A stretch of 64,000 nucleotides of DNA, from assembly GCA_029261255.1 (NCBI GenBank), contig JAJDBQ010000182.1:1-64000 (forward strand), given 5' to 3'. Under the pieces are notes generated by a model. It searched no databases. It had not been told where the DNA came from and saw only the letters and a list, made by a program, of their open reading frames with translations. Below, in pieces: positions 1 to 64,000 of this stretch (position 1 is its first letter; each line of letters begins with the position of its first letter). The translations under genes were made by a program, and so were the position numbers. Source of the stretch: Nitrospirales bacterium. GTDB lineage: Bacteria; Nitrospirota; Nitrospiria; Nitrospirales; UBA8639.

Positions 1-1
1 T

Positions 2-1825
2 GAACCGTTGCGAGAGTCCGTCGTCGAGCAAGGATTCCGTTTCAGGGTTTACACTCCCATTGGAGAACTTATTCCCGGCATGTCGTATTTGGTGCGCCGC
101 CTATTGGAAAATACTGCGAATGAAAGTGTTATCCACGGTCAATATGAATCATCTGAATCTCAGCATGAGTATCTTGTGTTTCCGACTCCTACCGAACAAG
201 AAGAACCCGACGTCTCCTTGGCTGAAACTGATGTGTACTCAACCATACCAGCACCCAAAGGTCTCTTTTCGAATGAGCCGCATACAGATTTTTCTTCTGA
301 GGACGCCCACAACCCCATTACGCAAGCACTAGCTCAGATCATGCCATTTCTGGGACAAACCAAACCCTATTCCGTTGCCGCAGGCGTCCCTTGTCATGGC
401 CCGACATTGGTGTCGAGTAATCCAAGCCAACCGGAACAAGTCATCGCCACCTTTTCGACGGTGCTCCCTAACGACATTGATCCTCTTGTTCGAAAGGCAC
501 AAGCGCACATGTCATCTTGGCGTCATGTTCCGGCACAAACTCGTGCGGACTTTTTATTTCGCACAGCCACACTCATGCGGAACCAACGCTCTGAGTTGAC
601 AGCATGGGAAATTCTGGAGACAGGCAAACCCTGGCGTGAGGCGGATGCGGATGTGGCCGAAGCCATCGACTTTCTCGAGTTTTATGGTCGGGACATGTGC
701 CGCCTGAGCCACCCCCTACGCCTTGGAAGCGAACCTGGGGAACTCAATCACCGAGTCTTTCTTCCCAGAGGACTGGCGGTAGTACTTCCCCCCTGGAATT
801 TTTCCTTAGCCATCCCAACAGGACTCGTGTCTGCCGCCTTGGTCAGTGGCAACATCGTGCTGTTTAAACCCTCGGAACGTGCCACGATGATGGGATATCA
901 ACTGTATCGCCTTTTCATAGAGGCGGGCCTTCCTAAAGAGGTTTTACATTTTCTTCCCGGTGGACCTGAACTCGGAAAAAAACTGGTTCAACATCCCGCT
1001 ATCCAAGTCATCGCCTTTACCGGGTCGCAAGCTGCGGGATTAAACATCCTGCGAGAAGCCACGCAAGTTGCTCCAGGACAGCGGCATATCAAACATGTCA
1101 TTGCTGAAATGGGCGGGAAGAATGCAATCATCGTGGATGAGACCGCCGATTTGGATGAGGCAATCACAGGAGTCTTAGATAGTGCCACCGGCTATCAAGG
1201 GCAAAAATGTTCGGCTTGTTCTCGAGTTATTGTGGTGGAGAGTGTCTATTCTATATTTCTTGAACGTTTGAAACAGGCGGCGTCAAGTATTCCTATCGGT
1301 CCCCCGATCAAGGCAAAGAACCGCATGGGACCACTCATTGATGCTCGTGCGCTCGAGAGGGTCCGTCTTTACGTGGAACTCGGGAAAAAAGATGGGACCT
1401 ACCTATTGGATAGACACATTAGGGGACCCGGCTATTTCCAGGGACCGGTCATCCTGACTGATCTGCCTTCCTCCCATCCAGTGGTTCAAGAAGAAATTTT
1501 TGGTCCAGTCATGGTGGTATTCCAAGTCCCAACGATCCATGAAGCTTTAACGCTCGCGAATGATTCTGCCTTTGCCCTCACGGGAGGAATCTATTCCCGC
1601 AGCCCCGACAACCTTCAACTGGCGCGCGAAGAATTTGAGGTCGGCAATCTCTACATAAACCGACCCATTACTGGGTCATTGGTAGGCCGACAACCTTTTG
1701 GAGGCCACCGTCTTTCTGGAATAGGCAAAAAAGCTGGCGGGTATGGGTACCTTGAACAATTTATGGTGGAAAAGATCATGACGGAGAATACTCTCCGTCG
1801 AGGATTTTCTCCAACTACCTCATAA
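2..1825 (+). CDS. putA: Bifunctional proline dehydrogenase / delta-1-pyrroline-5-carboxylate dehydrogenase, C-terminal part (5' truncated by window)
   Basis: Frame open from window edge; PRODH tail (FRFRVYTPIGELIPGMSYLVRRLLENTANES) followed by ALDH domain (PWNFSLAIPTG, EMGGKNAIIVD, GYQGQKCSACSR, EEIFGPV, PFGGHRLSG). Confidence 0.93.
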   Translation, partial: EPLRESVVEQGFRFRVYTPIGELIPGMSYLVRRLLENTANESVIHGQYESSESQHEYLVFPTPTEQEEPDVSLAETDVYSTIPAPKGLFSNEPHTDFSSEDAHNPITQALAQIMPFLGQTKPYSVAAGVPCHGPTLVSSNPSQPEQVIATFSTVLPNDIDPLVRKAQAHMSSWRHVPAQTRADFLFRTATLMRNQRSELTAWEILETGKPWREADADVAEAIDFLEFYGRDMCRLSHPLRLGSEPGELNHRVFLPRGLAVVLPPWNFSLAIPTGLVSAALVSGNIVLFKPSERATMMGYQLYRLFIEAGLPKEVLHFLPGGPELGKKLVQHPAIQVIAFTGSQAAGLNILREATQVAPGQRHIKHVIAEMGGKNAIIVDETADLDEAITGVLDSATGYQGQKCSACSRVIVVESVYSIFLERLKQAASSIPIGPPIKAKNRMGPLIDARALERVRLYVELGKKDGTYLLDRHIRGPGYFQGPVILTDLPSSHPVVQEEIFGPVMVVFQVPTIHEALTLANDSAFALTGGIYSRSPDNLQLAREEFEVGNLYINRPITGSLVGRQPFGGHRLSGIGKKAGGYGYLEQFMVEKIMTENTLRRGFSPTTS

Positions 1826-2593
1826 AACTCACTTGTGAGCAAGAAGACTTTTCATGGTGGCCCCTTTCGATTCCCAGACTTCCGCGGCGGTTCGAACTGA
1901 GTTGTGAGACCTGAAAAAAAATGCCGTACGCCGAAAACACACAAGAAACCAGCAACTTAGATCAAGTAGAGTCCTGACATAAGAAAGAGAACACATTTCT
2001 GGTTCACAAGTATGAAATTAGCCATAGCATAAATCGCACCAAAGCAAGTTACAATGAGGGTAATACAATTCAAAACACCAGGCTTTTTTCCTCAAGATTC
2101 AAATCAATTGACATCCTCAAAGTAGAGGCATACCATTTCATGTGAGACAAATGTACTGTCCTGGGACTTCTGAAAATCAACAGTGTCCGCAGTCCCAGAT
2201 GAAACATGAGGAGGTAACGTATGAACGACCTCAGTCCACCAAAAAAGTGAGACCCGTGGCGAGCGCCGGCATGAACTTCTCGTCTAGACGGGTGAAGAAC
2301 AGTTGTTGAGACGGATGTCTCCCTGAAACACCGTCCATGCCCTAGGCATGCAAAAGGTCCCGAGACCACAATGCGTTTCAAAGACATTCAATGAGAGCAA
2401 AAAACGGGTGGATGAAAAAATTAGGCAGAAGATAACTTAGAGAAAAAGGAAACGATAGCACAGAGAAAACCACCCGCAATAATTTACTCTACGGCAACGA
2501 ATTCTTCGAAGAGCATTACGAAGAGGATGTTCCGCAGCCAGCGGGTTAACAGAAGAATAGGAATTTTCGGCACATGAAATGCCGGATTGAGTG

Positions 2594-2623
2594 CGGGCCC
2601 TCTTTCATTAGAAAGAGGGCCCG
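2594..2623. terminator. Perfect 13-bp hairpin (CGGGCCCTCTTTC-ATTA-GAAAGAGGGCCCG), terminator-like
   Basis: Perfect inverted repeat with 4-nt loop, followed by GTGTTGTTT. Confidence 0.6.
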
Positions 2624-2745
2624 TGTTGTTTAACGATGCTTCATCTCTTCACTGAGATATTTTCTATCATGCCTTTTCTTAATCAGAGTACATGCCTATC
2701 TTTCTATTCCTTCATACTGCACACCATTCAATCGAGGAGAACATC

Positions 2746-3195
2746 ATGATACGACAATCTTTAAAACTCGGAGTACTTCTTCTAGTCGGAATACTATCGA
2801 GTGGATGTGATTCTGGCCAGTATGGCGAGTCAACGACTACAGAACCAAAGACCGAGAGTACGCTTTTGCTCACGACTGAAGCTTCGAATGTGGGAGAACG
2901 TTCAATGGTGGAAGGGGCTCTTTTGTCCGCCGAAGGGGCTGCTGGTGCTGGAGACAATGCTGAAGGGGTTACTCATTTCCAGCAAGGACATTGGGAGGTT
3001 GCGCAGAAACACTTCGATAAGGCCTTAGCCACGAATGCCAATCTTCCTGAAGCTCAATAAAACCTTGCACTCGCCTTAGATAAACTCGGGAACCATGGTG
3101 AGGCCACGAATCATTTTAAAATGGCCTTGAATTTGGCTCCAGAAGATCTGCGCATCAAAGATTCTCAGATTCTCAAAGCCCATGTTGGTGGATAA
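2746..3195 (+). pseudogene. TPR-containing lipoprotein interrupted by in-frame TAA at 3058-3060
   Basis: Lipoprotein signal (MIRQSLKLGVLLLVGILSSGC); same frame continues after the stop as NLALALDKLGNHGEATNHFKMALNLAPEDLRIKDS, completing a TPR. Confidence 0.75.
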
Positions 3196-3256
3196 CGTCT
3201 GGCCGACATACGAGAGGCATGCCATGTCCAGAACATAGGCTTCTCACTGTACCGAT

Positions 3257-3532
3257 TTGATGAGAGGAGATGCGATGAATCTTCATCAACGAGGATCAGA
3301 TCTCATGAAACAATTACAGGACCATGTCTTAGAGGTCCTGCGTAGTCATCCTGATGCAGGACCTGAGGCTAATGGAATTCTCCAAGAGGAAGTGGCTCGC
3401 CGAGCTGGATTACACAGTATGGAATGTGTGGAATTAGATCGCACATGTAGCGAGATTCTGAAATTCATCCACCGAGAAGGTGTGATAGAGCAACTAGACG
3501 GGAATGGGCAAAATGATAAAAAGAAAGTCTGA
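3257..3532 (+). CDS. Hypothetical small protein, possibly winged-helix-like
   Basis: 91-aa ORF with purine-rich upstream (gagaggagatgcg). Confidence 0.5.
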   Translation: MMRGDAMNLHQRGSDLMKQLQDHVLEVLRSHPDAGPEANGILQEEVARRAGLHSMECVELDRTCSEILKFIHREGVIEQLDGNGQNDKKKV

Positions 3533-3563
3533 CGACTTAGCAAAGCTTAAACACAACGACTAG

Positions 3564-3751
3564 GGCCCTGTTGAATATTTCTCGCAAAAAGCCCGTAGAT
3601 TCCCTAGAAGCATTCAATGCCAGTAAGCTACAGGAATGGTCAAAAAAGTCGTCCAGCAAGGCCTCAGCGATTTTGACGCGCGGAGCGTACTTTCAGTACG
3701 TGAGCACGACAAAATGGCGAGAACGCCGCTGGTGGCTTTTTTCAACAGTCC
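3564..3751. repeat. MITE-like dispersed repeat, copy A
   Basis: Ends share CTGTTGAA / TTCAACAG inverted repeats; interior shared with 48583-48831 (TTTTGACGCGYGGAGCGTWCTTYCAGTACGTGAGCAC). Confidence 0.7.
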
Positions 3752-3753
3752 AA

Positions 3754-5151
3754 CTAGGCAATGATTTGATAGCAAGGATTGAAGTTGTCTTGATCAATTT
3801 TCATGCGGCGTTGATTCACGAAGGATTGTAGAAGTTCATCCATCAATTTCATAATGATTGGATCCCCGTGAATTTCAAATGGCCCATGCTGTTCAATCGC
3901 ATTGAGCGCACGTGGCTTCACATGGCCAGCCACGATACCTGAAAAGGCTCGTCGCAAATTCGCCGCTAACATATGTATGGGTTGCTTAGCATGGAGATCT
4001 AGTTGTGCCATCGACTCATGCGTTGGCTCAAAGGGCTGTTGAAATGCATGCTCAATGGTGAGGTGCCAGTTAAAGTAGAAGGCATCATGGGTTTCCTTTC
4101 GAAATTCCCGAACCTGTTGAATTCCCGTCGTCATCTCAGAGGCCCCGCGCTTGGGATCATCAATAATGATCTGATAACGCTGTGCGGCTTTTGAGCCAAG
4201 TGTTTGCTTGATAAACGCATCAATCGTTTCAAAATAGTCCGCACTTTCCTTTGGCCCCATAAAGATAAGTGGAAAGGGCACTTCTTCGTTGTCTGGATGG
4301 AGCAGAACGCCGAGTAGGTAGAGAATTTCTTCCAACGTTCCTGCGCCGCCAGGAAACACAATGAATCCATGTCCAACTCGCACAAAGGCCTCGAGACGCT
4401 TTTCGATATCCGGCAAAATTACGAGTTCATTCACAATGGGATTCGGAGCTTCGGCCGTAATGATACCCGGCTCTGTAAGGCCTAAATATCGACCATTCTT
4501 AATACGTTGTTTGGCATGAGCGAGTGCTGCACCCTTCATAGGGCCTTTCATGGCTCCTGGCCCACAACCCGTACAAATATCCATGCCACGTAACCCAAGT
4601 TGATGTCCTACCTCTTTGGTATAGCGATACTCGACCTCCCCGATTGAATGACCACCCCAGCACACCACGAGATGTGGATCTTCGACAGCATGCATAATTT
4701 CAGCATTACGTAAAATATGAAAAACGGCGTTGGTGATGCCATTTGATGTTGTGAGATCAAATTTTTCATTGTGCTGAATTTCGTTATGAACATAGATGAT
4801 GTCACGAAGCACAGAAAAGAGATGTTCTTTAATCCCTTGAATCAGTTTCCCATCAACAAACGCGCGTGCTGGCGCGTTGGTGAGCTCAAGCTTTACTCCG
4901 CGATCACGTTGTACCAAAGCAATGTCAAAATCGACATAGCGCGCAAAAAACGCTTTAGTGTCATCCGTATCATTTCCACTCGTCAGAACCGCCAACGCAC
5001 TGTTCCTAAATAATTCATGCAAGCCGCCCTCACTCGTCTCTCGCAGCTTTTCCACTTCCTGCTGCGACAACATGTGCATAGAAGTATCAGGAGTGATACT
5101 GGCACAGATTCCACGACCTGCCGGTTTCTGTTTTACTTCATGCTGTTTCAT
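3754..5151 (-). CDS. ppnN: LOG-family pyrimidine/purine nucleotide 5'-monophosphate nucleosidase (PpnN/YgdH-like)
   Basis: 465 aa; GMDICTGCGPGAMKGPMKGA and FPGGAGTLEEILYLLG motifs; PpnN-type length and architecture. Confidence 0.85.
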   Translation of the reverse strand: MKQHEVKQKPAGRGICASITPDTSMHMLSQQEVEKLRETSEGGLHELFRNSALAVLTSGNDTDDTKAFFARYVDFDIALVQRDRGVKLELTNAPARAFVDGKLIQGIKEHLFSVLRDIIYVHNEIQHNEKFDLTTSNGITNAVFHILRNAEIMHAVEDPHLVVCWGGHSIGEVEYRYTKEVGHQLGLRGMDICTGCGPGAMKGPMKGAALAHAKQRIKNGRYLGLTEPGIITAEAPNPIVNELVILPDIEKRLEAFVRVGHGFIVFPGGAGTLEEILYLLGVLLHPDNEEVPFPLIFMGPKESADYFETIDAFIKQTLGSKAAQRYQIIIDDPKRGASEMTTGIQQVREFRKETHDAFYFNWHLTIEHAFQQPFEPTHESMAQLDLHAKQPIHMLAANLRRAFSGIVAGHVKPRALNAIEQHGPFEIHGDPIIMKLMDELLQSFVNQRRMKIDQDNFNPCYQIIA

Positions 5152-5244
5152 AGAATGACTCAGATAATAGATCGTACCTATCCGTACTATTGTATCTGGG
5201 ATATGGTGATACGAAAAGAGAGAACCGAGAGAGAACAGAATGAC

Positions 5245-5910
5245 TTATGGGGACGTCATATGGCGGATGATCTTGCCTTCCACCATATAGACAACCAATT
5301 CGGCCACATTTGTGGCGTGATCGGCAATGCGTTCAATATATTTAGAAATAAAGGACAACCGAATGGCACGCGAGATGGTCTGAGGGTTTTCCATCATATA
5401 GGACAAGAGTTCACGGAAGATTTGTTCGTTGAATGCATCAACCCTGTCATCATCCTCAAGAACTTTACGAGCAAGCACTGAATCTCCACGAACGAAAGCA
5501 TCAAGCGCTTCTCCAACCATTTTTATCGCATGATCTGCCATGAGTGGAATATCGATATACGGCTTTAATTGAGGCTCTTCATTCAATTCAATGGCTCGCT
5601 CACAAATATTTTCGGCTAAGTCGCTCATACGTTCCAAATCTGAAGAAATTTTCATGGCCGTTGTGATGAAACGAAGATCCCGTGCGGCAGGTTGCTGTAA
5701 AGCCAAGAGTTCAAGACAAGCTTCATCCACCGCGACATCCATCGTATTAACCAGACGATCATTTTCAATCACGGTCTTGGCTAACACATCGTCTCGGTCA
5801 AGCAATGCTTTAAGCGCCTGTCGGATCTGGCTTTCCACCAATGATCCCATTCGTAAAATTTTTTGCTTAAGCTCCGCTAAGTCTTCGTCAAACCGTCTTT
5901 GTATAGACAT
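5245..5910 (-). CDS. phoU: Phosphate transport system regulatory protein PhoU
   Basis: 221 aa; E(x)3D-rich three-helix repeats; downstream of pstB. Confidence 0.93.
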   Translation of the reverse strand: MSIQRRFDEDLAELKQKILRMGSLVESQIRQALKALLDRDDVLAKTVIENDRLVNTMDVAVDEACLELLALQQPAARDLRFITTAMKISSDLERMSDLAENICERAIELNEEPQLKPYIDIPLMADHAIKMVGEALDAFVRGDSVLARKVLEDDDRVDAFNEQIFRELLSYMMENPQTISRAIRLSFISKYIERIADHATNVAELVVYMVEGKIIRHMTSP

Positions 5911-5933
5911 GGCGTATTCCTCTTCTCTGCCGA

Positions 5934-6719
5934 TCAGCCAAACCGGCCGGTGATATAGTCTTCTGTACGAGACTCGGATGGATTGGTAAAGATCGTTTTC
6001 GTATCATCATACTCAATGAGTTCGCCCAACAAGAAAAAGCCAGTGAAATCAGAAACACGTGAAGCTTGTTGCATATTATGAGTCACAATGACGATGGTCA
6101 AACGCTCTTTGAGTGTATGAAGGAGTTCTTCGATCCGGCCGGTGGAAATCGGATCAAGCGCCGAACATGGTTCGTCCATCAAGAGGACATTCGGATTCAC
6201 GGCTAAGGCCCTGGCAATACATAGCCTCTGTTGTTGCCCACCCGAGAGACTTAAGGCACTTGCATGGAGGCGATCTTTCACTTCCTCCCACAGCCCCGCG
6301 CCTTTTAAGCTTGTTTCAACCACCTCATCTAACGTCGCCCGCTTTCGTACATTTTGTAATTGTGGTCCAAATGCCACATTTTGCCAAATCGACTTTGGGA
6401 ACGGATTCACCTTTTGAAACACCATCCCAATACGAGTCCGAAGATCAGTCACATCAACGTCGGGATCATAAATATCATGCCCTTCGAGAAGGATTTTTCC
6501 TTCAATTCGTGTCCCATCCACTAAGTCATTCAATCGATTCAAGCAACGAAGTAATGTTGATTTACCGCAACCCGATGGTCCAATAAACGCGGTAACCTTG
6601 TTCGCTGGAATGTGCATGTTCACATTAGTCAACGCCTGAACAGACCCATAGAAAAAATTCATGCCCTGAATGGCAATTTTAGGATGACTGCTAGTTAATG
6701 GATTGCCCATTGGTTCCAT
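5934..6719 (-). CDS. pstB: Phosphate ABC transporter ATP-binding protein PstB
   Basis: Walker [35 protein letters not shown]. Confidence 0.96.
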
Positions 6720-6855
6720 CGGTTAGTCCTTCATCAGTTTTTGATCATTCGATGCATGTTTCGCAAACAACGTCGATACGGGAGGTTTACTGTTCTGATC
6801 CAATGGTCTTTTAGAAATGGCAAGATCGGAAATGATTGACATGATTGTACCTTAT

Positions 6856-8493
6856 TTAGACAGAGGAACCAGCGTAGCGTTTCCGCATACGCGTTCGAAT
6901 CATAATGGCCGCCAGATTCAAAAGAATGACGACGAGCACAAGGATGAATGTGGTCACATAAACCATCGGCTTCGCTGCTTCCACGTTGGGAGATTGAAAC
7001 CCCACATCATAAATATGAAATCCTAAATGCATAAATTTTCGATCCAAGTGGAGAAATGGGAAGAAGCCATCTACCGGCAGCGCTGGAGCCAATTTCACCA
7101 CACCTGTGAGCATCAGCGGCGCCACTTCCCCAGTCGCACGAGAAATTGCCAAGATCAGACCGGTCAAAATACCAGGCATCGCACAAGGAAGCACCACACG
7201 CCATAATGCCTCGAATTTCGTGGCTCCGAGCCCCAACGAGCCCTCGCGATACTCACGTGGAACCGCTGACAACCCCTCCTCTGTTGCAACAATCACCACG
7301 GGAACCGTCATCAGAGCGAGAGTTAAGGAGGCCCACAGCATACCTCCCGTCCCAAATGTCGGATTGGGCAACGCTTCAGCAAAGAATAATTGGTCCAAGG
7401 TTCCCCCAACCGCATACACGAAAAAACCTAACCCAAACACCCCAAAAACAATTGAGGGTACGCCGGCTAGATTATTCACTGCAATGCGTATCATTCTCGT
7501 CACCAAGCCTTGCTTCGCATATTCTTTTAAATAGATAGCGGCCAAGACCCCAAAAGGCACGACCGCAATGCTCATGATCACCACCATCAAGACCGTGCCA
7601 AAGATGGCTGGGAAAATCCCTCCCTCTGTATTGGCTTCTCGAGGTTCTTCGCTCAAAACCTCCCAGAAATTTTGCACATACATGACGAGTTTTTCATAAA
7701 CCCCCATGCTATTCGGCAGCCAGTACTTGACTAACGACCCAAACTGAAAGGTTTTCTCTTCTCCGGCCACGTCGACAACTGTGATCCGAAATTGCTCGAG
7801 TTTTTCATATAACGCAATAAGAGCAGCATTTTGAATCTCGTACAAAGCTTCAAGTTCTTGTACCTGCATCTCAATCGTCGCCCGTTCATCCACTCCTGTT
7901 TCACCACTCAACTCCAAGGCACGAAGCTGCAAGCGGGCTTGCTCTATAGCATGATTGAGTTCACCAATCTCATCATGTTCAATATCGTGAATCTGGCCTT
8001 GAATGCCATTCGTTCTATCTAGCAGAGAAGACAAGATGGCCATTCCATTTTCGTGCCCAGAGGCCACAAGAGTTTCGCCTTCTAGAATCGCTTTGATTCG
8101 CCCATAAAAGTTCCCCCATTCCCTCCGTTCAAACGCCACAACATCAGATGGATATTCCTCTTCCACAATGTCAGCCTGATCCACCCACCGAAAATCTAAA
8201 CCATAAAGATCTCGATTACCGACCTTGAGTTGAACGCGTTCATGGCCTTTCGGTTTGTCGACGGATTCAGAATCTGGAATAACTTCTGTCGTAACCCATT
8301 CTCCCAGCACGATACTGCCATCATTCAGCGTAAATTGAATGAGATCTTTTGGCCAGAAATAGCCCATTCCATTGATTAAGATTAATGTCAGCAACCCACC
8401 GATCATGAGTAAGGACACACTCAGCGCTCCGCCACACAACCAAATAAACAGCGAGCCTGAATCCAGAAACTTTTTCAAAGAGAATCGTTGCAT
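6856..8493 (-). CDS. pstA: Phosphate ABC transporter permease PstA, long form
   Basis: C-terminal permease domain (PREYREGSLGLGATKFEALWRVVLPCAMPGILTG); long N-terminal extension. Confidence 0.93.
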   Translation of the reverse strand: MQRFSLKKFLDSGSLFIWLCGGALSVSLLMIGGLLTLILINGMGYFWPKDLIQFTLNDGSIVLGEWVTTEVIPDSESVDKPKGHERVQLKVGNRDLYGLDFRWVDQADIVEEEYPSDVVAFERREWGNFYGRIKAILEGETLVASGHENGMAILSSLLDRTNGIQGQIHDIEHDEIGELNHAIEQARLQLRALELSGETGVDERATIEMQVQELEALYEIQNAALIALYEKLEQFRITVVDVAGEEKTFQFGSLVKYWLPNSMGVYEKLVMYVQNFWEVLSEEPREANTEGGIFPAIFGTVLMVVIMSIAVVPFGVLAAIYLKEYAKQGLVTRMIRIAVNNLAGVPSIVFGVFGLGFFVYAVGGTLDQLFFAEALPNPTFGTGGMLWASLTLALMTVPVVIVATEEGLSAVPREYREGSLGLGATKFEALWRVVLPCAMPGILTGLILAISRATGEVAPLMLTGVVKLAPALPVDGFFPFLHLDRKFMHLGFHIYDVGFQSPNVEAAKPMVYVTTFILVLVVILLNLAAIMIRTRMRKRYAGSSV

Positions 8494-8544
8494 TTTTTTA
8501 GTTATACTCTTGACGTTCCACTACTAACTTCTCACTTATTGCTA

Positions 8545-10899
8545 TTAGAACTGTGAATACTTCTCACGAAGACGTTGGCGAACTAGTTCAGCTATCGTAT
8601 TAATCCCAAACGTAAAAGCAAAGAGAATCAGGCCAGAGAGAAACAGCACACGATACAGCGTGCCCCCGTGAGGGGCTTCAGGCATTTCTACCGCAATATT
8701 GGCCGACAACGTTCGAAACCCATTGAACACACTCCAATCCATAATGGGCGTATTGCCCGTTGCCATCAAGACAATCATGGTTTCACCCACAGCGCGACCA
8801 AAGCCAATCATTAACGCCGAAAAAATCCCTGGACTGGCAGAGATCAAAACAAGTCGAGTGAGCGTTTGCCATTGAGTGGCTCCAAGGGCAAGAGAGCCGG
8901 CAACAAGATGTCGTGGCACATTGGAAAGAGAGTCCTCGGCAATACTAAAAATAATGGGGATCACCGCAAATCCCATGGCAAAACTAATCACAATGGCATT
9001 GCGCTGGTCATAGACCAATCCAAAGTGATCGGTGAGCCATTGCTTATAATTTCCTCCGAACACGATCGTTTCAATCGATGAGTTCAACGCGAGGCACATT
9101 CCAACTGTTCCCACGACCGCAACCACGATGATCAACAAATCCACGCCATATTTATCCAACCCGCCCAACGAACGAGGTAACATCTGCCAGAGCAGGCACA
9201 CCAACCCAATCATCACCGGTATAATAAGAGCCCCCGCTACAACCGCTGGAAAAATCTTCTCTAATAACGGGGCAAACCAGAGGCCCGCCAAAAATCCTAA
9301 GACCACAGACGGAAGGGCCGCCATGATTTCAATACTGGGTTTAATGATGGCTCGGAGATGCGGATGCATGAACATGGCAGTATAGACAGCACCCATGATT
9401 GCCAACGGAACAGCCAGAATCATGGCATAAATTGTTCCCTTCAATGTTCCAAATATGAGCGGCATCATGCCAAACTTTGGTTCAAATTCATCAGATCCGC
9501 TGGAGGATTGCCAAATCAGTTCAGGATCTTCATACCCTTCATAAGTGACCGGAAAAAATAACGATTGAAACGTAATTTCTGGATGAGGGTTGTCGATCAA
9601 AAATGTTCGCAAGAGCCCATCCGTCCCCAACCACGTCCCACCATCAGCCTTCGGTGAAAAACGAAGCGCGCTTGTCTCGGATAAGACCGAGTCAAATTCC
9701 AAAATCGTCTGGCCGGTCGTCGCATGATGAAGAATCACGTGCCCTTGACTATCAGCTGTCAAAAATCCCTTATCTCGCTGAGAGGGCGAAATGGCCTGGA
9801 CGACTCCATTATGGGCCTGAAACGTAGAGACTTTTCGGAATGGAACCATAGACCGGGCCTGCCGTTCATCCATGGGAACCCAGGTCATCACCTGCCCGGC
9901 TTCAGTCCCAACCACAAGTGTTCGCTCACCATTTAAATACGTTAAGGCTGTCACCGCTTCTCCTGATTCGCCAACTGGGATTCGACGAACCTTCGCTTCT
10001 CCTCCATCCGGCAACGTCCATTCTAAAAGTTCCCCCTGCTCGGTCCCGGCAACAAGACGCTTCCCAAATCCATCTAAAACCAAATGCGTAATGTGTACCT
10101 GTTCGGGGACTTTCAACTGTCGCTGCGTGACAGTGGCCTCATCTGAAAAAGAAAAATCTCCAGGCTCGTCTACTAAGGTAAGCCATAACGTCCCACTACG
10201 CGTCAGGGCCGCGATCATCTGTCGCTCATCCTTCTGCGAATGAGCATGACGCACCAATTCTTCTCCATCCGGAATCACCCGAATGGGTGTTTTGATCTGG
10301 CTGGTCGGCACAATTGTTCGCGTAGCTCCCTCGAAGACTGATCGAAAGAATATCGTGACCGGCACCACGAAGCCTTCTTGAGTCGCAACGCTCACTCCGT
10401 TCCCTATTTGGCCAATCAAGACTGTAGACTGTACAGTTCCTGAAATCTCAAGCTCCCCTCCTATTTCGGGAATAGAATCGCCCTGAGGCATTCGCAAGAA
10501 TTGCAACCGTTTTTGCATAAGCACAAAAGCCACTTCTTGATATTCATCTGATCCAATGACCGTGGTCTCTCTCGTGCCTCCCTTTTCCTTCTCGACTTGC
10601 ACTGTGGCCGAAACATTTCCACTCGTTGACCGAAACAATGGGATCACTTCCCACATCAAATAGAGAAAAATTCCCAAAATACTGATAATCGTGGCGATAC
10701 CGCCAACCCAGACCACTATGCCTGCTGAGCGATCAATGGTATGCCGTAGACGTCGATGCGTTGTTCGCGTTTTTCGCGTCGCCCATTGACCAGACGTTGA
10801 GGAAATTTCTTTACCAGAGATGGGAAGAGAACTGGGACTATTCATTCTCATAGAACAATTCACGTGATGCGGATGATAAAAAAGCCACTCCTTCGTCAA
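8545..10899 (-). CDS. pstC: Phosphate ABC transporter permease PstC, long form with repeat-rich N-terminal region
   Basis: C-terminal permease (VPRHLVAGSLALGATQWQTLTRLVLISASPGIFSALMIGFGRAVGETMIVLMATG); 784 aa; start codon may lie downstream (MNSPSS). Confidence 0.92.
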   Translation of the reverse strand: MTKEWLFYHPHHVNCSMRMNSPSSLPISGKEISSTSGQWATRKTRTTHRRLRHTIDRSAGIVVWVGGIATIISILGIFLYLMWEVIPLFRSTSGNVSATVQVEKEKGGTRETTVIGSDEYQEVAFVLMQKRLQFLRMPQGDSIPEIGGELEISGTVQSTVLIGQIGNGVSVATQEGFVVPVTIFFRSVFEGATRTIVPTSQIKTPIRVIPDGEELVRHAHSQKDERQMIAALTRSGTLWLTLVDEPGDFSFSDEATVTQRQLKVPEQVHITHLVLDGFGKRLVAGTEQGELLEWTLPDGGEAKVRRIPVGESGEAVTALTYLNGERTLVVGTEAGQVMTWVPMDERQARSMVPFRKVSTFQAHNGVVQAISPSQRDKGFLTADSQGHVILHHATTGQTILEFDSVLSETSALRFSPKADGGTWLGTDGLLRTFLIDNPHPEITFQSLFFPVTYEGYEDPELIWQSSSGSDEFEPKFGMMPLIFGTLKGTIYAMILAVPLAIMGAVYTAMFMHPHLRAIIKPSIEIMAALPSVVLGFLAGLWFAPLLEKIFPAVVAGALIIPVMIGLVCLLWQMLPRSLGGLDKYGVDLLIIVVAVVGTVGMCLALNSSIETIVFGGNYKQWLTDHFGLVYDQRNAIVISFAMGFAVIPIIFSIAEDSLSNVPRHLVAGSLALGATQWQTLTRLVLISASPGIFSALMIGFGRAVGETMIVLMATGNTPIMDWSVFNGFRTLSANIAVEMPEAPHGGTLYRVLFLSGLILFAFTFGINTIAELVRQRLREKYSQF

Positions 10900-10935
10900 T
10901 TAACGAGGGAGTGACTCACAGGCTTGCTGAAAACC

Positions 10936-11949
10936 CTATTCAAAATTTCCACGCTGTTTGGTAATGAGATCGGAACTTAATGGAAAATACCCATCTTTGA
11001 TCACAACCTGTTGGCCTTCACGACTATACACGAAATTCAAGAACTCTTTGACAATCGGAGACAAGGCTTTATTCGGGGCCTTGTTCACATAGACCAACAA
11101 AAAGCGCGCTAGGGGATAACTTCCTTTCGATGCATTGGCAAATGTCGGTTCCACAAAGTTGCCCCCATCTTTCATCGCCAAGGGTATAGCCCGCACTCCC
11201 GATGTACGGTACCCGATGCCACTGTATCCCATTCCTGCTCGATCTTCCGTCACTCCTTGAACCACAGATGCCGAACCCGGCTGTTCCTTCACTTGATCTC
11301 GATAATCGCCGTTCTGCAACACTTTCTTTTTGAAAAATCCGTACGTGCCAGAAGCGGAATTCCGTCCATATAAACTAATGGGCATCTTGGTAAATGCACC
11401 TTTCAACCCCAAGTTCCCCCATGTTGTGATGTCATTCTTGTACCCCTGACGACGCGTTTTTGAAAAGGCGGCATCCACCTGAGCCACCGTCATCCCAGGG
11501 ATCGGATTATCCTTGTTCACATAGACCGCTAATGCATCTATCGCCACTGGGAACGGAGTGGGTTTATACCCAAACTTGGCTTCGAAGGCATCCATTTCCT
11601 TCCCCTTCATTTTCCGAGACATAGGACCCAATTGGGCCGTCCCTTCAATCAACGCTGGGGGCGCAGTACTTGATCCTTTACCTTCTATTTGAATTTTCAC
11701 GTTCGGATATTGCTTTCGAAAACCCTCAGCCCACAACGTCATCAAGTTATTTAAGGTATCCGAGCCAATGCTATTGATATTGCCGGAGACTCCGCTGACT
11801 CGTGTATAACTTTTCCAGCTTGGGTCATCCATTGACTCCTTGGCCCCTGCGGTGGACGAATCGATCCCCGTGAGTCCAAACAACCCCAAGAACAGACCGA
11901 CCGCTACAGTACCAGCCCTCAGTACATTTCCTTTTGAGACAGACTCCAT
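10936..11949 (-). CDS. pstS: Phosphate ABC transporter substrate-binding protein PstS
   Basis: Signal peptide; [47 protein letters not shown] runs to 11988 but M at 11949 precedes the signal peptide. Confidence 0.93.
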
Positions 11950-12000
11950 GAACATTTCCTCCTTCGTATGTAGGTAAACATTATGCATTTCCTATATTTC

Positions 12001-12033
12001 CCTTCCGTAACAGCAATGTTACGAACGTGTTAC
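12001..12033 (-). promoter_or_regulatory. Candidate Pho box upstream of pstS: three 11-bp direct repeats
   Basis: Minus strand reads GTAACACGTTC-GTAACATTGCT-GTTACGGAAGG, repeats in exact 11-bp register, about 50-85 nt upstream of the pstS start. Confidence 0.55.
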
Positions 12034-12073
12034 ATGGCAACTTGTTGTTCATTCTATAATCCCAGACCACACC

Positions 12074-12313
12074 CTACGTTTGTTCGGTTAACCTCACTTC
12101 CAGAGAAGAACCAACCTGATGAACAGATATCAAACCTTCTCGCCTAAACCTTCCTAAGATTGAAAACATATCGCCCCATCGAATCCATGAAAGCCGTTCT
12201 ACCATCTTCTCAAGCGTGACAACTCTTTCCTCCAGGATACAATTCCATACATTTTGTGCTGTTTGACCTTCAACGAGTGATTTGGGGCACGCTCTTTCTT
12301 TTACTGAAAGCAT
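12074..12313 (-). CDS. Hypothetical small protein, possibly winged-helix-like
   Basis: 79-aa ORF. Confidence 0.45.
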   Translation of the reverse strand: MLSVKERACPKSLVEGQTAQNVWNCILEERVVTLEKMVERLSWIRWGDMFSILGRFRREGLISVHQVGSSLEVRLTEQT

Positions 12314-12705
12314 CTTCCACCTCCAGACTTAATGATGTTCGATTCAGATCCAGTGTAGTCGCCATATCAAGGAGATCAGCGAAATAATACTCATAGAATG
12401 TTGCTTTCCAGTTGAGTTCAGGTTACAGCGCTGTAACGTTTTTAAATCTGCACGACCGTCGACCCGTACAATTCGGTCTTGATTGGCCCAGCCAGGAGTT
12501 AGGCAGATTACACAAGCGAGAGGAAAATGCTCGTTGGGTTGCGAACTTAGGTCGAGGGGGGATTTTGTCGATACGACGTGAAGGGGATAGAGAGTCAGGC
12601 TAGCCGTTTCTTCATCCCAATCTAATTGAGCATGGCGATCTTAAAAGTCTGTTGCTCAATTGAATCACCAATGAATTCCACGCTTCCATCTAAATACCAC
12701 TGAAC

Positions 12706-13986
12706 ATGCCAGACAATCCCATGCATTTAGGCCTCATCCTTATGGCTGCCGAGAGCTCTCCAGAGCTAAAGAGGCTTATTCAAAGCTTCTCCGCTTATGG
12801 CTTTGAACTGAGGCTTGTCCCAGATGGCGAAACGGCACTTCTCTCCAGTCAAGAGCTCAAACCAGATTTAATTTTCCTTGATGTCTCGCTACCGGGCTTG
12901 AGCGGATTTGATACATGCCTGAGCCTCAAAGAACTGGACACGACCAAAGATACTCCAGTCATTTTTGTCACCACTCCATCAGACAGGGCGAGTACGGTGA
13001 AAGGATTTTCTGTCGGTGCAGTGGATTATGTGACGAGGCCATTTCAAATTGAAGAAGTCATAGCACGCATCACCACGCATTTAAAAATTCGAAATCTCCA
13101 AGTCCTGTTGAAAGAAATCATATCCAATCTTCAAGAGGAGGTGGCCGAACGTCAACGCGCAGAAGAAGCACTACAAGAATCGATGCAACTGGTTCAAGAA
13201 GCCAATAATTGCATGAAAAATGATCTCGCTGCAGCAGCCCGAGTCCAACAAGCACTCTTACCAGAAATCCTTCCCGCACTTTCAAACGTCTCATTTGCCT
13301 GGACCTATCAACCCTGCTCAGAATTAGGTGGGGATTCATTAAATGTGTTCCAGCTTGATGCTGATCACGTCGGACTCTACGTCCTAGATGTCAGCGGGCA
13401 CGGCGTTTCAGCGTCTCTTCTGTCAGTCACGCTGAGTCGCGTGCTTATTCCGCGACGCGACTCATCCTGCCTGATGATCAAGACTCATCGATCACCTGAA
13501 ACCGAAACGCTGGTTTCTCCCGCAGAAATTGCCACACGATTAAATTCCATGTTTCCGATGAGTGAAGATGGACGCCAATATTTCACGCTCATCTATGGCA
13601 TTCTCAATGTCCGAAACGGTGTCTTTCGATACACCTGTGCAGGCCATCCTCCACCGTTGTACCTCGCACCCAATCAAGACGTCAGCCAATGTGAGGTTGG
13701 GAATGTGCCAATCGGACTCTTTGAAGACAGCCAGTATGATGAAGGGATAATCCAACTCGAAGCAGGTGGGCGCCTGTACTTGTATTCTGACGGACTCATT
13801 GAAGCCAAGAATATTGCACGCAATTTTTTTGGAGAGACCCGACTGCAAGAAACATTAAGAGTCACCCATCAGTCACCATTACAACTGAGTGTGGATGCAA
13901 CGGTGAAGGCTGTATTGGATTGGACCGAGAACAATCACGCTCAGGATGATCTCTCTGTTCTCGCATTCGAGTGGACTCCACCATGA
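12706..13986 (+). CDS. Response regulator with C-terminal PP2C/SpoIIE-type phosphatase (RsbU-like)
   Basis: REC (DLIFLDVSLPGLSGFD), coiled coil, then PPM/SpoIIE domain (AAARVQQALLPE, LGGDSLNVF, DVSGHGVSASLLS, LYLYSDGLIEAKN). Confidence 0.92.
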   Translation: MPDNPMHLGLILMAAESSPELKRLIQSFSAYGFELRLVPDGETALLSSQELKPDLIFLDVSLPGLSGFDTCLSLKELDTTKDTPVIFVTTPSDRASTVKGFSVGAVDYVTRPFQIEEVIARITTHLKIRNLQVLLKEIISNLQEEVAERQRAEEALQESMQLVQEANNCMKNDLAAAARVQQALLPEILPALSNVSFAWTYQPCSELGGDSLNVFQLDADHVGLYVLDVSGHGVSASLLSVTLSRVLIPRRDSSCLMIKTHRSPETETLVSPAEIATRLNSMFPMSEDGRQYFTLIYGILNVRNGVFRYTCAGHPPPLYLAPNQDVSQCEVGNVPIGLFEDSQYDEGIIQLEAGGRLYLYSDGLIEAKNIARNFFGETRLQETLRVTHQSPLQLSVDATVKAVLDWTENNHAQDDLSVLAFEWTPP

Positions 13987-14438
13987 ACCATCAAACAAAC
14001 ATCCCCCACGAGCATGTGATTCTTGAACATCAGTTCCCTGCTCGTGCCAGGGAACTCGGACCCACAAGAGCCATGACACAAATGGCCCTCAATAATCATG
14101 GATGGGGCTCCGATATAGTAGATGACATTGTGCTGGCTATTGATGAAGCCTGCCAGAATATTATTCGTCATGCCTACCGTGGGGAATGCGATGACCCGAT
14201 TATTTTGCACATCGTACTCAACAATAAGGATTTGGTGGTCGAACTCGAAGATCACGCCCCAACAGTTAGCCCCGATTGCATGAATCCCCGCGCATTCGAA
14301 GATATCCGGCCTGGAGGCCTAGGTTGCCATTTTATTCGACAAGTGATGGACACCGTCTCCATCGAACCATCGTCAACGGAGCGAGGGAACGTGATGCGAA
14401 TGATTAAAGGCGTCCAACCTCCCCCGACATGTCAGTGA
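13983..14438 (+). CDS. Anti-sigma-factor-type serine kinase (RsbW-like HATPase)
   Basis: DIVLAIDEACQNIIRHAY N-box; GGLGCHFIRQVMDTV G-box; overlaps preceding gene by 4 nt. Confidence 0.9.
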   Translation: MNHQTNIPHEHVILEHQFPARARELGPTRAMTQMALNNHGWGSDIVDDIVLAIDEACQNIIRHAYRGECDDPIILHIVLNNKDLVVELEDHAPTVSPDCMNPRAFEDIRPGGLGCHFIRQVMDTVSIEPSSTERGNVMRMIKGVQPPPTCQ

Positions 14439-14776
14439 CCTATATGGGACATCACGTTCGCGAAGACCAGGGCTATCACATCGTGATTCTCACAGGAGAA
14501 ATCGACTTAGAGACCTCCCCCCATGCTCGGGAAATCTTACTCGATACGGTGGACCATTGCGTAAAACTTCTGGTTGATATGGCATCCGTGACCTATATTG
14601 ATAGTTCCGGTATCGCGACTCTCGTCGAAGCGTTCCAACGAGCGAAAAAGAAAGAAAAACAGATGGCATTTATCTGTCTGAACCCAGCAGTGGTCCGCGT
14701 GTTGTCCCTTGCCCGACTCGACAAAGTGTTTGCCATCCATACAGATATTGAAAGCGCAATCCATGCTAAGCCCTGA
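14429..14776 (+). CDS. STAS-domain anti-sigma antagonist (RsbV-like), in MlaB position
   Basis: ILTGEIDLETSPHAREILLD and VDMASVTYIDSSGIATLVEAF (conserved Ser); overlaps kinase and permease genes. Confidence 0.92.
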   Translation: MSVTYMGHHVREDQGYHIVILTGEIDLETSPHAREILLDTVDHCVKLLVDMASVTYIDSSGIATLVEAFQRAKKKEKQMAFICLNPAVVRVLSLARLDKVFAIHTDIESAIHAKP

Positions 14777-15584
14777 TCGGCCACTCCCACTTCTTCTTCA
14801 AAAATTAGAAGCCTTAGGACGAGTGACGACCAAATGGGTTGACGCTTTAGGATTTGGAGCAGCCTTACTCTATCAATCGAGTTTGTTGATCTTCTTAGGA
14901 GGTCGTCGAAAACAACAGGTTCGCCTCGGGCCTATCGTCTCGCAAATGATGGAAGTCGGCATTCTGGCATTACCGATTATTTCACTCGTTTCCGTGACGA
15001 TCGGACTGATGTTGGCTATTCAAGGCATCGAAGCGTTGAAAGATTTTGGTGCGGAGCATCAAGTCACTTATGGCGTCGCATTGTCCGTCGTTCGAGAATT
15101 CGCCCCATTGATCACAGGGATACTCATCGCTGGCCGATCAGGTTCGGCGTTTGCCGCTCGCCTGAGCACCATGACCATCAATAATGAAATTGATGCATTA
15201 CGTGTCATGGGCATTAATCCGACCCGATTCCTCGTTGTGCCAAGCCTCGTCGCCATGATGATCATGGTCCCATCGCTGACACTGTGGGCTGACCTGGTCG
15301 CACTGCTCGGAGCCGGTCTCTATATTTCAACGGATCTTGGCATTTCAATGGCAACCTATATGGCTCAAACGGTGGCGTATCTCGGAACCGACGATGTTTT
15401 GCACGGCGTAGGAAAAAGTCTGGTCTTTGGAGTGTTGATCACAATTGTCGGTGTGGTCAATGGATCATCCGTAACTGGTGGAGCAGAAGGCGTCGGAAAG
15501 GTAACAACTCGTGCAGTCGTACATTCCATCTTAGCCATCATCTTGGCCGACCTTCTCATTGTGTTTCTGCTCACTCGTTCATGA
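14763..15584 (+). CDS. mlaE: MlaE-family ABC transporter permease
   Basis: VREFAPLITGILIAGRSGSAFAARLSTMTINNEIDALRVMGINPTRFLVVPSLVA signature; ATG 14763. Confidence 0.93.
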   Translation: MLSPDRPLPLLLQKLEALGRVTTKWVDALGFGAALLYQSSLLIFLGGRRKQQVRLGPIVSQMMEVGILALPIISLVSVTIGLMLAIQGIEALKDFGAEHQVTYGVALSVVREFAPLITGILIAGRSGSAFAARLSTMTINNEIDALRVMGINPTRFLVVPSLVAMMIMVPSLTLWADLVALLGAGLYISTDLGISMATYMAQTVAYLGTDDVLHGVGKSLVFGVLITIVGVVNGSSVTGGAEGVGKVTTRAVVHSILAIILADLLIVFLLTRS

Positions 15585-15588
15585 AACG

Positions 15589-16407
15589 ATGCCCCCCTCT
15601 CATCCCATGATTGAAGTCACAGACCTCACCACGCATTACGGTTCTCGAAAAATTTTGAATGCTATTTCACTCACTGTCAATAAAGGTGAAATCATGGTGA
15701 TCATGGGTGGCAGCGGATCAGGCAAAAGTACCTTATTGCGCCACTTAATTGGACTGGAGCACCCAAGCTGCGGAAGTATTACACTCCTAGGCCAAAACAT
15801 TGCTCGTATGACTGAACAAGACATGACGCAGTTGTATCGGAAATTGGGAGTCGCCTTTCAAAGCGGCGCATTGTTTAGTTCGATGACTGTGGGAGAGAAC
15901 ATCATGCTCCCTTTACGAGAGCATACGAAACTCGATCAAAAGACGATGGAAATCATGGTCAGGCTCAAACTCGAAGTCGTCAACATGGCAGGCTTTGAAG
16001 ATTTGATGCCATCAGAACTTTCTGGCGGCATGTTGAAACGCGCAGCGTTTGCTCGAGCAGTCATTATGGATCCCGTGCTCTTGTTTTGCGACGAACCTTC
16101 AGCAGGTCTCGACCCAGTCGTGTCCTCAGCATTAGACGAACTGATACTTCGACTCAGAGAAGCACTCGACATGACCATCGTCGTCGTGACGCACGAACTA
16201 GAAAGCGCCTTCCGAATCGCTGATCGCATTACGGTGTTGGATAAAGGCGCCATTTTGACTATTGGATCCGTAGAGGAGGTACGTGCCTCTGGCAACAAAC
16301 GTATCCAAGACCTATTGAACCGAAACTTTGAAGAAGAGATCCTCAACCCAAATGAATACCTCGCTCGCCTCACAGGAGAAGCCGAAGACACCTTGAGCTA
16401 TGTATAA
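15589..16407 (+). CDS. mlaF: MlaF-family ABC transporter ATP-binding protein
   Basis: Walker A GGSGSGKST, LSGGMLKRAAFARAV, FCDEPSAGLDP; ATG 15589. Confidence 0.93.
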   Translation: MPPSHPMIEVTDLTTHYGSRKILNAISLTVNKGEIMVIMGGSGSGKSTLLRHLIGLEHPSCGSITLLGQNIARMTEQDMTQLYRKLGVAFQSGALFSSMTVGENIMLPLREHTKLDQKTMEIMVRLKLEVVNMAGFEDLMPSELSGGMLKRAAFARAVIMDPVLLFCDEPSAGLDPVVSSALDELILRLREALDMTIVVVTHELESAFRIADRITVLDKGAILTIGSVEEVRASGNKRIQDLLNRNFEEEILNPNEYLARLTGEAEDTLSYV

Positions 16408-16446
16408 CTTTACGGCACGTCACTCACTCACATTTTCAAGAAACGC

Positions 16447-17373
16447 ATGAGAGATTCTCGAAAAAACTATCTCGCCGTCGGAATCTTTGTGCTGACAATG
16501 TTGAGCGTGCTTGTTGTCTGGCTCACTGTACTTTCTGGCGGCACACAAACCACTAAGCCCTATTATATGGAGTTTGACAATGTCATTGGACTCTCGCGAG
16601 GTGGCCAAATCTTATTCGAAGGCTATCCGATTGGAGAAATCGAGGATATCGTCTTTACTCGTCGCCCCGATACATCTGTCTATCGACTCAATCTTAGGAT
16701 TCGTGAAGATTGGGATATTCCCGAAGACAGTGTCGCGATCATGACACAAGCTAGCGTACTGTCTGCCATGGTCATCGATATCCAGGCCGGAGCTTCTCAC
16801 CAGATACTTGCACCAGGGGAACAAATCCCTAGCGTGGGATCTAGCAACATCATGACCGCCATGTCATCCGTTGCGGTAAAATTGGGCAATCTGGCGGATA
16901 CAAGTTTGAAGCCCCTTCTTGATAATCTCTCAGGAGGCTCGAACTCCCTCACAGTCCTCTCTCAAGATGTCCCTGTGATCTTGGAAAATGTCAAAACCTT
17001 TACCAGGCAATTAACGACCGCCACAACCCGTCTTAATCACATTTTAGATCAAAGTGAAGAACCCATCGAGACAATCTTAGGGAAGGCCGAGTTGGCCTCT
17101 GGAAATATCTCCACCGTGACGACAGATTTTCACCAAACTCGGAAACAATTGGATACACTCTTGCTCTCATTGCGAAAAATCGTGCGCAATAATAGTGGAG
17201 AAATCGATCATTCTATTTCGGATCTGCATCATACGTTAGAAGTCGTGGCCAGCCATATTCAAGAAATCAGTTCTAATTTGGAAGCCACGACGCGAAACAT
17301 GAACGAACTCACTACCGACTTGAGGCGCAACCCGGGACTCATCGTACGAGGCCGGGAATTTAGCGAACCCTAA
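16447..17373 (+). CDS. mlaD: MCE/MlaD-family lipid-transport substrate-binding protein
   Basis: N-terminal TM helix; MEFDNVIGLSRGGQILFEGYPIGEI MCE domain; downstream of mlaF. Confidence 0.9.
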   Translation: MRDSRKNYLAVGIFVLTMLSVLVVWLTVLSGGTQTTKPYYMEFDNVIGLSRGGQILFEGYPIGEIEDIVFTRRPDTSVYRLNLRIREDWDIPEDSVAIMTQASVLSAMVIDIQAGASHQILAPGEQIPSVGSSNIMTAMSSVAVKLGNLADTSLKPLLDNLSGGSNSLTVLSQDVPVILENVKTFTRQLTTATTRLNHILDQSEEPIETILGKAELASGNISTVTTDFHQTRKQLDTLLLSLRKIVRNNSGEIDHSISDLHHTLEVVASHIQEISSNLEATTRNMNELTTDLRRNPGLIVRGREFSEP

Positions 17374-17387
17374 ACGAACGGACGAGG

Positions 17388-18026
17388 ATGGAAAAATTCC
17401 AAAAATGTTGGCAAATCGGCGGGTTGATGTTCATTATGCTCCTCTTGAGCGGATGCTTTGGAGGACAATCCTCACCGGATTATTTTTATCGATTCAATGT
17501 GCCAGCGCCAGAAACAAAACTCAATCCGTCTCCCTTACAAGGCACACTTCAAGTCACACGACCCTGGGCAGATGCCCTCACGAGTGAACGCCATCTCGTC
17601 TATCGCAAGGATAACAATATTTCCCAGCTCAACCACCACGCATACCACCGTTGGATAGACTCACCGACATTGCTGTTACAACAAGAAATGACGCAGTACT
17701 TACGAAAGGCTGGACTCGCACAGCAGGTGGTAACCCCAGAAATTCGTGCGAAGGCGGACTACGCCTTATCATGTCGGATTGCTAGGCTTGAACGTGTACT
17801 CGATCAATCTCCTCGAGTGATCTTAGAACTTGAACTCGGGATCACCTCAATGAAAGATCGTCGCACTCTCTTGTTGCGGAACTATCGTGAAGAATATCCA
17901 ACCACAAATCTTGAAGTCGCGACTTCAATCAATGCTTACAATGAGGCCTTAGCAAATATCCTACAACGTTTCATTATCGACACATCACAACTCTCGTTCC
18001 TCAAACTTACCGACAGCAAATTGTAA
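17388..18026 (+). CDS. ABC-type transport auxiliary lipoprotein (PqiC/DUF330-like)
   Basis: Lipobox LLLSGC; YYxF-like start and R-domain pattern; end of mla operon. Confidence 0.75.
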   Translation: MEKFQKCWQIGGLMFIMLLLSGCFGGQSSPDYFYRFNVPAPETKLNPSPLQGTLQVTRPWADALTSERHLVYRKDNNISQLNHHAYHRWIDSPTLLLQQEMTQYLRKAGLAQQVVTPEIRAKADYALSCRIARLERVLDQSPRVILELELGITSMKDRRTLLLRNYREEYPTTNLEVATSINAYNEALANILQRFIIDTSQLSFLKLTDSKL

Positions 18027-18063
18027 TCTCTTTATCTAGAATCTTATCTTTATTGGCAGGGCA

Positions 18064-19467
18064 TTAAGTGGAGGTTGAGGGCATCTTTTCTTGAGAAGGA
18101 ACCGGAAATTCAATTTCTACGTTTGTCCCTTTCCCCACTACACTGTGGATACGGAGTTGCCCATTCAGCAGTTGAACCAAATGTTTCACAATAGATAATC
18201 CCAGGCCAGTGCCTCCTTCTTCCCGAGATCGAGCACGATCCACACGGTAAAACCGTTCAGTAATACGCGGTAAGTCCGTTGATGGAATTCCCTGGCCCGT
18301 ATCTTTCACCTGCAAGACAAGGAATTTATCCAATCGTTGGACGTTAAGCGAAATACTCCCGCCATCAAACGAATACTTAATCGCATTGTCGACGAGATTT
18401 AGGAGAATTTGAACCACGCGATCTCTGTCGACCCACACTCGCACCTCTTCATCGATGTGGCTCATAAGATGAAGAGCCTTTTTCTGCGCCTGCGGTTGAA
18501 ACATTTCAGTCACCTCATCAACCACACTTTTTAAGTCTACGGCTTCACATCGTACAATCACCTTTCCCGATTCAATTTCAGAAAGACTGCGCAAATCATC
18601 GACCAATCGATTCAGTCGCTCGGCATGTTGATGTGCCACATGCACAAACTTACGGTTATTCGGTGTTTCCAGAGATGGTTCATCAATCAACGTCTCGAGG
18701 TACCCGATAATCGCCGCCAAAGGTGTTCGGAGCTCATGCGACACGTTATCAATGAATTCGGCCCGTACCTGTTCTAAACGCCGCAATTGTGTGACATCAT
18801 GTAACACCATCACACTGCCATTTTTCTGATTGGTCAGCGGAAACGGCAAACCATACACCTCGACGGTCATGCGAGTCGGCGCATGAAGATCAATTTCCAC
18901 GAATTGCCGTTCATGAATAGCCAGGTCTCGACTTCTTTCGACTAAGTCTGCTAATTCCTGATTGCGAACGACTTCCCATATGGACTGCCCTTGAAACTCG
19001 AGGTCATCAATTCCAAGAATCCGACAAGCACTGGCATTGGTGAACAACACTTGCCCGTGAGAGTCAAAGGCCACAACCCCTTCCACTAAATTTTGAACAA
19101 TGGATGAAATTTTGGTCCGCTCCTCTTCAAGATCACCCATGCGTCTACTTGTGAGATCAACCATCTGCTGAAAATCTGACCCCAAAGACTCAGGTGAGGA
19201 ATGGAGCATGGGTAGTCCTTCGGAGGAATTAGTAAGCTGCTGCAACTCCAGAAGGCCTGCCCGGATTATCTTTTCAGTATCAAAACTTTTCTTCCATGCC
19301 TTCGCTGTTGTCACATATGCTCCAGTCAGGAGAGCCATGCCCAGCAACCCTATTACCCATAATGACCACTCCCAGGTCAGACCTGCCCCAATGACTATCA
19401 TGGCGGCAATCATCCAACCCACCTGCACGGCAGGAGCATCACACATGATTGGTTCGCTCCTTCGCAC
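18064..19467 (-). CDS. phoR: Phosphate regulon sensor histidine kinase PhoR
   Basis: PAS region, H-box FIDNVSHELRTPLAAIIGYLETL, N-box LLNLVDNAIKYS, GTGLGLSIVKHLV; downstream of phoB. Confidence 0.9.
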   Translation of the reverse strand: MRRSEPIMCDAPAVQVGWMIAAMIVIGAGLTWEWSLWVIGLLGMALLTGAYVTTAKAWKKSFDTEKIIRAGLLELQQLTNSSEGLPMLHSSPESLGSDFQQMVDLTSRRMGDLEEERTKISSIVQNLVEGVVAFDSHGQVLFTNASACRILGIDDLEFQGQSIWEVVRNQELADLVERSRDLAIHERQFVEIDLHAPTRMTVEVYGLPFPLTNQKNGSVMVLHDVTQLRRLEQVRAEFIDNVSHELRTPLAAIIGYLETLIDEPSLETPNNRKFVHVAHQHAERLNRLVDDLRSLSEIESGKVIVRCEAVDLKSVVDEVTEMFQPQAQKKALHLMSHIDEEVRVWVDRDRVVQILLNLVDNAIKYSFDGGSISLNVQRLDKFLVLQVKDTGQGIPSTDLPRITERFYRVDRARSREEGGTGLGLSIVKHLVQLLNGQLRIHSVVGKGTNVEIEFPVPSQEKMPSTST

Positions 19468-19475
19468 AGACAGAC

Positions 19476-20177
19476 TTATGAGTCCAGCTCAGCATCAAAA
19501 CGATAGCCCACGCCTTTCACCGTCACGACCCGCTTGTGTTCATTGCCGAGTTTTTCTCGGAGTCGACGGATGTGCACGTCCACCGTCCTCGATTCAATTT
19601 CGATCGCATTGGAATACCCCCACACCGTTTCCATAATCTGATCACGATTGAGCACACGCCCATTGACCTTCATGAGTCCGCATAATAAATCAAATTCTTT
19701 GACAGTCAGATCGACAACTTTTCCCTCAACCAATACTTGGTGTTTCCCCTCATCCACCACCAACGTTCCTATCTGCGTCACAGATGGAAGGTCTTGCGAC
19801 TGCCCTCGGCGCAACACAGCCTTCACCCTTGCCACAAGTTCTCGTGGGCTGAAGGGTTTCACCATATAATCATCGGCCCCCATTTCCAAGCCAACAATAC
19901 GATCCACCTCGTCCGCCTTGGCCGTCAGCATAATAATAGCGACCGACGCTGTCTTGGGGTCTGTCCGGAGCTTACGACACACCTCCAAGCCATCGACACC
20001 GGGCAACATTAGGTCGAGCACAATCAGATCAGGATGACGTTCTCTGGCAACTTGAAGCGCAGTTTCACCATCATGGGCCTCAAAACACTTGAGGCCTTCC
20101 TTTTCGAGGTGATACCGAACAAGTTCAACCAAATCCTTTTCATCATCGACGACTAACACAGTTGCTGCCATATACAC
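19476..20177 (-). CDS. phoB: Phosphate regulon response regulator PhoB
   Basis: REC (DLIVLDLMLPGVDGLE) plus OmpR/PhoB wHTH (TVDVHIRRLREKLG). Confidence 0.92.
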   Translation of the reverse strand: MYMAATVLVVDDEKDLVELVRYHLEKEGLKCFEAHDGETALQVARERHPDLIVLDLMLPGVDGLEVCRKLRTDPKTASVAIIMLTAKADEVDRIVGLEMGADDYMVKPFSPRELVARVKAVLRRGQSQDLPSVTQIGTLVVDEGKHQVLVEGKVVDLTVKEFDLLCGLMKVNGRVLNRDQIMETVWGYSNAIEIESRTVDVHIRRLREKLGNEHKRVVTVKGVGYRFDAELDS

Positions 20178-20206
20178 TTCTCCTCAAGATTGTCTACTTG
20201 GAGCCA

Positions 20207-20358
20207 GTCGGACTTAGGAAGAATCAGCTGCAAAAGTGTCTAAGCGGTCAAGATTTCACCGATTTCTTAGACCACAGTCCCACTATGCGCCGGCGAAATC
20301 GTCAAAATCTATCCTCGCTCAGCCGTTTTTTTTTCGCTCTCGATTTCCTAAGTCCGAC
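20207..20358. repeat. 152-bp element bounded by perfect 14-bp terminal inverted repeats (GTCGGACTTAGGAA/TTCCTAAGTCCGAC)
   Basis: Direct reading of both arms; lies just upstream of phoB. Confidence 0.65.
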
Positions 20359-20845
20359 AGACTCCTAGGGCTTTCTCTTCCTCACGACTAAAGGTTCAAG
20401 ATTGGCCCATTCGCGATATCGAGATTTCCCGAAATGGTGAGCCTTCGTCCGTATTCAGGAGACACCTTGCAATAATTTGGCGAGTCTATCCAAAGCTTCC
20501 ACCGTGAGACAAAGCTGACCAGATTGAACAAAAGAGTCAAGCCTTCTTCCTTTAAAGAAATCATTCACATGAGAACAGCAGTGATATTCACATCGTATGA
20601 TGTTGCCTTTAGTGAAAAAATCCTAGCATAGACAAGAAGAAGAAGTGAAAAAGATCAAAACAACACAGGATGCCAATACGAAAGATTCAGCTCTGCCAAG
20701 TTTGGAAAACTAACAAGAAGGGTTTCCGACCATCGACAGCATCCTGCTACTGGAAACGTGAGCGGATCAGATGGGAAGATTCCCATCCTTCCTTCCCTGG
20801 AAGTTTGGCGAATCATATCAGAAGCAAGAAAACAGTGAAACGCGA

Positions 20846-22243
20846 CTAACTTGAAGTCTGGTCGTATTCGCCTGCTTCCACAAAGAAATAGGTGTGACAA
20901 GCTCGATCAATGAACTTTTTTGATAGGACTGGAGGAACACTATTAAATTTCGCAATACTGACAATCTGTTCAATTAAATCCCGTGGATGACAACTCCGCA
21001 TATTGAGTTCATATTTTGCATAGATATCTGTCAAGAGATAGTCGACGGCCCCTTCATCAAATGGCACACCCTTTTTCGAACACACCTCTTCAAAAATCTG
21101 CTTAAAGCGTTCAGGAGTAGGATCGGCAATGTAAATTTTATTTCGAATACGACGAAGGAACGCTTCATCTGCAAGTTTCGCCGGCTCCAAATTCGTGGCA
21201 AACAACACGATCGTATCAAAGGGAAGTTGAAAGACTTTCCCTGTATGCAATGTCAGATAATCGACTCGTTTTTCCAAGGGCACAATCCACCGATTGAGCA
21301 AGTCTCTGGGACGGACCAACTGTCGACCAAAGTCATCAATCAAGAAGACCCCTCCATTCGCTTTGATATGAGGAGGCGCTTTGTAATATTTGGCAGAAGC
21401 ATTAAAGGCTAAATCAAGAGTCGCCAGCGTTAACTCACCACCAGCAAACTCAATTGGCCGTTTGCACAGCACCCAACGAGTATCAGATTCTTTTTTGGTT
21501 TCAATCAAGGACCGCGAAGCTTCTTGCGGTACGTCGACTTTCACATGCGTAATCGCATCATAGACTTGAATGATCTGCCCATCCACTTCCATGGCATAGG
21601 GAATGTACACTTCCCCTCCTCCTACCGCTTCCAACATTTTGCCAATGGCTTCAGCTAATACCGTTTTCCCATTTCCAGGAGGTCCGTAGAGGAACACAGC
21701 CCAACCAGAATTGACGGCTTCGCCAAGCTGATCCACTGTACCAGGGGTCAAAACTAAATGTTCCGTGGCATTCGTCACCGTCCGTCTATCGATCGTTAAC
21801 CCATTGACTGGCTGACTTTTTACCATCTCGATATAGGCCTGCAAGCTCACAGGTGCAGGCCCCACGTACCGACAGAGCTCCATATACCCCTTCGCTCGGT
21901 CACGCCCTGCATCAGTTAACACATACCGGAGCAATACCCCGAGTGATTCCCCGTGACCCTTCACTTCACAGTATTTTTCTTTTTGGATAAGCGTAAAGAG
22001 TTCCTTCATAACTCCATATGGCAACTTCATGATGTCCCCGGCTGTTCGCTCGGTCAGCTCTCCCTGCGTGAACAATGTTCGCACCAATAATTGCACGAGC
22101 ATTTCTTCTGGTACACCAGTTTCTGCAATAGTCGTTGGAGCTGTCAGAGTTCGCGTCTTTGGGGATTTTGAGGGAGTTTCATCAACGGTGGATTTCTCTT
22201 CGGTCGCATTCCCGTAATTCGGGATGGTGACGGTATCAATCAT
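20846..22243 (-). CDS. AAA+ family ATPase
   Basis: Walker A LYGPPGNGKTVLAEA, Walker B GVFLIDDFGR, LFATNLEP sensor. Confidence 0.85.
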   Translation of the reverse strand: MIDTVTIPNYGNATEEKSTVDETPSKSPKTRTLTAPTTIAETGVPEEMLVQLLVRTLFTQGELTERTAGDIMKLPYGVMKELFTLIQKEKYCEVKGHGESLGVLLRYVLTDAGRDRAKGYMELCRYVGPAPVSLQAYIEMVKSQPVNGLTIDRRTVTNATEHLVLTPGTVDQLGEAVNSGWAVFLYGPPGNGKTVLAEAIGKMLEAVGGGEVYIPYAMEVDGQIIQVYDAITHVKVDVPQEASRSLIETKKESDTRWVLCKRPIEFAGGELTLATLDLAFNASAKYYKAPPHIKANGGVFLIDDFGRQLVRPRDLLNRWIVPLEKRVDYLTLHTGKVFQLPFDTIVLFATNLEPAKLADEAFLRRIRNKIYIADPTPERFKQIFEEVCSKKGVPFDEGAVDYLLTDIYAKYELNMRSCHPRDLIEQIVSIAKFNSVPPVLSKKFIDRACHTYFFVEAGEYDQTSS

Positions 22244-22375
22244 GCGTGCTCTCCTTTATTCTTTCCCCTTGAAGGATGGATAGGATAATTATTCATAAGT
22301 ATTTTTTCGCTATCATGAAAGTCGAAATCACTGTAAAATTTAAAAAACGGCTAAACACGTCGCAAGACCACACTC

Positions 22376-23947
22376 TTGCTTGGTTATGAAGTATCAATCC
22401 CACAGTCAATTGATCACGATATTGTGATGATTATCTGGTCATTCCTTCTACTGATTTCTTTTACGTGGAGTTGCGCAGAAGCCCCATCCGAAAGCACCAT
22501 TCGCGTCGGGTTAGCCATTGCCCCGACTAACCTCGATCCGCGCTTAGCCACCGATGCGCCCTCCGCTCGAGTGAATCGACTCTTGTATGCTCGGCTAGTC
22601 GATTTCGCAGAAAATGCGACGCCCATACCAGCTCTCGCGACCTGGGAAACCATCGACCCCACTCATTATCGCTTTCATCTCATCGAACCCCGTCCCAGAT
22701 TCCCGGATGGGACCCTACTCTCGGCAAAAGACGTCCAGGAAACGTATGCATCTGTACTCGATCCAAACACGGCTTCGCCCCATCGTGGGCTATTCAAAAA
22801 CATCAGTCGAATACGCACACCCACAGAATCGATTATTGACTTCTACTTGTTACACCCAGATCCCTTATTTCCTAGCTACTTAGTTATCGGCATTCTGCCG
22901 GCAAACCTTATTGCAATGAAGCATCCGTTTCACGAGGATCCCGTAGGGAGCGGACCGTTTCTCTTCGAGCAAAGACCCGATGCCTCGCGACTCATTCTCA
23001 AGCGTCGTCACGATTCCCAACTCATTGAATTTGTGGCGGTTCCTGACCCCACGGTGCGCAGTCTGAAGTTATTGGCTGGTGAAGTGCATCTACTACAAAA
23101 TGATCTTCCACCAGAATTGGTGGCCTATCTGGCTAAAAACCCTTCCATTTCACTTCAGCACAAACAAGGGTCAAAATTTTCCTACATCGGCTTTAATCAT
23201 GAAGATCCGGTCGTCGGACAAAGCCTTGTGAGGAAAGCCATCGCTCATGCCATCAATCGTGAACAAATCATTCAGTATGCGCTAGGTGGACGAGCTCGAC
23301 TGGCTCAAGCGCTCTTTCCCCCAAACCATTGGGTCGGTGCCTCTCAGTTACAAGGCTATGACTATGACCCACCACGGGCACGAGAGCTGTTACGACAAGC
23401 TGGATTCACTGCGGAACGCTCACCCACACTGATTTATAAAACCTCGACAGACCCATTTCGATTACGATTAGCCACAATCGTTCAAGAGCAACTGCAACAG
23501 GTCGGTATTCACCTATCTATTCAGAGCCATGACTGGGGCACCTTTTATGGGGATATCAAAGCAGGAAATTTTCAAATGTATAGCCTGGCATGGGTCGGCC
23601 TTAAAACTCCCGATATCTTTCGACATGCCTTCCACAGTGAATCGGTCCCTCCACTCGGTGTCAATCGCGGACGGTATGCTGATCCATTGGCTGATACTCT
23701 GATTGCAAGGGCAGAAGGCACATCTGGCGAGAGCCAACAACAAAAAATCTATCGCTCATTGCAGGTACACTTATTAGAGACCCTCCCTTATGTTCCCCTC
23801 TGGTATGAGGAGAACGTCGCTCTTTCAAGCACGGCCATACGGGGCTATACACTCAGAACCGATGGCAATTTCGATGGCCTGTTTCACATTCAGTGGGCGA
23901 CAGCATCGACATTCCAGCCTAAAATCAAATGGCAAGCAGGTTCATGA
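22376..23947 (+). CDS. Peptide/nickel-type ABC transporter substrate-binding lipoprotein (SBP_bac_5)
   Basis: PTNLDPRLATDAPSARV, VRKAIAHAINREQI, typical Dpp/Opp order with following permeases. Confidence 0.9.
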   Translation: MLGYEVSIPQSIDHDIVMIIWSFLLLISFTWSCAEAPSESTIRVGLAIAPTNLDPRLATDAPSARVNRLLYARLVDFAENATPIPALATWETIDPTHYRFHLIEPRPRFPDGTLLSAKDVQETYASVLDPNTASPHRGLFKNISRIRTPTESIIDFYLLHPDPLFPSYLVIGILPANLIAMKHPFHEDPVGSGPFLFEQRPDASRLILKRRHDSQLIEFVAVPDPTVRSLKLLAGEVHLLQNDLPPELVAYLAKNPSISLQHKQGSKFSYIGFNHEDPVVGQSLVRKAIAHAINREQIIQYALGGRARLAQALFPPNHWVGASQLQGYDYDPPRARELLRQAGFTAERSPTLIYKTSTDPFRLRLATIVQEQLQQVGIHLSIQSHDWGTFYGDIKAGNFQMYSLAWVGLKTPDIFRHAFHSESVPPLGVNRGRYADPLADTLIARAEGTSGESQQQKIYRSLQVHLLETLPYVPLWYEENVALSSTAIRGYTLRTDGNFDGLFHIQWATASTFQPKIKWQAGS

Positions 23948-24008
23948 GCGTCGCTCCTCCAGTTTGTCAGAAATTTCTCCCTGACCCAACATCAGCACGG
24001 ATTGGACC

Positions 24009-24938
24009 ATGTCACATTTCATATTGAAAAGAATCTTCAGTGCCCTCGTTGGATTACTTGGTGTGATCAGCCTCGTGTTTTTTCTGATTCACATGATTCC
24101 CGGTGATCCCATTGACGTCATGCTTGGCGAGTCAGCCCTCGCTGCCGATCGAGAGAGCTTACGCCAAGGATTAGGCTTACACCTCCCACTCTATGAACAA
24201 TGGTGGAATTATCTGACAGCACTAGTCCAAGCTGACTTTGGTCACTCCTTATTCTCCGGTCGTCCCATCGTCGACCTACTGCTTGAACGCATTCCTATCA
24301 CACTGCATCTCAGTATCGTTGCCCTAGCTATCGCCATCATCATTGCGCTACCACTTGGTCTGTTAGCAGCCACCCGCCAACATTCCATTTACGATTACGG
24401 CAGCATGGGCTTTGCTTTATTCGGGATGTCCATCCCTAATTTCTGGATGGGGCCTCTCTTGATTCTCGTAGGAGCCCTTTGGCTTGGCTGGTTTCCTGTG
24501 AGTGGGCGAGAAGGCTGGAATGCCGTGATTTTACCTGCGTTAACGCTGGGCACAGCGATGGCCGCCATACTGGCCAGAATGATTCGGAGCAGTCTCCTGG
24601 AAATTTTGGGAGAAGCCTTTCTCAGAACGGCTCGCGCCAAAGGTCTCTCATCTATACACGCCACCATTATCCATGCGCTGCCCAATGCGCTCTTACCGGT
24701 CCTGACGTTATTAGGTCTCCAATTGGGTGGTTTGCTCGGTGGTGCGGTGATAACCGAAACCGTGTTTGCTTGGCCCGGATTAGGACTCCTGATGATCGAA
24801 GCCATTCAGCAACGAGATTATCCCGTGGTACAAGCGGCCGTACTCTGCATCAGCATGACCTACATTGTCGTGAATCTCCTGACTGACCTGCTCTATGCCT
24901 GGCTGGATCCCCGCATTAATTGGCAAAACCCATCATGA
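24009..24938 (+). CDS. dppB: DppB/OppB-type ABC transporter permease
   Basis: VFFLIHMIPGDPIDVMLG; EAFLRTARAKGLS EAA motif. Confidence 0.92.
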   Translation: MSHFILKRIFSALVGLLGVISLVFFLIHMIPGDPIDVMLGESALAADRESLRQGLGLHLPLYEQWWNYLTALVQADFGHSLFSGRPIVDLLLERIPITLHLSIVALAIAIIIALPLGLLAATRQHSIYDYGSMGFALFGMSIPNFWMGPLLILVGALWLGWFPVSGREGWNAVILPALTLGTAMAAILARMIRSSLLEILGEAFLRTARAKGLSSIHATIIHALPNALLPVLTLLGLQLGGLLGGAVITETVFAWPGLGLLMIEAIQQRDYPVVQAAVLCISMTYIVVNLLTDLLYAWLDPRINWQNPS

Positions 24939-25741
24939 TGCGATTTTGGTTTCCATTAGGCATTCTCCTGACATGGGGTATCATGGCCATAGGCAGTCAC
25001 ATTCTTCCCCTCACACCCAACACCATTGACCTCACCCACATACTCATAGGGCCTAACCAGAGTTCTTGGTTGGGCTTTGATGAACTAGGGCGATCCATTG
25101 CAGATCGCCTCATCACAGGAGCAAGCACATCGTTTTTCGTCGCTCTCAGCGTCGTAGCATTGGGAATTCTGATTGGCGGTATCTTAGGGATCGCAAGCGG
25201 ATATTTCAGCGGATGGGTTGATCAGATCTTCGTTCGAATCGTCGACATCATGCTGGCCTTTCCTGGCCTTTTGCTGGCCATTGCTTTAGCCGGAGCCCTT
25301 GGACCTGGCATAGAAAATGTCATCTTGGCATTAGTGATTGTGGGATGGGTGGGATATGCACGCCTAGCGCGTGGGCAAGTCCTCGCGCTTAAGCATGCCG
25401 ATCATGTCATTGCCGCACAAGCCATGGGTGCCTCACCATGGCGCATCATGAGCAAGCACTTGCTTCCTCTTATCACGGCTCCTCTCATCATTGAGGCGAG
25501 CTTCGGCATTGCAGGCGCCATCATTGCCGAAGCGGGGTTGTCCTTCTTAGGTTTAGGGGTGCAGCCCCCTGAAGCCTCATGGGGCAGCATGATCCGCGAT
25601 GGCACTCGCTACATGCTCGTCGCACCGCATCTCGTGTTAATTCCTGGCCTCACACTCATGGCCGTCGTCCTCGCTGCAAACCTATTCGGCGACTGGCTCC
25701 GTGATTGGTTGGATGTAAAAGATCAGAAATTAATGAAATGA
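24935..25741 (+). CDS. dppC: DppC/OppC-type ABC transporter permease
   Basis: LGFDELGRSIADRLITGAS; AEAGLSFLGLGVQPPEASWGSMI. Confidence 0.92.
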   Translation: MMRFWFPLGILLTWGIMAIGSHILPLTPNTIDLTHILIGPNQSSWLGFDELGRSIADRLITGASTSFFVALSVVALGILIGGILGIASGYFSGWVDQIFVRIVDIMLAFPGLLLAIALAGALGPGIENVILALVIVGWVGYARLARGQVLALKHADHVIAAQAMGASPWRIMSKHLLPLITAPLIIEASFGIAGAIIAEAGLSFLGLGVQPPEASWGSMIRDGTRYMLVAPHLVLIPGLTLMAVVLAANLFGDWLRDWLDVKDQKLMK

Positions 25742-26345
25742 AAAAGGCAAAATTTCCACCTCTCCGGAGGAAAGCAACTAGCCATTTCTTTAGGAACGTA
25801 AAGAAGGTTCAAGCAAGAATTCTTCGCCATTTTTCCATAATCCATCGAGTGAGAGTAGGAATCTCAAAATTTTATCTTCCGCCGTCTTCTGAAATTGTTT
25901 CATACCCCCTAACCTCATTTCAGCCGAAAGATTCCTAGACATCATTTCTCGATATGAAGCCAACAAAACACAAAAGACTAAAAAGACGTCTCAATAGCAA
26001 GATTCACGATCTTGCCGATCTGCTTTGCAGTTCTATTCTTTACGAAATTTGATTGACCTCCTTGCCTGGAGAACATTCCGCTACTGACGTCGTGTAATGA
26101 ATTCCTTGAGAGCCTTTGTCACCATCTTTTCTTCGCGCAAAACCCTTCAGTCTTCAGAGTCTTATTTAAGAACGCAGGCTGTGGGCGTATCAGTCGATGA
26201 AGAATGTGATGAATCAACATTCTCAAGATGAAAAAATTTCTAGAAAATATGACGAAAAGGAAGGCTTGCGCTGAAGCGAAAAGATACCGAAACGTTAAAT
26301 TTCCTGATTCTCAATAATTCGTATAGCGTTCACAGCTCTCGCTGA

Positions 26346-26412
26346 CAGACGTGAAGCATACAAGAATAGATGACTGCATACTTGTCACGTTTCTCCCCCT
26401 GCTTCACGTCTG
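26346..26412. repeat. Perfect 13-bp inverted repeat CAGACGTGAAGCA / TGCTTCACGTCTG with 41-nt spacer
   Basis: Downstream of the tal-pgi stop; arms 26346-26358 and 26400-26412. Confidence 0.7.
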
Positions 26413-26455
26413 ACATTTGACGTCCATTCGTCTTCTAACTTATGGCTGCTTACTC

Positions 26456-29323
26456 TTAGGACTTGCCAACGCAAAGCGACGCTTCAATAGCCTGTGCGAG
26501 GCGGGTTAAGCCTTTTACCACATCGGTCCCCACATGCACGCGAATCACTCGGCGCTGACGACTGGCGAGACTTTGCAAATCTCCCAAGGCCTGTGCGGCC
26601 TTCAAGACACCAAATGAATAGGGTTCATCCGGAATGGCCAGATCTTCCGCATCATCGCTGGTTACTTGGATAAAGACGCCAGAGTTGGGGCCGCCTTTGT
26701 GAAGCTGCCCAGTGGAATGGAGGAAACGAGGTCCATAACCTAGGGTGGTGGCCACTTGTTTGGCTTCGCGAATTTTGGTTCGAATGCCAGTCAAGATCTC
26801 ATGCACCGCATCCGTTCGCTCCACATAGACATTCATGGCAAAATAATTGCCAGCCTGGAGGCGTGTGACATGCGCGGCGACGAGATCATCCAAGGCGGAA
26901 CTGCCCTTGAGTGCCTGCCCATTCATCTCATCCACAAAAACCTGAACATCTCCATCAGCCAAGAGCGGGGTGGATTCAGCAAGCTTTCCGGCTTTTGTAA
27001 AGGTCTCGAGATGGGCTTTGGTATAGTCCTTACTTTCTTGGACATTGGGTTGATCGAACGCATTAATACCCAACATCGCTCCAGCCACAGCAGTCGCCAT
27101 TTCCCACAAGAAAAATTCTTGACCAAGATTGATTAAGTCACCGACGGCAACACGAATGACTGGATGGCCAGCTTCCTCTAACGCCTTCACAGCAGAATCT
27201 TGCTTCGGATCCGCACCCTGTTCATAACGAATGTAGGCAAAAACTCGATCTTCGCCATAGACACTAGGTGCGCGAACAGATTCTCCCTCGACAGGAATGA
27301 TTCCTTTGTCTTCCTTGCCTGTGCTTTCGGCGACCAATTGCTCAAGCCACGCACCAAGATTCGACAATGCAGGCGATGTCACAAAGGTCAATTTGTCTCG
27401 CCCCGCTTTTGCTAACATGCCGACCACGGTCCCAAGCATGACTCCAGGATTCTCCGCGGCCGGCACCGCAGCCTCGCAGGAATGCCGCATGCGTTCTGCC
27501 TGACCAAGAAACTGGTCAATAGGTAATCCCATCAGCGCTGCCGGCACGATACCGAAATTTGAGAGCGCGGAATAGCGCCCACCGATTTCTGGTACGCCTG
27601 CCAAAATATGCCTGAAGTGTAACTTCGTGGCCACCCCTTCTAACAATGATCCTGGATCTGTTATCGCGATAAAGTGGTCGCCGGCTTTCTCGCCGACTGC
27701 TTGCCGCATACGCTCAAAGAAGTATTTCTGAAATACCAAGGGTTCAGTCGTCGAACCCGATTTACTGGCGACAATACAGAGCGTTTTCGATAAATCCACA
27801 TGCTGTTCGAATGACCGAACCTGCGAGGGCACCGTACTATCCAAGACATGCAATTCAGGGTATCCATCGATGACTCCATAAGTCATACGTAACACTTCCG
27901 GACAGAGACTACTGCCCCCCATTCCCAAAAGCAGGACATGCTTGAACCCGGCATCCTTAATGTCTTTGGCGACAGCTTGCAGCTTGGCAATCTGAGGCAA
28001 TTGCTCCTCAGAAATTGTCAACCACCCTAATGCATTGCGAATAATCTTTTGATGCTCTGGATTCTGATGCCACACGGTTGGGTCCTTGGCCCAAATCCGA
28101 CGAACAAGATCCTTTGCTTGCATATCCTTTAGCGACTCATCAACCTGACTTTGCATGGAACCTAGTGAATACGTGACACGATCCAGCTTGTCTCCAAGAA
28201 CCTCTGATCGCTTACGACTAATCACGCTCATCAATTGATCAAAGGCATCGACAAATAATTTGGCCCCTTCATGCAAAAGGGTTTCGGTCACCTTCTCCAT
28301 AGAAATGCCCACATCCGCCAACTGTTGCATGGTCGCTTTGGCCTCTTCGACACCTTCTTGGATCGTGTTCTTCACTGTCCCATGATCGCGGAAAGCCGCA
28401 AACGTCGCTTCGGGCATCGTATTCACCGTATCTGGCCCAATGAGTTGATCAACATAGAGGGTGTCTGGGTAGTTTGGATTTTTCGTACCCGTACTGGCCC
28501 ACAAGACTCGCTGCACTCGCGCACCTTTCGATTGCACGGCTTGGAAATCCTTGCTCCCAAAAATTTCCTCAAATTTCTGGTAGGCCAATTTGGCATTGGC
28601 AATGGCCACTTTGCCCAGGAGCCCCTCTAACACGGCGCGCTTGGCAGAATCAGATTCATTTTTAATCTTCGCATCCAATTGCTTTTCGATAAGACTATCA
28701 ATTCGACTCACAAAAAAGCTGGCTACGGAGGCCACCGGTCCAACATCTCCTCCATTCGCGGCTAACCGCTCCAGCCCTCGGACATACCGCCAAGCCACTT
28801 GTTCATACATCTCCACGCTAAACAAGAGTGTGACGTTGATATTAATACCTCGTGATAACAGTTCCTCAATAGCCGGCAAACCCTCAGACGTTCCTGGCAC
28901 TTTGATCATGACATTCTTTCGCGCCACGGCTGCATGAAGACGAATCGCTTCGTCAATGGTCCTCTGCGTATCAAATGCTAAATCGGGCGACACTTCTAAA
29001 CTGACATAGCCATCACGTCCTTGAGAAGATTCATACACCGGCTGCATGATATCAGCTGCATCCTGAATATCTTTGATTGCCACGCGCTCATAAATCTGCT
29101 TCACCCCAATATATTCAGAGGCGGCTTGTGTGATGGCATCATCGTAATCTGTGCTTCCAGCGATCGCTTTTTCAAAAATGGCAGGATTGGAGGTCATGCC
29201 CATCAGGCCGTCTTGGTCAATCAATGTTTGCAACTGACCAGACGTAATCATCCCGCGTCGGATGTAGTCATACCAAGGACTTTGTCCAGATTTACGAAGT
29301 TGTACGAGTGGATTCATGAGCAC
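26456..29323 (-). CDS. tal-pgi: Fused bifunctional transaldolase / glucose-6-phosphate isomerase
   Basis: 955 aa; transaldolase N-terminus (GMTSNPAIFEKAIAGS, MIKVPGT) and SIS/PGI C-terminus (LLGMGGSSLCPEVL, SKSGSTTEP). Confidence 0.93.
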   Translation of the reverse strand: MLMNPLVQLRKSGQSPWYDYIRRGMITSGQLQTLIDQDGLMGMTSNPAIFEKAIAGSTDYDDAITQAASEYIGVKQIYERVAIKDIQDAADIMQPVYESSQGRDGYVSLEVSPDLAFDTQRTIDEAIRLHAAVARKNVMIKVPGTSEGLPAIEELLSRGININVTLLFSVEMYEQVAWRYVRGLERLAANGGDVGPVASVASFFVSRIDSLIEKQLDAKIKNESDSAKRAVLEGLLGKVAIANAKLAYQKFEEIFGSKDFQAVQSKGARVQRVLWASTGTKNPNYPDTLYVDQLIGPDTVNTMPEATFAAFRDHGTVKNTIQEGVEEAKATMQQLADVGISMEKVTETLLHEGAKLFVDAFDQLMSVISRKRSEVLGDKLDRVTYSLGSMQSQVDESLKDMQAKDLVRRIWAKDPTVWHQNPEHQKIIRNALGWLTISEEQLPQIAKLQAVAKDIKDAGFKHVLLLGMGGSSLCPEVLRMTYGVIDGYPELHVLDSTVPSQVRSFEQHVDLSKTLCIVASKSGSTTEPLVFQKYFFERMRQAVGEKAGDHFIAITDPGSLLEGVATKLHFRHILAGVPEIGGRYSALSNFGIVPAALMGLPIDQFLGQAERMRHSCEAAVPAAENPGVMLGTVVGMLAKAGRDKLTFVTSPALSNLGAWLEQLVAESTGKEDKGIIPVEGESVRAPSVYGEDRVFAYIRYEQGADPKQDSAVKALEEAGHPVIRVAVGDLINLGQEFFLWEMATAVAGAMLGINAFDQPNVQESKDYTKAHLETFTKAGKLAESTPLLADGDVQVFVDEMNGQALKGSSALDDLVAAHVTRLQAGNYFAMNVYVERTDAVHEILTGIRTKIREAKQVATTLGYGPRFLHSTGQLHKGGPNSGVFIQVTSDDAEDLAIPDEPYSFGVLKAAQALGDLQSLASRQRRVIRVHVGTDVVKGLTRLAQAIEASLCVGKS

Positions 29324-29364
29324 GTCTCCTTATCACCAAATAGTTATCATCGCAAAGCTGCCAT

Positions 29365-31434
29365 TTACCCTTGTGCTTGAGCAATTTGCGATTTTGCTTT
29401 AGCCACAACATGGTCTACCGTAAATCCGAATTTCTTCGCGAGTTCTTTGAGAGGGGCGGAAGCCCCAAACGATTCCATACCGATCGCCTGCCCCTGTGTG
29501 CCCACATACTTTCCCCAACCAAAGGTTGAGGCAAGCTCAACTGAGACACGCGCCGTCACGTTGTCAGGTATAACAGATTGTTTATAGTCCTCAGATTGCT
29601 GCTCAAATAATTCCCAAGATGGCATGCTCACCACTCGACTCTTCACGCCTTGTTCCATCAGCTGTTCATGCGCCTGAACACAGAGTGACACTTCACTCCC
29701 TGTTGCCATGAGCAACACGTCAGGTCGTCCATCAGAAGCATCAGCCAAGATGTACGCACCCTTAGCCACACCCGACGCTGCTGCATACTTCGTGCGATCC
29801 AAGGTCGGCATCGCTTGCCGCGACAAAATTAACACCACGGGCTCATGCGGTAACTGCATGATCACTTTCCAGGCTTCCATTATCTCATTGGCATCGCCAG
29901 GACGTAGCACGATCAGTCCTGGAATCGCTCGGAGTGAGGGAACTTGTTCAATAGGTTGATGCGTAGGACCATCTTCCCCGACACCGATAGAGTCATGTGT
30001 AAAGACATGCAGCACGGGGATTTCCATGAGCGACGAAAGACGAATCGCCGGTCTCGCATAATCTGAGAAAATGAGAAATCCCGAACCATAGGGTCTCACC
30101 TTAGATAATGACAACCCATTCAAGATGGCCCCCATGGCATGCTCTCGCACACCAAAATGCACATTTCTCCCCGAAGGATTGTCACTGGTAAAATCACCCG
30201 CACCCTCAAAGGTTAATCGCGTTTTAGTTGACGGGGCTAAATCAGCCGCACCACCTAACACCCACGGCACATTGATCGCGACGGCATTGAGGACCTTTGC
30301 TGAAGCCTCCCGCCCGGCCATTCCCTTCTGATCTGGTGGAAAAACTGGTAAATCCTTATCCCATCCTTCAGGCAACTGTCGGTGCTGCATTTTATAGAGA
30401 TGGTCAGCCAATTCCGGATACTGCGCTTGATACTCTGTAAATCGAGCCATCCAGGCTTTCCGTAATTCTGACCCACGAACACCAATGCCTTTCTGGAAAT
30501 GAACAGGCACTTCATCCGGCACTAAAAATTTGGCATCTTCCGGCCAGCCATAGTTTCGCTTCGTCAGACGAATTTCCTCTTCACCCAACGGCTCTCCATG
30601 GGCAGCATGTGTGTCTTGTTTATTGGGCGCACCGTACGCGATATGACTATCAACAATGATGAGCGTAGGACGGTCGGTTTCTTTGCGAAAGGTGCTAAAG
30701 GCACGATCGAGCATGTCGAGGTCATTCGCATCTCCAACCCGTGTCACATTCCATCCATATGCGATAAACCGCGTGGCGACATCTTCGGTAAAGGCCCAAT
30801 TCGTATGGCCTTCAATCGTGATTTTATTATTGTCATAGATCCAACAGAGATTCGCGAGCTTCAAATGACCTGCTAAGGAAGCGGCTTCAGCAGAAACGCC
30901 TTCCATCAAACATCCATCACCACAGAGGGCATAGACATCATAGGCAAACATCTCAAAGTCCGGTCTGTTGAAATAGCTGGCCATCCAGCGTTCCGCCATC
31001 GCCATCCCCACACTCGTGGCCACACCCTGCCCAAGTGGACCCGTCGTCGTCTCAATGCCGGAGGTCCAGCGATACTCAGGATGGCCAGGACACTTACTCT
31101 CAAGTTGGCGAAAGCGTTTAATGTCATCTAAGGTGACCGATGGTTGGCCCAACTGTTCATATTCGCTATTGACGGCTTTGACGCCGCAGAGATGTAACAA
31201 CGAATAGAGCAACATGGACGCATGGCCAGCCGATAAGACGAACCGATCACGGTTCGGCCAAATCGGGTCAGCTGGATCAAAGCGCAAGAGCCTATTCCAT
31301 AGGCAATAGGCAACCGGCGCCAGGGCCATAGGCGTACCGGGGTGCCCGGAATTGGCCGCCTGAACGGCATCCATCGCCAAGGTCCGAATCGTATTGATAC
31401 AGAGTTGATCTGGAGAATCAGTTGCTGATGTCAT
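29365..31434 (-). CDS. tkt: Transketolase
   Basis: AANSGHPGTPMALAPVAY, GPLGQGVATSVGMA, THDSIGVGEDGPTHQPIEQ. Confidence 0.97.
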   Translation of the reverse strand: MTSATDSPDQLCINTIRTLAMDAVQAANSGHPGTPMALAPVAYCLWNRLLRFDPADPIWPNRDRFVLSAGHASMLLYSLLHLCGVKAVNSEYEQLGQPSVTLDDIKRFRQLESKCPGHPEYRWTSGIETTTGPLGQGVATSVGMAMAERWMASYFNRPDFEMFAYDVYALCGDGCLMEGVSAEAASLAGHLKLANLCWIYDNNKITIEGHTNWAFTEDVATRFIAYGWNVTRVGDANDLDMLDRAFSTFRKETDRPTLIIVDSHIAYGAPNKQDTHAAHGEPLGEEEIRLTKRNYGWPEDAKFLVPDEVPVHFQKGIGVRGSELRKAWMARFTEYQAQYPELADHLYKMQHRQLPEGWDKDLPVFPPDQKGMAGREASAKVLNAVAINVPWVLGGAADLAPSTKTRLTFEGAGDFTSDNPSGRNVHFGVREHAMGAILNGLSLSKVRPYGSGFLIFSDYARPAIRLSSLMEIPVLHVFTHDSIGVGEDGPTHQPIEQVPSLRAIPGLIVLRPGDANEIMEAWKVIMQLPHEPVVLILSRQAMPTLDRTKYAAASGVAKGAYILADASDGRPDVLLMATGSEVSLCVQAHEQLMEQGVKSRVVSMPSWELFEQQSEDYKQSVIPDNVTARVSVELASTFGWGKYVGTQGQAIGMESFGASAPLKELAKKFGFTVDHVVAKAKSQIAQAQG

Positions 31435-31647
31435 GATAAATTCCTCCCATAAGCTATCATATTGTGTCCTGCTGGTATTTCAAGGGACACTCACAAGAGA
31501 GAGACGAAAATCAAGGTGCCATCATTCAAAAGCCTAGTATTTTTCCTGAATAATCTCAATATCTTTACAAACAACCGACTTAATGGAAGAAACAGCAATG
31601 GGAGTATTGAAGAATAATGCTCGCAATGGGCAAATATGTCTAGAGAC

Positions 31648-31703
31648 ACATGACAGACCGAAGGCCTCGGATCGGTTCAAAAAAGGTCCAGAACCTGTCA
31701 TGT
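31648..31703 (+). ncRNA. Candidate three-way-junction leader RNA upstream of ttuB-like gene
   Basis: 9-bp closing stem ACATGACAG/CTGTCATGT enclosing CCGA-AGGCC-TCGG and GTTC-(12 nt)-GAAC hairpins, 37 nt before the start codon. Confidence 0.35.
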
Positions 31704-31740
31704 TGCCAATACCATGAAACGCGCATTATGATTCGATCCC

Positions 31741-31935
31741 ATGAATGTCCATCTAAGCCATCCCACTCGCGACATAGAACTTCAGGGTCCCAAACGGGTT
31801 GCAGATATTTTCAAGGAATTACAATTAATCCCCGAAGCCTTTTTGGTCATTCGCGGGCAGGATCTCATGACCGAAGACGAGATTGTCGCGGATGAGGACA
31901 CCATTGAAGTCCGTCCGGTCATTTCTGGAGGGTAA
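31741..31935 (+). CDS. MoaD/ThiS-family sulfur carrier (TtuB-like)
   Basis: 64-aa beta-grasp protein ending in GG (RPVISGG). Confidence 0.85.
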   Translation: MNVHLSHPTRDIELQGPKRVADIFKELQLIPEAFLVIRGQDLMTEDEIVADEDTIEVRPVISGG

Positions 31936-31938
31936 GCC

Positions 31939-32883
31939 TTGCGCTGTCGAAAATGTTCCAATCGAGCAGTTTTAGGGCTGCCTCGCCATAATACGGCCTA
32001 CTGCGGCCCCTGTTTGACAGAATTCGTCCGTACCCAAGTACAAAAGGCCATTAAGGCCCAAACAATGTTTTCGCCAGAAGATCGTATTTTAGTCGCCGTC
32101 TCTGGGGGAAAAGATAGTTTGACCCTGTGGGAAATTCTGCTCAAGCTGGGCTATAACGTCGATGCACTCTATGTGGATTTAGGCATACCGGGATATTCGG
32201 AGCGCTCGCATGAAAAAGTAGAACGCTTTGCTCATGATGTCGCCGAAGCCTGTGGCTCAAAACTCATCATTCAAACCGTGGAGGAAGATGCTGGGGCTGG
32301 GAATGGCGTGAAAGAATTAGCCAATCTCATCAAACGACCAACGTGTTCGGCTTGCGGCACGATCAAACGCTACCAATTCAATCGGGTGGCATATCAGAAT
32401 AACTACGATGTGATGGCCACCGGACATAATCTCGATGATGAAGCCGCACGACTATTAGGCAACGTGTTGAATTGGCAAGACGAATATTTGCAAAAACAGT
32501 CACCCACTCTACCAGCGTCGGTTGAAGGATTTTCTAAGAAAGTCAAACCGCTCTATCGCATGACGGAACGAGAAATTGCCGCCTACGCCGTCGTGAACCG
32601 AATTGATTATCTCGTGGAAGAATGTCCCAATGCCAAAGGCGCAAAGATGTTGGTGTATAAAGATGTACTCAACCGACTAGAAGCCGAATCACCAGGAACC
32701 AAACACCGCTTTTACTGGGGATTCTTAGACAAACAGAAAAAATCTGCCGAATCAACAAAACACACAATGACCGATATCGATCAAAGCACCCTTCTTCCCT
32801 GTGAGACCTGCAGCCAACCAACCACTGCAGGCACCTGCTCCTTCTGCCGCATGATGGCCCGCGCCAAAACTGCTGCGCGCTAA
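31939..32883 (+). CDS. TtcA/TtuA-family tRNA 2-thiolation ATPase
   Basis: CxxC zinc motifs at both ends; PP-loop VAVSGGKDSLTL; ATGHNLDDEA; adjacent to sulfur carrier. Confidence 0.88.
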   Translation: MRCRKCSNRAVLGLPRHNTAYCGPCLTEFVRTQVQKAIKAQTMFSPEDRILVAVSGGKDSLTLWEILLKLGYNVDALYVDLGIPGYSERSHEKVERFAHDVAEACGSKLIIQTVEEDAGAGNGVKELANLIKRPTCSACGTIKRYQFNRVAYQNNYDVMATGHNLDDEAARLLGNVLNWQDEYLQKQSPTLPASVEGFSKKVKPLYRMTEREIAAYAVVNRIDYLVEECPNAKGAKMLVYKDVLNRLEAESPGTKHRFYWGFLDKQKKSAESTKHTMTDIDQSTLLPCETCSQPTTAGTCSFCRMMARAKTAAR

Positions 32884-33120
32884 GCATCTGATTCCTTCTT
32901 AGTACATGTGAATGGCGAATTGCTAACGACCGTCGTCAAAGAACTCCTCAGTGTAAGGCTTTATACCATTCTCATTTTAAAGAGAATTAACTTCAGGCAA
33001 GATTGGGGGGGGAAGGACTCGGTCTTATCGGACGTGTTCTGTTCTCTTGAACTCGGGGACATGCGGAAGACTGAAGTGCAACCTACCACAACATCAAGCT
33101 CCCGCATCCCCTACGAACTT

Positions 33121-34959
33121 CTAGTCTCTATAGAGACGAACTTTAACTTTTTTGCCTTTCAATCTTGCACGGCTCAGGACTTTTATAATTCCCGGAGCTA
33201 ACTCTTCAGGGACTTTAACTAGCGAGAAATCATCCGCGATTTTAATCGGACCAATGACATTCGAATTAATCCCAGCTTCATTCGCTATGGCACCAACGAA
33301 ATCTCCAGGGCGAATGCTTTCATTTTTTCCCGCATTGAAGTGTAAGGTGGCCAGTCTGGCAGATTGATCTGGTCGACCGGGATGTTCACGCCTGCCAACT
33401 GGCCGCCCCGAACTTCCCCCTGCCCTTTGGCCTTGAGCCCAACCCGGTGGCTCCCGTCTTGGTCGCCGCGGCACAGCGGGTGTCGATCTGGCTCTGTCCT
33501 GTATGGTCGGAATTTCTTCTTCAGTTCTTCCACTGTCTTTTGATCCATACGCCAGTTGCATGGCAGCCGCAGCGACATCCGTGGGATCAAACTTTTCGGA
33601 AAGGGAACTCACGATCGTCCTGAAACGATCATGTTTATTTTGCTTGAGTAAATCTTGAATGTCATTGCCAATCCGCTCTAGTCGCTTCGCTTGAAGGTCA
33701 GCGACCGTCGGGAGTGTGGCCATCTCGATCTTGGATTTCGTCAATCGCTCAATATTCTGCAGCAACCAACGCTCGCGTGGTTCGACCAGACTCACCGCTT
33801 CGCCACCCCGCCCAGCACGCCCCGTCCGCCCAATACGATGGACGTAGGCCTCGGGAGATGTTGGGACGTCGTAGTTCATTACATGCGAGACATGAGAAAT
33901 ATCCAAGCCTCTCGCGGCTACATCCGTCGCGACCAACAACTCTGTGCTTCCTGATCGGAACGAGGCCATCACGCGATCACGTTGAGCCTGATTCATCCCC
34001 CCGTGAAGACCTTCGCCACGATACCCTCGACTATTTAGCATTGAGGTTAACTCATCCACTTCAAGACGCGTTCGACAAAAGACCAATGTTGACTTCGGAC
34101 TCGTCATGTCCAAGATACGGGCCAACGCGGCCACCTTGTGTTGGCGAGCAACCAGATATGCAGTCTGGCGCACCCGAGGCGCTACCCCAGTTTCAACAGG
34201 TTCTTTCGCAATTTGAATTTCAACCGGGTCTTGTAGATGCCGGCGTGCAATAGAGGCGATACGAGAAGGCATCGTGGCAGAAAACAGTGCGGTTTGACGC
34301 GTTTTTGGAGTTTGTTGAAGGATGGCATCGAGATCTTCGGCGAAACCCATATTGAGCATTTCATCAGCCTCGTCCAACACCACCATCTGTAAATCTTTGA
34401 GTTGAAGACTCTTGCGGCGGATGTGATCTAACGCCCGACCAGGAGTTGCCACGATGACATCGACACCACGCTTAAGCGCTATAAGTTGTGGCCTAATAGC
34501 TGTTCCACCATAGACCGCAAGTATGGCAACTTGCTGTTCTTTGCCATAACGTTCAACCGCTTCACACACCTGTATCGCCAATTCCCGAGTGGGCACCAGA
34601 ATCAACACGGAAGGATTGGGCTGTCGAGCTGAACGATCGAGCCGCTGTAAGAGAGGCAGAGTAAAAGCTGCCGTCTTACCAGTTCCTGTAGCGGCGCGAC
34701 CTAAAAGATCACGCCCAGCCAGCAGTGGGGGGATCGCTTCCTGTTGAATGGGGGTAGGCTCTTCATATCCCAACTTCTCGAGAGTGGAGAGAAGGGCCGT
34801 CCCGAGACCGAGAGACGAGAAACCGGAAGAGGCGTCCTTTATAGTCGAGGCCGCTAATGAGTCTTTTTTACTGTGTATCATAGTCTGTCTGAAAACCTTT
34901 CTGGTTGAGATCCGAATTTGGGTATCTGGCCAAAATGGTGCTGACATGCGCCGTATCAC
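33121..34959 (-). CDS. DEAD/DEAH-box RNA helicase with C-terminal DbpA-type RNA-binding domain
   Basis: ATGTGKTAAF, VLDEADEML, FSATMP, HRIGRTGRAGR; true start probably internal (MIHSKKDS). Confidence 0.94.
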   Translation of the reverse strand: MIRRMSAPFWPDTQIRISTRKVFRQTMIHSKKDSLAASTIKDASSGFSSLGLGTALLSTLEKLGYEEPTPIQQEAIPPLLAGRDLLGRAATGTGKTAAFTLPLLQRLDRSARQPNPSVLILVPTRELAIQVCEAVERYGKEQQVAILAVYGGTAIRPQLIALKRGVDVIVATPGRALDHIRRKSLQLKDLQMVVLDEADEMLNMGFAEDLDAILQQTPKTRQTALFSATMPSRIASIARRHLQDPVEIQIAKEPVETGVAPRVRQTAYLVARQHKVAALARILDMTSPKSTLVFCRTRLEVDELTSMLNSRGYRGEGLHGGMNQAQRDRVMASFRSGSTELLVATDVAARGLDISHVSHVMNYDVPTSPEAYVHRIGRTGRAGRGGEAVSLVEPRERWLLQNIERLTKSKIEMATLPTVADLQAKRLERIGNDIQDLLKQNKHDRFRTIVSSLSEKFDPTDVAAAAMQLAYGSKDSGRTEEEIPTIQDRARSTPAVPRRPRREPPGWAQGQRAGGSSGRPVGRREHPGRPDQSARLATLHFNAGKNESIRPGDFVGAIANEAGINSNVIGPIKIADDFSLVKVPEELAPGIIKVLSRARLKGKKVKVRLYRD

Positions 34960-35604
34960 AAGAGTGCTACGACAACATCACGCATCCAGTCAAAGCCATT
35001 TGCCTGGCTTTGATCACTCGCTTCCATTTTGTCGCGATCGATAAGGTGGCCTAGAAAATATCGGCCAATGCCACAGAAGTGGCGTCAAAGGCGACTTCCA
35101 CACATTTTGTGTTGGGCTCTGGCCCTTTTACACGTGTTTGGTCGGTGTCAGGGATAAAGTCCGTTTTAATGGCGGGGAAGTACTGTCCACTTTACGCGGT
35201 CTATTGGTTGACAATCAATGAGCCATAATGCCTTTAACACTAGGCTCATTGCTTGCCTCATCATTCTACGAGAATGAGGTTTCTTGTCAGGCTCTGCAAA
35301 ATCTCGTCATTCCATGGAAAATTGACTGCATTCCTGGCATGTTGAATTTGAAATCGACAAGCCAGCCGCTCGTCATGGCTAATATCTGAAACTTTTCAGT
35401 CGGAAGCAAATATCGATGAATCCGTGTTCTTCAATCGATTCTGGAAGAAACCTTATTCAAATAGCTTGAATCCAGCACAACCCTATAGATTCCTAGCAAT
35501 TACCCATCATTTCACATAATTTCAGCAGCTTGATATCTGTATTTTTTCAACCCCCTCCTTTTGATGAATAGGATTTTCGCAGAATCCATAGTGAAATACA
35601 CCCT

Positions 35605-36048
35605 ATGGTTCATGCTTTCACCAAAAACATCACACGAATCATTTGCCTTTTTTCCCTGGCATTAGTCTCGTTTTTACTGATACCGGGCCTTGCCATGGCA
35701 GACTTTGAGAGTCAGCCCTGTACAGTCGCACATCTACAAATCGAGCACACCCAAGAGACTCTTCGAACATCAGAGCAACGGCAGCAGCAACTCCAGCAAG
35801 ACGTTCGTTCCACCTACCAACAATTGTTTGCCTGCAAGACGGGAACAGCCTTATCGATAGCTCAACAACAATCTTGCTCACACCTTCAAGAAGAAGGCCC
35901 TAAACAATTTCAAGCCATGGTCGAAGCCATAACCCTTAGCCATCAGACTTCTCAACAACTCGCCCACCAAACCCACCAAGCTGAACGCAACTGTCCTAAA
36001 ATTACAGAGGAAACGTTCCCCAAAATTGCCAGTCTGGGACATTCCTAA
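35605..36048 (+). CDS. Hypothetical secreted Gln-rich protein
   Basis: Signal peptide ending GLAMA; 147 aa. Confidence 0.55.
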   Translation: MVHAFTKNITRIICLFSLALVSFLLIPGLAMADFESQPCTVAHLQIEHTQETLRTSEQRQQQLQQDVRSTYQQLFACKTGTALSIAQQQSCSHLQEEGPKQFQAMVEAITLSHQTSQQLAHQTHQAERNCPKITEETFPKIASLGHS

Positions 36049-36115
36049 ACCCGTTTTTTTCAGATATTTGAGATTTGCTACTTCGTCATCACTGATGAAA
36101 TTTGAACAGGTAGGG

Positions 36116-36721
36116 CTATGCCATGAGATATTGAGTAGTCTGCCGTCTCTCTCTAGCCATCCAGAAAATCAGACCGATCCCGAGCGCCCCATACAGCAGA
36201 AATACCGGGCGAAAGACAGTGGTGAGATACAATGTGAGGTCAGGATACAGTACCAACAAGCTAATCAACAACAGGCCTCCTAAGCCCGCTGCCAAACCCA
36301 ACGCCAAGACAATCAATCGAAAAATCTCTCTGGCAGAACGATGATAGAAATGCGAGTGACTAGATCCCCGGCCAATGACCCCAATGACTTCCAACATGGT
36401 CACCAAAAACAATGCCCCCACTACAAACCCGCTCCAATAGAGATGTTGTTGAGCCACAATCCACACCACCACCCTACTTTCACCAAACTCCGTGGGATAC
36501 GACGCTTCTGTCAGCCGAGGCGCACGCGGCCCTGAAACAATCCCATCAATCTTGTAATAGACATCTTGAGAAATTTTAGGTTTGTCTGGCTCTGGGAGGC
36601 TCGAAAGAGAAATCGAAGGAGGAGAAGTTGAAAGATTGGGGTTCGTAGGGTTTTGTTCGGCTGCTAATATCGGCGAGGACAATGAACTAATCAACAAGGC
36701 CAGAAGAAAGATATTTCGCAT
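36116..36721 (-). CDS. Hypothetical membrane protein
   Basis: Signal peptide plus three hydrophobic segments. Confidence 0.6.
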   Translation of the reverse strand: MRNIFLLALLISSLSSPILAAEQNPTNPNLSTSPPSISLSSLPEPDKPKISQDVYYKIDGIVSGPRAPRLTEASYPTEFGESRVVVWIVAQQHLYWSGFVVGALFLVTMLEVIGVIGRGSSHSHFYHRSAREIFRLIVLALGLAAGLGGLLLISLLVLYPDLTLYLTTVFRPVFLLYGALGIGLIFWMARERRQTTQYLMA

Positions 36722-36768
36722 ATCCTACTTAAAAATCTCAGTGTGTTGTTTCTAAAGGAAAGACGCTA

Positions 36769-37497
36769 TTAATCAGATGAACACACTTTCGGCTCCCAAT
36801 CGTTGGTCAATTTCTCTGATGTTGAAATCTGCAAAGGGGTCATTTTTTTAACGAGAAGCTTTCGTATGGCATATCCTTGAGGTTCGTCTTGTTGCCCAGC
36901 AAGACTTAACCACATGTAGGCATGCTCTAAATCTTGAGGAATAATTTCTTGATCCCAATACCTGAGGCCCACCTTATATTGCGCATATCCGTCGCCAAAT
37001 TCGGCAGCTCGTCGATTCCATCTCAAGGCCTTTCTTTTATTCTGAAAGACCCCTTTGCCTTTGGAATAGATCACTCCAATGCTCACCATCGCTTTGGTTG
37101 AACATCGATGAGCCGCAACGTTATACCACCGAAGGGCTGAGTTATCGTCGGCAACGGTACTTTCCATTTCGTAAATCACACCCATATTGAACGCGGAAGT
37201 CGCATCTCCCTGCATCGCCGCTTTTTTATACCATGATAGCGCCATTTCTAAATTTTTCGATACACCAAGGCCATTGGCATAACGATACCCAAGATTGAAC
37301 TGAGCCGTGGGATCCCCCTTGTTGGCTAGAGACTCCCACTCCAACAAGGCGCTTGGATATTCCCCGTGATCGTCGACACTCATCCCTGCAGAATTATCCG
37401 CCAGGGCTACTGAAGTGAAGACCAAGTAAAGTACACCTGTCCAAAAAATATTGCGCATAACCTGGCTAAAGACTTTTTTTCTTATGAAGTAAGGCAT
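36769..37497 (-). CDS. SEL1-like repeat protein
   Basis: Several SEL1 repeats (AQFNLGYRYANGLGVSKNLEMALSWYKKAAMQGD). Confidence 0.85.
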   Translation of the reverse strand: MPYFIRKKVFSQVMRNIFWTGVLYLVFTSVALADNSAGMSVDDHGEYPSALLEWESLANKGDPTAQFNLGYRYANGLGVSKNLEMALSWYKKAAMQGDATSAFNMGVIYEMESTVADDNSALRWYNVAAHRCSTKAMVSIGVIYSKGKGVFQNKRKALRWNRRAAEFGDGYAQYKVGLRYWDQEIIPQDLEHAYMWLSLAGQQDEPQGYAIRKLLVKKMTPLQISTSEKLTNDWEPKVCSSD

Positions 37498-37683
37498 TGC
37501 AGTTGAAAAAAACCTCGTCGAACATTATTCCATTCATGACAAGGCCATGAGCATTTCTCTAGACCAAATCGAACGAAAATCCCTATTCTTTCTTCGCTTG
37601 TTTCATGATGATCCCAACCAAAAACGATCATTATAATACATGCATTATGCCCCTTAAGGAGAAAAAGGTATACCACGACTCAT

Positions 37684-38040
37684 CGATTTAATCTTTATCG
37701 GTGAATGAAACGTGATTAGAAAGGAGTCACAACTAACCAGAGAAGGTTGTGAAGACTAACGACTTATATTGAGCTTGATTGGGGAACAATCAAAAGTATC
37801 GGGAACGAGAGTCGTACGAAAAGAAGCCCCGCAACAGCTAAACTATTCAACTCGTAATGGAAACGGACGACTAGGAAACTAGATTTCCACCTACGCGTGG
37901 ACATGCTTCCATGGAAACGAAAAGGACTTCGATTATGCCAGTCCGCAGTAAAGAAGACAGGGAAACTATTTATTCGGGAAGTTCGATCCTGCTGTCTTCA
38001 AGGTCGGCGGTCGATGCCTGTCAGCTCCATTTTGTCATCC
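37684..38040. repeat. Diverged direct repeat, copy A (candidate structured RNA plus degenerate 3' end of the 39429-39860 gene)
   Basis: Aligns with 39143-39500; shared block GAAAGGAGTCACAACTAACCAGAGAAGG(T/C)TGTGAAGACTAACGACT. Confidence 0.8.
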
Positions 38041-38111
38041 CTAACACAAAAAAGACATGAAGAATATTCCCCTATTCATCTAGCTAATTTTTCTTGAACC
38101 GAATCAGACCT

Positions 38112-38957
38112 TCAACCCATCATTCCATCACACCCTTCTGTCTTCCGGAATAAATTGTTAACCAGCAAAATAGCTTCTACTATTGTGAGAATGTCTGCAA
38201 AATCTGAAAACTTAATATCCTCTTTTTGCTGGCTTCTTTCCGCCTCAAATGCTTCAACGCGAATTTGATGTTCATGCCAAGCTTCCATCATGGTTTGAGT
38301 TACACTTTGCCGGTATATTTTGAAATTTTCATCTACGAAACTTGGGATCCGGTCATCAGTTCCGGTAATTAACGTTGTCCCATCCTTAAATAACGTCACA
38401 AATTGAATTTCAAAGGCAAAAACAGTCGCAAAGGTTGCCTGATTTGGAAGATCCAATAGCGGATAACCAGTCGAAATACGCAGGGGAGATCGGATTCCTA
38501 TTACCTCATTTTTTGAACACATTATTTAAAAAACTAAGAAGTTTGAAAGAAGAGTATAAGGCCCCGTAATTTCCCAATAGTAACAATGAGGCTCAAAACC
38601 CAATTGCCTTAATTCCTGTAGTTCTCCTTGAAATCGCTTCTCAATCCGACTCTGGACCTCACTCGAAAGAATTCTTTCAATGCTAGTATTGGCCTCTCGT
38701 CCAAACCCTATGGGGCAAAGAATCCCTAAGGCCTACAATCCACAGAAAACTATAAGGCCGATCCCGCCGAGGATAGCTCCATAGTACAATAGAGTTGTGT
38801 AGCAATCACCGCAATCGTAGTTATTGATTCCTTCTAAATTAACCGCCAAGGCGGCTGAGGGCAAAACCAAGAAAAACACGCCTGCCCATAAAATTATGCA
38901 CAAGCCCGCTCTGAAGATTTCATTTTTTATGAGAAAATTCATTTCAGTTAAAAACAA
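38112..38957 (-). pseudogene. Secreted/membrane hypothetical protein gene with two in-frame stops (TAG 38733-38735; TAA 38526-38528)
   Basis: ORFs 38733-38957 and 38112-38522 and the intervening open segment (ALGILCPIGFGREANTSIERILSSEVQSRIEKRFQGELQELRQLGFEPHCYYWEITGPYTLLSNFLVF) share one frame. Confidence 0.65.
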
Positions 38958-39142
38958 TATACGTGTCGGAATCGGCTAAATCCCCAACAAAGCTATTAGC
39001 ATTTTTCTGAACCGAGTCGAACAAAAAACGCAATCATTCATTCTTATGTCTCAGAGTGGCACACACTCCAAAAATGACGGCTTAACCTATGAAGGCCAGT
39101 GTGACTACTAGGAAGAAAAAAGCTATCCCAACACTTACTATA

Positions 39143-39500
39143 GATTAGCTCTTTATCGGTGAATGCAGCTTGCTTAGAAAGGAGTCACAACTAACCAGAG
39201 AAGGCTGTGAAGACTAACGACTCATATTGAGCTTGATTGGGAAACAAACGAAAGTACCGGAAAGGAATAATTTATGAGAAGAAACTCCGCAAGAGTTAAC
39301 CCTATTCGGCGGTTCTTAGGAAAGGACTACTAGGAAGATGGATTTCCGCATTCGCGTGGACAAGCTTCCAGAGAAATGACAGGAACGTTGACTGTTACAG
39401 TCCGATGAGTAACCGATAGGTAAACTCGTCACTCGGGGAGTTCGATAGCACCACCTTCGAGGTCAGTATCGATGCCGGTCAGCTCCATTTTATTACCGAC
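39143..39500. repeat. Diverged direct repeat, copy B
   Basis: See copy A at 37684-38040. Confidence 0.8.
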
Positions 39501-39860
39501 TCGCCACCATTCGGCGGAGACTTCGGATAGGGTTCCCTTCGAGGTGTAGAATTTCGCAGCAGGAATTTTCACGGATTGGTCTTCGGCTGTTTGGATTTCC
39601 ATCACAACCGTCTTTAACGTCGTATCTTCAACCTTGAGTGTCTCTGCTGTACTTGTGAACAAGAAACGGTCATTGGGATTGGTTTCCCACACATTATTCT
39701 TTAACGTAGCGACCTCGGTGCCGGTGGGCATGAATACCCCCATCGTCAACGCTAATTTTTTTTCTTCTTCCAGCCACTCAATACGGATCTGTTCTTTGCC
39801 GTGAGCCAAAAAGGTTCCATTCGTATTTCGTAAGGTGTTGGTGCCTAATTGAATATTCAC
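39429..39860 (-). CDS. Hypothetical protein, 143 aa
   Basis: Complete ORF; its 3' end lies in repeat copy B. Confidence 0.65.
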   Translation of the reverse strand: MNIQLGTNTLRNTNGTFLAHGKEQIRIEWLEEEKKLALTMGVFMPTGTEVATLKNNVWETNPNDRFLFTSTAETLKVEDTTLKTVVMEIQTAEDQSVKIPAAKFYTSKGTLSEVSAEWWRVGNKMELTGIDTDLEGGAIELPE

Positions 39861-39970
39861 AAGACTATCCTCCTACAGTTCCAAAAAATATATTTTCAAT
39901 TATTCCTCAGAAGAATCACAAAACTCAAGTCCCCTGAGCATAACCTCTCCCCAGCCACCATCTAACGGAG

Positions 39971-41014
39971 CTACACTACTGATGTGGGTTCGGGCGGTAT
40001 TGAAAGATCCGTCCCTTTTAACATCATGAGGCAGCTTAAACCGATGAAAATCCAAAGAATTTCTCGCAACCGCCGTATCAAGGCAAAGGTAATACCCGTC
40101 ACCTCTGTATACCCGAAGCTGATCAATAAAAGGGTATAACCGGCTTCTTGAGCACCCAAGCTCCCAGGTATAAAAAACGTCCCCCCTTTGATAAAGACGC
40201 TGAGTGCCGCAATTGAAATCGATGTCCAGATATCAACTCCAACATCTAAATAATACAAAATCGCATAGACTTCCAGGGTCTCACAAAGCCAGGCCAGGAA
40301 AAAAGTTCCCAAAGCCACATAAAACGTCCGTCGGTTGTCGGAATAAAACCGTCGTATCGTGGCATCCAATTCTCGCAATTGGTCTTCTCGATTTTCAAGA
40401 AAGGCCAATCGGATGCCACAGCTTCTCAAGAGGGTCAGACATCCTATCCCCAGCCCATAGCGTTGAAACATCACAAACAAGCCCACGCCAAATGCCAGAA
40501 GGCCCACACTCACAAGCATCGCCATCCAGTAGTGAGTGGCTGCATCCAAAATCCAAAATGCGAGGCCTAACCCTAATAAAATAAAGAGAACCTGAGCGAG
40601 TGTCATTGTCGTCTTCGCTGTAATGACCGAGGCCATGCTCTCAACCATTGGAACGCCGTATCTCTTGAGCAAATAGGCCTTCAATGGTTCACCACCCATA
40701 TAGGCCGCGGGCGTGGTGACATTGACCGTCTCACCAGCCATTCTGATCGCAAACACACGCAAGAACCCCACCTTGGCACCAGAAGCCCCTAAGGTAAGCC
40801 GCCAGCCCCAGGCTTCAAGCCCATAAACGAGAATCATAGGGAGCAAGATGATACAAAGCGGAAGAGGTCCCAGTTGAGAGGCTGCGTTAAGAATTTGTTC
40901 GAGACCGATGTGAAGCACGATCCCGATCAGGGCAATGAGCCCAATAATCAGGAACACCAATTTAAGCACGAGAGATGAGATTTCGACGGAGAAGCCAGGC
41001 CATTGACGTGACAA
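39971..41014 (-). CDS. Lysylphosphatidylglycerol synthase TM-region/UPF0104 family membrane protein
   Basis: Multi-TM; GGEPLKAYLLKRYGVP, FFIPGSLGAQEAGYTLLL. Confidence 0.85.
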   Translation of the reverse strand: MSRQWPGFSVEISSLVLKLVFLIIGLIALIGIVLHIGLEQILNAASQLGPLPLCIILLPMILVYGLEAWGWRLTLGASGAKVGFLRVFAIRMAGETVNVTTPAAYMGGEPLKAYLLKRYGVPMVESMASVITAKTTMTLAQVLFILLGLGLAFWILDAATHYWMAMLVSVGLLAFGVGLFVMFQRYGLGIGCLTLLRSCGIRLAFLENREDQLRELDATIRRFYSDNRRTFYVALGTFFLAWLCETLEVYAILYYLDVGVDIWTSISIAALSVFIKGGTFFIPGSLGAQEAGYTLLLISFGYTEVTGITFALIRRLREILWIFIGLSCLMMLKGTDLSIPPEPTSVV

Positions 41015-42446
41015 AGAACCACGATCCGATCGCGGCTAAGGCAAGAAACCAGTGCAAGAAACCCAAAGCAGCACAGATCAACACGACCACGGAAAAGTCT
41101 CGATTCGCGACTTTACCGAGCATAAAATCGATTTTTGTACGTTCACGGTCAGTTAACGGATTCGAGTCACGTGAACGAGAACGCAACTGCCGAGCAGTGT
41201 TTACTAATAATAATGACGCAACATTTGCCAACATGGCAGATGCACCCAGCACCAATGGCAAATTTGTTTGCTCCCACGGGCCCTGAAGGTAAGCTCCACA
41301 TGCTATTCCGGCAAAAATGGCGATATGCACGACATTGTCTGCCCAAATATCCAACTCCTGGCCGAATTTTGACTCGGAGTACGTGAGCCTTGCGACTTCG
41401 CCATCACAGCAATCAATGATAACCGACAATTGAAAAAGGAAAGCCCCAATCAGAGCAAACTGCCACGAGCCGGGGATAAAAAATCCTGCTGCAAGTAAGC
41501 CCACGACCATGGACAGCACAGTAATCGCATTGGGTGACCATCGTAATTTCAGAAACAGTCGAGTCAGAATGCCAGAACATTTTCGATTGACGTAGCGATC
41601 AACAAATCCATCTAACCCACCCTTCAAAGTCTGCAGCGAACGGACCAACGTTTGTTCGGCCAGCTTTGGCCCCTGAGGTCCGCGAACATCTCGAAACCAA
41701 TGCGTCTCGCCGGGTATCGCCATGACCGTCCCTTCAACCGCAGCCTGTTCCAAGGCTAAACGTAAGGGATTCGTTCCACTGGCATGCAGCACACCCGATA
41801 TCCCCAATAATCGACCTGGCAACACCATCAGATCGCCAACGATTGGTAAACACGATGCTTCGTGATTGCTGCCGTGTGAAGTCATTTCTATCGTGGCAGC
41901 CACTGGGGGATCTCGAAACATGACAGAAGAGGCGGAGTTGCCTTCCAGGCCTTCAGGCCTCACCACCACGCTAGGGTTACCGACATGATAACCCTCCGTA
42001 GAATAACCGACGACAACAACCGCTTTACCTTGTCCACCCTCGTGTCTTAATTGTTGTACCAGTGAAGGAGAAAATACAGTATGGCAACCCACGACCATAC
42101 ATGACCCATTGACTTCATCGGCCAGCGTTTCCCACGTTTCAGAATCATGCGGAGGAAATTCGCGCACCGGCAGCCATCGGACGGCAGCCTGCAACCGGCT
42201 GTCTTGTTGTAATAAATTTCGAAGGGCTGCTTCCTCTTTGCCAGCTAAGACCCAAATTTGAGAGATACCACCGCGTTGTAAAGTGAGTACAGCTCGTTGA
42301 AAAAGAGTCATCCCGCCAACACGCGTCAATGGACTGGGCATAACCTGCTCAGAATCCATGTAGTCAGAAGCGAAGACGCCTGCAGATGTCAGCAGAATGG
42401 CTGTATCAACAGCGTCGGTTGTCTCTTGTTTGAGAATTCCATCCAT
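40962..42446 (-). CDS. CDP-alcohol phosphatidyltransferase with degenerate N-terminal nucleotidyltransferase-like domain
   Basis: C-terminal DCCDGEVARLTYSESKFGQELDIWADNVVH matches the CDP-alcohol phosphotransferase motif. Confidence 0.88.
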   Translation of the reverse strand: MDGILKQETTDAVDTAILLTSAGVFASDYMDSEQVMPSPLTRVGGMTLFQRAVLTLQRGGISQIWVLAGKEEAALRNLLQQDSRLQAAVRWLPVREFPPHDSETWETLADEVNGSCMVVGCHTVFSPSLVQQLRHEGGQGKAVVVVGYSTEGYHVGNPSVVVRPEGLEGNSASSVMFRDPPVAATIEMTSHGSNHEASCLPIVGDLMVLPGRLLGISGVLHASGTNPLRLALEQAAVEGTVMAIPGETHWFRDVRGPQGPKLAEQTLVRSLQTLKGGLDGFVDRYVNRKCSGILTRLFLKLRWSPNAITVLSMVVGLLAAGFFIPGSWQFALIGAFLFQLSVIIDCCDGEVARLTYSESKFGQELDIWADNVVHIAIFAGIACGAYLQGPWEQTNLPLVLGASAMLANVASLLLVNTARQLRSRSRDSNPLTDRERTKIDFMLGKVANRDFSVVVLICAALGFLHWFLALAAIGSWFFVTSMAWLLRRNLISRA

Positions 42447-42459
42447 AGCTAGATCACGT

Positions 42460-43215
42460 TCATGTCACGGGAATATTTGAAGGCCTCTGCTCGATGGCCT
42501 TGATCGCCGATACAATCTTCAATTCGCCTCTTTTCACATCTTCAGGGAAGTCTATTTCGATCCAGGGTAGTCCCCCAATTTTTTCATAACCGACCCGCAC
42601 ATCCTGAAAAAAAGTCGTGAGCGCATCCTCATATTCCATATCCAACTTATCAGCCTCAATACATGCCTGAACAGCATTCAGCAAAGATGGAACATCTTGC
42701 TTTTGCACCTTCAAAAACCCCACGCCTTCACCAGTTTCTTCGTAATCGGCCGGAAGTACCTTGCTCAAAGAAAGCACACGACCATCTTGCGCTGCGACCA
42801 TACATTCTTCAGTTTCTTGTCTCACCGTTTCATCCATCAACAATGCCGAAGGCTGAGAAGACTGCAACAAACGAGTTAAAATCTCTGAGGCATACAACAC
42901 ATCGGCATCCATCAGCACAACATCATCATTCATTTCATCTCGTGCCGCCCATAGTGAGGTAATACTTCCTCGAACAAATTTCTCGTTCACGATATATGTA
43001 ATAGGACAGGTTGAAGCTTCTGCATGCATCGCCTCACGAATCGCATCTTGTGCAAAACCCACGACCAACACAATTTCAGACACACCCAACCGATTCAAGC
43101 ATTCCACATGACGTGACAAGAGAGTCCGCCCTCCAATCGTCACCAAACATTTAGGCTTCCCACCTGTGACAGCTTGCAAGCGCCGCCCTACACCCGCGGC
43201 GAAAATAATGGCCTT
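42460..43215 (-). CDS. Sugar/phosphonate-type nucleotidyltransferase
   Basis: MKAIIFAAGVGRRLQAVTGGKPKCLVTIGGRTLL NTP-transferase motif. Confidence 0.88.
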   Translation of the reverse strand, partial: KAIIFAAGVGRRLQAVTGGKPKCLVTIGGRTLLSRHVECLNRLGVSEIVLVVGFAQDAIREAMHAEASTCPITYIVNEKFVRGSITSLWAARDEMNDDVVLMDADVLYASEILTRLLQSSQPSALLMDETVRQETEECMVAAQDGRVLSLSKVLPADYEETGEGVGFLKVQKQDVPSLLNAVQACIEADKLDMEYEDALTTFFQDVRVGYEKIGGLPWIEIDFPEDVKRGELKIVSAIKAIEQRPSNIPVT

Positions 43216-44303
43216 CACGCTCGAATCTTCTTCAGTGTTGATTGAAAGGCATCGAGAAATCCTTCAATATTCTCGTTCGTCAAAACACCGATATTGGCTA
43301 CTCGAAAAATCTTGTTCTCTAAGGGGCCTTGGCCAGCATAGATAACGTAGCCCGCATCCTTCAACTCATCATGAAGCTGGGGATAGGCAACCCCCTCAGG
43401 CAAATTGAACGCGGTCAATGTGTTCCCTTGTGCCTCTGGCGGTAAGACCGCTTGAATACCCATGGCTTGCATACGCGTTCGAATCGTGGACGCATAGCCT
43501 CGAAAGCGCTTGATACGATTCTCAACACCTTCCTCTAACAGTTCATCCAGAGCTTCACGAAAGGCATAATATACTTGCACGGCTGGAGTAAAAGGGATCG
43601 TCCCTCGCTCCTGCTCTTCATAGTAATTCGCTAAACTTAGATACATGGAGCGTTTGGGATGTTTCATCACCTGCTGCATAAAACCCTTCCGAACCAACAC
43701 GAACGCCAGCCCGGGAAACCCTTGGATACATTTCTGTGCAGCCCCGGCCACCAAATACATCTTCGCTCCACCAATATCGACAGCCTCCCCGCCCAAACCA
43801 CTCACTGAATCCAACATAAACACGCGGTTCTTACTATCCACCATTTCCGCTATTTCTTTGACGGGGTTGATAAAACCTAGTGTCGTTTCGTGATGCACCA
43901 TGGCTACGGTATACACCTCAGGATGTTGGATCATCGCGAGCTCGATCATCTTGATGTCCGGTGCCACACCCCAATCATATTTCATATCGGGAACACCAAT
44001 ACGATGCATTTTGATCATGGCCGACAAACGATCTCCATACACACCATTGGTAATCACCATCGCCCGCTTCCCTATCGGCAGACTGGATAATAGCGCCGCT
44101 TCGACCGCTGCGGTCCCAGAACCCGTCAGTATGATTGCCGTATACTCGTCTTCCTCCCCAGGAACAAATGCCTTGAGCAATCTCTGGCGAATATCGTTGA
44201 GCAATTCCGAACATTCTGATTCCCGATGACAAATATCCGGCTGGATCAAAGCCTGTCGCACGCGATCAGACACATTCACCGGACCGGGGTTTAATAAGAT
44301 CAT
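43215..44303 (-). CDS. 2-aminoethylphosphonate:pyruvate aminotransferase-family protein
   Basis: LNPGPVNVSDRVRQAL, ILTGSGTAAVEAAL, FMLDSVSGLGGE, AAQKCIQGFPGLAFVLV. Confidence 0.82.
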   Translation of the reverse strand: MILLNPGPVNVSDRVRQALIQPDICHRESECSELLNDIRQRLLKAFVPGEEDEYTAIILTGSGTAAVEAALLSSLPIGKRAMVITNGVYGDRLSAMIKMHRIGVPDMKYDWGVAPDIKMIELAMIQHPEVYTVAMVHHETTLGFINPVKEIAEMVDSKNRVFMLDSVSGLGGEAVDIGGAKMYLVAGAAQKCIQGFPGLAFVLVRKGFMQQVMKHPKRSMYLSLANYYEEQERGTIPFTPAVQVYYAFREALDELLEEGVENRIKRFRGYASTIRTRMQAMGIQAVLPPEAQGNTLTAFNLPEGVAYPQLHDELKDAGYVIYAGQGPLENKIFRVANIGVLTNENIEGFLDAFQSTLKKIRA

Positions 44304-44348
44304 CTATTCAATTCCTTTATGGTCAGCATTCCAAATACACGTGGTTGA

Positions 44349-44930
44349 TTAGGATACGCTCTGCTTAAATCGCTTCGTCAATTCCTGTGGAGCTAAGGCA
44401 ATGCGATCCGCCTCTTCCAATTGTTCGTTCACTTTGATCAAGAGAAAACTTGGTCCGGAATCGGCAAGCATCGCCTTAAACTCATACACAATGTCTTCTT
44501 TTTCCCATACACGCTCGACATTCATATAGCCCGCGGCTCTTGCGACTTTATCCAATCCCACCATGCGTGAGTACGTGGGTTGGTTGCCTGTCGTCCCATA
44601 CACTTCATTATCAAAGACCACGTGAATCAAATTCTTCGGCTGCAACGCCCCAATCGTGGCCAAGGTCCCTAAACTCATCAGCACATTTCCATCTCCATCA
44701 AACACTACCACCGTTTTCTCTGGCTGCGCTAAAGCCAAGCCTAATCCGATCCCAGCCGTGGCCCCCATCGACCCGATCATATAAAAATTCTGATCACGAT
44801 CTCGGAGCTTGCAGGCCTCACGCGAAGGAAACCCATTACAGACAATAAGAGGCTGATCAGTTAGCAGTTCAAAAATGGCGGCCATGGCTTGCGCCCGACT
44901 CTGCATCACACCTTCTTCAGGACCAATCAT
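44349..44930 (-). CDS. Phosphonopyruvate/sulfopyruvate decarboxylase, TPP-binding (beta) subunit
   Basis: FYMIGSMGATAGIGLGLALAQPEKTVVVFDGDGNVLMSLGTLATIG TPP motif. Confidence 0.82.
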   Translation of the reverse strand: MIGPEEGVMQSRAQAMAAIFELLTDQPLIVCNGFPSREACKLRDRDQNFYMIGSMGATAGIGLGLALAQPEKTVVVFDGDGNVLMSLGTLATIGALQPKNLIHVVFDNEVYGTTGNQPTYSRMVGLDKVARAAGYMNVERVWEKEDIVYEFKAMLADSGPSFLLIKVNEQLEEADRIALAPQELTKRFKQSVS

Positions 44931-44948
44931 GCGAGCTCCGCTCTAATA

Positions 44949-45060
44949 AGGGAAAAGGGAGAAGTAAGAAGTGGGAAGTAAATAGCAAAAGTCCATCGGT
45001 TATTTACACTCGTTCCTTGTCCGTTCGTTCTTCTCACTTCTTACTTCTCCCTTTTTCCCT
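44949..45060. repeat. Near-perfect 25/26-bp inverted repeat between the two decarboxylase subunit genes
   Basis: AGGGAAAAGGGAGAAGTAAGAAGTG (44949-44973) versus CACTTCTTACTTCTCCCTTTTTCCCT (45035-45060). Confidence 0.85.
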
Positions 45061-45065
45061 AACTT

Positions 45066-45563
45066 TCAAGGTTGCACCGTTTTCACGATGCCCTTTTTCA
45101 AGAGCAAGGCCACGGGAATACGTTGTTCCATAAATGTTTTGGCGGTCCATTGCAGATCTTCAGTCATTGTCTCAGCAGTGAGTGTTCGGTGGGGAATTTT
45201 GATGGTATCCAGTAGCGTGGTCATCGTTTCGCCCATCACTAAATGCTCGGGTGCATCCTTCCCTTCAAACCCTCGCCAAGAAACCAGCAAAAGACACGGG
45301 ATTTGATAAATCAAATTCAGTGATTCCAACACATTCAGCGCATTCCCTAGACCAGAATTCTGCATGAGAACAGCTGGAACTTTTCCACCGAAATAGGCAC
45401 CGGCTGCCATGGCCACCGCTTCATCTTCACGAACCGCAGGTGTATAGATCCGTTCTTCCGTTAAATGCGCAATAATCCCACCAAGAATGGTATCCGGCAC
45501 TCCCGTAAAGAAGTCGAATCCGATATCTTGAAGACCTTTGACAAAATCGTCAGCTTCTAACAT
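45066..45563 (-). CDS. Phosphonopyruvate/sulfopyruvate decarboxylase, PYR (alpha) subunit
   Basis: FFTGVPDTILGGIIAHL, REDEAVAMAAGAYFGGK, MQNSGLGNALN. Confidence 0.82.
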   Translation of the reverse strand: MLEADDFVKGLQDIGFDFFTGVPDTILGGIIAHLTEERIYTPAVREDEAVAMAAGAYFGGKVPAVLMQNSGLGNALNVLESLNLIYQIPCLLLVSWRGFEGKDAPEHLVMGETMTTLLDTIKIPHRTLTAETMTEDLQWTAKTFMEQRIPVALLLKKGIVKTVQP

Positions 45564-45855
45564 GGCAATATATTCAGCAAATCACACAATCCTATTATTC
45601 GCCCACATGAAAATAAGGGACCTATTCCACAAAATATATCAGGAAAACCTACCTACATGAATGATCAGATAAATAACACCGGCACACGCAGATCAACAAC
45701 ACGTGCAGAACAAGACAGGGATTATAGCCCCCGATAAGGGCATTCTCAAGAAAACCACCTGAGTAAGTTGCGGGAAAAATTCAGAAAAGAGTAGACTAGC
45801 CTTTTTGCTGTGCAGATTCGCTTGGCTTCACCCTAATGAGAGACGTGACATTAGA

Positions 45856-46257
45856 ATGAAAACCACAAAACGGTCATCGAAATCGACGTATACTGAAGAG
45901 CATGCCCAGAGCGGTCTGACGGCCAAACTCCCTCGATTGGAAACCTGGCCTAACCAATATTCAGGATATGTCATTACCATTGAAATTCCAGAATATACCG
46001 CGATCTGTCCCAAGACCGGCTTACCCGATTTTGGCATCATCAACCTGACGTATGTACCCGACAAACATTGCCTCGAGCTCAAATCACTCAAAGTCTATAT
46101 GCACGGCTACCGAAATCTTGGCATTTTCTACGAAAATGCCGTGAACAAAATTTTGGAGGATATCGTCAAGGCCTGCAAGCCTGTTTCAGCGACTGTCATC
46201 GGTGAATTTACCGCCCGCGGTGGTCTGAGCAGCACCATCGAAGCATCCTACCCTTAA
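45856..46257 (+). CDS. queF: NADPH-dependent 7-cyano-7-deazaguanine reductase QueF
   Basis: TAICPKTGLPDFG, ELKSLKVYMHGYRNLGIFYEN, FTARGG. Confidence 0.95.
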   Translation: MKTTKRSSKSTYTEEHAQSGLTAKLPRLETWPNQYSGYVITIEIPEYTAICPKTGLPDFGIINLTYVPDKHCLELKSLKVYMHGYRNLGIFYENAVNKILEDIVKACKPVSATVIGEFTARGGLSSTIEASYP

Positions 46258-46558
46258 CAAATCCTCCAATCATAGACATGGCTAGACACAAGTAGAACGA
46301 CCGCTTACTTGGTTAAATTCAAGAACCCCACACGGACTGACGTCAATAAAGTCTGTTTCAAGTGCCGGTTCTTCACGACTGCCGCCTATCATTCAAAAGT
46401 TTTCATCCAACATCACACATAGGCTCGCCGTGATAGACAACAAAATCGCCGAAGGCGGTTTAGCCTGACAGCTATCTATTAAAAAGGTATGTCAAACAGA
46501 AGGGGAAAGATGCGACAAGGATTGATGACGTAAGGAAGACTTCACTTATTAAATAACT

Positions 46559-46762
46559 CTATGATTTACCCACAAAATCTCCATTCTGGGAGGAATTCGT
46601 GTTTGATGATTGATCTGCAAGATGCATTTGCTCAGCGCCATCACAACCGGGGCCACACAACCACTTGAACCGTTTCGTTTGAAAAATACGATAGCCGCAG
46701 CGTGAACACACAGTGGAACGTGTGGCGGGTTTCTGGGAATATTGAGTGAGCTTTAAGTTCAT
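46559..46762 (-). CDS. Small zinc-ribbon-like protein
   Basis: VCSRCGYRI...WLCGPGC; M at 46762 is a plausible start within a longer ORF. Confidence 0.45.
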   Translation of the reverse strand: MNLKLTQYSQKPATRSTVCSRCGYRIFQTKRFKWLCGPGCDGAEQMHLADQSSNTNSSQNGDFVGKS

Positions 46763-47394
46763 GACCAACCTCGACCTGCTAGAGAATTTTGATCTCCTTG
46801 TTAAAATAGGGAAATATCGTGAGCTCGTAAATAGTTGAAAGGAGGGATAAAACGTTAAAGGCTTAGTATCCTGATCGTTTCCACCCAGCTTCATTGGCAA
46901 AGATTCTTCCTCGCCTACTCGCACAAAATCGCTTCGGTTGCTTAGTCGCCACATTTCCGTAAGACCCCTATTCACAGATCGTTGACCTTCGCCTTCTGCA
47001 ACCACAGCCATGGCATCATGAAAACCGCCAAAAGATTACTGCTTGCCACAGCATCGATTAGGTCCTATGAAGAATAGCTAGGATTTCATTCACTAGGATA
47101 CGCTCACTAAATCGAATACGGAGAGCACAGTGATGAGCAAACGTTATTGTTATCAAAGTGAGGGAGAGAAGCCATCGATCAGCTTAGGATGGTAGGCCAT
47201 CATCCTATGTGCAACTCTCTTCTGGTTATGGGAATAAGTCCTATGCTAGACAAACACGTACACTGAACAATCATCCGTCAGGGGTCAGACTCGAATAAAT
47301 TAAACACGACTCTTCACATCAAGCCATTTGATGTCGGAAAATTTGAAAGGAAATCATATCTGATCTTATCGTCCACTGTTCGTCTCATCGCAGA

Positions 47395-48510
47395 TTACTG
47401 ATCAAAGAATTCTTTGATCGTTTCAGCAACATACGTTAACTGCCCAGAGGACAGTTCAGGATAAATAGGAAGAGACAAAACTTCTTGGGCAGCCTGTTCA
47501 GCGAAGGGGAAATCTCCTTTGTGATATCCCAACGTCTCGTAACATTCCTGAAGATGGAGTGGGACGGGGTAATAAATACGATTGCCAATGCTCTTTTCCG
47601 TCAAATACGCACTCAGGTCATCTCGCTTGGGGGTCCGGATCGTGAATTGATTGTAGACATGCGTGTTCCCATCCGCCACAACCGGAAGAGTCACGTGATC
47701 AGTCAAACCATGTTCGTGAAAAAGTTGTCGATAAGACTCCGCATTATTCTGCCGTTTCGTGGTCCAGTCGTCTAAGTACTGGAATTTTATTTGCAAAACT
47801 GCAGCCTGCAAGGCATCTAATCGGCTATTCATCCCAATCAGATGATGATGATACTCCGAGCGACTGCCATGCACCCGCATGAGTCGTAACCGTTCAGCTG
47901 CTTGAGAGTTATTTGTCGTGATTAAGCCACCGTCTCCAAATGCACCTAAGTTTTTTGATGGAAAAAAACTCAAACAGCCTGTGTGCCCCAGAGCCCCGGC
48001 TTTCGTACCATTTTGCATAGCCCCAATCGCTTGGCAGGCATCCTCTATCACTGGGATGCCATGTCTAGCAGCCACGGTATTGATCGCGTCCATATCTGCG
48101 CATTGACCAAAGAGATGTACCGGCAGAATCGCTTTCGTGTGCGATGTGATTTTTTGAGCTAACTGTGTCGCGTCAAGATTAAAGGTATCAGCACAGATAT
48201 CCACAAATACTGGACGCGCGTGCAATCGACTCATGACGCCAGTTGTCGCAAAAAAGGTAAATGGCACCGTGAGCACTTCGTCTCCGGGCTGAATATCGAG
48301 TTCCATCAGGGACAGGAGAAGTGCATCACTTCCTGACGCCACTCCTATGGCATGCTCAACACCGAGGAATGTGGCTATGGTGCGCTCAAATTGTTCAACG
48401 TGAGGGCCAAGAATAAAACTTTGTTGAACACAAACCTCTTCAATCACCTGCATGAGTTCTGGCTGAATACGCTGAAATTGTGTTTTTAGATCAAGTAAAG
48501 GGACATTCAC
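47395..48510 (-). CDS. DegT/DnrJ/EryC1/StrS aminotransferase
   Basis: GVASGSDALLLSL, EDACQAIGA, LSFFPSKNLGAFGDGG. Confidence 0.93.
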   Translation of the reverse strand: MNVPLLDLKTQFQRIQPELMQVIEEVCVQQSFILGPHVEQFERTIATFLGVEHAIGVASGSDALLLSLMELDIQPGDEVLTVPFTFFATTGVMSRLHARPVFVDICADTFNLDATQLAQKITSHTKAILPVHLFGQCADMDAINTVAARHGIPVIEDACQAIGAMQNGTKAGALGHTGCLSFFPSKNLGAFGDGGLITTNNSQAAERLRLMRVHGSRSEYHHHLIGMNSRLDALQAAVLQIKFQYLDDWTTKRQNNAESYRQLFHEHGLTDHVTLPVVADGNTHVYNQFTIRTPKRDDLSAYLTEKSIGNRIYYPVPLHLQECYETLGYHKGDFPFAEQAAQEVLSLPIYPELSSGQLTYVAETIKEFFDQ

Positions 48511-48582
48511 AGAAAAAAAACTCCATCAAAGAGTGAGCAGATATGAAGAAACAACCCGTTTGCACGCCAGAACTCTCTTGCA

Positions 48583-48831
48583 GGGGCTGTTGAGTCATTC
48601 TCAAAGATAGCTCGCAAATGCTCCAGGAAATAATATTGTCAGCAGCTGAAGAGAATGGTCAAAAAGTTCACCCAGCAAGGCCATAGCTCTTTTGACGCGT
48701 GGAGCGTTCTTCCAGTACGTGAGCACAGCAAAATAGCGACCTGCCTGCACGAAGCCGCTTCGGCAGGCATGGAACCGATAGCCTGTCAGCCGTAGCTTTG
48801 GCGAAGGCTGGTGGATTTTTGCAACATTCCC
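48583..48831. repeat. MITE-like dispersed repeat, copy B, carrying an extra internal hairpin insert
   Basis: Matches 3564-3751; insert of about 60 bp around 48741-48805 with GCCTGCACGAAGCCGCTTCGGCAGGC. Confidence 0.65.
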
Positions 48832-48909
48832 TTGCACAAAACCTACCGAAAGACAGCGCAACCTTACCAACTACCAGTCTCGATTGCTATAGATTTCCCT
48901 CATGCTCGT

Positions 48910-49347
48910 CTATGTCCCAGAAGATGGCAACAGGGTTAATATCGCCCAATAGCGAAACGCTTTCCCTAAACCAATAAACAGTAATGCGCCAAACCAGGAA
49001 ACCCGCAACCATCCAGCCGCCACACACAATGGATCGCCCAATATGGGAACCCATGATAAGAGGAGAATTGGGCTCCCCCACTGTCTCACACGGTCGACGG
49101 CTCGACGATGTGCCGCCTTTGATAAGGTCGTCAGCGGATACCGCAACGCGATGATCCAACCCAACCCCCATGAACTCATGCCACCTAACGTATTGCCAAC
49201 CGTCGCCACAGCCAAGAGATTCGAATATGGCACGTCGCCATGTGTAGCAAGAGCAACTAACAGCACCTCTGAACTACCGGGCAAAATAGTTGAAGAGAGA
49301 AACGCACTAAAAAATAGCCCTAGCAGTGAATAATCTTCTCCCGTCAT
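48910..49347 (-). CDS. YqaA/DedA-family (SNARE-associated) membrane protein
   Basis: FLSSTILPGSSEVLLVAL, TVGNTLGGMSSWGLG, PILGDPLCVAAG. Confidence 0.85.
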   Translation of the reverse strand: MTGEDYSLLGLFFSAFLSSTILPGSSEVLLVALATHGDVPYSNLLAVATVGNTLGGMSSWGLGWIIALRYPLTTLSKAAHRRAVDRVRQWGSPILLLSWVPILGDPLCVAAGWLRVSWFGALLFIGLGKAFRYWAILTLLPSSGT

Positions 49348-49357
49348 CCTAATTTTC

Positions 49358-49594
49358 TCATCTGGAGGGAGGGGATGTTATTTGGCGGATGGATTGAAAT
49401 TTCATATTGGCATCACATGTAATCTCAAATATACCTTGCACACCCTGGTAGGAGAGAAAAGGACGTAACACCCTGGCTGGAAATCTGACAATACGTCCAT
49501 CAGCAGCAGTCGCCACAATATGTTCGACGACTCCTTGATAATATCCTTGGAACCGTTCAGGCGATATATTGAGCCGCACTTTAACTCTTTGCAT
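49358..49594 (-). CDS. DUF2835-like small protein
   Basis: RFQGYYQGVVEHIVATAADGRIVRFPARVLRPFLSYQGVQGIFEI. Confidence 0.7.
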   Translation of the reverse strand: MQRVKVRLNISPERFQGYYQGVVEHIVATAADGRIVRFPARVLRPFLSYQGVQGIFEITCDANMKFQSIRQITSPPSR

Positions 49595-49790
49595 TGTTCT
49601 TCAATAAAACTCAGATAAACTCTGGGCCTAAGGATGCTGATCTACTTGCACTCTCATCAATGATTGCTGGATTCTCGTCTACGCTATCCCTGCACACTTA
49701 ACGTACCGCCTCAGGTATGATACAAACATATACAACCCGCACGAAGACTCGATCTTCCGTATACCCTCAGAACCATCAGGAATACCATCA

Positions 49791-50582
49791 ATGTATCACC
49801 ACGAATTAGAGACGATCCATCAGGCCATGAGCCAGGCAACCACACGCCTTAACAGAATCATGTACGAAGGCCTGAAAGTCCAAATTAAATCCGATGGCTC
49901 TCCTGTGACGAATGGAGACATCGAAGTCAATCAGATTCTCCAGCATGCATTGTTGAGTGCCTTTCCAAATGATGCCTGGTTATCCGAAGAATCGCCAGAC
50001 GATTCACCACGACTCCAGGCTCAACGCGTTTGGATCCTCGACCCCATCGATGGCACCAAACCCTTCATCAAAAACTTACCTCACTACACAATCTCTCTCG
50101 CATTGATCGATAAAGGAGAACCTGTCATCGGTGTGATCTTTAATCCTGCTACGCAAGAATTCTTTTGTGCCATTCAGGGACAACAACCAACCCTCAATGG
50201 TCAACCGATTCACATCCGCACCATAACCAACCCCTCAGAAAGAACGTTTCTCGTCAATTCCTGGCAGGTCAACCAAGCAACCTTGAATACATGGAAGAGC
50301 GCACATCGCTGTCCTCCACTCATGGGATCCATTGCCTATTCATTAGCTCTCGTGGCTGCAGGACAGGTCGATGGCGTCATCAATATTGGCCCACAAAATG
50401 AATGGGATATCGCAGCAGGGCTCCTCCTCGTCCAAGCAGCTGGCGGACTCGTCTTTGACCGCAACCAAAATTCTTTGCAATGCAATCAACCAAATCCTAT
50501 GGTCAATGGCATTATCGCCATACGCCCCGATGCCCTCCCGACGATACAACCATGGCTTTCTGAGATCACTAGTTCTCAGTAA
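49791..50582 (+). CDS. Inositol monophosphatase-family (CysQ/SuhB/HisN-like) phosphatase
   Basis: LSEES, DPIDGTKPFIKNLPHYTISLALI, WDIAAGLLLVQAAGG. Confidence 0.9.
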   Translation: MYHHELETIHQAMSQATTRLNRIMYEGLKVQIKSDGSPVTNGDIEVNQILQHALLSAFPNDAWLSEESPDDSPRLQAQRVWILDPIDGTKPFIKNLPHYTISLALIDKGEPVIGVIFNPATQEFFCAIQGQQPTLNGQPIHIRTITNPSERTFLVNSWQVNQATLNTWKSAHRCPPLMGSIAYSLALVAAGQVDGVINIGPQNEWDIAAGLLLVQAAGGLVFDRNQNSLQCNQPNPMVNGIIAIRPDALPTIQPWLSEITSSQ

Positions 50583-50890
50583 GCTGGCAATGCTTCCCCT
50601 TCCATTTCATTGCTATCTGTGGCTCTATCCTGCTTGAGAATCAATGCCGTTCGCATGCGTTCTTGATCATCCCAATAAGTCACCAGACTGTTTTACTTCA
50701 TTATCATGAAACGTCTGCGGTCTCTTGCTACCGAACGCTTCATACACGTTCAGCAGATTTAACCCTTTTCGCTTTTCAACCGAAAAAACAGAGAAGCCAA
50801 AGGCTCGATGACCGTCGAGTCGTTCTTACTAATCTTAGTGAGCTCTCGTCGCCAGTCGTAATCGGCAACGGTGAGCTTGGGTTGAACGCA

Positions 50891-51343
50891 ATGCAAGGAG
50901 CAGTCAAAGGCACCATAAAAATCCTAACCATTGAAGATGATGTGTCTCAAACTGAAGCGTTAAAGGAGGCCCTCACTGTCGCCCAAATCATTTGCGTGGA
51001 AATCCATGAAGCCGAAGATGGAGAACAAGCCCTGGCATTTTTACATCAAGAGTACCCACACATGGATGCTCCACAACCCGATATTATTTTCCTATCTAAT
51101 CACCTACCCGACCGCACTGGGACTGAGATCATCAAAGACCTTCAACGAGACCGTCGACTCAAAACGATTCCCGTCGCCATGTTTTCCGAACAAAACCCTC
51201 GTACATCAAAAGATATGGTCTTCCCGGATAATTGCCATTTATTTATGCGGCCGAAATCATGTGATGAATGGATTTATGTCTTACGATGTATTGAAGACGT
51301 GTGGGTCACACTGTTGAACATGGCCGGAAGACCGAACAGATAA
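50891..51343 (+). CDS. Receiver-like protein lacking canonical phospho-acceptor Asp
   Basis: ILTIEDDVSQTEAL fold start; IIFLSNHLPDRTG in place of the usual IxLDxxLPxxxG. Confidence 0.75.
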   Translation: MQGAVKGTIKILTIEDDVSQTEALKEALTVAQIICVEIHEAEDGEQALAFLHQEYPHMDAPQPDIIFLSNHLPDRTGTEIIKDLQRDRRLKTIPVAMFSEQNPRTSKDMVFPDNCHLFMRPKSCDEWIYVLRCIEDVWVTLLNMAGRPNR

Positions 51344-51349
51344 AAACGT

Positions 51350-52519
51350 TCAGTCCACTCCTTGTCGCTTTGACAGCCGTGCGGCTTTCCGATTCCCACC
51401 AGCAACCATCTGAAACTCATACAACCGAGATTCCAACCCTCCATTAAAGAGCGGAATTTTTTTCGAGGGTGCCAGCCGAATGAGTTTAGGAAAACGAAAA
51501 TCGGCACTCAGCACATACACGGTCCAACCGGAAAATCGCTGCTTCAACATGTCTCCAAATTTTGGATACCACTCCTCCAGATCCGGCTGATTGCCCATCC
51601 GTACTCCATACGGCGGATTGGTGACCATGATCCCCTTGTCTGCCGGTGGAGTGATCTCCAGGACATCTCCCGGGTTCACCTGCACCCCGCCTAACCCCAC
51701 AAATTGAAGATTACTTCTTGCCATGGATAAGGCCTCCGCATCGTGATCAAACCCAAACAGCTTCAACTGAGGCGTTTTGGGAAGGGCCTGCTGGACATCA
51801 GGCCGTATCTCGGACCAGGCCACTCGATCAAAGTTCCGAAAATGACGAAAGGAGAATTCTCGCCGAGCTCCCGGGGCAACGCCTTTGGCCATGAGTCCGG
51901 CTTCAATCAAAAATGTTCCTGATCCACACATGGGATCAAGGAGAACCTGGTCACTTGTCCATCCTGAGAGCCGAAGAATCCCTGCCGCTAGATTTTCGCG
52001 CAGAGGAGCCTCTCCAGCCGCCTGTCGCCAGCCACGCTTAAAGAGCGGGGAGCCAGTCGTGTCCAGATACATGGCCACCTGTGATTCATCGACAAACACG
52101 ACAATTTGGATATCGGGATTGCGCTTATCCACTTCTGGACGTTTCTTGATATCACGCAGAAAACGGTCACAAATCGCATCCTTCACCCGAAGTGTCGAAA
52201 ACTCAAGACTCGTAAGCGGGGACTGTTGGGCCACCAAACGAACTTTGATTCGACAATTGACTGAAAACCATTGAGGCCAAGGTAATTGCGACGCCAGACG
52301 ATAGAGGTCTTCTTCATGACGATACGACCCTTCTCCAACTCGCCACAAAATTCGACTCGCGATTCGGCTCTCAAGATTTAATCGGTAACACAGCGAAAAC
52401 GGACCCTGGCATTCCACGCCACCAGGGGTCGCACGAACAGCCTGCCCACCTAAGTCCATAAATTCTTTTTTGAGTTCGTCCTCCAACCCGCGAGGACATG
52501 TGGCAAAAAATGTTTCCAT
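51350..52519 (-). CDS. THUMP-domain SAM-dependent RNA methyltransferase (RlmL/RlmK-like)
   Basis: VLLDPMCGSGTFLIEAGLMA, TNPPYGVRMG. Confidence 0.9.
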   Translation of the reverse strand: METFFATCPRGLEDELKKEFMDLGGQAVRATPGGVECQGPFSLCYRLNLESRIASRILWRVGEGSYRHEEDLYRLASQLPWPQWFSVNCRIKVRLVAQQSPLTSLEFSTLRVKDAICDRFLRDIKKRPEVDKRNPDIQIVVFVDESQVAMYLDTTGSPLFKRGWRQAAGEAPLRENLAAGILRLSGWTSDQVLLDPMCGSGTFLIEAGLMAKGVAPGARREFSFRHFRNFDRVAWSEIRPDVQQALPKTPQLKLFGFDHDAEALSMARSNLQFVGLGGVQVNPGDVLEITPPADKGIMVTNPPYGVRMGNQPDLEEWYPKFGDMLKQRFSGWTVYVLSADFRFPKLIRLAPSKKIPLFNGGLESRLYEFQMVAGGNRKAARLSKRQGVD

Positions 52520-52553
52520 AAGATATTAAAAGAAGAAAATAAAAAAAAATGGT

Positions 52554-53585
52554 TCACTCTAATGACGATTGATAAACTTCCGGATTTGCACAATGAGGGA
52601 GACGCTCTCCACGCAACCCCGCAAGAACATTCTCAACGGCCATATCAGCCATGAGCGATCTCGTGGCCGTCGATGCACTGCCTAAATGCGGGATCACCAG
52701 ACAATTGGGTAACGTGAGCAACGGATGGGAAGCCGGAAGAGGCTCGGGATCGGTCACATCCAACGCCGCCCCACCAATCGTCCCTTGCTGTAACGCGGAA
52801 TACAAGGCGTCTTGGTCCACCACCGCTCCACGAGACGTATTGATTAATATGCTCGAGCGTTTCATGTTCTGAAATTCAGATGCACCCATTAAGTGCTGAG
52901 TATCAGGAGTAAGCGGAACATGTAGACTGACAAAATCTGATTTTTTCAAAGCCGTGGCCAAATCCGCAAACGTCACGAAAGCCATATCCGATGATTCACC
53001 ATTGATTCCCGCAGGATGAGAAGATTCCGAGGTTTCACGATTCTCTCTAGGAGATCGCACCGCCAGCACGTTCATGCGGAATCCCTGGGCTCGCCGAGCC
53101 AAAGCTTGGCCGATTCGACCAAACCCCACAATTCCCAATGTGGCACCGTAGATATCTCGCCCTAGCAAAAGATCTGGCTTCCATTCTACCCAATGCCCCT
53201 GACGCACATACTCCGCCCCTTCCGTAATTCGACGAGCAGCAGCCATCAATAATCCAAACGCCAAATCGGCTGTCGTTTCTGTTAATATTCCAGGTGTATG
53301 TCCAACCGGAATACTGCGAGCCGTGCATGTGGGAATATCGATATGGTCATACCCAACCGACATGGTGCTAATCACACGCAAATGCTTCCCAACTTGAAGG
53401 ACCTCCTGATCAATTCGATCCGTCAGCAAACAATACAGTGCTTGAGCTTCAGGAATGCGATCCAACAACCATTCATGCGAGACGGAGTAATCATGCTCCC
53501 AACACACCACCTGCGCCTGAGCGGTTAATGCATGCCACGCGTTTGGAGGAAGCTGCCTAGTGGCCACCACAATTGGAAGGGGCAT
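52554..53585 (-). CDS. D-glycerate dehydrogenase / 2-hydroxyacid dehydrogenase
   Basis: GIVGFGRIGQALARRAQGF; SVGYDHID; LINTSRGAVVDQDAL; HLGSAS. Confidence 0.92.
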   Translation of the reverse strand: MPLPIVVATRQLPPNAWHALTAQAQVVCWEHDYSVSHEWLLDRIPEAQALYCLLTDRIDQEVLQVGKHLRVISTMSVGYDHIDIPTCTARSIPVGHTPGILTETTADLAFGLLMAAARRITEGAEYVRQGHWVEWKPDLLLGRDIYGATLGIVGFGRIGQALARRAQGFRMNVLAVRSPRENRETSESSHPAGINGESSDMAFVTFADLATALKKSDFVSLHVPLTPDTQHLMGASEFQNMKRSSILINTSRGAVVDQDALYSALQQGTIGGAALDVTDPEPLPASHPLLTLPNCLVIPHLGSASTATRSLMADMAVENVLAGLRGERLPHCANPEVYQSSLE

Positions 53586-53637
53586 CCTTTTCCTCTGCTA
53601 TCTTTTTCGTGACAAGACGTAGAAAGCCTTCACTGAC

Positions 53638-54642
53638 CTACCAGAATAGAACGGATAGAACAAACCCAAGATAACACAGCCCATTCACGACTAAATGGAT
53701 GGGCTTCACGGCGCCACGCCGCACAAGCCAGGTGAGGTAGGTGGCGGCCATTAAGGTCATGGCCATCCCCACGAGAATTTCCTTCTGCGGAACCCACGCT
53801 GTCAGCATAATACCCACTGCCGGCAACAAGCTGCCTTGAAACATCATGGCTCCGGTGAGGTTGCCTACAGCCAAGGTATCCTTCCCTCGCCGAATCCAAA
53901 GAATACTATTCACCTTTTCGGGCAATTCGGTCGCAATAGGGACGATCAAGAGAGACAACGTCAAAGCCGAAATCCCCCAAAGAGGCGCGAGATGCTCAAT
54001 ACCATACACAAAGCCCTTAGCCCCTAACATGATGAGTCCCAAGCCAACACCTAACTGAAGCAGAATCATCACTAAATTATCTGGTAGGCCAATTTTTGTC
54101 GAATAGAGGGGATGATCGGCTTCAGTTCCATGGCCATCATCAACCAAATCGGTCGAGGCACGAATCGTCAACGTAAGATACGCGATGTACATGCCAACTA
54201 AGGTGAAGGCCATCAGCCCTCGAACCCATGGCCATTCCGACGGTACAAAAGCGGCCATCACACCAATAAAAAACGCCCAATTAAACCAGAGGAGATCACG
54301 TGCAAAACCCGTGGGTTCAGGATTCAACGTCGCGTACCACCCCCGTGATCGCGCAGCAAAGATGCCAACCAGAAAAAACGCCAGAGTCGCCAACAACAAC
54401 GGGGCACCCAAAATGGCCCCGACGGCCACCTCATGCCGAAGCGTTTCCGTTCCTGATCCTAAAAAAATGGCAAAAAGCGGCACCATGGTTTCAGGCAGGG
54501 CTGTCCCAATCGCGGCAAAAATTGAACCGGTGACTCCTTCAGAAATCCCGAGGCGCTGTCCAAAATGCTCGAGGCTATTGGTAAAGGCCTCAGCCCCCAA
54601 CAGGATAATGACGAGCGCACCGACGAGAATCAGTATTTCCAT
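53638..54642 (-). CDS. Sodium/calcium exchanger-family membrane protein
   Basis: GAEAFTNSLEHFGQRLGISEGVTGSIFAAIGTALPETMVP; IVPIATELPEKVNSILW. Confidence 0.88.
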   Translation of the reverse strand: MEILILVGALVIILLGAEAFTNSLEHFGQRLGISEGVTGSIFAAIGTALPETMVPLFAIFLGSGTETLRHEVAVGAILGAPLLLATLAFFLVGIFAARSRGWYATLNPEPTGFARDLLWFNWAFFIGVMAAFVPSEWPWVRGLMAFTLVGMYIAYLTLTIRASTDLVDDGHGTEADHPLYSTKIGLPDNLVMILLQLGVGLGLIMLGAKGFVYGIEHLAPLWGISALTLSLLIVPIATELPEKVNSILWIRRGKDTLAVGNLTGAMMFQGSLLPAVGIMLTAWVPQKEILVGMAMTLMAATYLTWLVRRGAVKPIHLVVNGLCYLGFVLSVLFW

Positions 54643-54852
54643 ATATCAGGGCTCACAGACCGGACGACTGAATACTATTCATGAAATTCTCTTTTACTAC
54701 AATGACTTAGATGAAATTATCTACATATCGAGAAGTGAACAGCGAGCAGTATAGAGTAAGAAAGAAGAAGGGATTGAGCATTTCTGTCTATTGTGCGTCT
54801 TACTTCTTATCGTGCCTTGCCATCTGGAAAATTATTCTTTTACACTGTCTCT

Positions 54853-55005
54853 ATGGACAGCCTTTCTACTGGTCTCATCCTGACCGTCTGTACAATCCTT
54901 ATCTTCACCGTTGGCCAAAAATGGTGGCGTCATCGGCAGGCAGCCAAACTAGCGGACAAACTCTTGGATGACGTGATTAAAGGCAAAGACGCCTTTCGTC
55001 GATAA
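54853..55005 (+). CDS. Small single-TM hypothetical protein
   Basis: MDSLSTGLILTVCTILIFTVGQKWWRHRQAAK...; 50 aa. Confidence 0.4.
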   Translation: MDSLSTGLILTVCTILIFTVGQKWWRHRQAAKLADKLLDDVIKGKDAFRR

Positions 55006-55035
55006 TCGCCTTCTTTTCTCCCTGGCACTTCCATC

Positions 55036-55692
55036 TCAAAACCCTAAACACAATTGCTGTGGCGGCAATGGCGTATGCCAACGCTCCTTATCCTTTGGTT
55101 CCGCGACTATTTCTGCACGCGGAGTCTGTAGCCCTTTCAATGCAACCTCTACCAGCGCCCCTCGGCATCGGCTACACAAATGTCGAGCTGGCACAATGGT
55201 TCGACGTTGCCGATGATACGTCATTCCGCAACGGATACATTGCCAAGCATATCGATTCAACGCCTCGACGGTCTCATGCAATTGATGACGAATCGTAATG
55301 CCAAGTCCCGCCTCATTCATCCGATCCATCATCTCTCGAAACGTGGGGCCATGCGAAGGTCGACGTTTCCGAATATCGAACTCCCATTGATGTATCATCT
55401 CATGAGCCAATGTTCCCAAAAGCTCGGCCTCAGGTTGCCCACGAAGTAATGGGGTGGAAAGCCGAATCACCCTCGCTTCACCATGCCGATACGCAGTAGA
55501 AAGCCACAGGCTTCTCGGGCCAACTTGGCTCACAAACAACCCTGCTGAAGCCGTTAACCGTGAACTCCACTCAATGCGAATAGCAGGAAGCCGATTCTCA
55601 AAAAACCGACAAGCCAAGTCTTGCCACATCGCCTGCACAGACGACAAGGGCACAAGATCTTGAAGAGAAACAGAGGTAGGAACGGTCACCAA
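55036..55692 (-). CDS. SprT-like zinc metalloprotease domain protein
   Basis: GTLAHEMIHQWEF and C-terminal CxxC...CxxC zinc ribbon. Confidence 0.88.
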   Translation of the reverse strand: MVTVPTSVSLQDLVPLSSVQAMWQDLACRFFENRLPAIRIEWSSRLTASAGLFVSQVGPRSLWLSTAYRHGEARVIRLSTPLLRGQPEAELLGTLAHEMIHQWEFDIRKRRPSHGPTFREMMDRMNEAGLGITIRHQLHETVEALNRYAWQCIRCGMTYHRQRRTIVPARHLCSRCRGALVEVALKGLQTPRAEIVAEPKDKERWHTPLPPQQLCLGF

Positions 55693-55810
55693 GCGTACCG
55701 GGAGGGTTGCCTATACATGGGATAGTGGCTATGTTACCATTTTTTTTTACCATGCGTAACAATTCTCAACGATAAAATTCGAACATCCATCACAACGCCA
55801 TCAAACCGTT

Positions 55811-56293
55811 ATGTTAACTGAAGGATCCGACATTCTCGATAAAGATCAGGTATTTATGCACATGGCGTTGGGTATGGCGAAAGAAGCCTATCGGGCTGGG
55901 GAAGTCCCGGTTGGCGCAGTCCTCGTCAAAGAGGGTGAAGTCATTGCCACGGGCTACAATCGGCGAGAAGGCTTACAAGACCCAACCGCACATGCAGAGC
56001 TCCTAGCTATTCGTGCAGCCGCAGAAATTATGGGCTCTTGGCGTCTGACAGAGACAACCCTATATGTCACATTAGAACCCTGTACCATGTGTGTGGGAGC
56101 TATTGTTCAATCGAGGATACCCCGTTTGGTATTTGGAACCCACGCGGCAGGTGAATCAAATTGTGATTTCACGGCTGAAACACTGTTCAACCATCATGTC
56201 ATCGTCCAATCAGGAATCTTGGCAGAAGACTGCCGAAATCTGTTACAACAATTCTTTCAGCAACTTCGCGAGGCCCATCCAGTCCCATCCTAA
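55811..56293 (+). CDS. tadA: tRNA-specific adenosine deaminase TadA
   Basis: PTAHAELLAIRAAAE, VTLEPCTMCVGAIVQSRI. Confidence 0.95.
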   Translation: MLTEGSDILDKDQVFMHMALGMAKEAYRAGEVPVGAVLVKEGEVIATGYNRREGLQDPTAHAELLAIRAAAEIMGSWRLTETTLYVTLEPCTMCVGAIVQSRIPRLVFGTHAAGESNCDFTAETLFNHHVIVQSGILAEDCRNLLQQFFQQLREAHPVPS

Positions 56294-56305
56294 AATATGT
56301 TTGTC

Positions 56306-56365
56306 GGAGAGGTGCGAGAGTGGCCGATTCGGACGGTCTCGAAAGACCCGCAGGTGGGTTTGAGG
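56306..56365 (+). pseudogene. Degenerate tRNA-Ser-like sequence (5' half plus decayed T-arm)
   Basis: GGAGAGGTGC-GAGAGTGGCCGATTCGGACGGTCTCGAAA parallels the tRNA at 58545; no matching 3' acceptor strand. Confidence 0.75.
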
Positions 56366-56533
56366 GATAGAGAGCAGATGTAATTGCAGGAAAAACAATA
56401 ACTTCCTAATTCTCATTACGCTTCCCTATCCCATTATTGTGGGAAAGGGGTGTGGAAGGGGTGTTCAGATTTCAAAAAGGGTGTTCAAACTTCCAGTAAT
56501 TCCATTCTCAATTAGAATAATTATTAAGACCAC

Positions 56534-57160
56534 ATGAGAGAACTCCAAGCAGGACCGGAGCCTTTGCGACCATACCTTCATTTGAATCGTTGCCCACATT
56601 GTAAAATTCATTTGCCTTCCTTGACTTTGAAAGGAAAAACTCCAGCTCCTGAAAATCAGAATTTCCTGGCAAGAGATTGGCATTTGTGGATGTGCGAGGC
56701 CTGTGGTGGTGCGGTGTGTGGTTGGACCATTGAAGGTACCGATGTGGTATTAGGGTTAATGCCAGAAGCTGAAGAGGTTTCAAAGGATATCCCCGAACGG
56801 GCCGCCGATTATTTGCAACAAGCTATCGACACAGTCCATTCCCCTTCAGCTTCTATAATGGTAGCGGCTAGCTCTGTAGATGCCATGCTGAAAGCGAAAG
56901 GATACTTAAAGAAAGATGGCGACTTATTTGGACGGATCAACAAAGCCGCTGAAGACCACCTTATTACAAAAGAGATGGCTCAATGGGCGCATGATGTTCG
57001 ATTGGATGCAAACGCCGAAAGGCACGTAGATGAGGAGGCAACTCCACCAACACAAGAAGACGCACAACGAGCTGTTGATTTCACGAAAGCACTAGGAGAG
57101 TTTTTATTTGTCCTTCCCGCGAAGGTTATGCGTGGTCGAAAGATAGAATCTTCTACGTAG
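56534..57160 (+). CDS. DUF4145-like protein with N-terminal CxxC zinc-binding region
   Basis: CPHCKIH...CEACGG; P.RAADYLQQAIDTVHSPSASIMVAASSVDAMLKAKGY. Confidence 0.7.
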   Translation: MRELQAGPEPLRPYLHLNRCPHCKIHLPSLTLKGKTPAPENQNFLARDWHLWMCEACGGAVCGWTIEGTDVVLGLMPEAEEVSKDIPERAADYLQQAIDTVHSPSASIMVAASSVDAMLKAKGYLKKDGDLFGRINKAAEDHLITKEMAQWAHDVRLDANAERHVDEEATPPTQEDAQRAVDFTKALGEFLFVLPAKVMRGRKIESST

Positions 57161-57225
57161 TGTTCTCAATTAGGTTTTTCCCACCGTTACTTTCTGATTT
57201 TCATCCAGAGTTAGGTTTTGATAAA

Positions 57226-57807
57226 TCAATGCATATGTTTTCGAATTTCGTTTTCTATATCTCTTCTAATTTGTGGAGCCTCTTTGATGACAAAGTCGTT
57301 CAGTTCAATCCATTTCTTAGAATCGGTAGGTGTGTCTGATCGATGAACGTGGGTTAAAAAATCAATTCCACAATTCCTAAACTGTAGATATAATTTCTCA
57401 ATTTTTTCAGCCAAGTCTTCAGGAAAATAAATTCGATTTGGCTCAAAGGCATCCATCAATTCTTCACCTCTATCAGAGAACTGAATGCCATGCTCTTTTC
57501 TTTCCTCTCCTTGAACCTCCCCCCAAAGAGAAACATATTTTGCTACAGCACACTCAAACTCCCAAATCTTTGTATTCACGTTATTCATGATGCTCAGTTT
57601 AGGTCCAAGTACGAATTCCATCTTTTTTAGTTTTTCTTGATGCTTGCCTTCAATCCACCTTTCAATCCATTGTCTGGAAATCCAGAAAACTCCCAAAATT
57701 GTAACTGCCACCAGAGTCCCAACAACTCCTGTTGCAACTCCTGTTGTGTCTAGAATTTTGATGATCTCTTCAGCCTTCATATTCTCTGTCCTCCTGTTGC
57801 CACACAA
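57226..57807 (-). CDS. Hypothetical single-TM protein
   Basis: 193-aa ORF, N-terminal TM segment followed by helical region. Confidence 0.6.
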   Translation of the reverse strand: MCGNRRTENMKAEEIIKILDTTGVATGVVGTLVAVTILGVFWISRQWIERWIEGKHQEKLKKMEFVLGPKLSIMNNVNTKIWEFECAVAKYVSLWGEVQGEERKEHGIQFSDRGEELMDAFEPNRIYFPEDLAEKIEKLYLQFRNCGIDFLTHVHRSDTPTDSKKWIELNDFVIKEAPQIRRDIENEIRKHMH

Positions 57808-57941
57808 ACATGGGAAGACTTATCCCCCCATACTATTGAGCCCTTCAATGATCCGAGCCAACGCCACAAAATTATACTCAAACCGCCGAATACTTTCTTC
57901 GGTCAATTTTGACCGGACAACATTAAGCGTTTTTGCTTGTG

Positions 57942-58283
57942 TCATGGTTGCACCTTCAACCCTCTCTTGAGCCAAGCATCTATGCACATCATGCAGAGTT
58001 GAAGAGCTCGGTGGGCATACATGAGATTGACCCGAGTCAATATGGTTAAATCCCCTGCCCTCATCTCATGCACGTCGGTTCCGTGTGCTTCCCCTGGTAT
58101 GCGTGGGATTTGATCAACGATCCATAGACCGCTTTGAATCCACATCGTTATCATAATTTCATCCATGCCAAAAGAACGATGCGATTGCTTGGCAAATATT
58201 TCTCTGGTGAAATCCTCGAATTTTTCTTTGGCCACAAAATCAGCAGGGCTATGCCCTAGGCAATTAAAATGGCATAATGCCAT
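57942..58283 (-). CDS. Hypothetical protein
   Basis: 113-aa ORF. Confidence 0.45.
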   Translation of the reverse strand: MALCHFNCLGHSPADFVAKEKFEDFTREIFAKQSHRSFGMDEIMITMWIQSGLWIVDQIPRIPGEAHGTDVHEMRAGDLTILTRVNLMYAHRALQLCMMCIDAWLKRGLKVQP

Positions 58284-58544
58284 GACAGTTTTTCGTCTCG
58301 ATTATGGGGAAGCGGGACCAATATTTACGATGTTGAAAAGCTCGGTCGATGGTAGGATCACTCACATGGCATCAAACGTTATGGACATCTCTCCCATTCT
58401 CATTTGCGAGAAGTGGTGGATCACTCCGAAGAAAAAACAGAAAAAAAAAAGGGGTGTTCAACGGGTGTTCAAGGAAAAACTGGATCTCGGAAACTTCGGA
58501 TTTTATGTAAAAAAGTGCAATAAAAACAACAACTTATGTGATGC

Positions 58545-58633
<89 letters not shown>

Positions 58634-58800
58634 CCTTCGCCAAGGCTTCGGCTGGCATGCCAGCGTTGAATAATGCGAAGGCTGTCCGCCGAAGTCTAAA
58701 AATCAACAATCGATCGCTCAACATACATTCACTTTTGAGAATATTCTTCGGGCACAAACACGACATCGTGACAAAGACGGACTCCCACTATTCCTCTCTC

Positions 58801-59065
58801 ATGACGTATGTGTATCTCATCAGAAGCAATTCACATCCTCAACAGAGTTACATCGGCATCACTTCTGATTTGGAAAAACGACTAATCGTTCATAACATCG
58901 GTGGCTCGATTCATACCTCGGAGTTCAAGCCTTGCAAGCTACGTAACCAGTCTGAATTTTTCTGAAGACGCAAAGGCTCTGGCCATCGAACACTACCTGA
59001 AAACCGGTTCGGGACAAGCCTTCGCTAAGAAAAGATTATGGCAATCGGGATATTTCCCATCATAG
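58801..59065 (+). pseudogene. GIY-YIG endonuclease-domain gene, frameshifted
   Basis: MTYVYLIRSNSHPQQSYIGITSDLEKRLIVHNIGGSIHTSEFKP, then in another frame YVTSLNFSEDAKALAIEHYLKTGSGQAFAKKRLW. Confidence 0.85.
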
Positions 59066-59138
59066 GGTGACCGGAGCCCCCCGAAGGCACTAGGGGGCTG
59101 CCCTCTAGTGGAAGTGCGCGACTAGCAAGATCTGCACG

Positions 59139-59164
59139 ACTTCAAATTCCTACCATCTCCGCCA
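59139..59164 (+). pseudogene. tRNA-Ser 3'-end remnant
   Basis: ACTTCAAATTCCTACCATCTCCGCCA resembles GGTTCGAATCCCACCCTCTCCGCCA of the intact tRNA. Confidence 0.6.
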
Positions 59165-59297
59165 TCAAATCAGCAGCCGACTTATCTAGAGTGCTACGAA
59201 ATTTCCTGAACGTGTAATCACGATCAGCTAGAAGCCAAATACGGGCAATTTATTCTCCACGGCTTTCCAGCTTTTCATGTCGCTTCAACGAAGGTTC

Positions 59298-60041
59298 CTA
59301 ATCTCCAGAACAGCCTAATTTTGGTTTTCTGGCAACCATCAAGACCTCTGTTGGCTCTTGCTGCTTTCGCGGCCATCCTATTTTTTCGGTTACACCCAAA
59401 TCTTTTTGCGACCACCAAGGGATTGAGGATTTAATCTCTTCATCACTAATATGGAAACCCCTTGATTTAACCAACTCAACAAATTCATGAGCCGTTTTTT
59501 GAATCTGCTTGGGGTGACGAAACAAAAGGCGCACCCAGAACAAGTCAAGAAATGACCGACATGATTCACCAAGAAGTAACACCCCGCCAGGCGCGAGCAC
59601 GCGATACAACTCGTCCAACCCACGCGTTTGAGCAGAAAGATGATGCAGGAGTTGATGGCAAAATATTAGATCGATAGAATTGTCTGGAAGATCCAGTTTG
59701 TACACGGTCCCCTGCTCACATTTTACTTGGCACTGACAACGCGTTCCCGCTTCGATGGCCAGGTTTATCTGCTCCCCATCAATATCAACACCGATGATGG
59801 TCTTTGGGGCAAAATGTTCTTCCAGGAGTTGAAAGGCTAAGCCCTGATGACAACCAATATCCAATAGCTGTCGTGTACCAGAAACATTCTTACCAAGGAG
59901 CTGTTTGAAATCAAAAATGGCCTCGCTCAAGACATAGTCATACCAAATGTTAGTCGTCTGGAACCATTGACCAAATCGAGATTCGCGAACCCACTCCTGT
60001 TCTGCTGCTTGTTTCTCGGGGATCAAATGCATACTCGTCAT
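59298..60041 (-). CDS. Class I SAM-dependent methyltransferase
   Basis: LLDIGCHQGLAFQLL; IIGVDIDGEQI; DLIFCHQLLHHL; LAPGGVLLLGE. Confidence 0.88.
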   Translation of the reverse strand: MTSMHLIPEKQAAEQEWVRESRFGQWFQTTNIWYDYVLSEAIFDFKQLLGKNVSGTRQLLDIGCHQGLAFQLLEEHFAPKTIIGVDIDGEQINLAIEAGTRCQCQVKCEQGTVYKLDLPDNSIDLIFCHQLLHHLSAQTRGLDELYRVLAPGGVLLLGESCRSFLDLFWVRLLFRHPKQIQKTAHEFVELVKSRGFHISDEEIKSSIPWWSQKDLGVTEKIGWPRKQQEPTEVLMVARKPKLGCSGD

Positions 60042-60185
60042 GTAAAAGATCTTTGCCTCATTGTGTCGTTAACACGGATGTACCATAATTCAATAAATAT
60101 AATACTTGCAATTGGAACAGAAAGGTTTTTGGGGTAATTTCTGCAAGCAAAACTTTCCCCTGTATAGTGCTCCAGAACGTGTCCA

Positions 60186-60761
60186 ATGAAAAATCCCTTG
60201 CTATTATTTAGAGTCATGGAAGCCCTTCCTCTCCCCGTCTTCCTTCTCTATGCCGCAGTGATTGATCAAAGTATTCCTCACAACTGGCTAGGCCCTTTTC
60301 TCGCAAGCAGTAGCATCGCCATACTCACGACGACAATTTTACTCTTCAACAAGGTCCCACTGAATCGTCTGATTATCGGCATTAGCCTGTATCTCATCAT
60401 AGGCTGCTTTGCACTATTGACTAACCATACCTGGCTCAACCAGATGTATGGAATATTTAAAGCCTCGGGCATGCTCGCTTCGATTATCATCGTAGGCATA
60501 ATCAGCCTTCTGGTAAATCCCGCAGGGTTTATTGGTGTCAAATCTCCCAATAGAAAAAAAGTGGTACTCTTCTCTCTGGCCTTGCTTCTTGCAGCTCTAC
60601 TAGCTTTTTCCCTGTCGTTCTCTCTACAAGGCAATAAACTCTTGTCTGAAGTCATTCCATTTATTGGGTTATTTGCGATACAAAGCTTCTTAAGATCTCA
60701 AATGAGCAATACCGTTTTTGGGGGTAATTCAGAATCGCGGAAAATCAAAAACCTCTCCTGA
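60186..60761 (+). CDS. Hypothetical multi-TM membrane protein
   Basis: 191 aa, about six hydrophobic segments. Confidence 0.65.
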   Translation: MKNPLLLFRVMEALPLPVFLLYAAVIDQSIPHNWLGPFLASSSIAILTTTILLFNKVPLNRLIIGISLYLIIGCFALLTNHTWLNQMYGIFKASGMLASIIIVGIISLLVNPAGFIGVKSPNRKKVVLFSLALLLAALLAFSLSFSLQGNKLLSEVIPFIGLFAIQSFLRSQMSNTVFGGNSESRKIKNLS

Positions 60762-60791
60762 TTAACATCCTCGCTCGCTTAAAAGGCCGTC

Positions 60792-60821
60792 CCCCCTTGA
60801 TGGTCAGTTACAGAAAGGGGG
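60792..60821 (+). terminator. Hairpin CCCCCTT...AAGGGGG followed by CTTTC
   Basis: 7-bp stem, downstream of the 60186-60761 gene. Confidence 0.5.
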
Positions 60822-61235
60822 CTTTCACCCACCACCCATGGATTGATTGTTCAGCTAGTATGACCAACATGACACCTTTGAGAGAAAACCTTTCTTCTGG
60901 AATGTTTCTAGGAAAGATTTTGACCGAGAAGTGAGAACAACGGTTCACTGCATTTGGCAGTCAGTCAAGAAAACCAGACGGGTTGAAGGAATGGAGATAG
61001 GGAACCAGTAGGAAAAGTCAGCAAGGCCAAGGCGCACCGCCTTCCACGAAATTTACTGTCACTTTATCCCCACCATCAAAATTCTCAGTGGCCATCTCTG
61101 CTATTTCTATAATGCTTTTACTATTACCTATACCTGTTCATCACAGTCCTTTCACTGGGAGAGAGAGGGAGAAAAAATGAGGCTTAGTTGAAGGATGAAG
61201 AAGGATAGCTAGAATCAGCGTAGGGAGAGAGGAAT

Positions 61236-62460
61236 CTATTGCAGCATGAACGTTTCAAAATCTAGTTTTGAAACGTTTAATCTTATTGATACATCCCAAC
61301 AACAACTAACAAGACTGACCCGACAAAGCCATAGCCATAGCCATAGCCATAAAACGTCACACCTCTCATCAAGGTAATGAAAGTCAGTACACCATTGGCG
61401 AGAAAAAATATAAACGTCAACAGCAGCGCCAAGGCTCGTTTATCTAAACAAAAGAAGATATTGAGAATACCAAAAAACACGACCTGCAAGCTGGCGGCCA
61501 TGACGTCGATATACAAAAGTGATTCCTACAGCATTGAAATTCCCAACCACGACAAGATCGTTGGACCACTCCACCAACAAATCAAACACACAACTAATTG
61601 TATTTTCATGATTTCATAGAGACCCTGCCTGGCCGTTCGCACCATGCCTGATTTGGTTTCCTCGATATAATCCAACGAAGCCCCATTCCACACGCCATCA
61701 TAAAACTCGGCATGCCGATCAACGAAATCCGTCTCCATCCGCACAAGAAAACTGGCTATGCCTGGAAGAATGGCAAGATATGCCAAGAATATGGGCAAAT
61801 CATAGATCGGCGAACTTTTCAATGAACCGATAATGAATTGCCCGGTATGCGGGAAATACCAAAAAAGAATCTTATCCACCAACAAAGCGGCATTATAAAA
61901 AAACTCAAGCCAAATGAGTTCAGGAAATAGCCTCCATTTTTGAAGAAATCACAAGACTTAAAATCAGAGGAGGAATAGTGTTTAAACGTCAAGCCTATGA
62001 TTCCCAGTAATAAGACAAACTGTCCAAGAAAAAACCCAAAGAGTAATCCTTCCAACCCGTATGAACTCTATAGCCACGCAACCCCAACCGTGATTCCATA
62101 GCCAACAGCGAATAAGATGAGAATGCCCTGATATTGTTTGAGCCCGGACAAAAAAATCGTTCCGACCCACACATTCGCCAAAAACCACGAAACTGCCAAC
62201 CATGAGCACGCGATAGAGAAGGGATAGCATCGGGAAGAGAAGCAAGACAGCGACCGCACCCACAAGCGCAGCCACCGCCCTCACCAGACTGACAACACCA
62301 TGAAAGTTCGGCACCACCACGGCATATTTTTTTTCAACCAACCGGTCTGCGACATAACGAGTAAACGAGGATTGAATAAACCCTGTCTGAATTAGACTGC
62401 TGACTATTAAATACGTGACGGAGATTTGGAACTGCGCGACTTGGTCTCCAAGGCCACAGA
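61236..62460 (-). pseudogene. pelG: PelG-like exopolysaccharide export membrane protein, multiply disrupted
   Basis: Fragments in order: DQVAQFQISVTYLIVSSLIQTGFIQSSFTRYVADRLVEKKYAVVVPNF; YGLEGLLFGFFLGQFVLLLGIIGLT; METDFVDRHAEFYDGVWNGASLDYIEETKSGMVRTARQGLYEIMKIQ; YIDVMAASLQVVFFGILNIFFCLDKRALALLLTFIFFLANGVLT; LDFETFMLQ*. Confidence 0.8.
61327..61351. repeat. Hexanucleotide tandem repeat (CATAGC, about 4 copies) encoding YGYGYGYG
   Basis: agccatagccatagccatagccat read directly; inside the pelG-like pseudogene. Confidence 0.8.
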
Positions 62461-62766
62461 AGACACAGTGGTTAACCCAATAACTGACAGGCCTTGAAAA
62501 TCTTACATCTCAAGAAATGTCCTAGGATTGAAAATTGCGTTCACGGTTTCAAAGAGCGAGTACGAATACGGAGAGCAAGGATCAATATCTATTTCAAAAT
62601 GTTTCCAATTTCTTCAGTAATAGGTAATAAATGCCGATGAACACGTGGTGGGAAACTTTACCCTATGCAGCCATAGAACGTTCCCTGAGATATCGACCAT
62701 GCTCTAAGAATCAGAAGAGATTCAAGAATTCTACCTATTCATGCTGACAACTTTCCGAAATAAACA

Positions 62767-62961
62767 TTGATCATGCCAATAATGGGTGGCAATCAAGCGA
62801 CTAAGGAAATTCGTCATTGGGAAAGGACCTATGGCTCAGTTCCAACCGCCATATTGGCGTTTACAGCCAATGCGTTAAAAGAAGAAGAAAGCTTGAACGC
62901 TGGATATACAACATATTTAACCAAACCCATCAAAAAGGATGGCCTATTACAGGCAAGCTAA
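62767..62961 (+). pseudogene. Truncated response-regulator receiver (C-terminal half)
   Basis: LIMPIMGGNQATKEIRHWER...AILAFTANALKEEESLNAGYTTYLTKPIKKDGLLQA; preceded in frame by TAA. Confidence 0.75.
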
Positions 62962-62993
62962 CAATTCGCCCACTCCACTAGGAGCATCTGAAA

Positions 62994-63323
62994 ATGAGCA
63001 AACAGACATTATCTCAGGGACTGTCCTACGAAGCCTACATTGACGTTGGCCTCGCTGATCTCATCCAAGAGTATCTAGACAATCGAAAAGAGGATATCAC
63101 TCTTATTGAGAAGGCCTTACAAAATGGTGCTTATGACAAGATTCACACGATAGGTCATAGCATGAGTGGATCTGGTAGTAGATTAGGATTCGATAGAATT
63201 ACGGAAATAGGCTATGCATTAGAAGAATCAGCTCTGAAGAGCAATAAGTCAAAGATACTGTCAACCCTCGACGATCTGAATGATTATCTATTTCGAGTTC
63301 ACATCACTTACCAAGAAGAATAA
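62994..63323 (+). CDS. Stand-alone Hpt-domain phosphotransfer protein
   Basis: IHTIGHSMSGSGSRLGFDRITEIGYALEESAL. Confidence 0.8.
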   Translation: MSKQTLSQGLSYEAYIDVGLADLIQEYLDNRKEDITLIEKALQNGAYDKIHTIGHSMSGSGSRLGFDRITEIGYALEESALKSNKSKILSTLDDLNDYLFRVHITYQEE

Positions 63324-63417
63324 ATATTGTTTTTTTCAGGTCCGAATCTCCTTTCATGATCTCAGAACGTAGCCCGATCAGAATAAAGAGCTCCAGGAAT
63401 TTGAGAATTCCGGAGAA

Positions 63418-64000
63418 CTATAAAATAGGTTGTGATGCGGAGCGCTGAGATTGAGGAGACGTGGACAGTATTTTGATCCGATCTAAAAGAACGTCGGCGA
63501 GTTGCTGCTTTGGCATACGTGGTATGGAAGATGGTGCAGTATTGGGAGTAAGCACAATGACTTCATTAGAATCATTGCCAAAGGCGGAATGTTCTCCACC
63601 AACTTGATTGGCAACCAACATATCTAGCTGTTTGTTGTGAAGTTTCGATTGCCCATGTTCGACGAGTTCATCCGTTTCTGCGGCAAAGCCAATCATCCGT
63701 TGATTCGTTCGTTGGGCAGAGAGCGCTAGTAAAATATCCGGAGTCCGCTCCAACTGAAGGGCTTCCCCATTCCACTGCTCTTTTTTGACTTTGTGGGAAT
63801 ATGATTCCTTCGCTCGGAAATCCCCGACAGCCGCGGCCATGACAAGCGTGGTGGCCCACTCAAATCGCGCGGACAAGGCCTGTAACATCTCATCGGCTGT
63901 CACGACGGGCACTCGCGTGACTCCGACAGGACACGCGAGTTGTGTCGGACCTGAAACTAAGACCACCTCCGCTCCACGAGCTGCAGCAGCTTCTGCTATG
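63418..64000 (-). CDS. coaBC: Phosphopantothenoylcysteine decarboxylase/phosphopantothenate-cysteine ligase, C-terminal part (truncated by window)
   Basis: VLVSGPTQLACPVGVTRVPVVTADEML; MAAAVGDFRAK; KVKKE...LERTPDIL; IGFAAETDEL. Confidence 0.92.
   Translation of the reverse strand, partial: IAEAAAARGAEVVLVSGPTQLACPVGVTRVPVVTADEMLQALSARFEWATTLVMAAAVGDFRAKESYSHKVKKEQWNGEALQLERTPDILLALSAQRTNQRMIGFAAETDELVEHGQSKLHNKQLDMLVANQVGGEHSAFGNDSNEVIVLTPNTAPSSIPRMPKQQLADVLLDRIKILSTSPQSQRSASQPIL

Follow-up and report, generated by a model that had tools for sequence, protein, structure and literature searches.

A partner-switching gene set conserved beside an Mla-type lipid ABC transporter and its probable role in phosphorylation control

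What does a complete partner switch control when its genes share an operon with a lipid transporter? The question is raised by a locus in a Nitrospirales bacterium (contig JAJDBQ010000182.1), of which a stretch of 64,000 nucleotides, here called the window, was analysed. Seven tightly packed genes occupy positions 12706–18026 of its forward (+) strand, and all the same-direction reading frames and overlaps listed in an earlier note on this DNA are present. The first gene (12706–13986) encodes a 426-aa protein, U, with a degenerate receiver as input domain (Pfam Response_reg, 68.9 bits) and a PP2C/SpoIIE-type Ser/Thr phosphatase domain (SpoIIE/PP2C, 140.3 bits). Its end overlaps, as ATGA, the start of the gene for W (13983–14438), an RsbW/SpoIIAB-like Ser/Thr protein kinase (HATPase_c_2, 89.3 bits), followed by V (14429–14776), a stand-alone STAS protein of the RsbV type and predicted phospho-switch (STAS, 65.3 bits). 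The gene of the MlaE-type permease (14763–15584; MlaE, 231.3 bits) overlaps that of V by 14 bases and precedes those of an MlaF-type ATPase, the presumed target of V (15589–16407; ABC_tran, 110.1 bits), a 308-aa MlaD-type MCE protein with a long C-terminal region (16447–17373; MlaD, 46.5 bits; TIGR00996) and a 212-aa ABC_trans_aux (PqiC-like) lipoprotein with an LSGC lipobox (17388–18026; PF03886, 47.2 bits). All seven products score above Pfam gathering cut-offs, which bears out the claim that a complete partner-switching set lies in an Mla-type operon. Permease, ATPase and MCE protein in a single operon mark the system as an Mla/MCE lipid ABC transporter, and neither MlaC nor MlaA of the canonical E. 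coli pathway is encoded in the window operon.

U and W are often fused, and most relatives carry the fusion. Whether a frameshift had artificially divided a fused gene in the window was considered, but the split is taken as real, because the independent genus NPIRA02 (G034) likewise has separate U and W genes with an overlap of ATGA length. The active-site residues of both proteins are conserved at or near 100%. The PP2C motifs of U (GD, D, DG and DD) occur in 64/64 or 65/65 sequences and the metal-ligand Asp is kept in every relative, as befits a phosphatase; the N-box Glu/Asn, the G1 Asp and the RPGGLG box of a HATPase_c_2 kinase are conserved in W, with E55, N59, D90, G111, G112 and G114 found in 71/71 sequences. 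No other protein of the genome matches an RsbW-like kinase strongly: W scores 89 bits and the next best 33 bits. While the PP2C-HATPase-STAS output part is constant, the input domain before it varies between REC, GAF and HDOD, with GAF or HDOD taking the place of REC in most relatives. The REC domain of U keeps the phospho-Asp but has lost the acidic pair and carries Arg for Lys, a pattern common to most congeners, and so falls short of a two-component receiver with its acidic pair, phospho-Asp, Thr/Ser and Lys. The receiver of U is thus degenerate and replaceable, and the description of the phosphatase as receiver-driven is doubtful.

The switch protein V (115 aa, including a C-terminal helix) is RsbV-like: its sequence, its place in the tree and its fold all bring it nearer to RsbV, SpoIIAA and TM1442 than to MlaB, a protein that lacks the C-terminal strand/helix of SpoIIAA. 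It scores 75.8 bits against TIGR00377, over the cut-off, and only 24.5 bits against the MlaB model NF033618, far below the cut-off of 90; it lies outside the MlaB-like group in the tree, and its AF2 model (pLDDT 92) has TM1442, RsbV and SpoIIAA as best PDB matches. These results rule out a true MlaB orthologue, and any MlaB-like role of V is an analogy, because V groups with RsbV-type STAS proteins. Nor does its gene sit at the MlaB position, as had been proposed: E. coli MlaB is short and encoded last in its operon, after mlaC, whereas V precedes mlaE. The conserved Ser that had been pointed out (TYIDSSG) is real. Ser59 (DSSG; codon 14603–14605), the predicted phospho-acceptor, occupies the alignment position of Ser58 in SpoIIAA and of Thr52 in E. 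coli MlaB, and D-S-S is present in 73/73 V sequences, so that V has the Ser/Thr after Asp typical of partner-switch STAS proteins. V is the only STAS protein within the operon, although not, as the earlier wording might suggest, in the genome, which has 21 STAS matches, including one in a fusion with a second MlaE.

The earlier note called for a survey of mlaE loci for this gene order, and such loci were scored for kinase and STAS neighbours. W and V adjoin 70/73 MlaE genes of the clade (those with enough upstream sequence) and 0/45 other MlaE genes (Fisher p 2e-29, relatedness not being corrected for). U, W and V recur with the transporter set in two phyla, in Nitrospirota, Alphaproteobacteria and Gammaproteobacteria, and among 321 gammaproteobacterial genomes the clade MlaE occurs in 39, W in 50 and both in 37 (p 5e-35). 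Roseospirillum parvum, a non-pathogen that can be cultured, is one carrier of the cassette. Chance clustering of the cassette genes is ruled out by these genome and locus surveys. The exceptions are few: three loci (L180, L181 and L182) have the clade MlaE without the three switch genes, one genome (G1035) has W and V but no clade MlaF was found, and in a few gammaproteobacterial genomes the switch genes lie apart from the transporter genes. The link to the transporter is kept where U is divergent (L194) and where the switch genes lie past the lipoprotein gene on the opposite strand (L185). Pho control of the cassette was considered because it is placed between pst and phoR/phoB genes, and was rejected, Pho-box matches being at chance level with none upstream of U.

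An exchange of permease and MCE protein leaves U-W-V next to one particular type of MlaF. In seven loci the switch genes are directly followed by MlaF; in three of these an unrelated permease and MCE protein come next, and in another three no transporter gene follows MlaF. Three further loci (L283, L289 and L242) have a swapped permease with MlaF convergent and close by, and L242 (genome G804) also has MlaA and MlaC beside the switch genes. Three genomes with a stand-alone switch set (G840, G764 and G905) carry the same MlaF type elsewhere. Among the solved structures nearest to the window MlaF are those of MlaF from A. baumannii and E. coli. The C-terminal extension of the window MlaF (16324–16404, with NPNEYLARLTG) holds Tyr257 and Leu261, which align with Tyr261 and Leu265 of E. 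coli MlaF. This Tyr/Leu motif is found in 81/86 MlaF proteins of the V type and in 0/33 MlaF proteins beside STAS–MlaE fusions. In E. coli the C-terminal segment of MlaF docks at the MlaF–MlaB interface (PMC7367683, PMC5016091). An extension alone is no proof of a STAS partner, because Veillonella MlaF, without MlaB, was modelled with a short one (PMC10665443). The model of the window MlaF alone (mean pLDDT 73.5) drops to about 50 in the extension, with a mere hint of a terminal helix, and is for this reason not used as evidence.

A sigma factor would be the usual target of such a switch, and the earlier statement that none is encoded nearby holds well beyond the operon. Searches with E. coli RpoD, RpoE and FliA, checked on the rpoD locus of E. 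coli as a positive control, found no sigma-70-family ORF in the whole 64 kb window, and none of 62 related loci has an alternative sigma gene, the only match being a housekeeping-type RpoD near L100. The linked cognate sigma gene of a sigma-B or sigma-F circuit is thus missing, and such a circuit was rejected as an account of the locus. The contrary case named in advance, a separate MlaB with V serving only a sigma-linked anti-sigma factor, did not come true. Separate MlaB genes do occur in some cassette-bearing genomes, but as part of other Mla operons. The conserved linkage, the swapping of sensors, the retention of MlaF when the transporter is exchanged, the invariant catalytic and phospho-acceptor residues and the sigma-free loci together support the view that the partner-switching set serves the Mla-type transporter rather than a sigma factor.

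The best reading, which we hold with somewhat better than even confidence, is a partner switch that works on the ATPase of the transporter without a sigma factor. An MCE/Mla-type lipid ABC transporter would share its operon with a dedicated partner switch, in which non-phosphorylated V would bind MlaF, much like E. coli MlaB, and help the transporter to assemble or its ATPase to work (the on state). With ATP, W would phosphorylate Ser59, upon which V would leave MlaF (the off state), and U, once activated through its input domain, would dephosphorylate V and turn transport on again; a sigma factor would play no part. Phosphorylation, the V–MlaF contact and the on/off polarity are proposed here by analogy with SpoIIAA/SpoIIAB and E. 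coli MlaF–MlaB. Since the operon has its own kinase, phosphatase and switch protein, and the set recurs beside the ATPase gene in numerous bacteria from two phyla, the lipid transporter is probably switched on and off by phosphorylation in cells. The idea of a phospho-switchable MlaB gating transport without a sigma factor is supported as to the dedicated, sigma-free switch set, but not as to MlaB itself. MlaF binding is weakened in E. coli MlaB T52E (PMC7367683, PMC5016091), whereas MlaB T52A is still bound to MlaF and yet inactive (PMC7367683), for which reason the switch may not be one of simple release.

Other readings assign the same genes different roles. W rather than V could be the effector, binding and inhibiting MlaF or MlaE until non-phosphorylated V draws it off. 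RsbW and SpoIIAB act in this manner as anti-sigma factors, W is linked to the transporter as constantly as V, and the likeness of V to RsbV rather than MlaB fits as well. A direct STAS–MlaF contact is known, however, as are STAS–MlaE fusions (including the paralogue in the window's genome), while no RsbW–ABC contact is known, and the MlaF proteins here retain the extension that in E. coli meets a STAS protein, all of which makes this reading unlikely. A classical stress circuit, with U, W and V acting on a sigma factor or a remote target and the transporter genes merely co-transcribed, would suit sequence families that are those of sigma-B/sigma-F regulators, and the few gammaproteobacterial genomes with separated switch genes. 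It seems improbable given the absence of alternative sigma genes from the 62 loci, a linkage to MlaF that outlasts rearrangement and permease exchange, a cassette that spans two phyla and a module never seen in the 45 other MlaE operons. The transporter might instead be the sensor: the transport load would decide whether MlaF holds or frees V, and V once free would signal the envelope state to W and U and from there to another output. The same contacts would yield the same linkage, and STAS or STAS-like proteins such as HsbA and SiaC hit further targets in other partner switches in the literature; but the loci examined contain no other conserved output gene, and the input domain that varies is on U, which suggests that the signal enters there and leaves little likelihood for a sensing transporter.

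For E. coli MlaFEDB, two studies of structure and biochemistry (PMC5016091, PMC7367683) raised the possibility that MlaB is phosphorylated and left it open. The literature searched, mainly open-access papers with few subscription-only papers or preprints, yielded no description of a partner switch that targets an ABC transporter or is tied to mla genes. The natural family found here, in which a STAS protein, a probable kinase and a phosphatase are encoded with the transporter, makes gating of an ABC ATPase by STAS phosphorylation testable. We consider it somewhat likelier than not, if a shade less so than the reading of the locus itself, that the operon represents a widespread class of lipid ABC transporters with interchangeable sensors. 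In this class a STAS protein, phosphorylated on Ser under the control of its own kinase and phosphatase, would gate the ATPase subunit, so that an ABC transporter would be the direct output of partner switching. If true, this would place a transporter among the outputs known for partner switches, provide a post-translational control of the lipids that move between the two membranes, and explain the recurrence of STAS proteins with MlaE and MlaF.

RsbU-RsbW-RsbV and SpoIIE-SpoIIAB-SpoIIAA share with the cassette their three components (a PP2C phosphatase, a HATPase_c_2 kinase and a STAS phospho-protein) and the conserved catalytic residues, but the cassette is without a sigma factor and has a lipid ABC transporter as conserved neighbour. 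HsbR-HsbA and SiaABCD of Pseudomonas and SypE-SypA of Vibrio are likewise Gram-negative partner switches with a STAS or STAS-like effector, and in some of them kinase and phosphatase share one polypeptide; where the cassette would have an ABC transporter as output, these switches have control of the anti-sigma factor FlgM/RpoS, a diguanylate cyclase or a biofilm locus. On the transporter side, E. coli MlaFEDB has the same MlaE/MlaF/MCE core (PMC7367683, PMC5016091), a STAS protein that stands alone and has Ser/Thr at its phospho-site, and an MlaF extension with Tyr and Leu. The E. coli mla operon is without a cognate kinase or phosphatase gene and has MlaC but no PqiC-type lipoprotein, the reverse of the window operon. 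Veillonella MlaEFD resembles the window system in its long MlaD and an operon without MlaA or MlaC, but has no MlaB/STAS counterpart, and kinase, phosphatase and PqiC-type lipoprotein are not described in its operon (PMC10665443). The chimeric Mla-Pqi system Mpc of Brucella shares MlaE/MlaF, a long MlaD-like MCE protein, a PqiC-like lipoprotein and the lack of MlaC, and differs in that its STAS domain is fused to MlaE in a four-gene operon for which kinase and phosphatase are not described (PMC12436622). A fused STAS domain is also found in the other MlaE system that the window's genome encodes.

The order U-W-V-MlaE-MlaF-MlaD-lipoprotein, in which a partner switch (the input-domain PP2C/SpoIIE phosphatase U, the RsbW-like kinase W and the RsbV-like STAS protein V) precedes an Mla-type transporter, recurs well beyond the window. 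The earlier note had described seven ORFs here, running in one direction with some overlaps (12706-18026); these are present as described, on the + strand, and Pfam and NCBIfam bear out their identities as REC plus SpoIIE/PP2C, HATPase_c_2, STAS, MlaE, MlaF-type ABC ATPase, MCE/MlaD and ABC_trans_aux (PqiC-type) lipoprotein. By its named relatives the window belongs among Nitrospirales (Nitrospirota); its MlaE shares 92% identity with that of 'Nitrospirales bacterium OFTM76', and a profile of this MlaE type (clade MlaE) recovered 35 loci from the GTDB species set. Contig permitting, the order was repeated in Nitrospirota, Rhodospirillales (Magnetospirillum, Roseospirillum, Dongia, Pelagibius and others) and one gammaproteobacterial MAG, with minor variation confined to the last genes; it was absent from a distant cyanobacterial match (L105). 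Class-wide searches found clade MlaE in 4/295 Nitrospirota genomes, in 14/386 of the class of Magnetospirillum UT-4 and in 39/321 of the class of the gammaproteobacterial MAG, where W occurred in 50 genomes and both in 37. The entire cassette is also present in a member of another Nitrospirota family (G274, locus L135).

After duplicate removal, 76 clade MlaE genes remained, 73 with at least 1.2 kb of upstream sequence, and W and V both lay within 6 kb in 70 of the 73. The comparison group was 47 MlaE genes outside the clade, either STAS fusions or further short MlaE. Two of them were first scored as W/V neighbours and then set aside: the second MlaE of L197 comes immediately after a cassette, and L104 represents part of a clade MlaE with a split frame. 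This left 0/45 against 70/73 (Fisher p 2e-29, a value that ignores kinship). The L197 cassette is followed by a second mlaE and a short mlaD (10080-11536). As the stretch read yielded no further mlaF, a single ATPase and switch may serve two permeases.

The constant companion of the switch genes is MlaF, not the permease. Thirteen gammaproteobacterial genomes carried W without clade MlaE, and in seven of them MlaF directly followed V: an unrelated MlaE and short MlaD came next in L281, L285 and L288, no further transporter gene in L279, L284 and L290, and the contig ended within MlaF in L287. At L283, L289 and L242, the switch genes precede an unrelated MlaE and MlaD, and MlaF of the window type (clade MlaF) is convergent nearby. 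In genomes G764, G840 and G905 (in G905 the contig ends shortly after W), clade MlaF does not adjoin the switch and lies at another site (401-452 bits); G1035 was the only one of the thirteen in which none was found. L242 (genome G804, 5015-10535) has U-W-V 5′ of canonical-type mlaE-mlaD-mlaA-mlaC with mlaF convergent and no mlaB detected in this stretch, that is, a full Mla pathway with a partner switch in MlaB's place. Elsewhere in G804 (L180, 7018-8130), a GAF/HD-type ORF stands directly 5′ of a clade mlaE-F-D-lipoprotein operon, where U-W-V would be. Similar flanking ORFs occur at L182 (G787), L282 (G840) and L291 (G1035), DUF1841-like in 3/3 and endonuclease III-like in 2/3; one genome has the transporter half only and two have U/W/V or W/V only, which we read as the cassette having been lost or split in complementary ways.

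By sequence and model, V is of RsbV type and probably fills the role of MlaB. It passes the threshold of the anti-sigma-antagonist model and falls well short of that of the MlaB model, and TM1442, SpoIIAA and RsbV precede MlaB among its PDB sequence matches and are also nearer in fold to its AF2 model (pLDDT 92; TM 0.75-0.92 against RsbV 6m36, 0.58-0.69 against MlaB 6xbd). In a FastTree of 47 STAS sequences, V fell outside the MlaB-like and fused-STAS groups; its monophyly is not established because TM1442 sits within the V group with negligible support. The PDB matches are independent of the SpoIIAA sequence used in the alignment and tree. Asp-Ser-Ser is present in 73/73 collected V sequences, and its Ser lines up with Ser58 of SpoIIAA and Thr52 of E. 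coli MlaB. Two loci (L141, 762-1495; L143, 1276-2009) have tandem V genes (about 116 and 145 bits) flanked by W and mlaE. Each V has DSSG, and perhaps one serves the kinase and the other MlaF.

In E. coli, Tyr261, Leu265 and Leu266 of a C-terminal MlaF extension insert at the interface with MlaB (PMC7367683). The window MlaF likewise has such an extension (NPNEYLARLTG) with aligned Tyr and Leu. The Tyr-x3-Leu motif occurs in 81/86 MlaF that go with V and in 0/33 adjoining STAS-MlaE fusions. Many MlaF from canonical Mla operons of gammaproteobacteria have it too, and for some of these a separate MlaB-like STAS gene was shown. Alphaproteobacterial and Nitrospirota MlaF adjoining the other short MlaE lack the extension, the motif matches in L113, L114 and L117 being located within the ATPase body. 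In the set compared, the extension therefore accompanies a stand-alone STAS partner; an exception has been reported in Veillonella (PMC10665443).

What varies among cassettes is the input domain of U, with the transporter and the PP2C-kinase-STAS core unchanged: REC in Nitrospirales, GAF in alphaproteobacterial and many gammaproteobacterial cassettes, HDOD in other gammaproteobacteria, and in L135 a domain that does not align with REC and looks GAF-like. Most relatives of the window genus, like most alphaproteobacteria, have U and W fused into a single protein; in the window and in genome G034 the two are separate, with a 4-base overlap. W keeps the N-box Glu and Asn, G1 Asp and ATP-lid glycines in 71/71 sequences, and U the PP2C metal-ligand Asp residues in 64/64 or 65/65. 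The earlier 'receiver-driven' phosphatase fares less well: the window REC keeps the phospho-Asp, but its acidic pair is gone and Arg replaces Lys, which makes phosphorylation by a histidine kinase doubtful.

In the predicted mechanism, V without phosphate would bind MlaF and support its activity; phosphorylation of its predicted acceptor Ser59 by W would release it, and U would restore it. This polarity is proposed by analogy, because E. coli MlaF requires MlaB to enter the complex and MlaB T52E binds MlaF more weakly (PMC7367683). T52A abolishes ATPase activity with binding kept (PMC5016091), so V might also have catalytic effects on MlaF. Alternatively, W may act on MlaF directly. Partner switches with non-sigma outputs are already known. 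MlaB phosphorylation has been proposed earlier (PMC5016091, PMC7367683); in the open-access literature we found neither mla genes described with a linked kinase/phosphatase set nor any account of a partner switch acting on an ABC transporter.

The cassette is flanked by pst-type phosphate transporter genes and phoR/phoB (6856-11988 and 18064-20177, both − strand), and PhoB-like and ABC-ATPase (PstB-like) matches also adjoin the congeneric cassettes L054, L055 and L058; a Pho box search gave nothing exceeding chance. The window's own genome (4.36 Mb in 251 contigs, the window being contig C93) is about 88% complete, which limits the weight of absence claims. Its second MlaE system is broken across the ends of contigs C99 and C188, which have the sequence MKVTEELDAVRTLG... 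in common, and this MlaE carries an N-terminal STAS domain like that of Brucella MpcE (PMC12436622). The genome has 21 STAS matches and a single strong RsbW-like kinase, W itself (89 bits, the next match scoring 33 bits). On contig C151 (about 40658-43117), a weak HATPase_c_2 match (33 bits) is grouped with two STAS matches, suggestive of a stressosome-like cluster.
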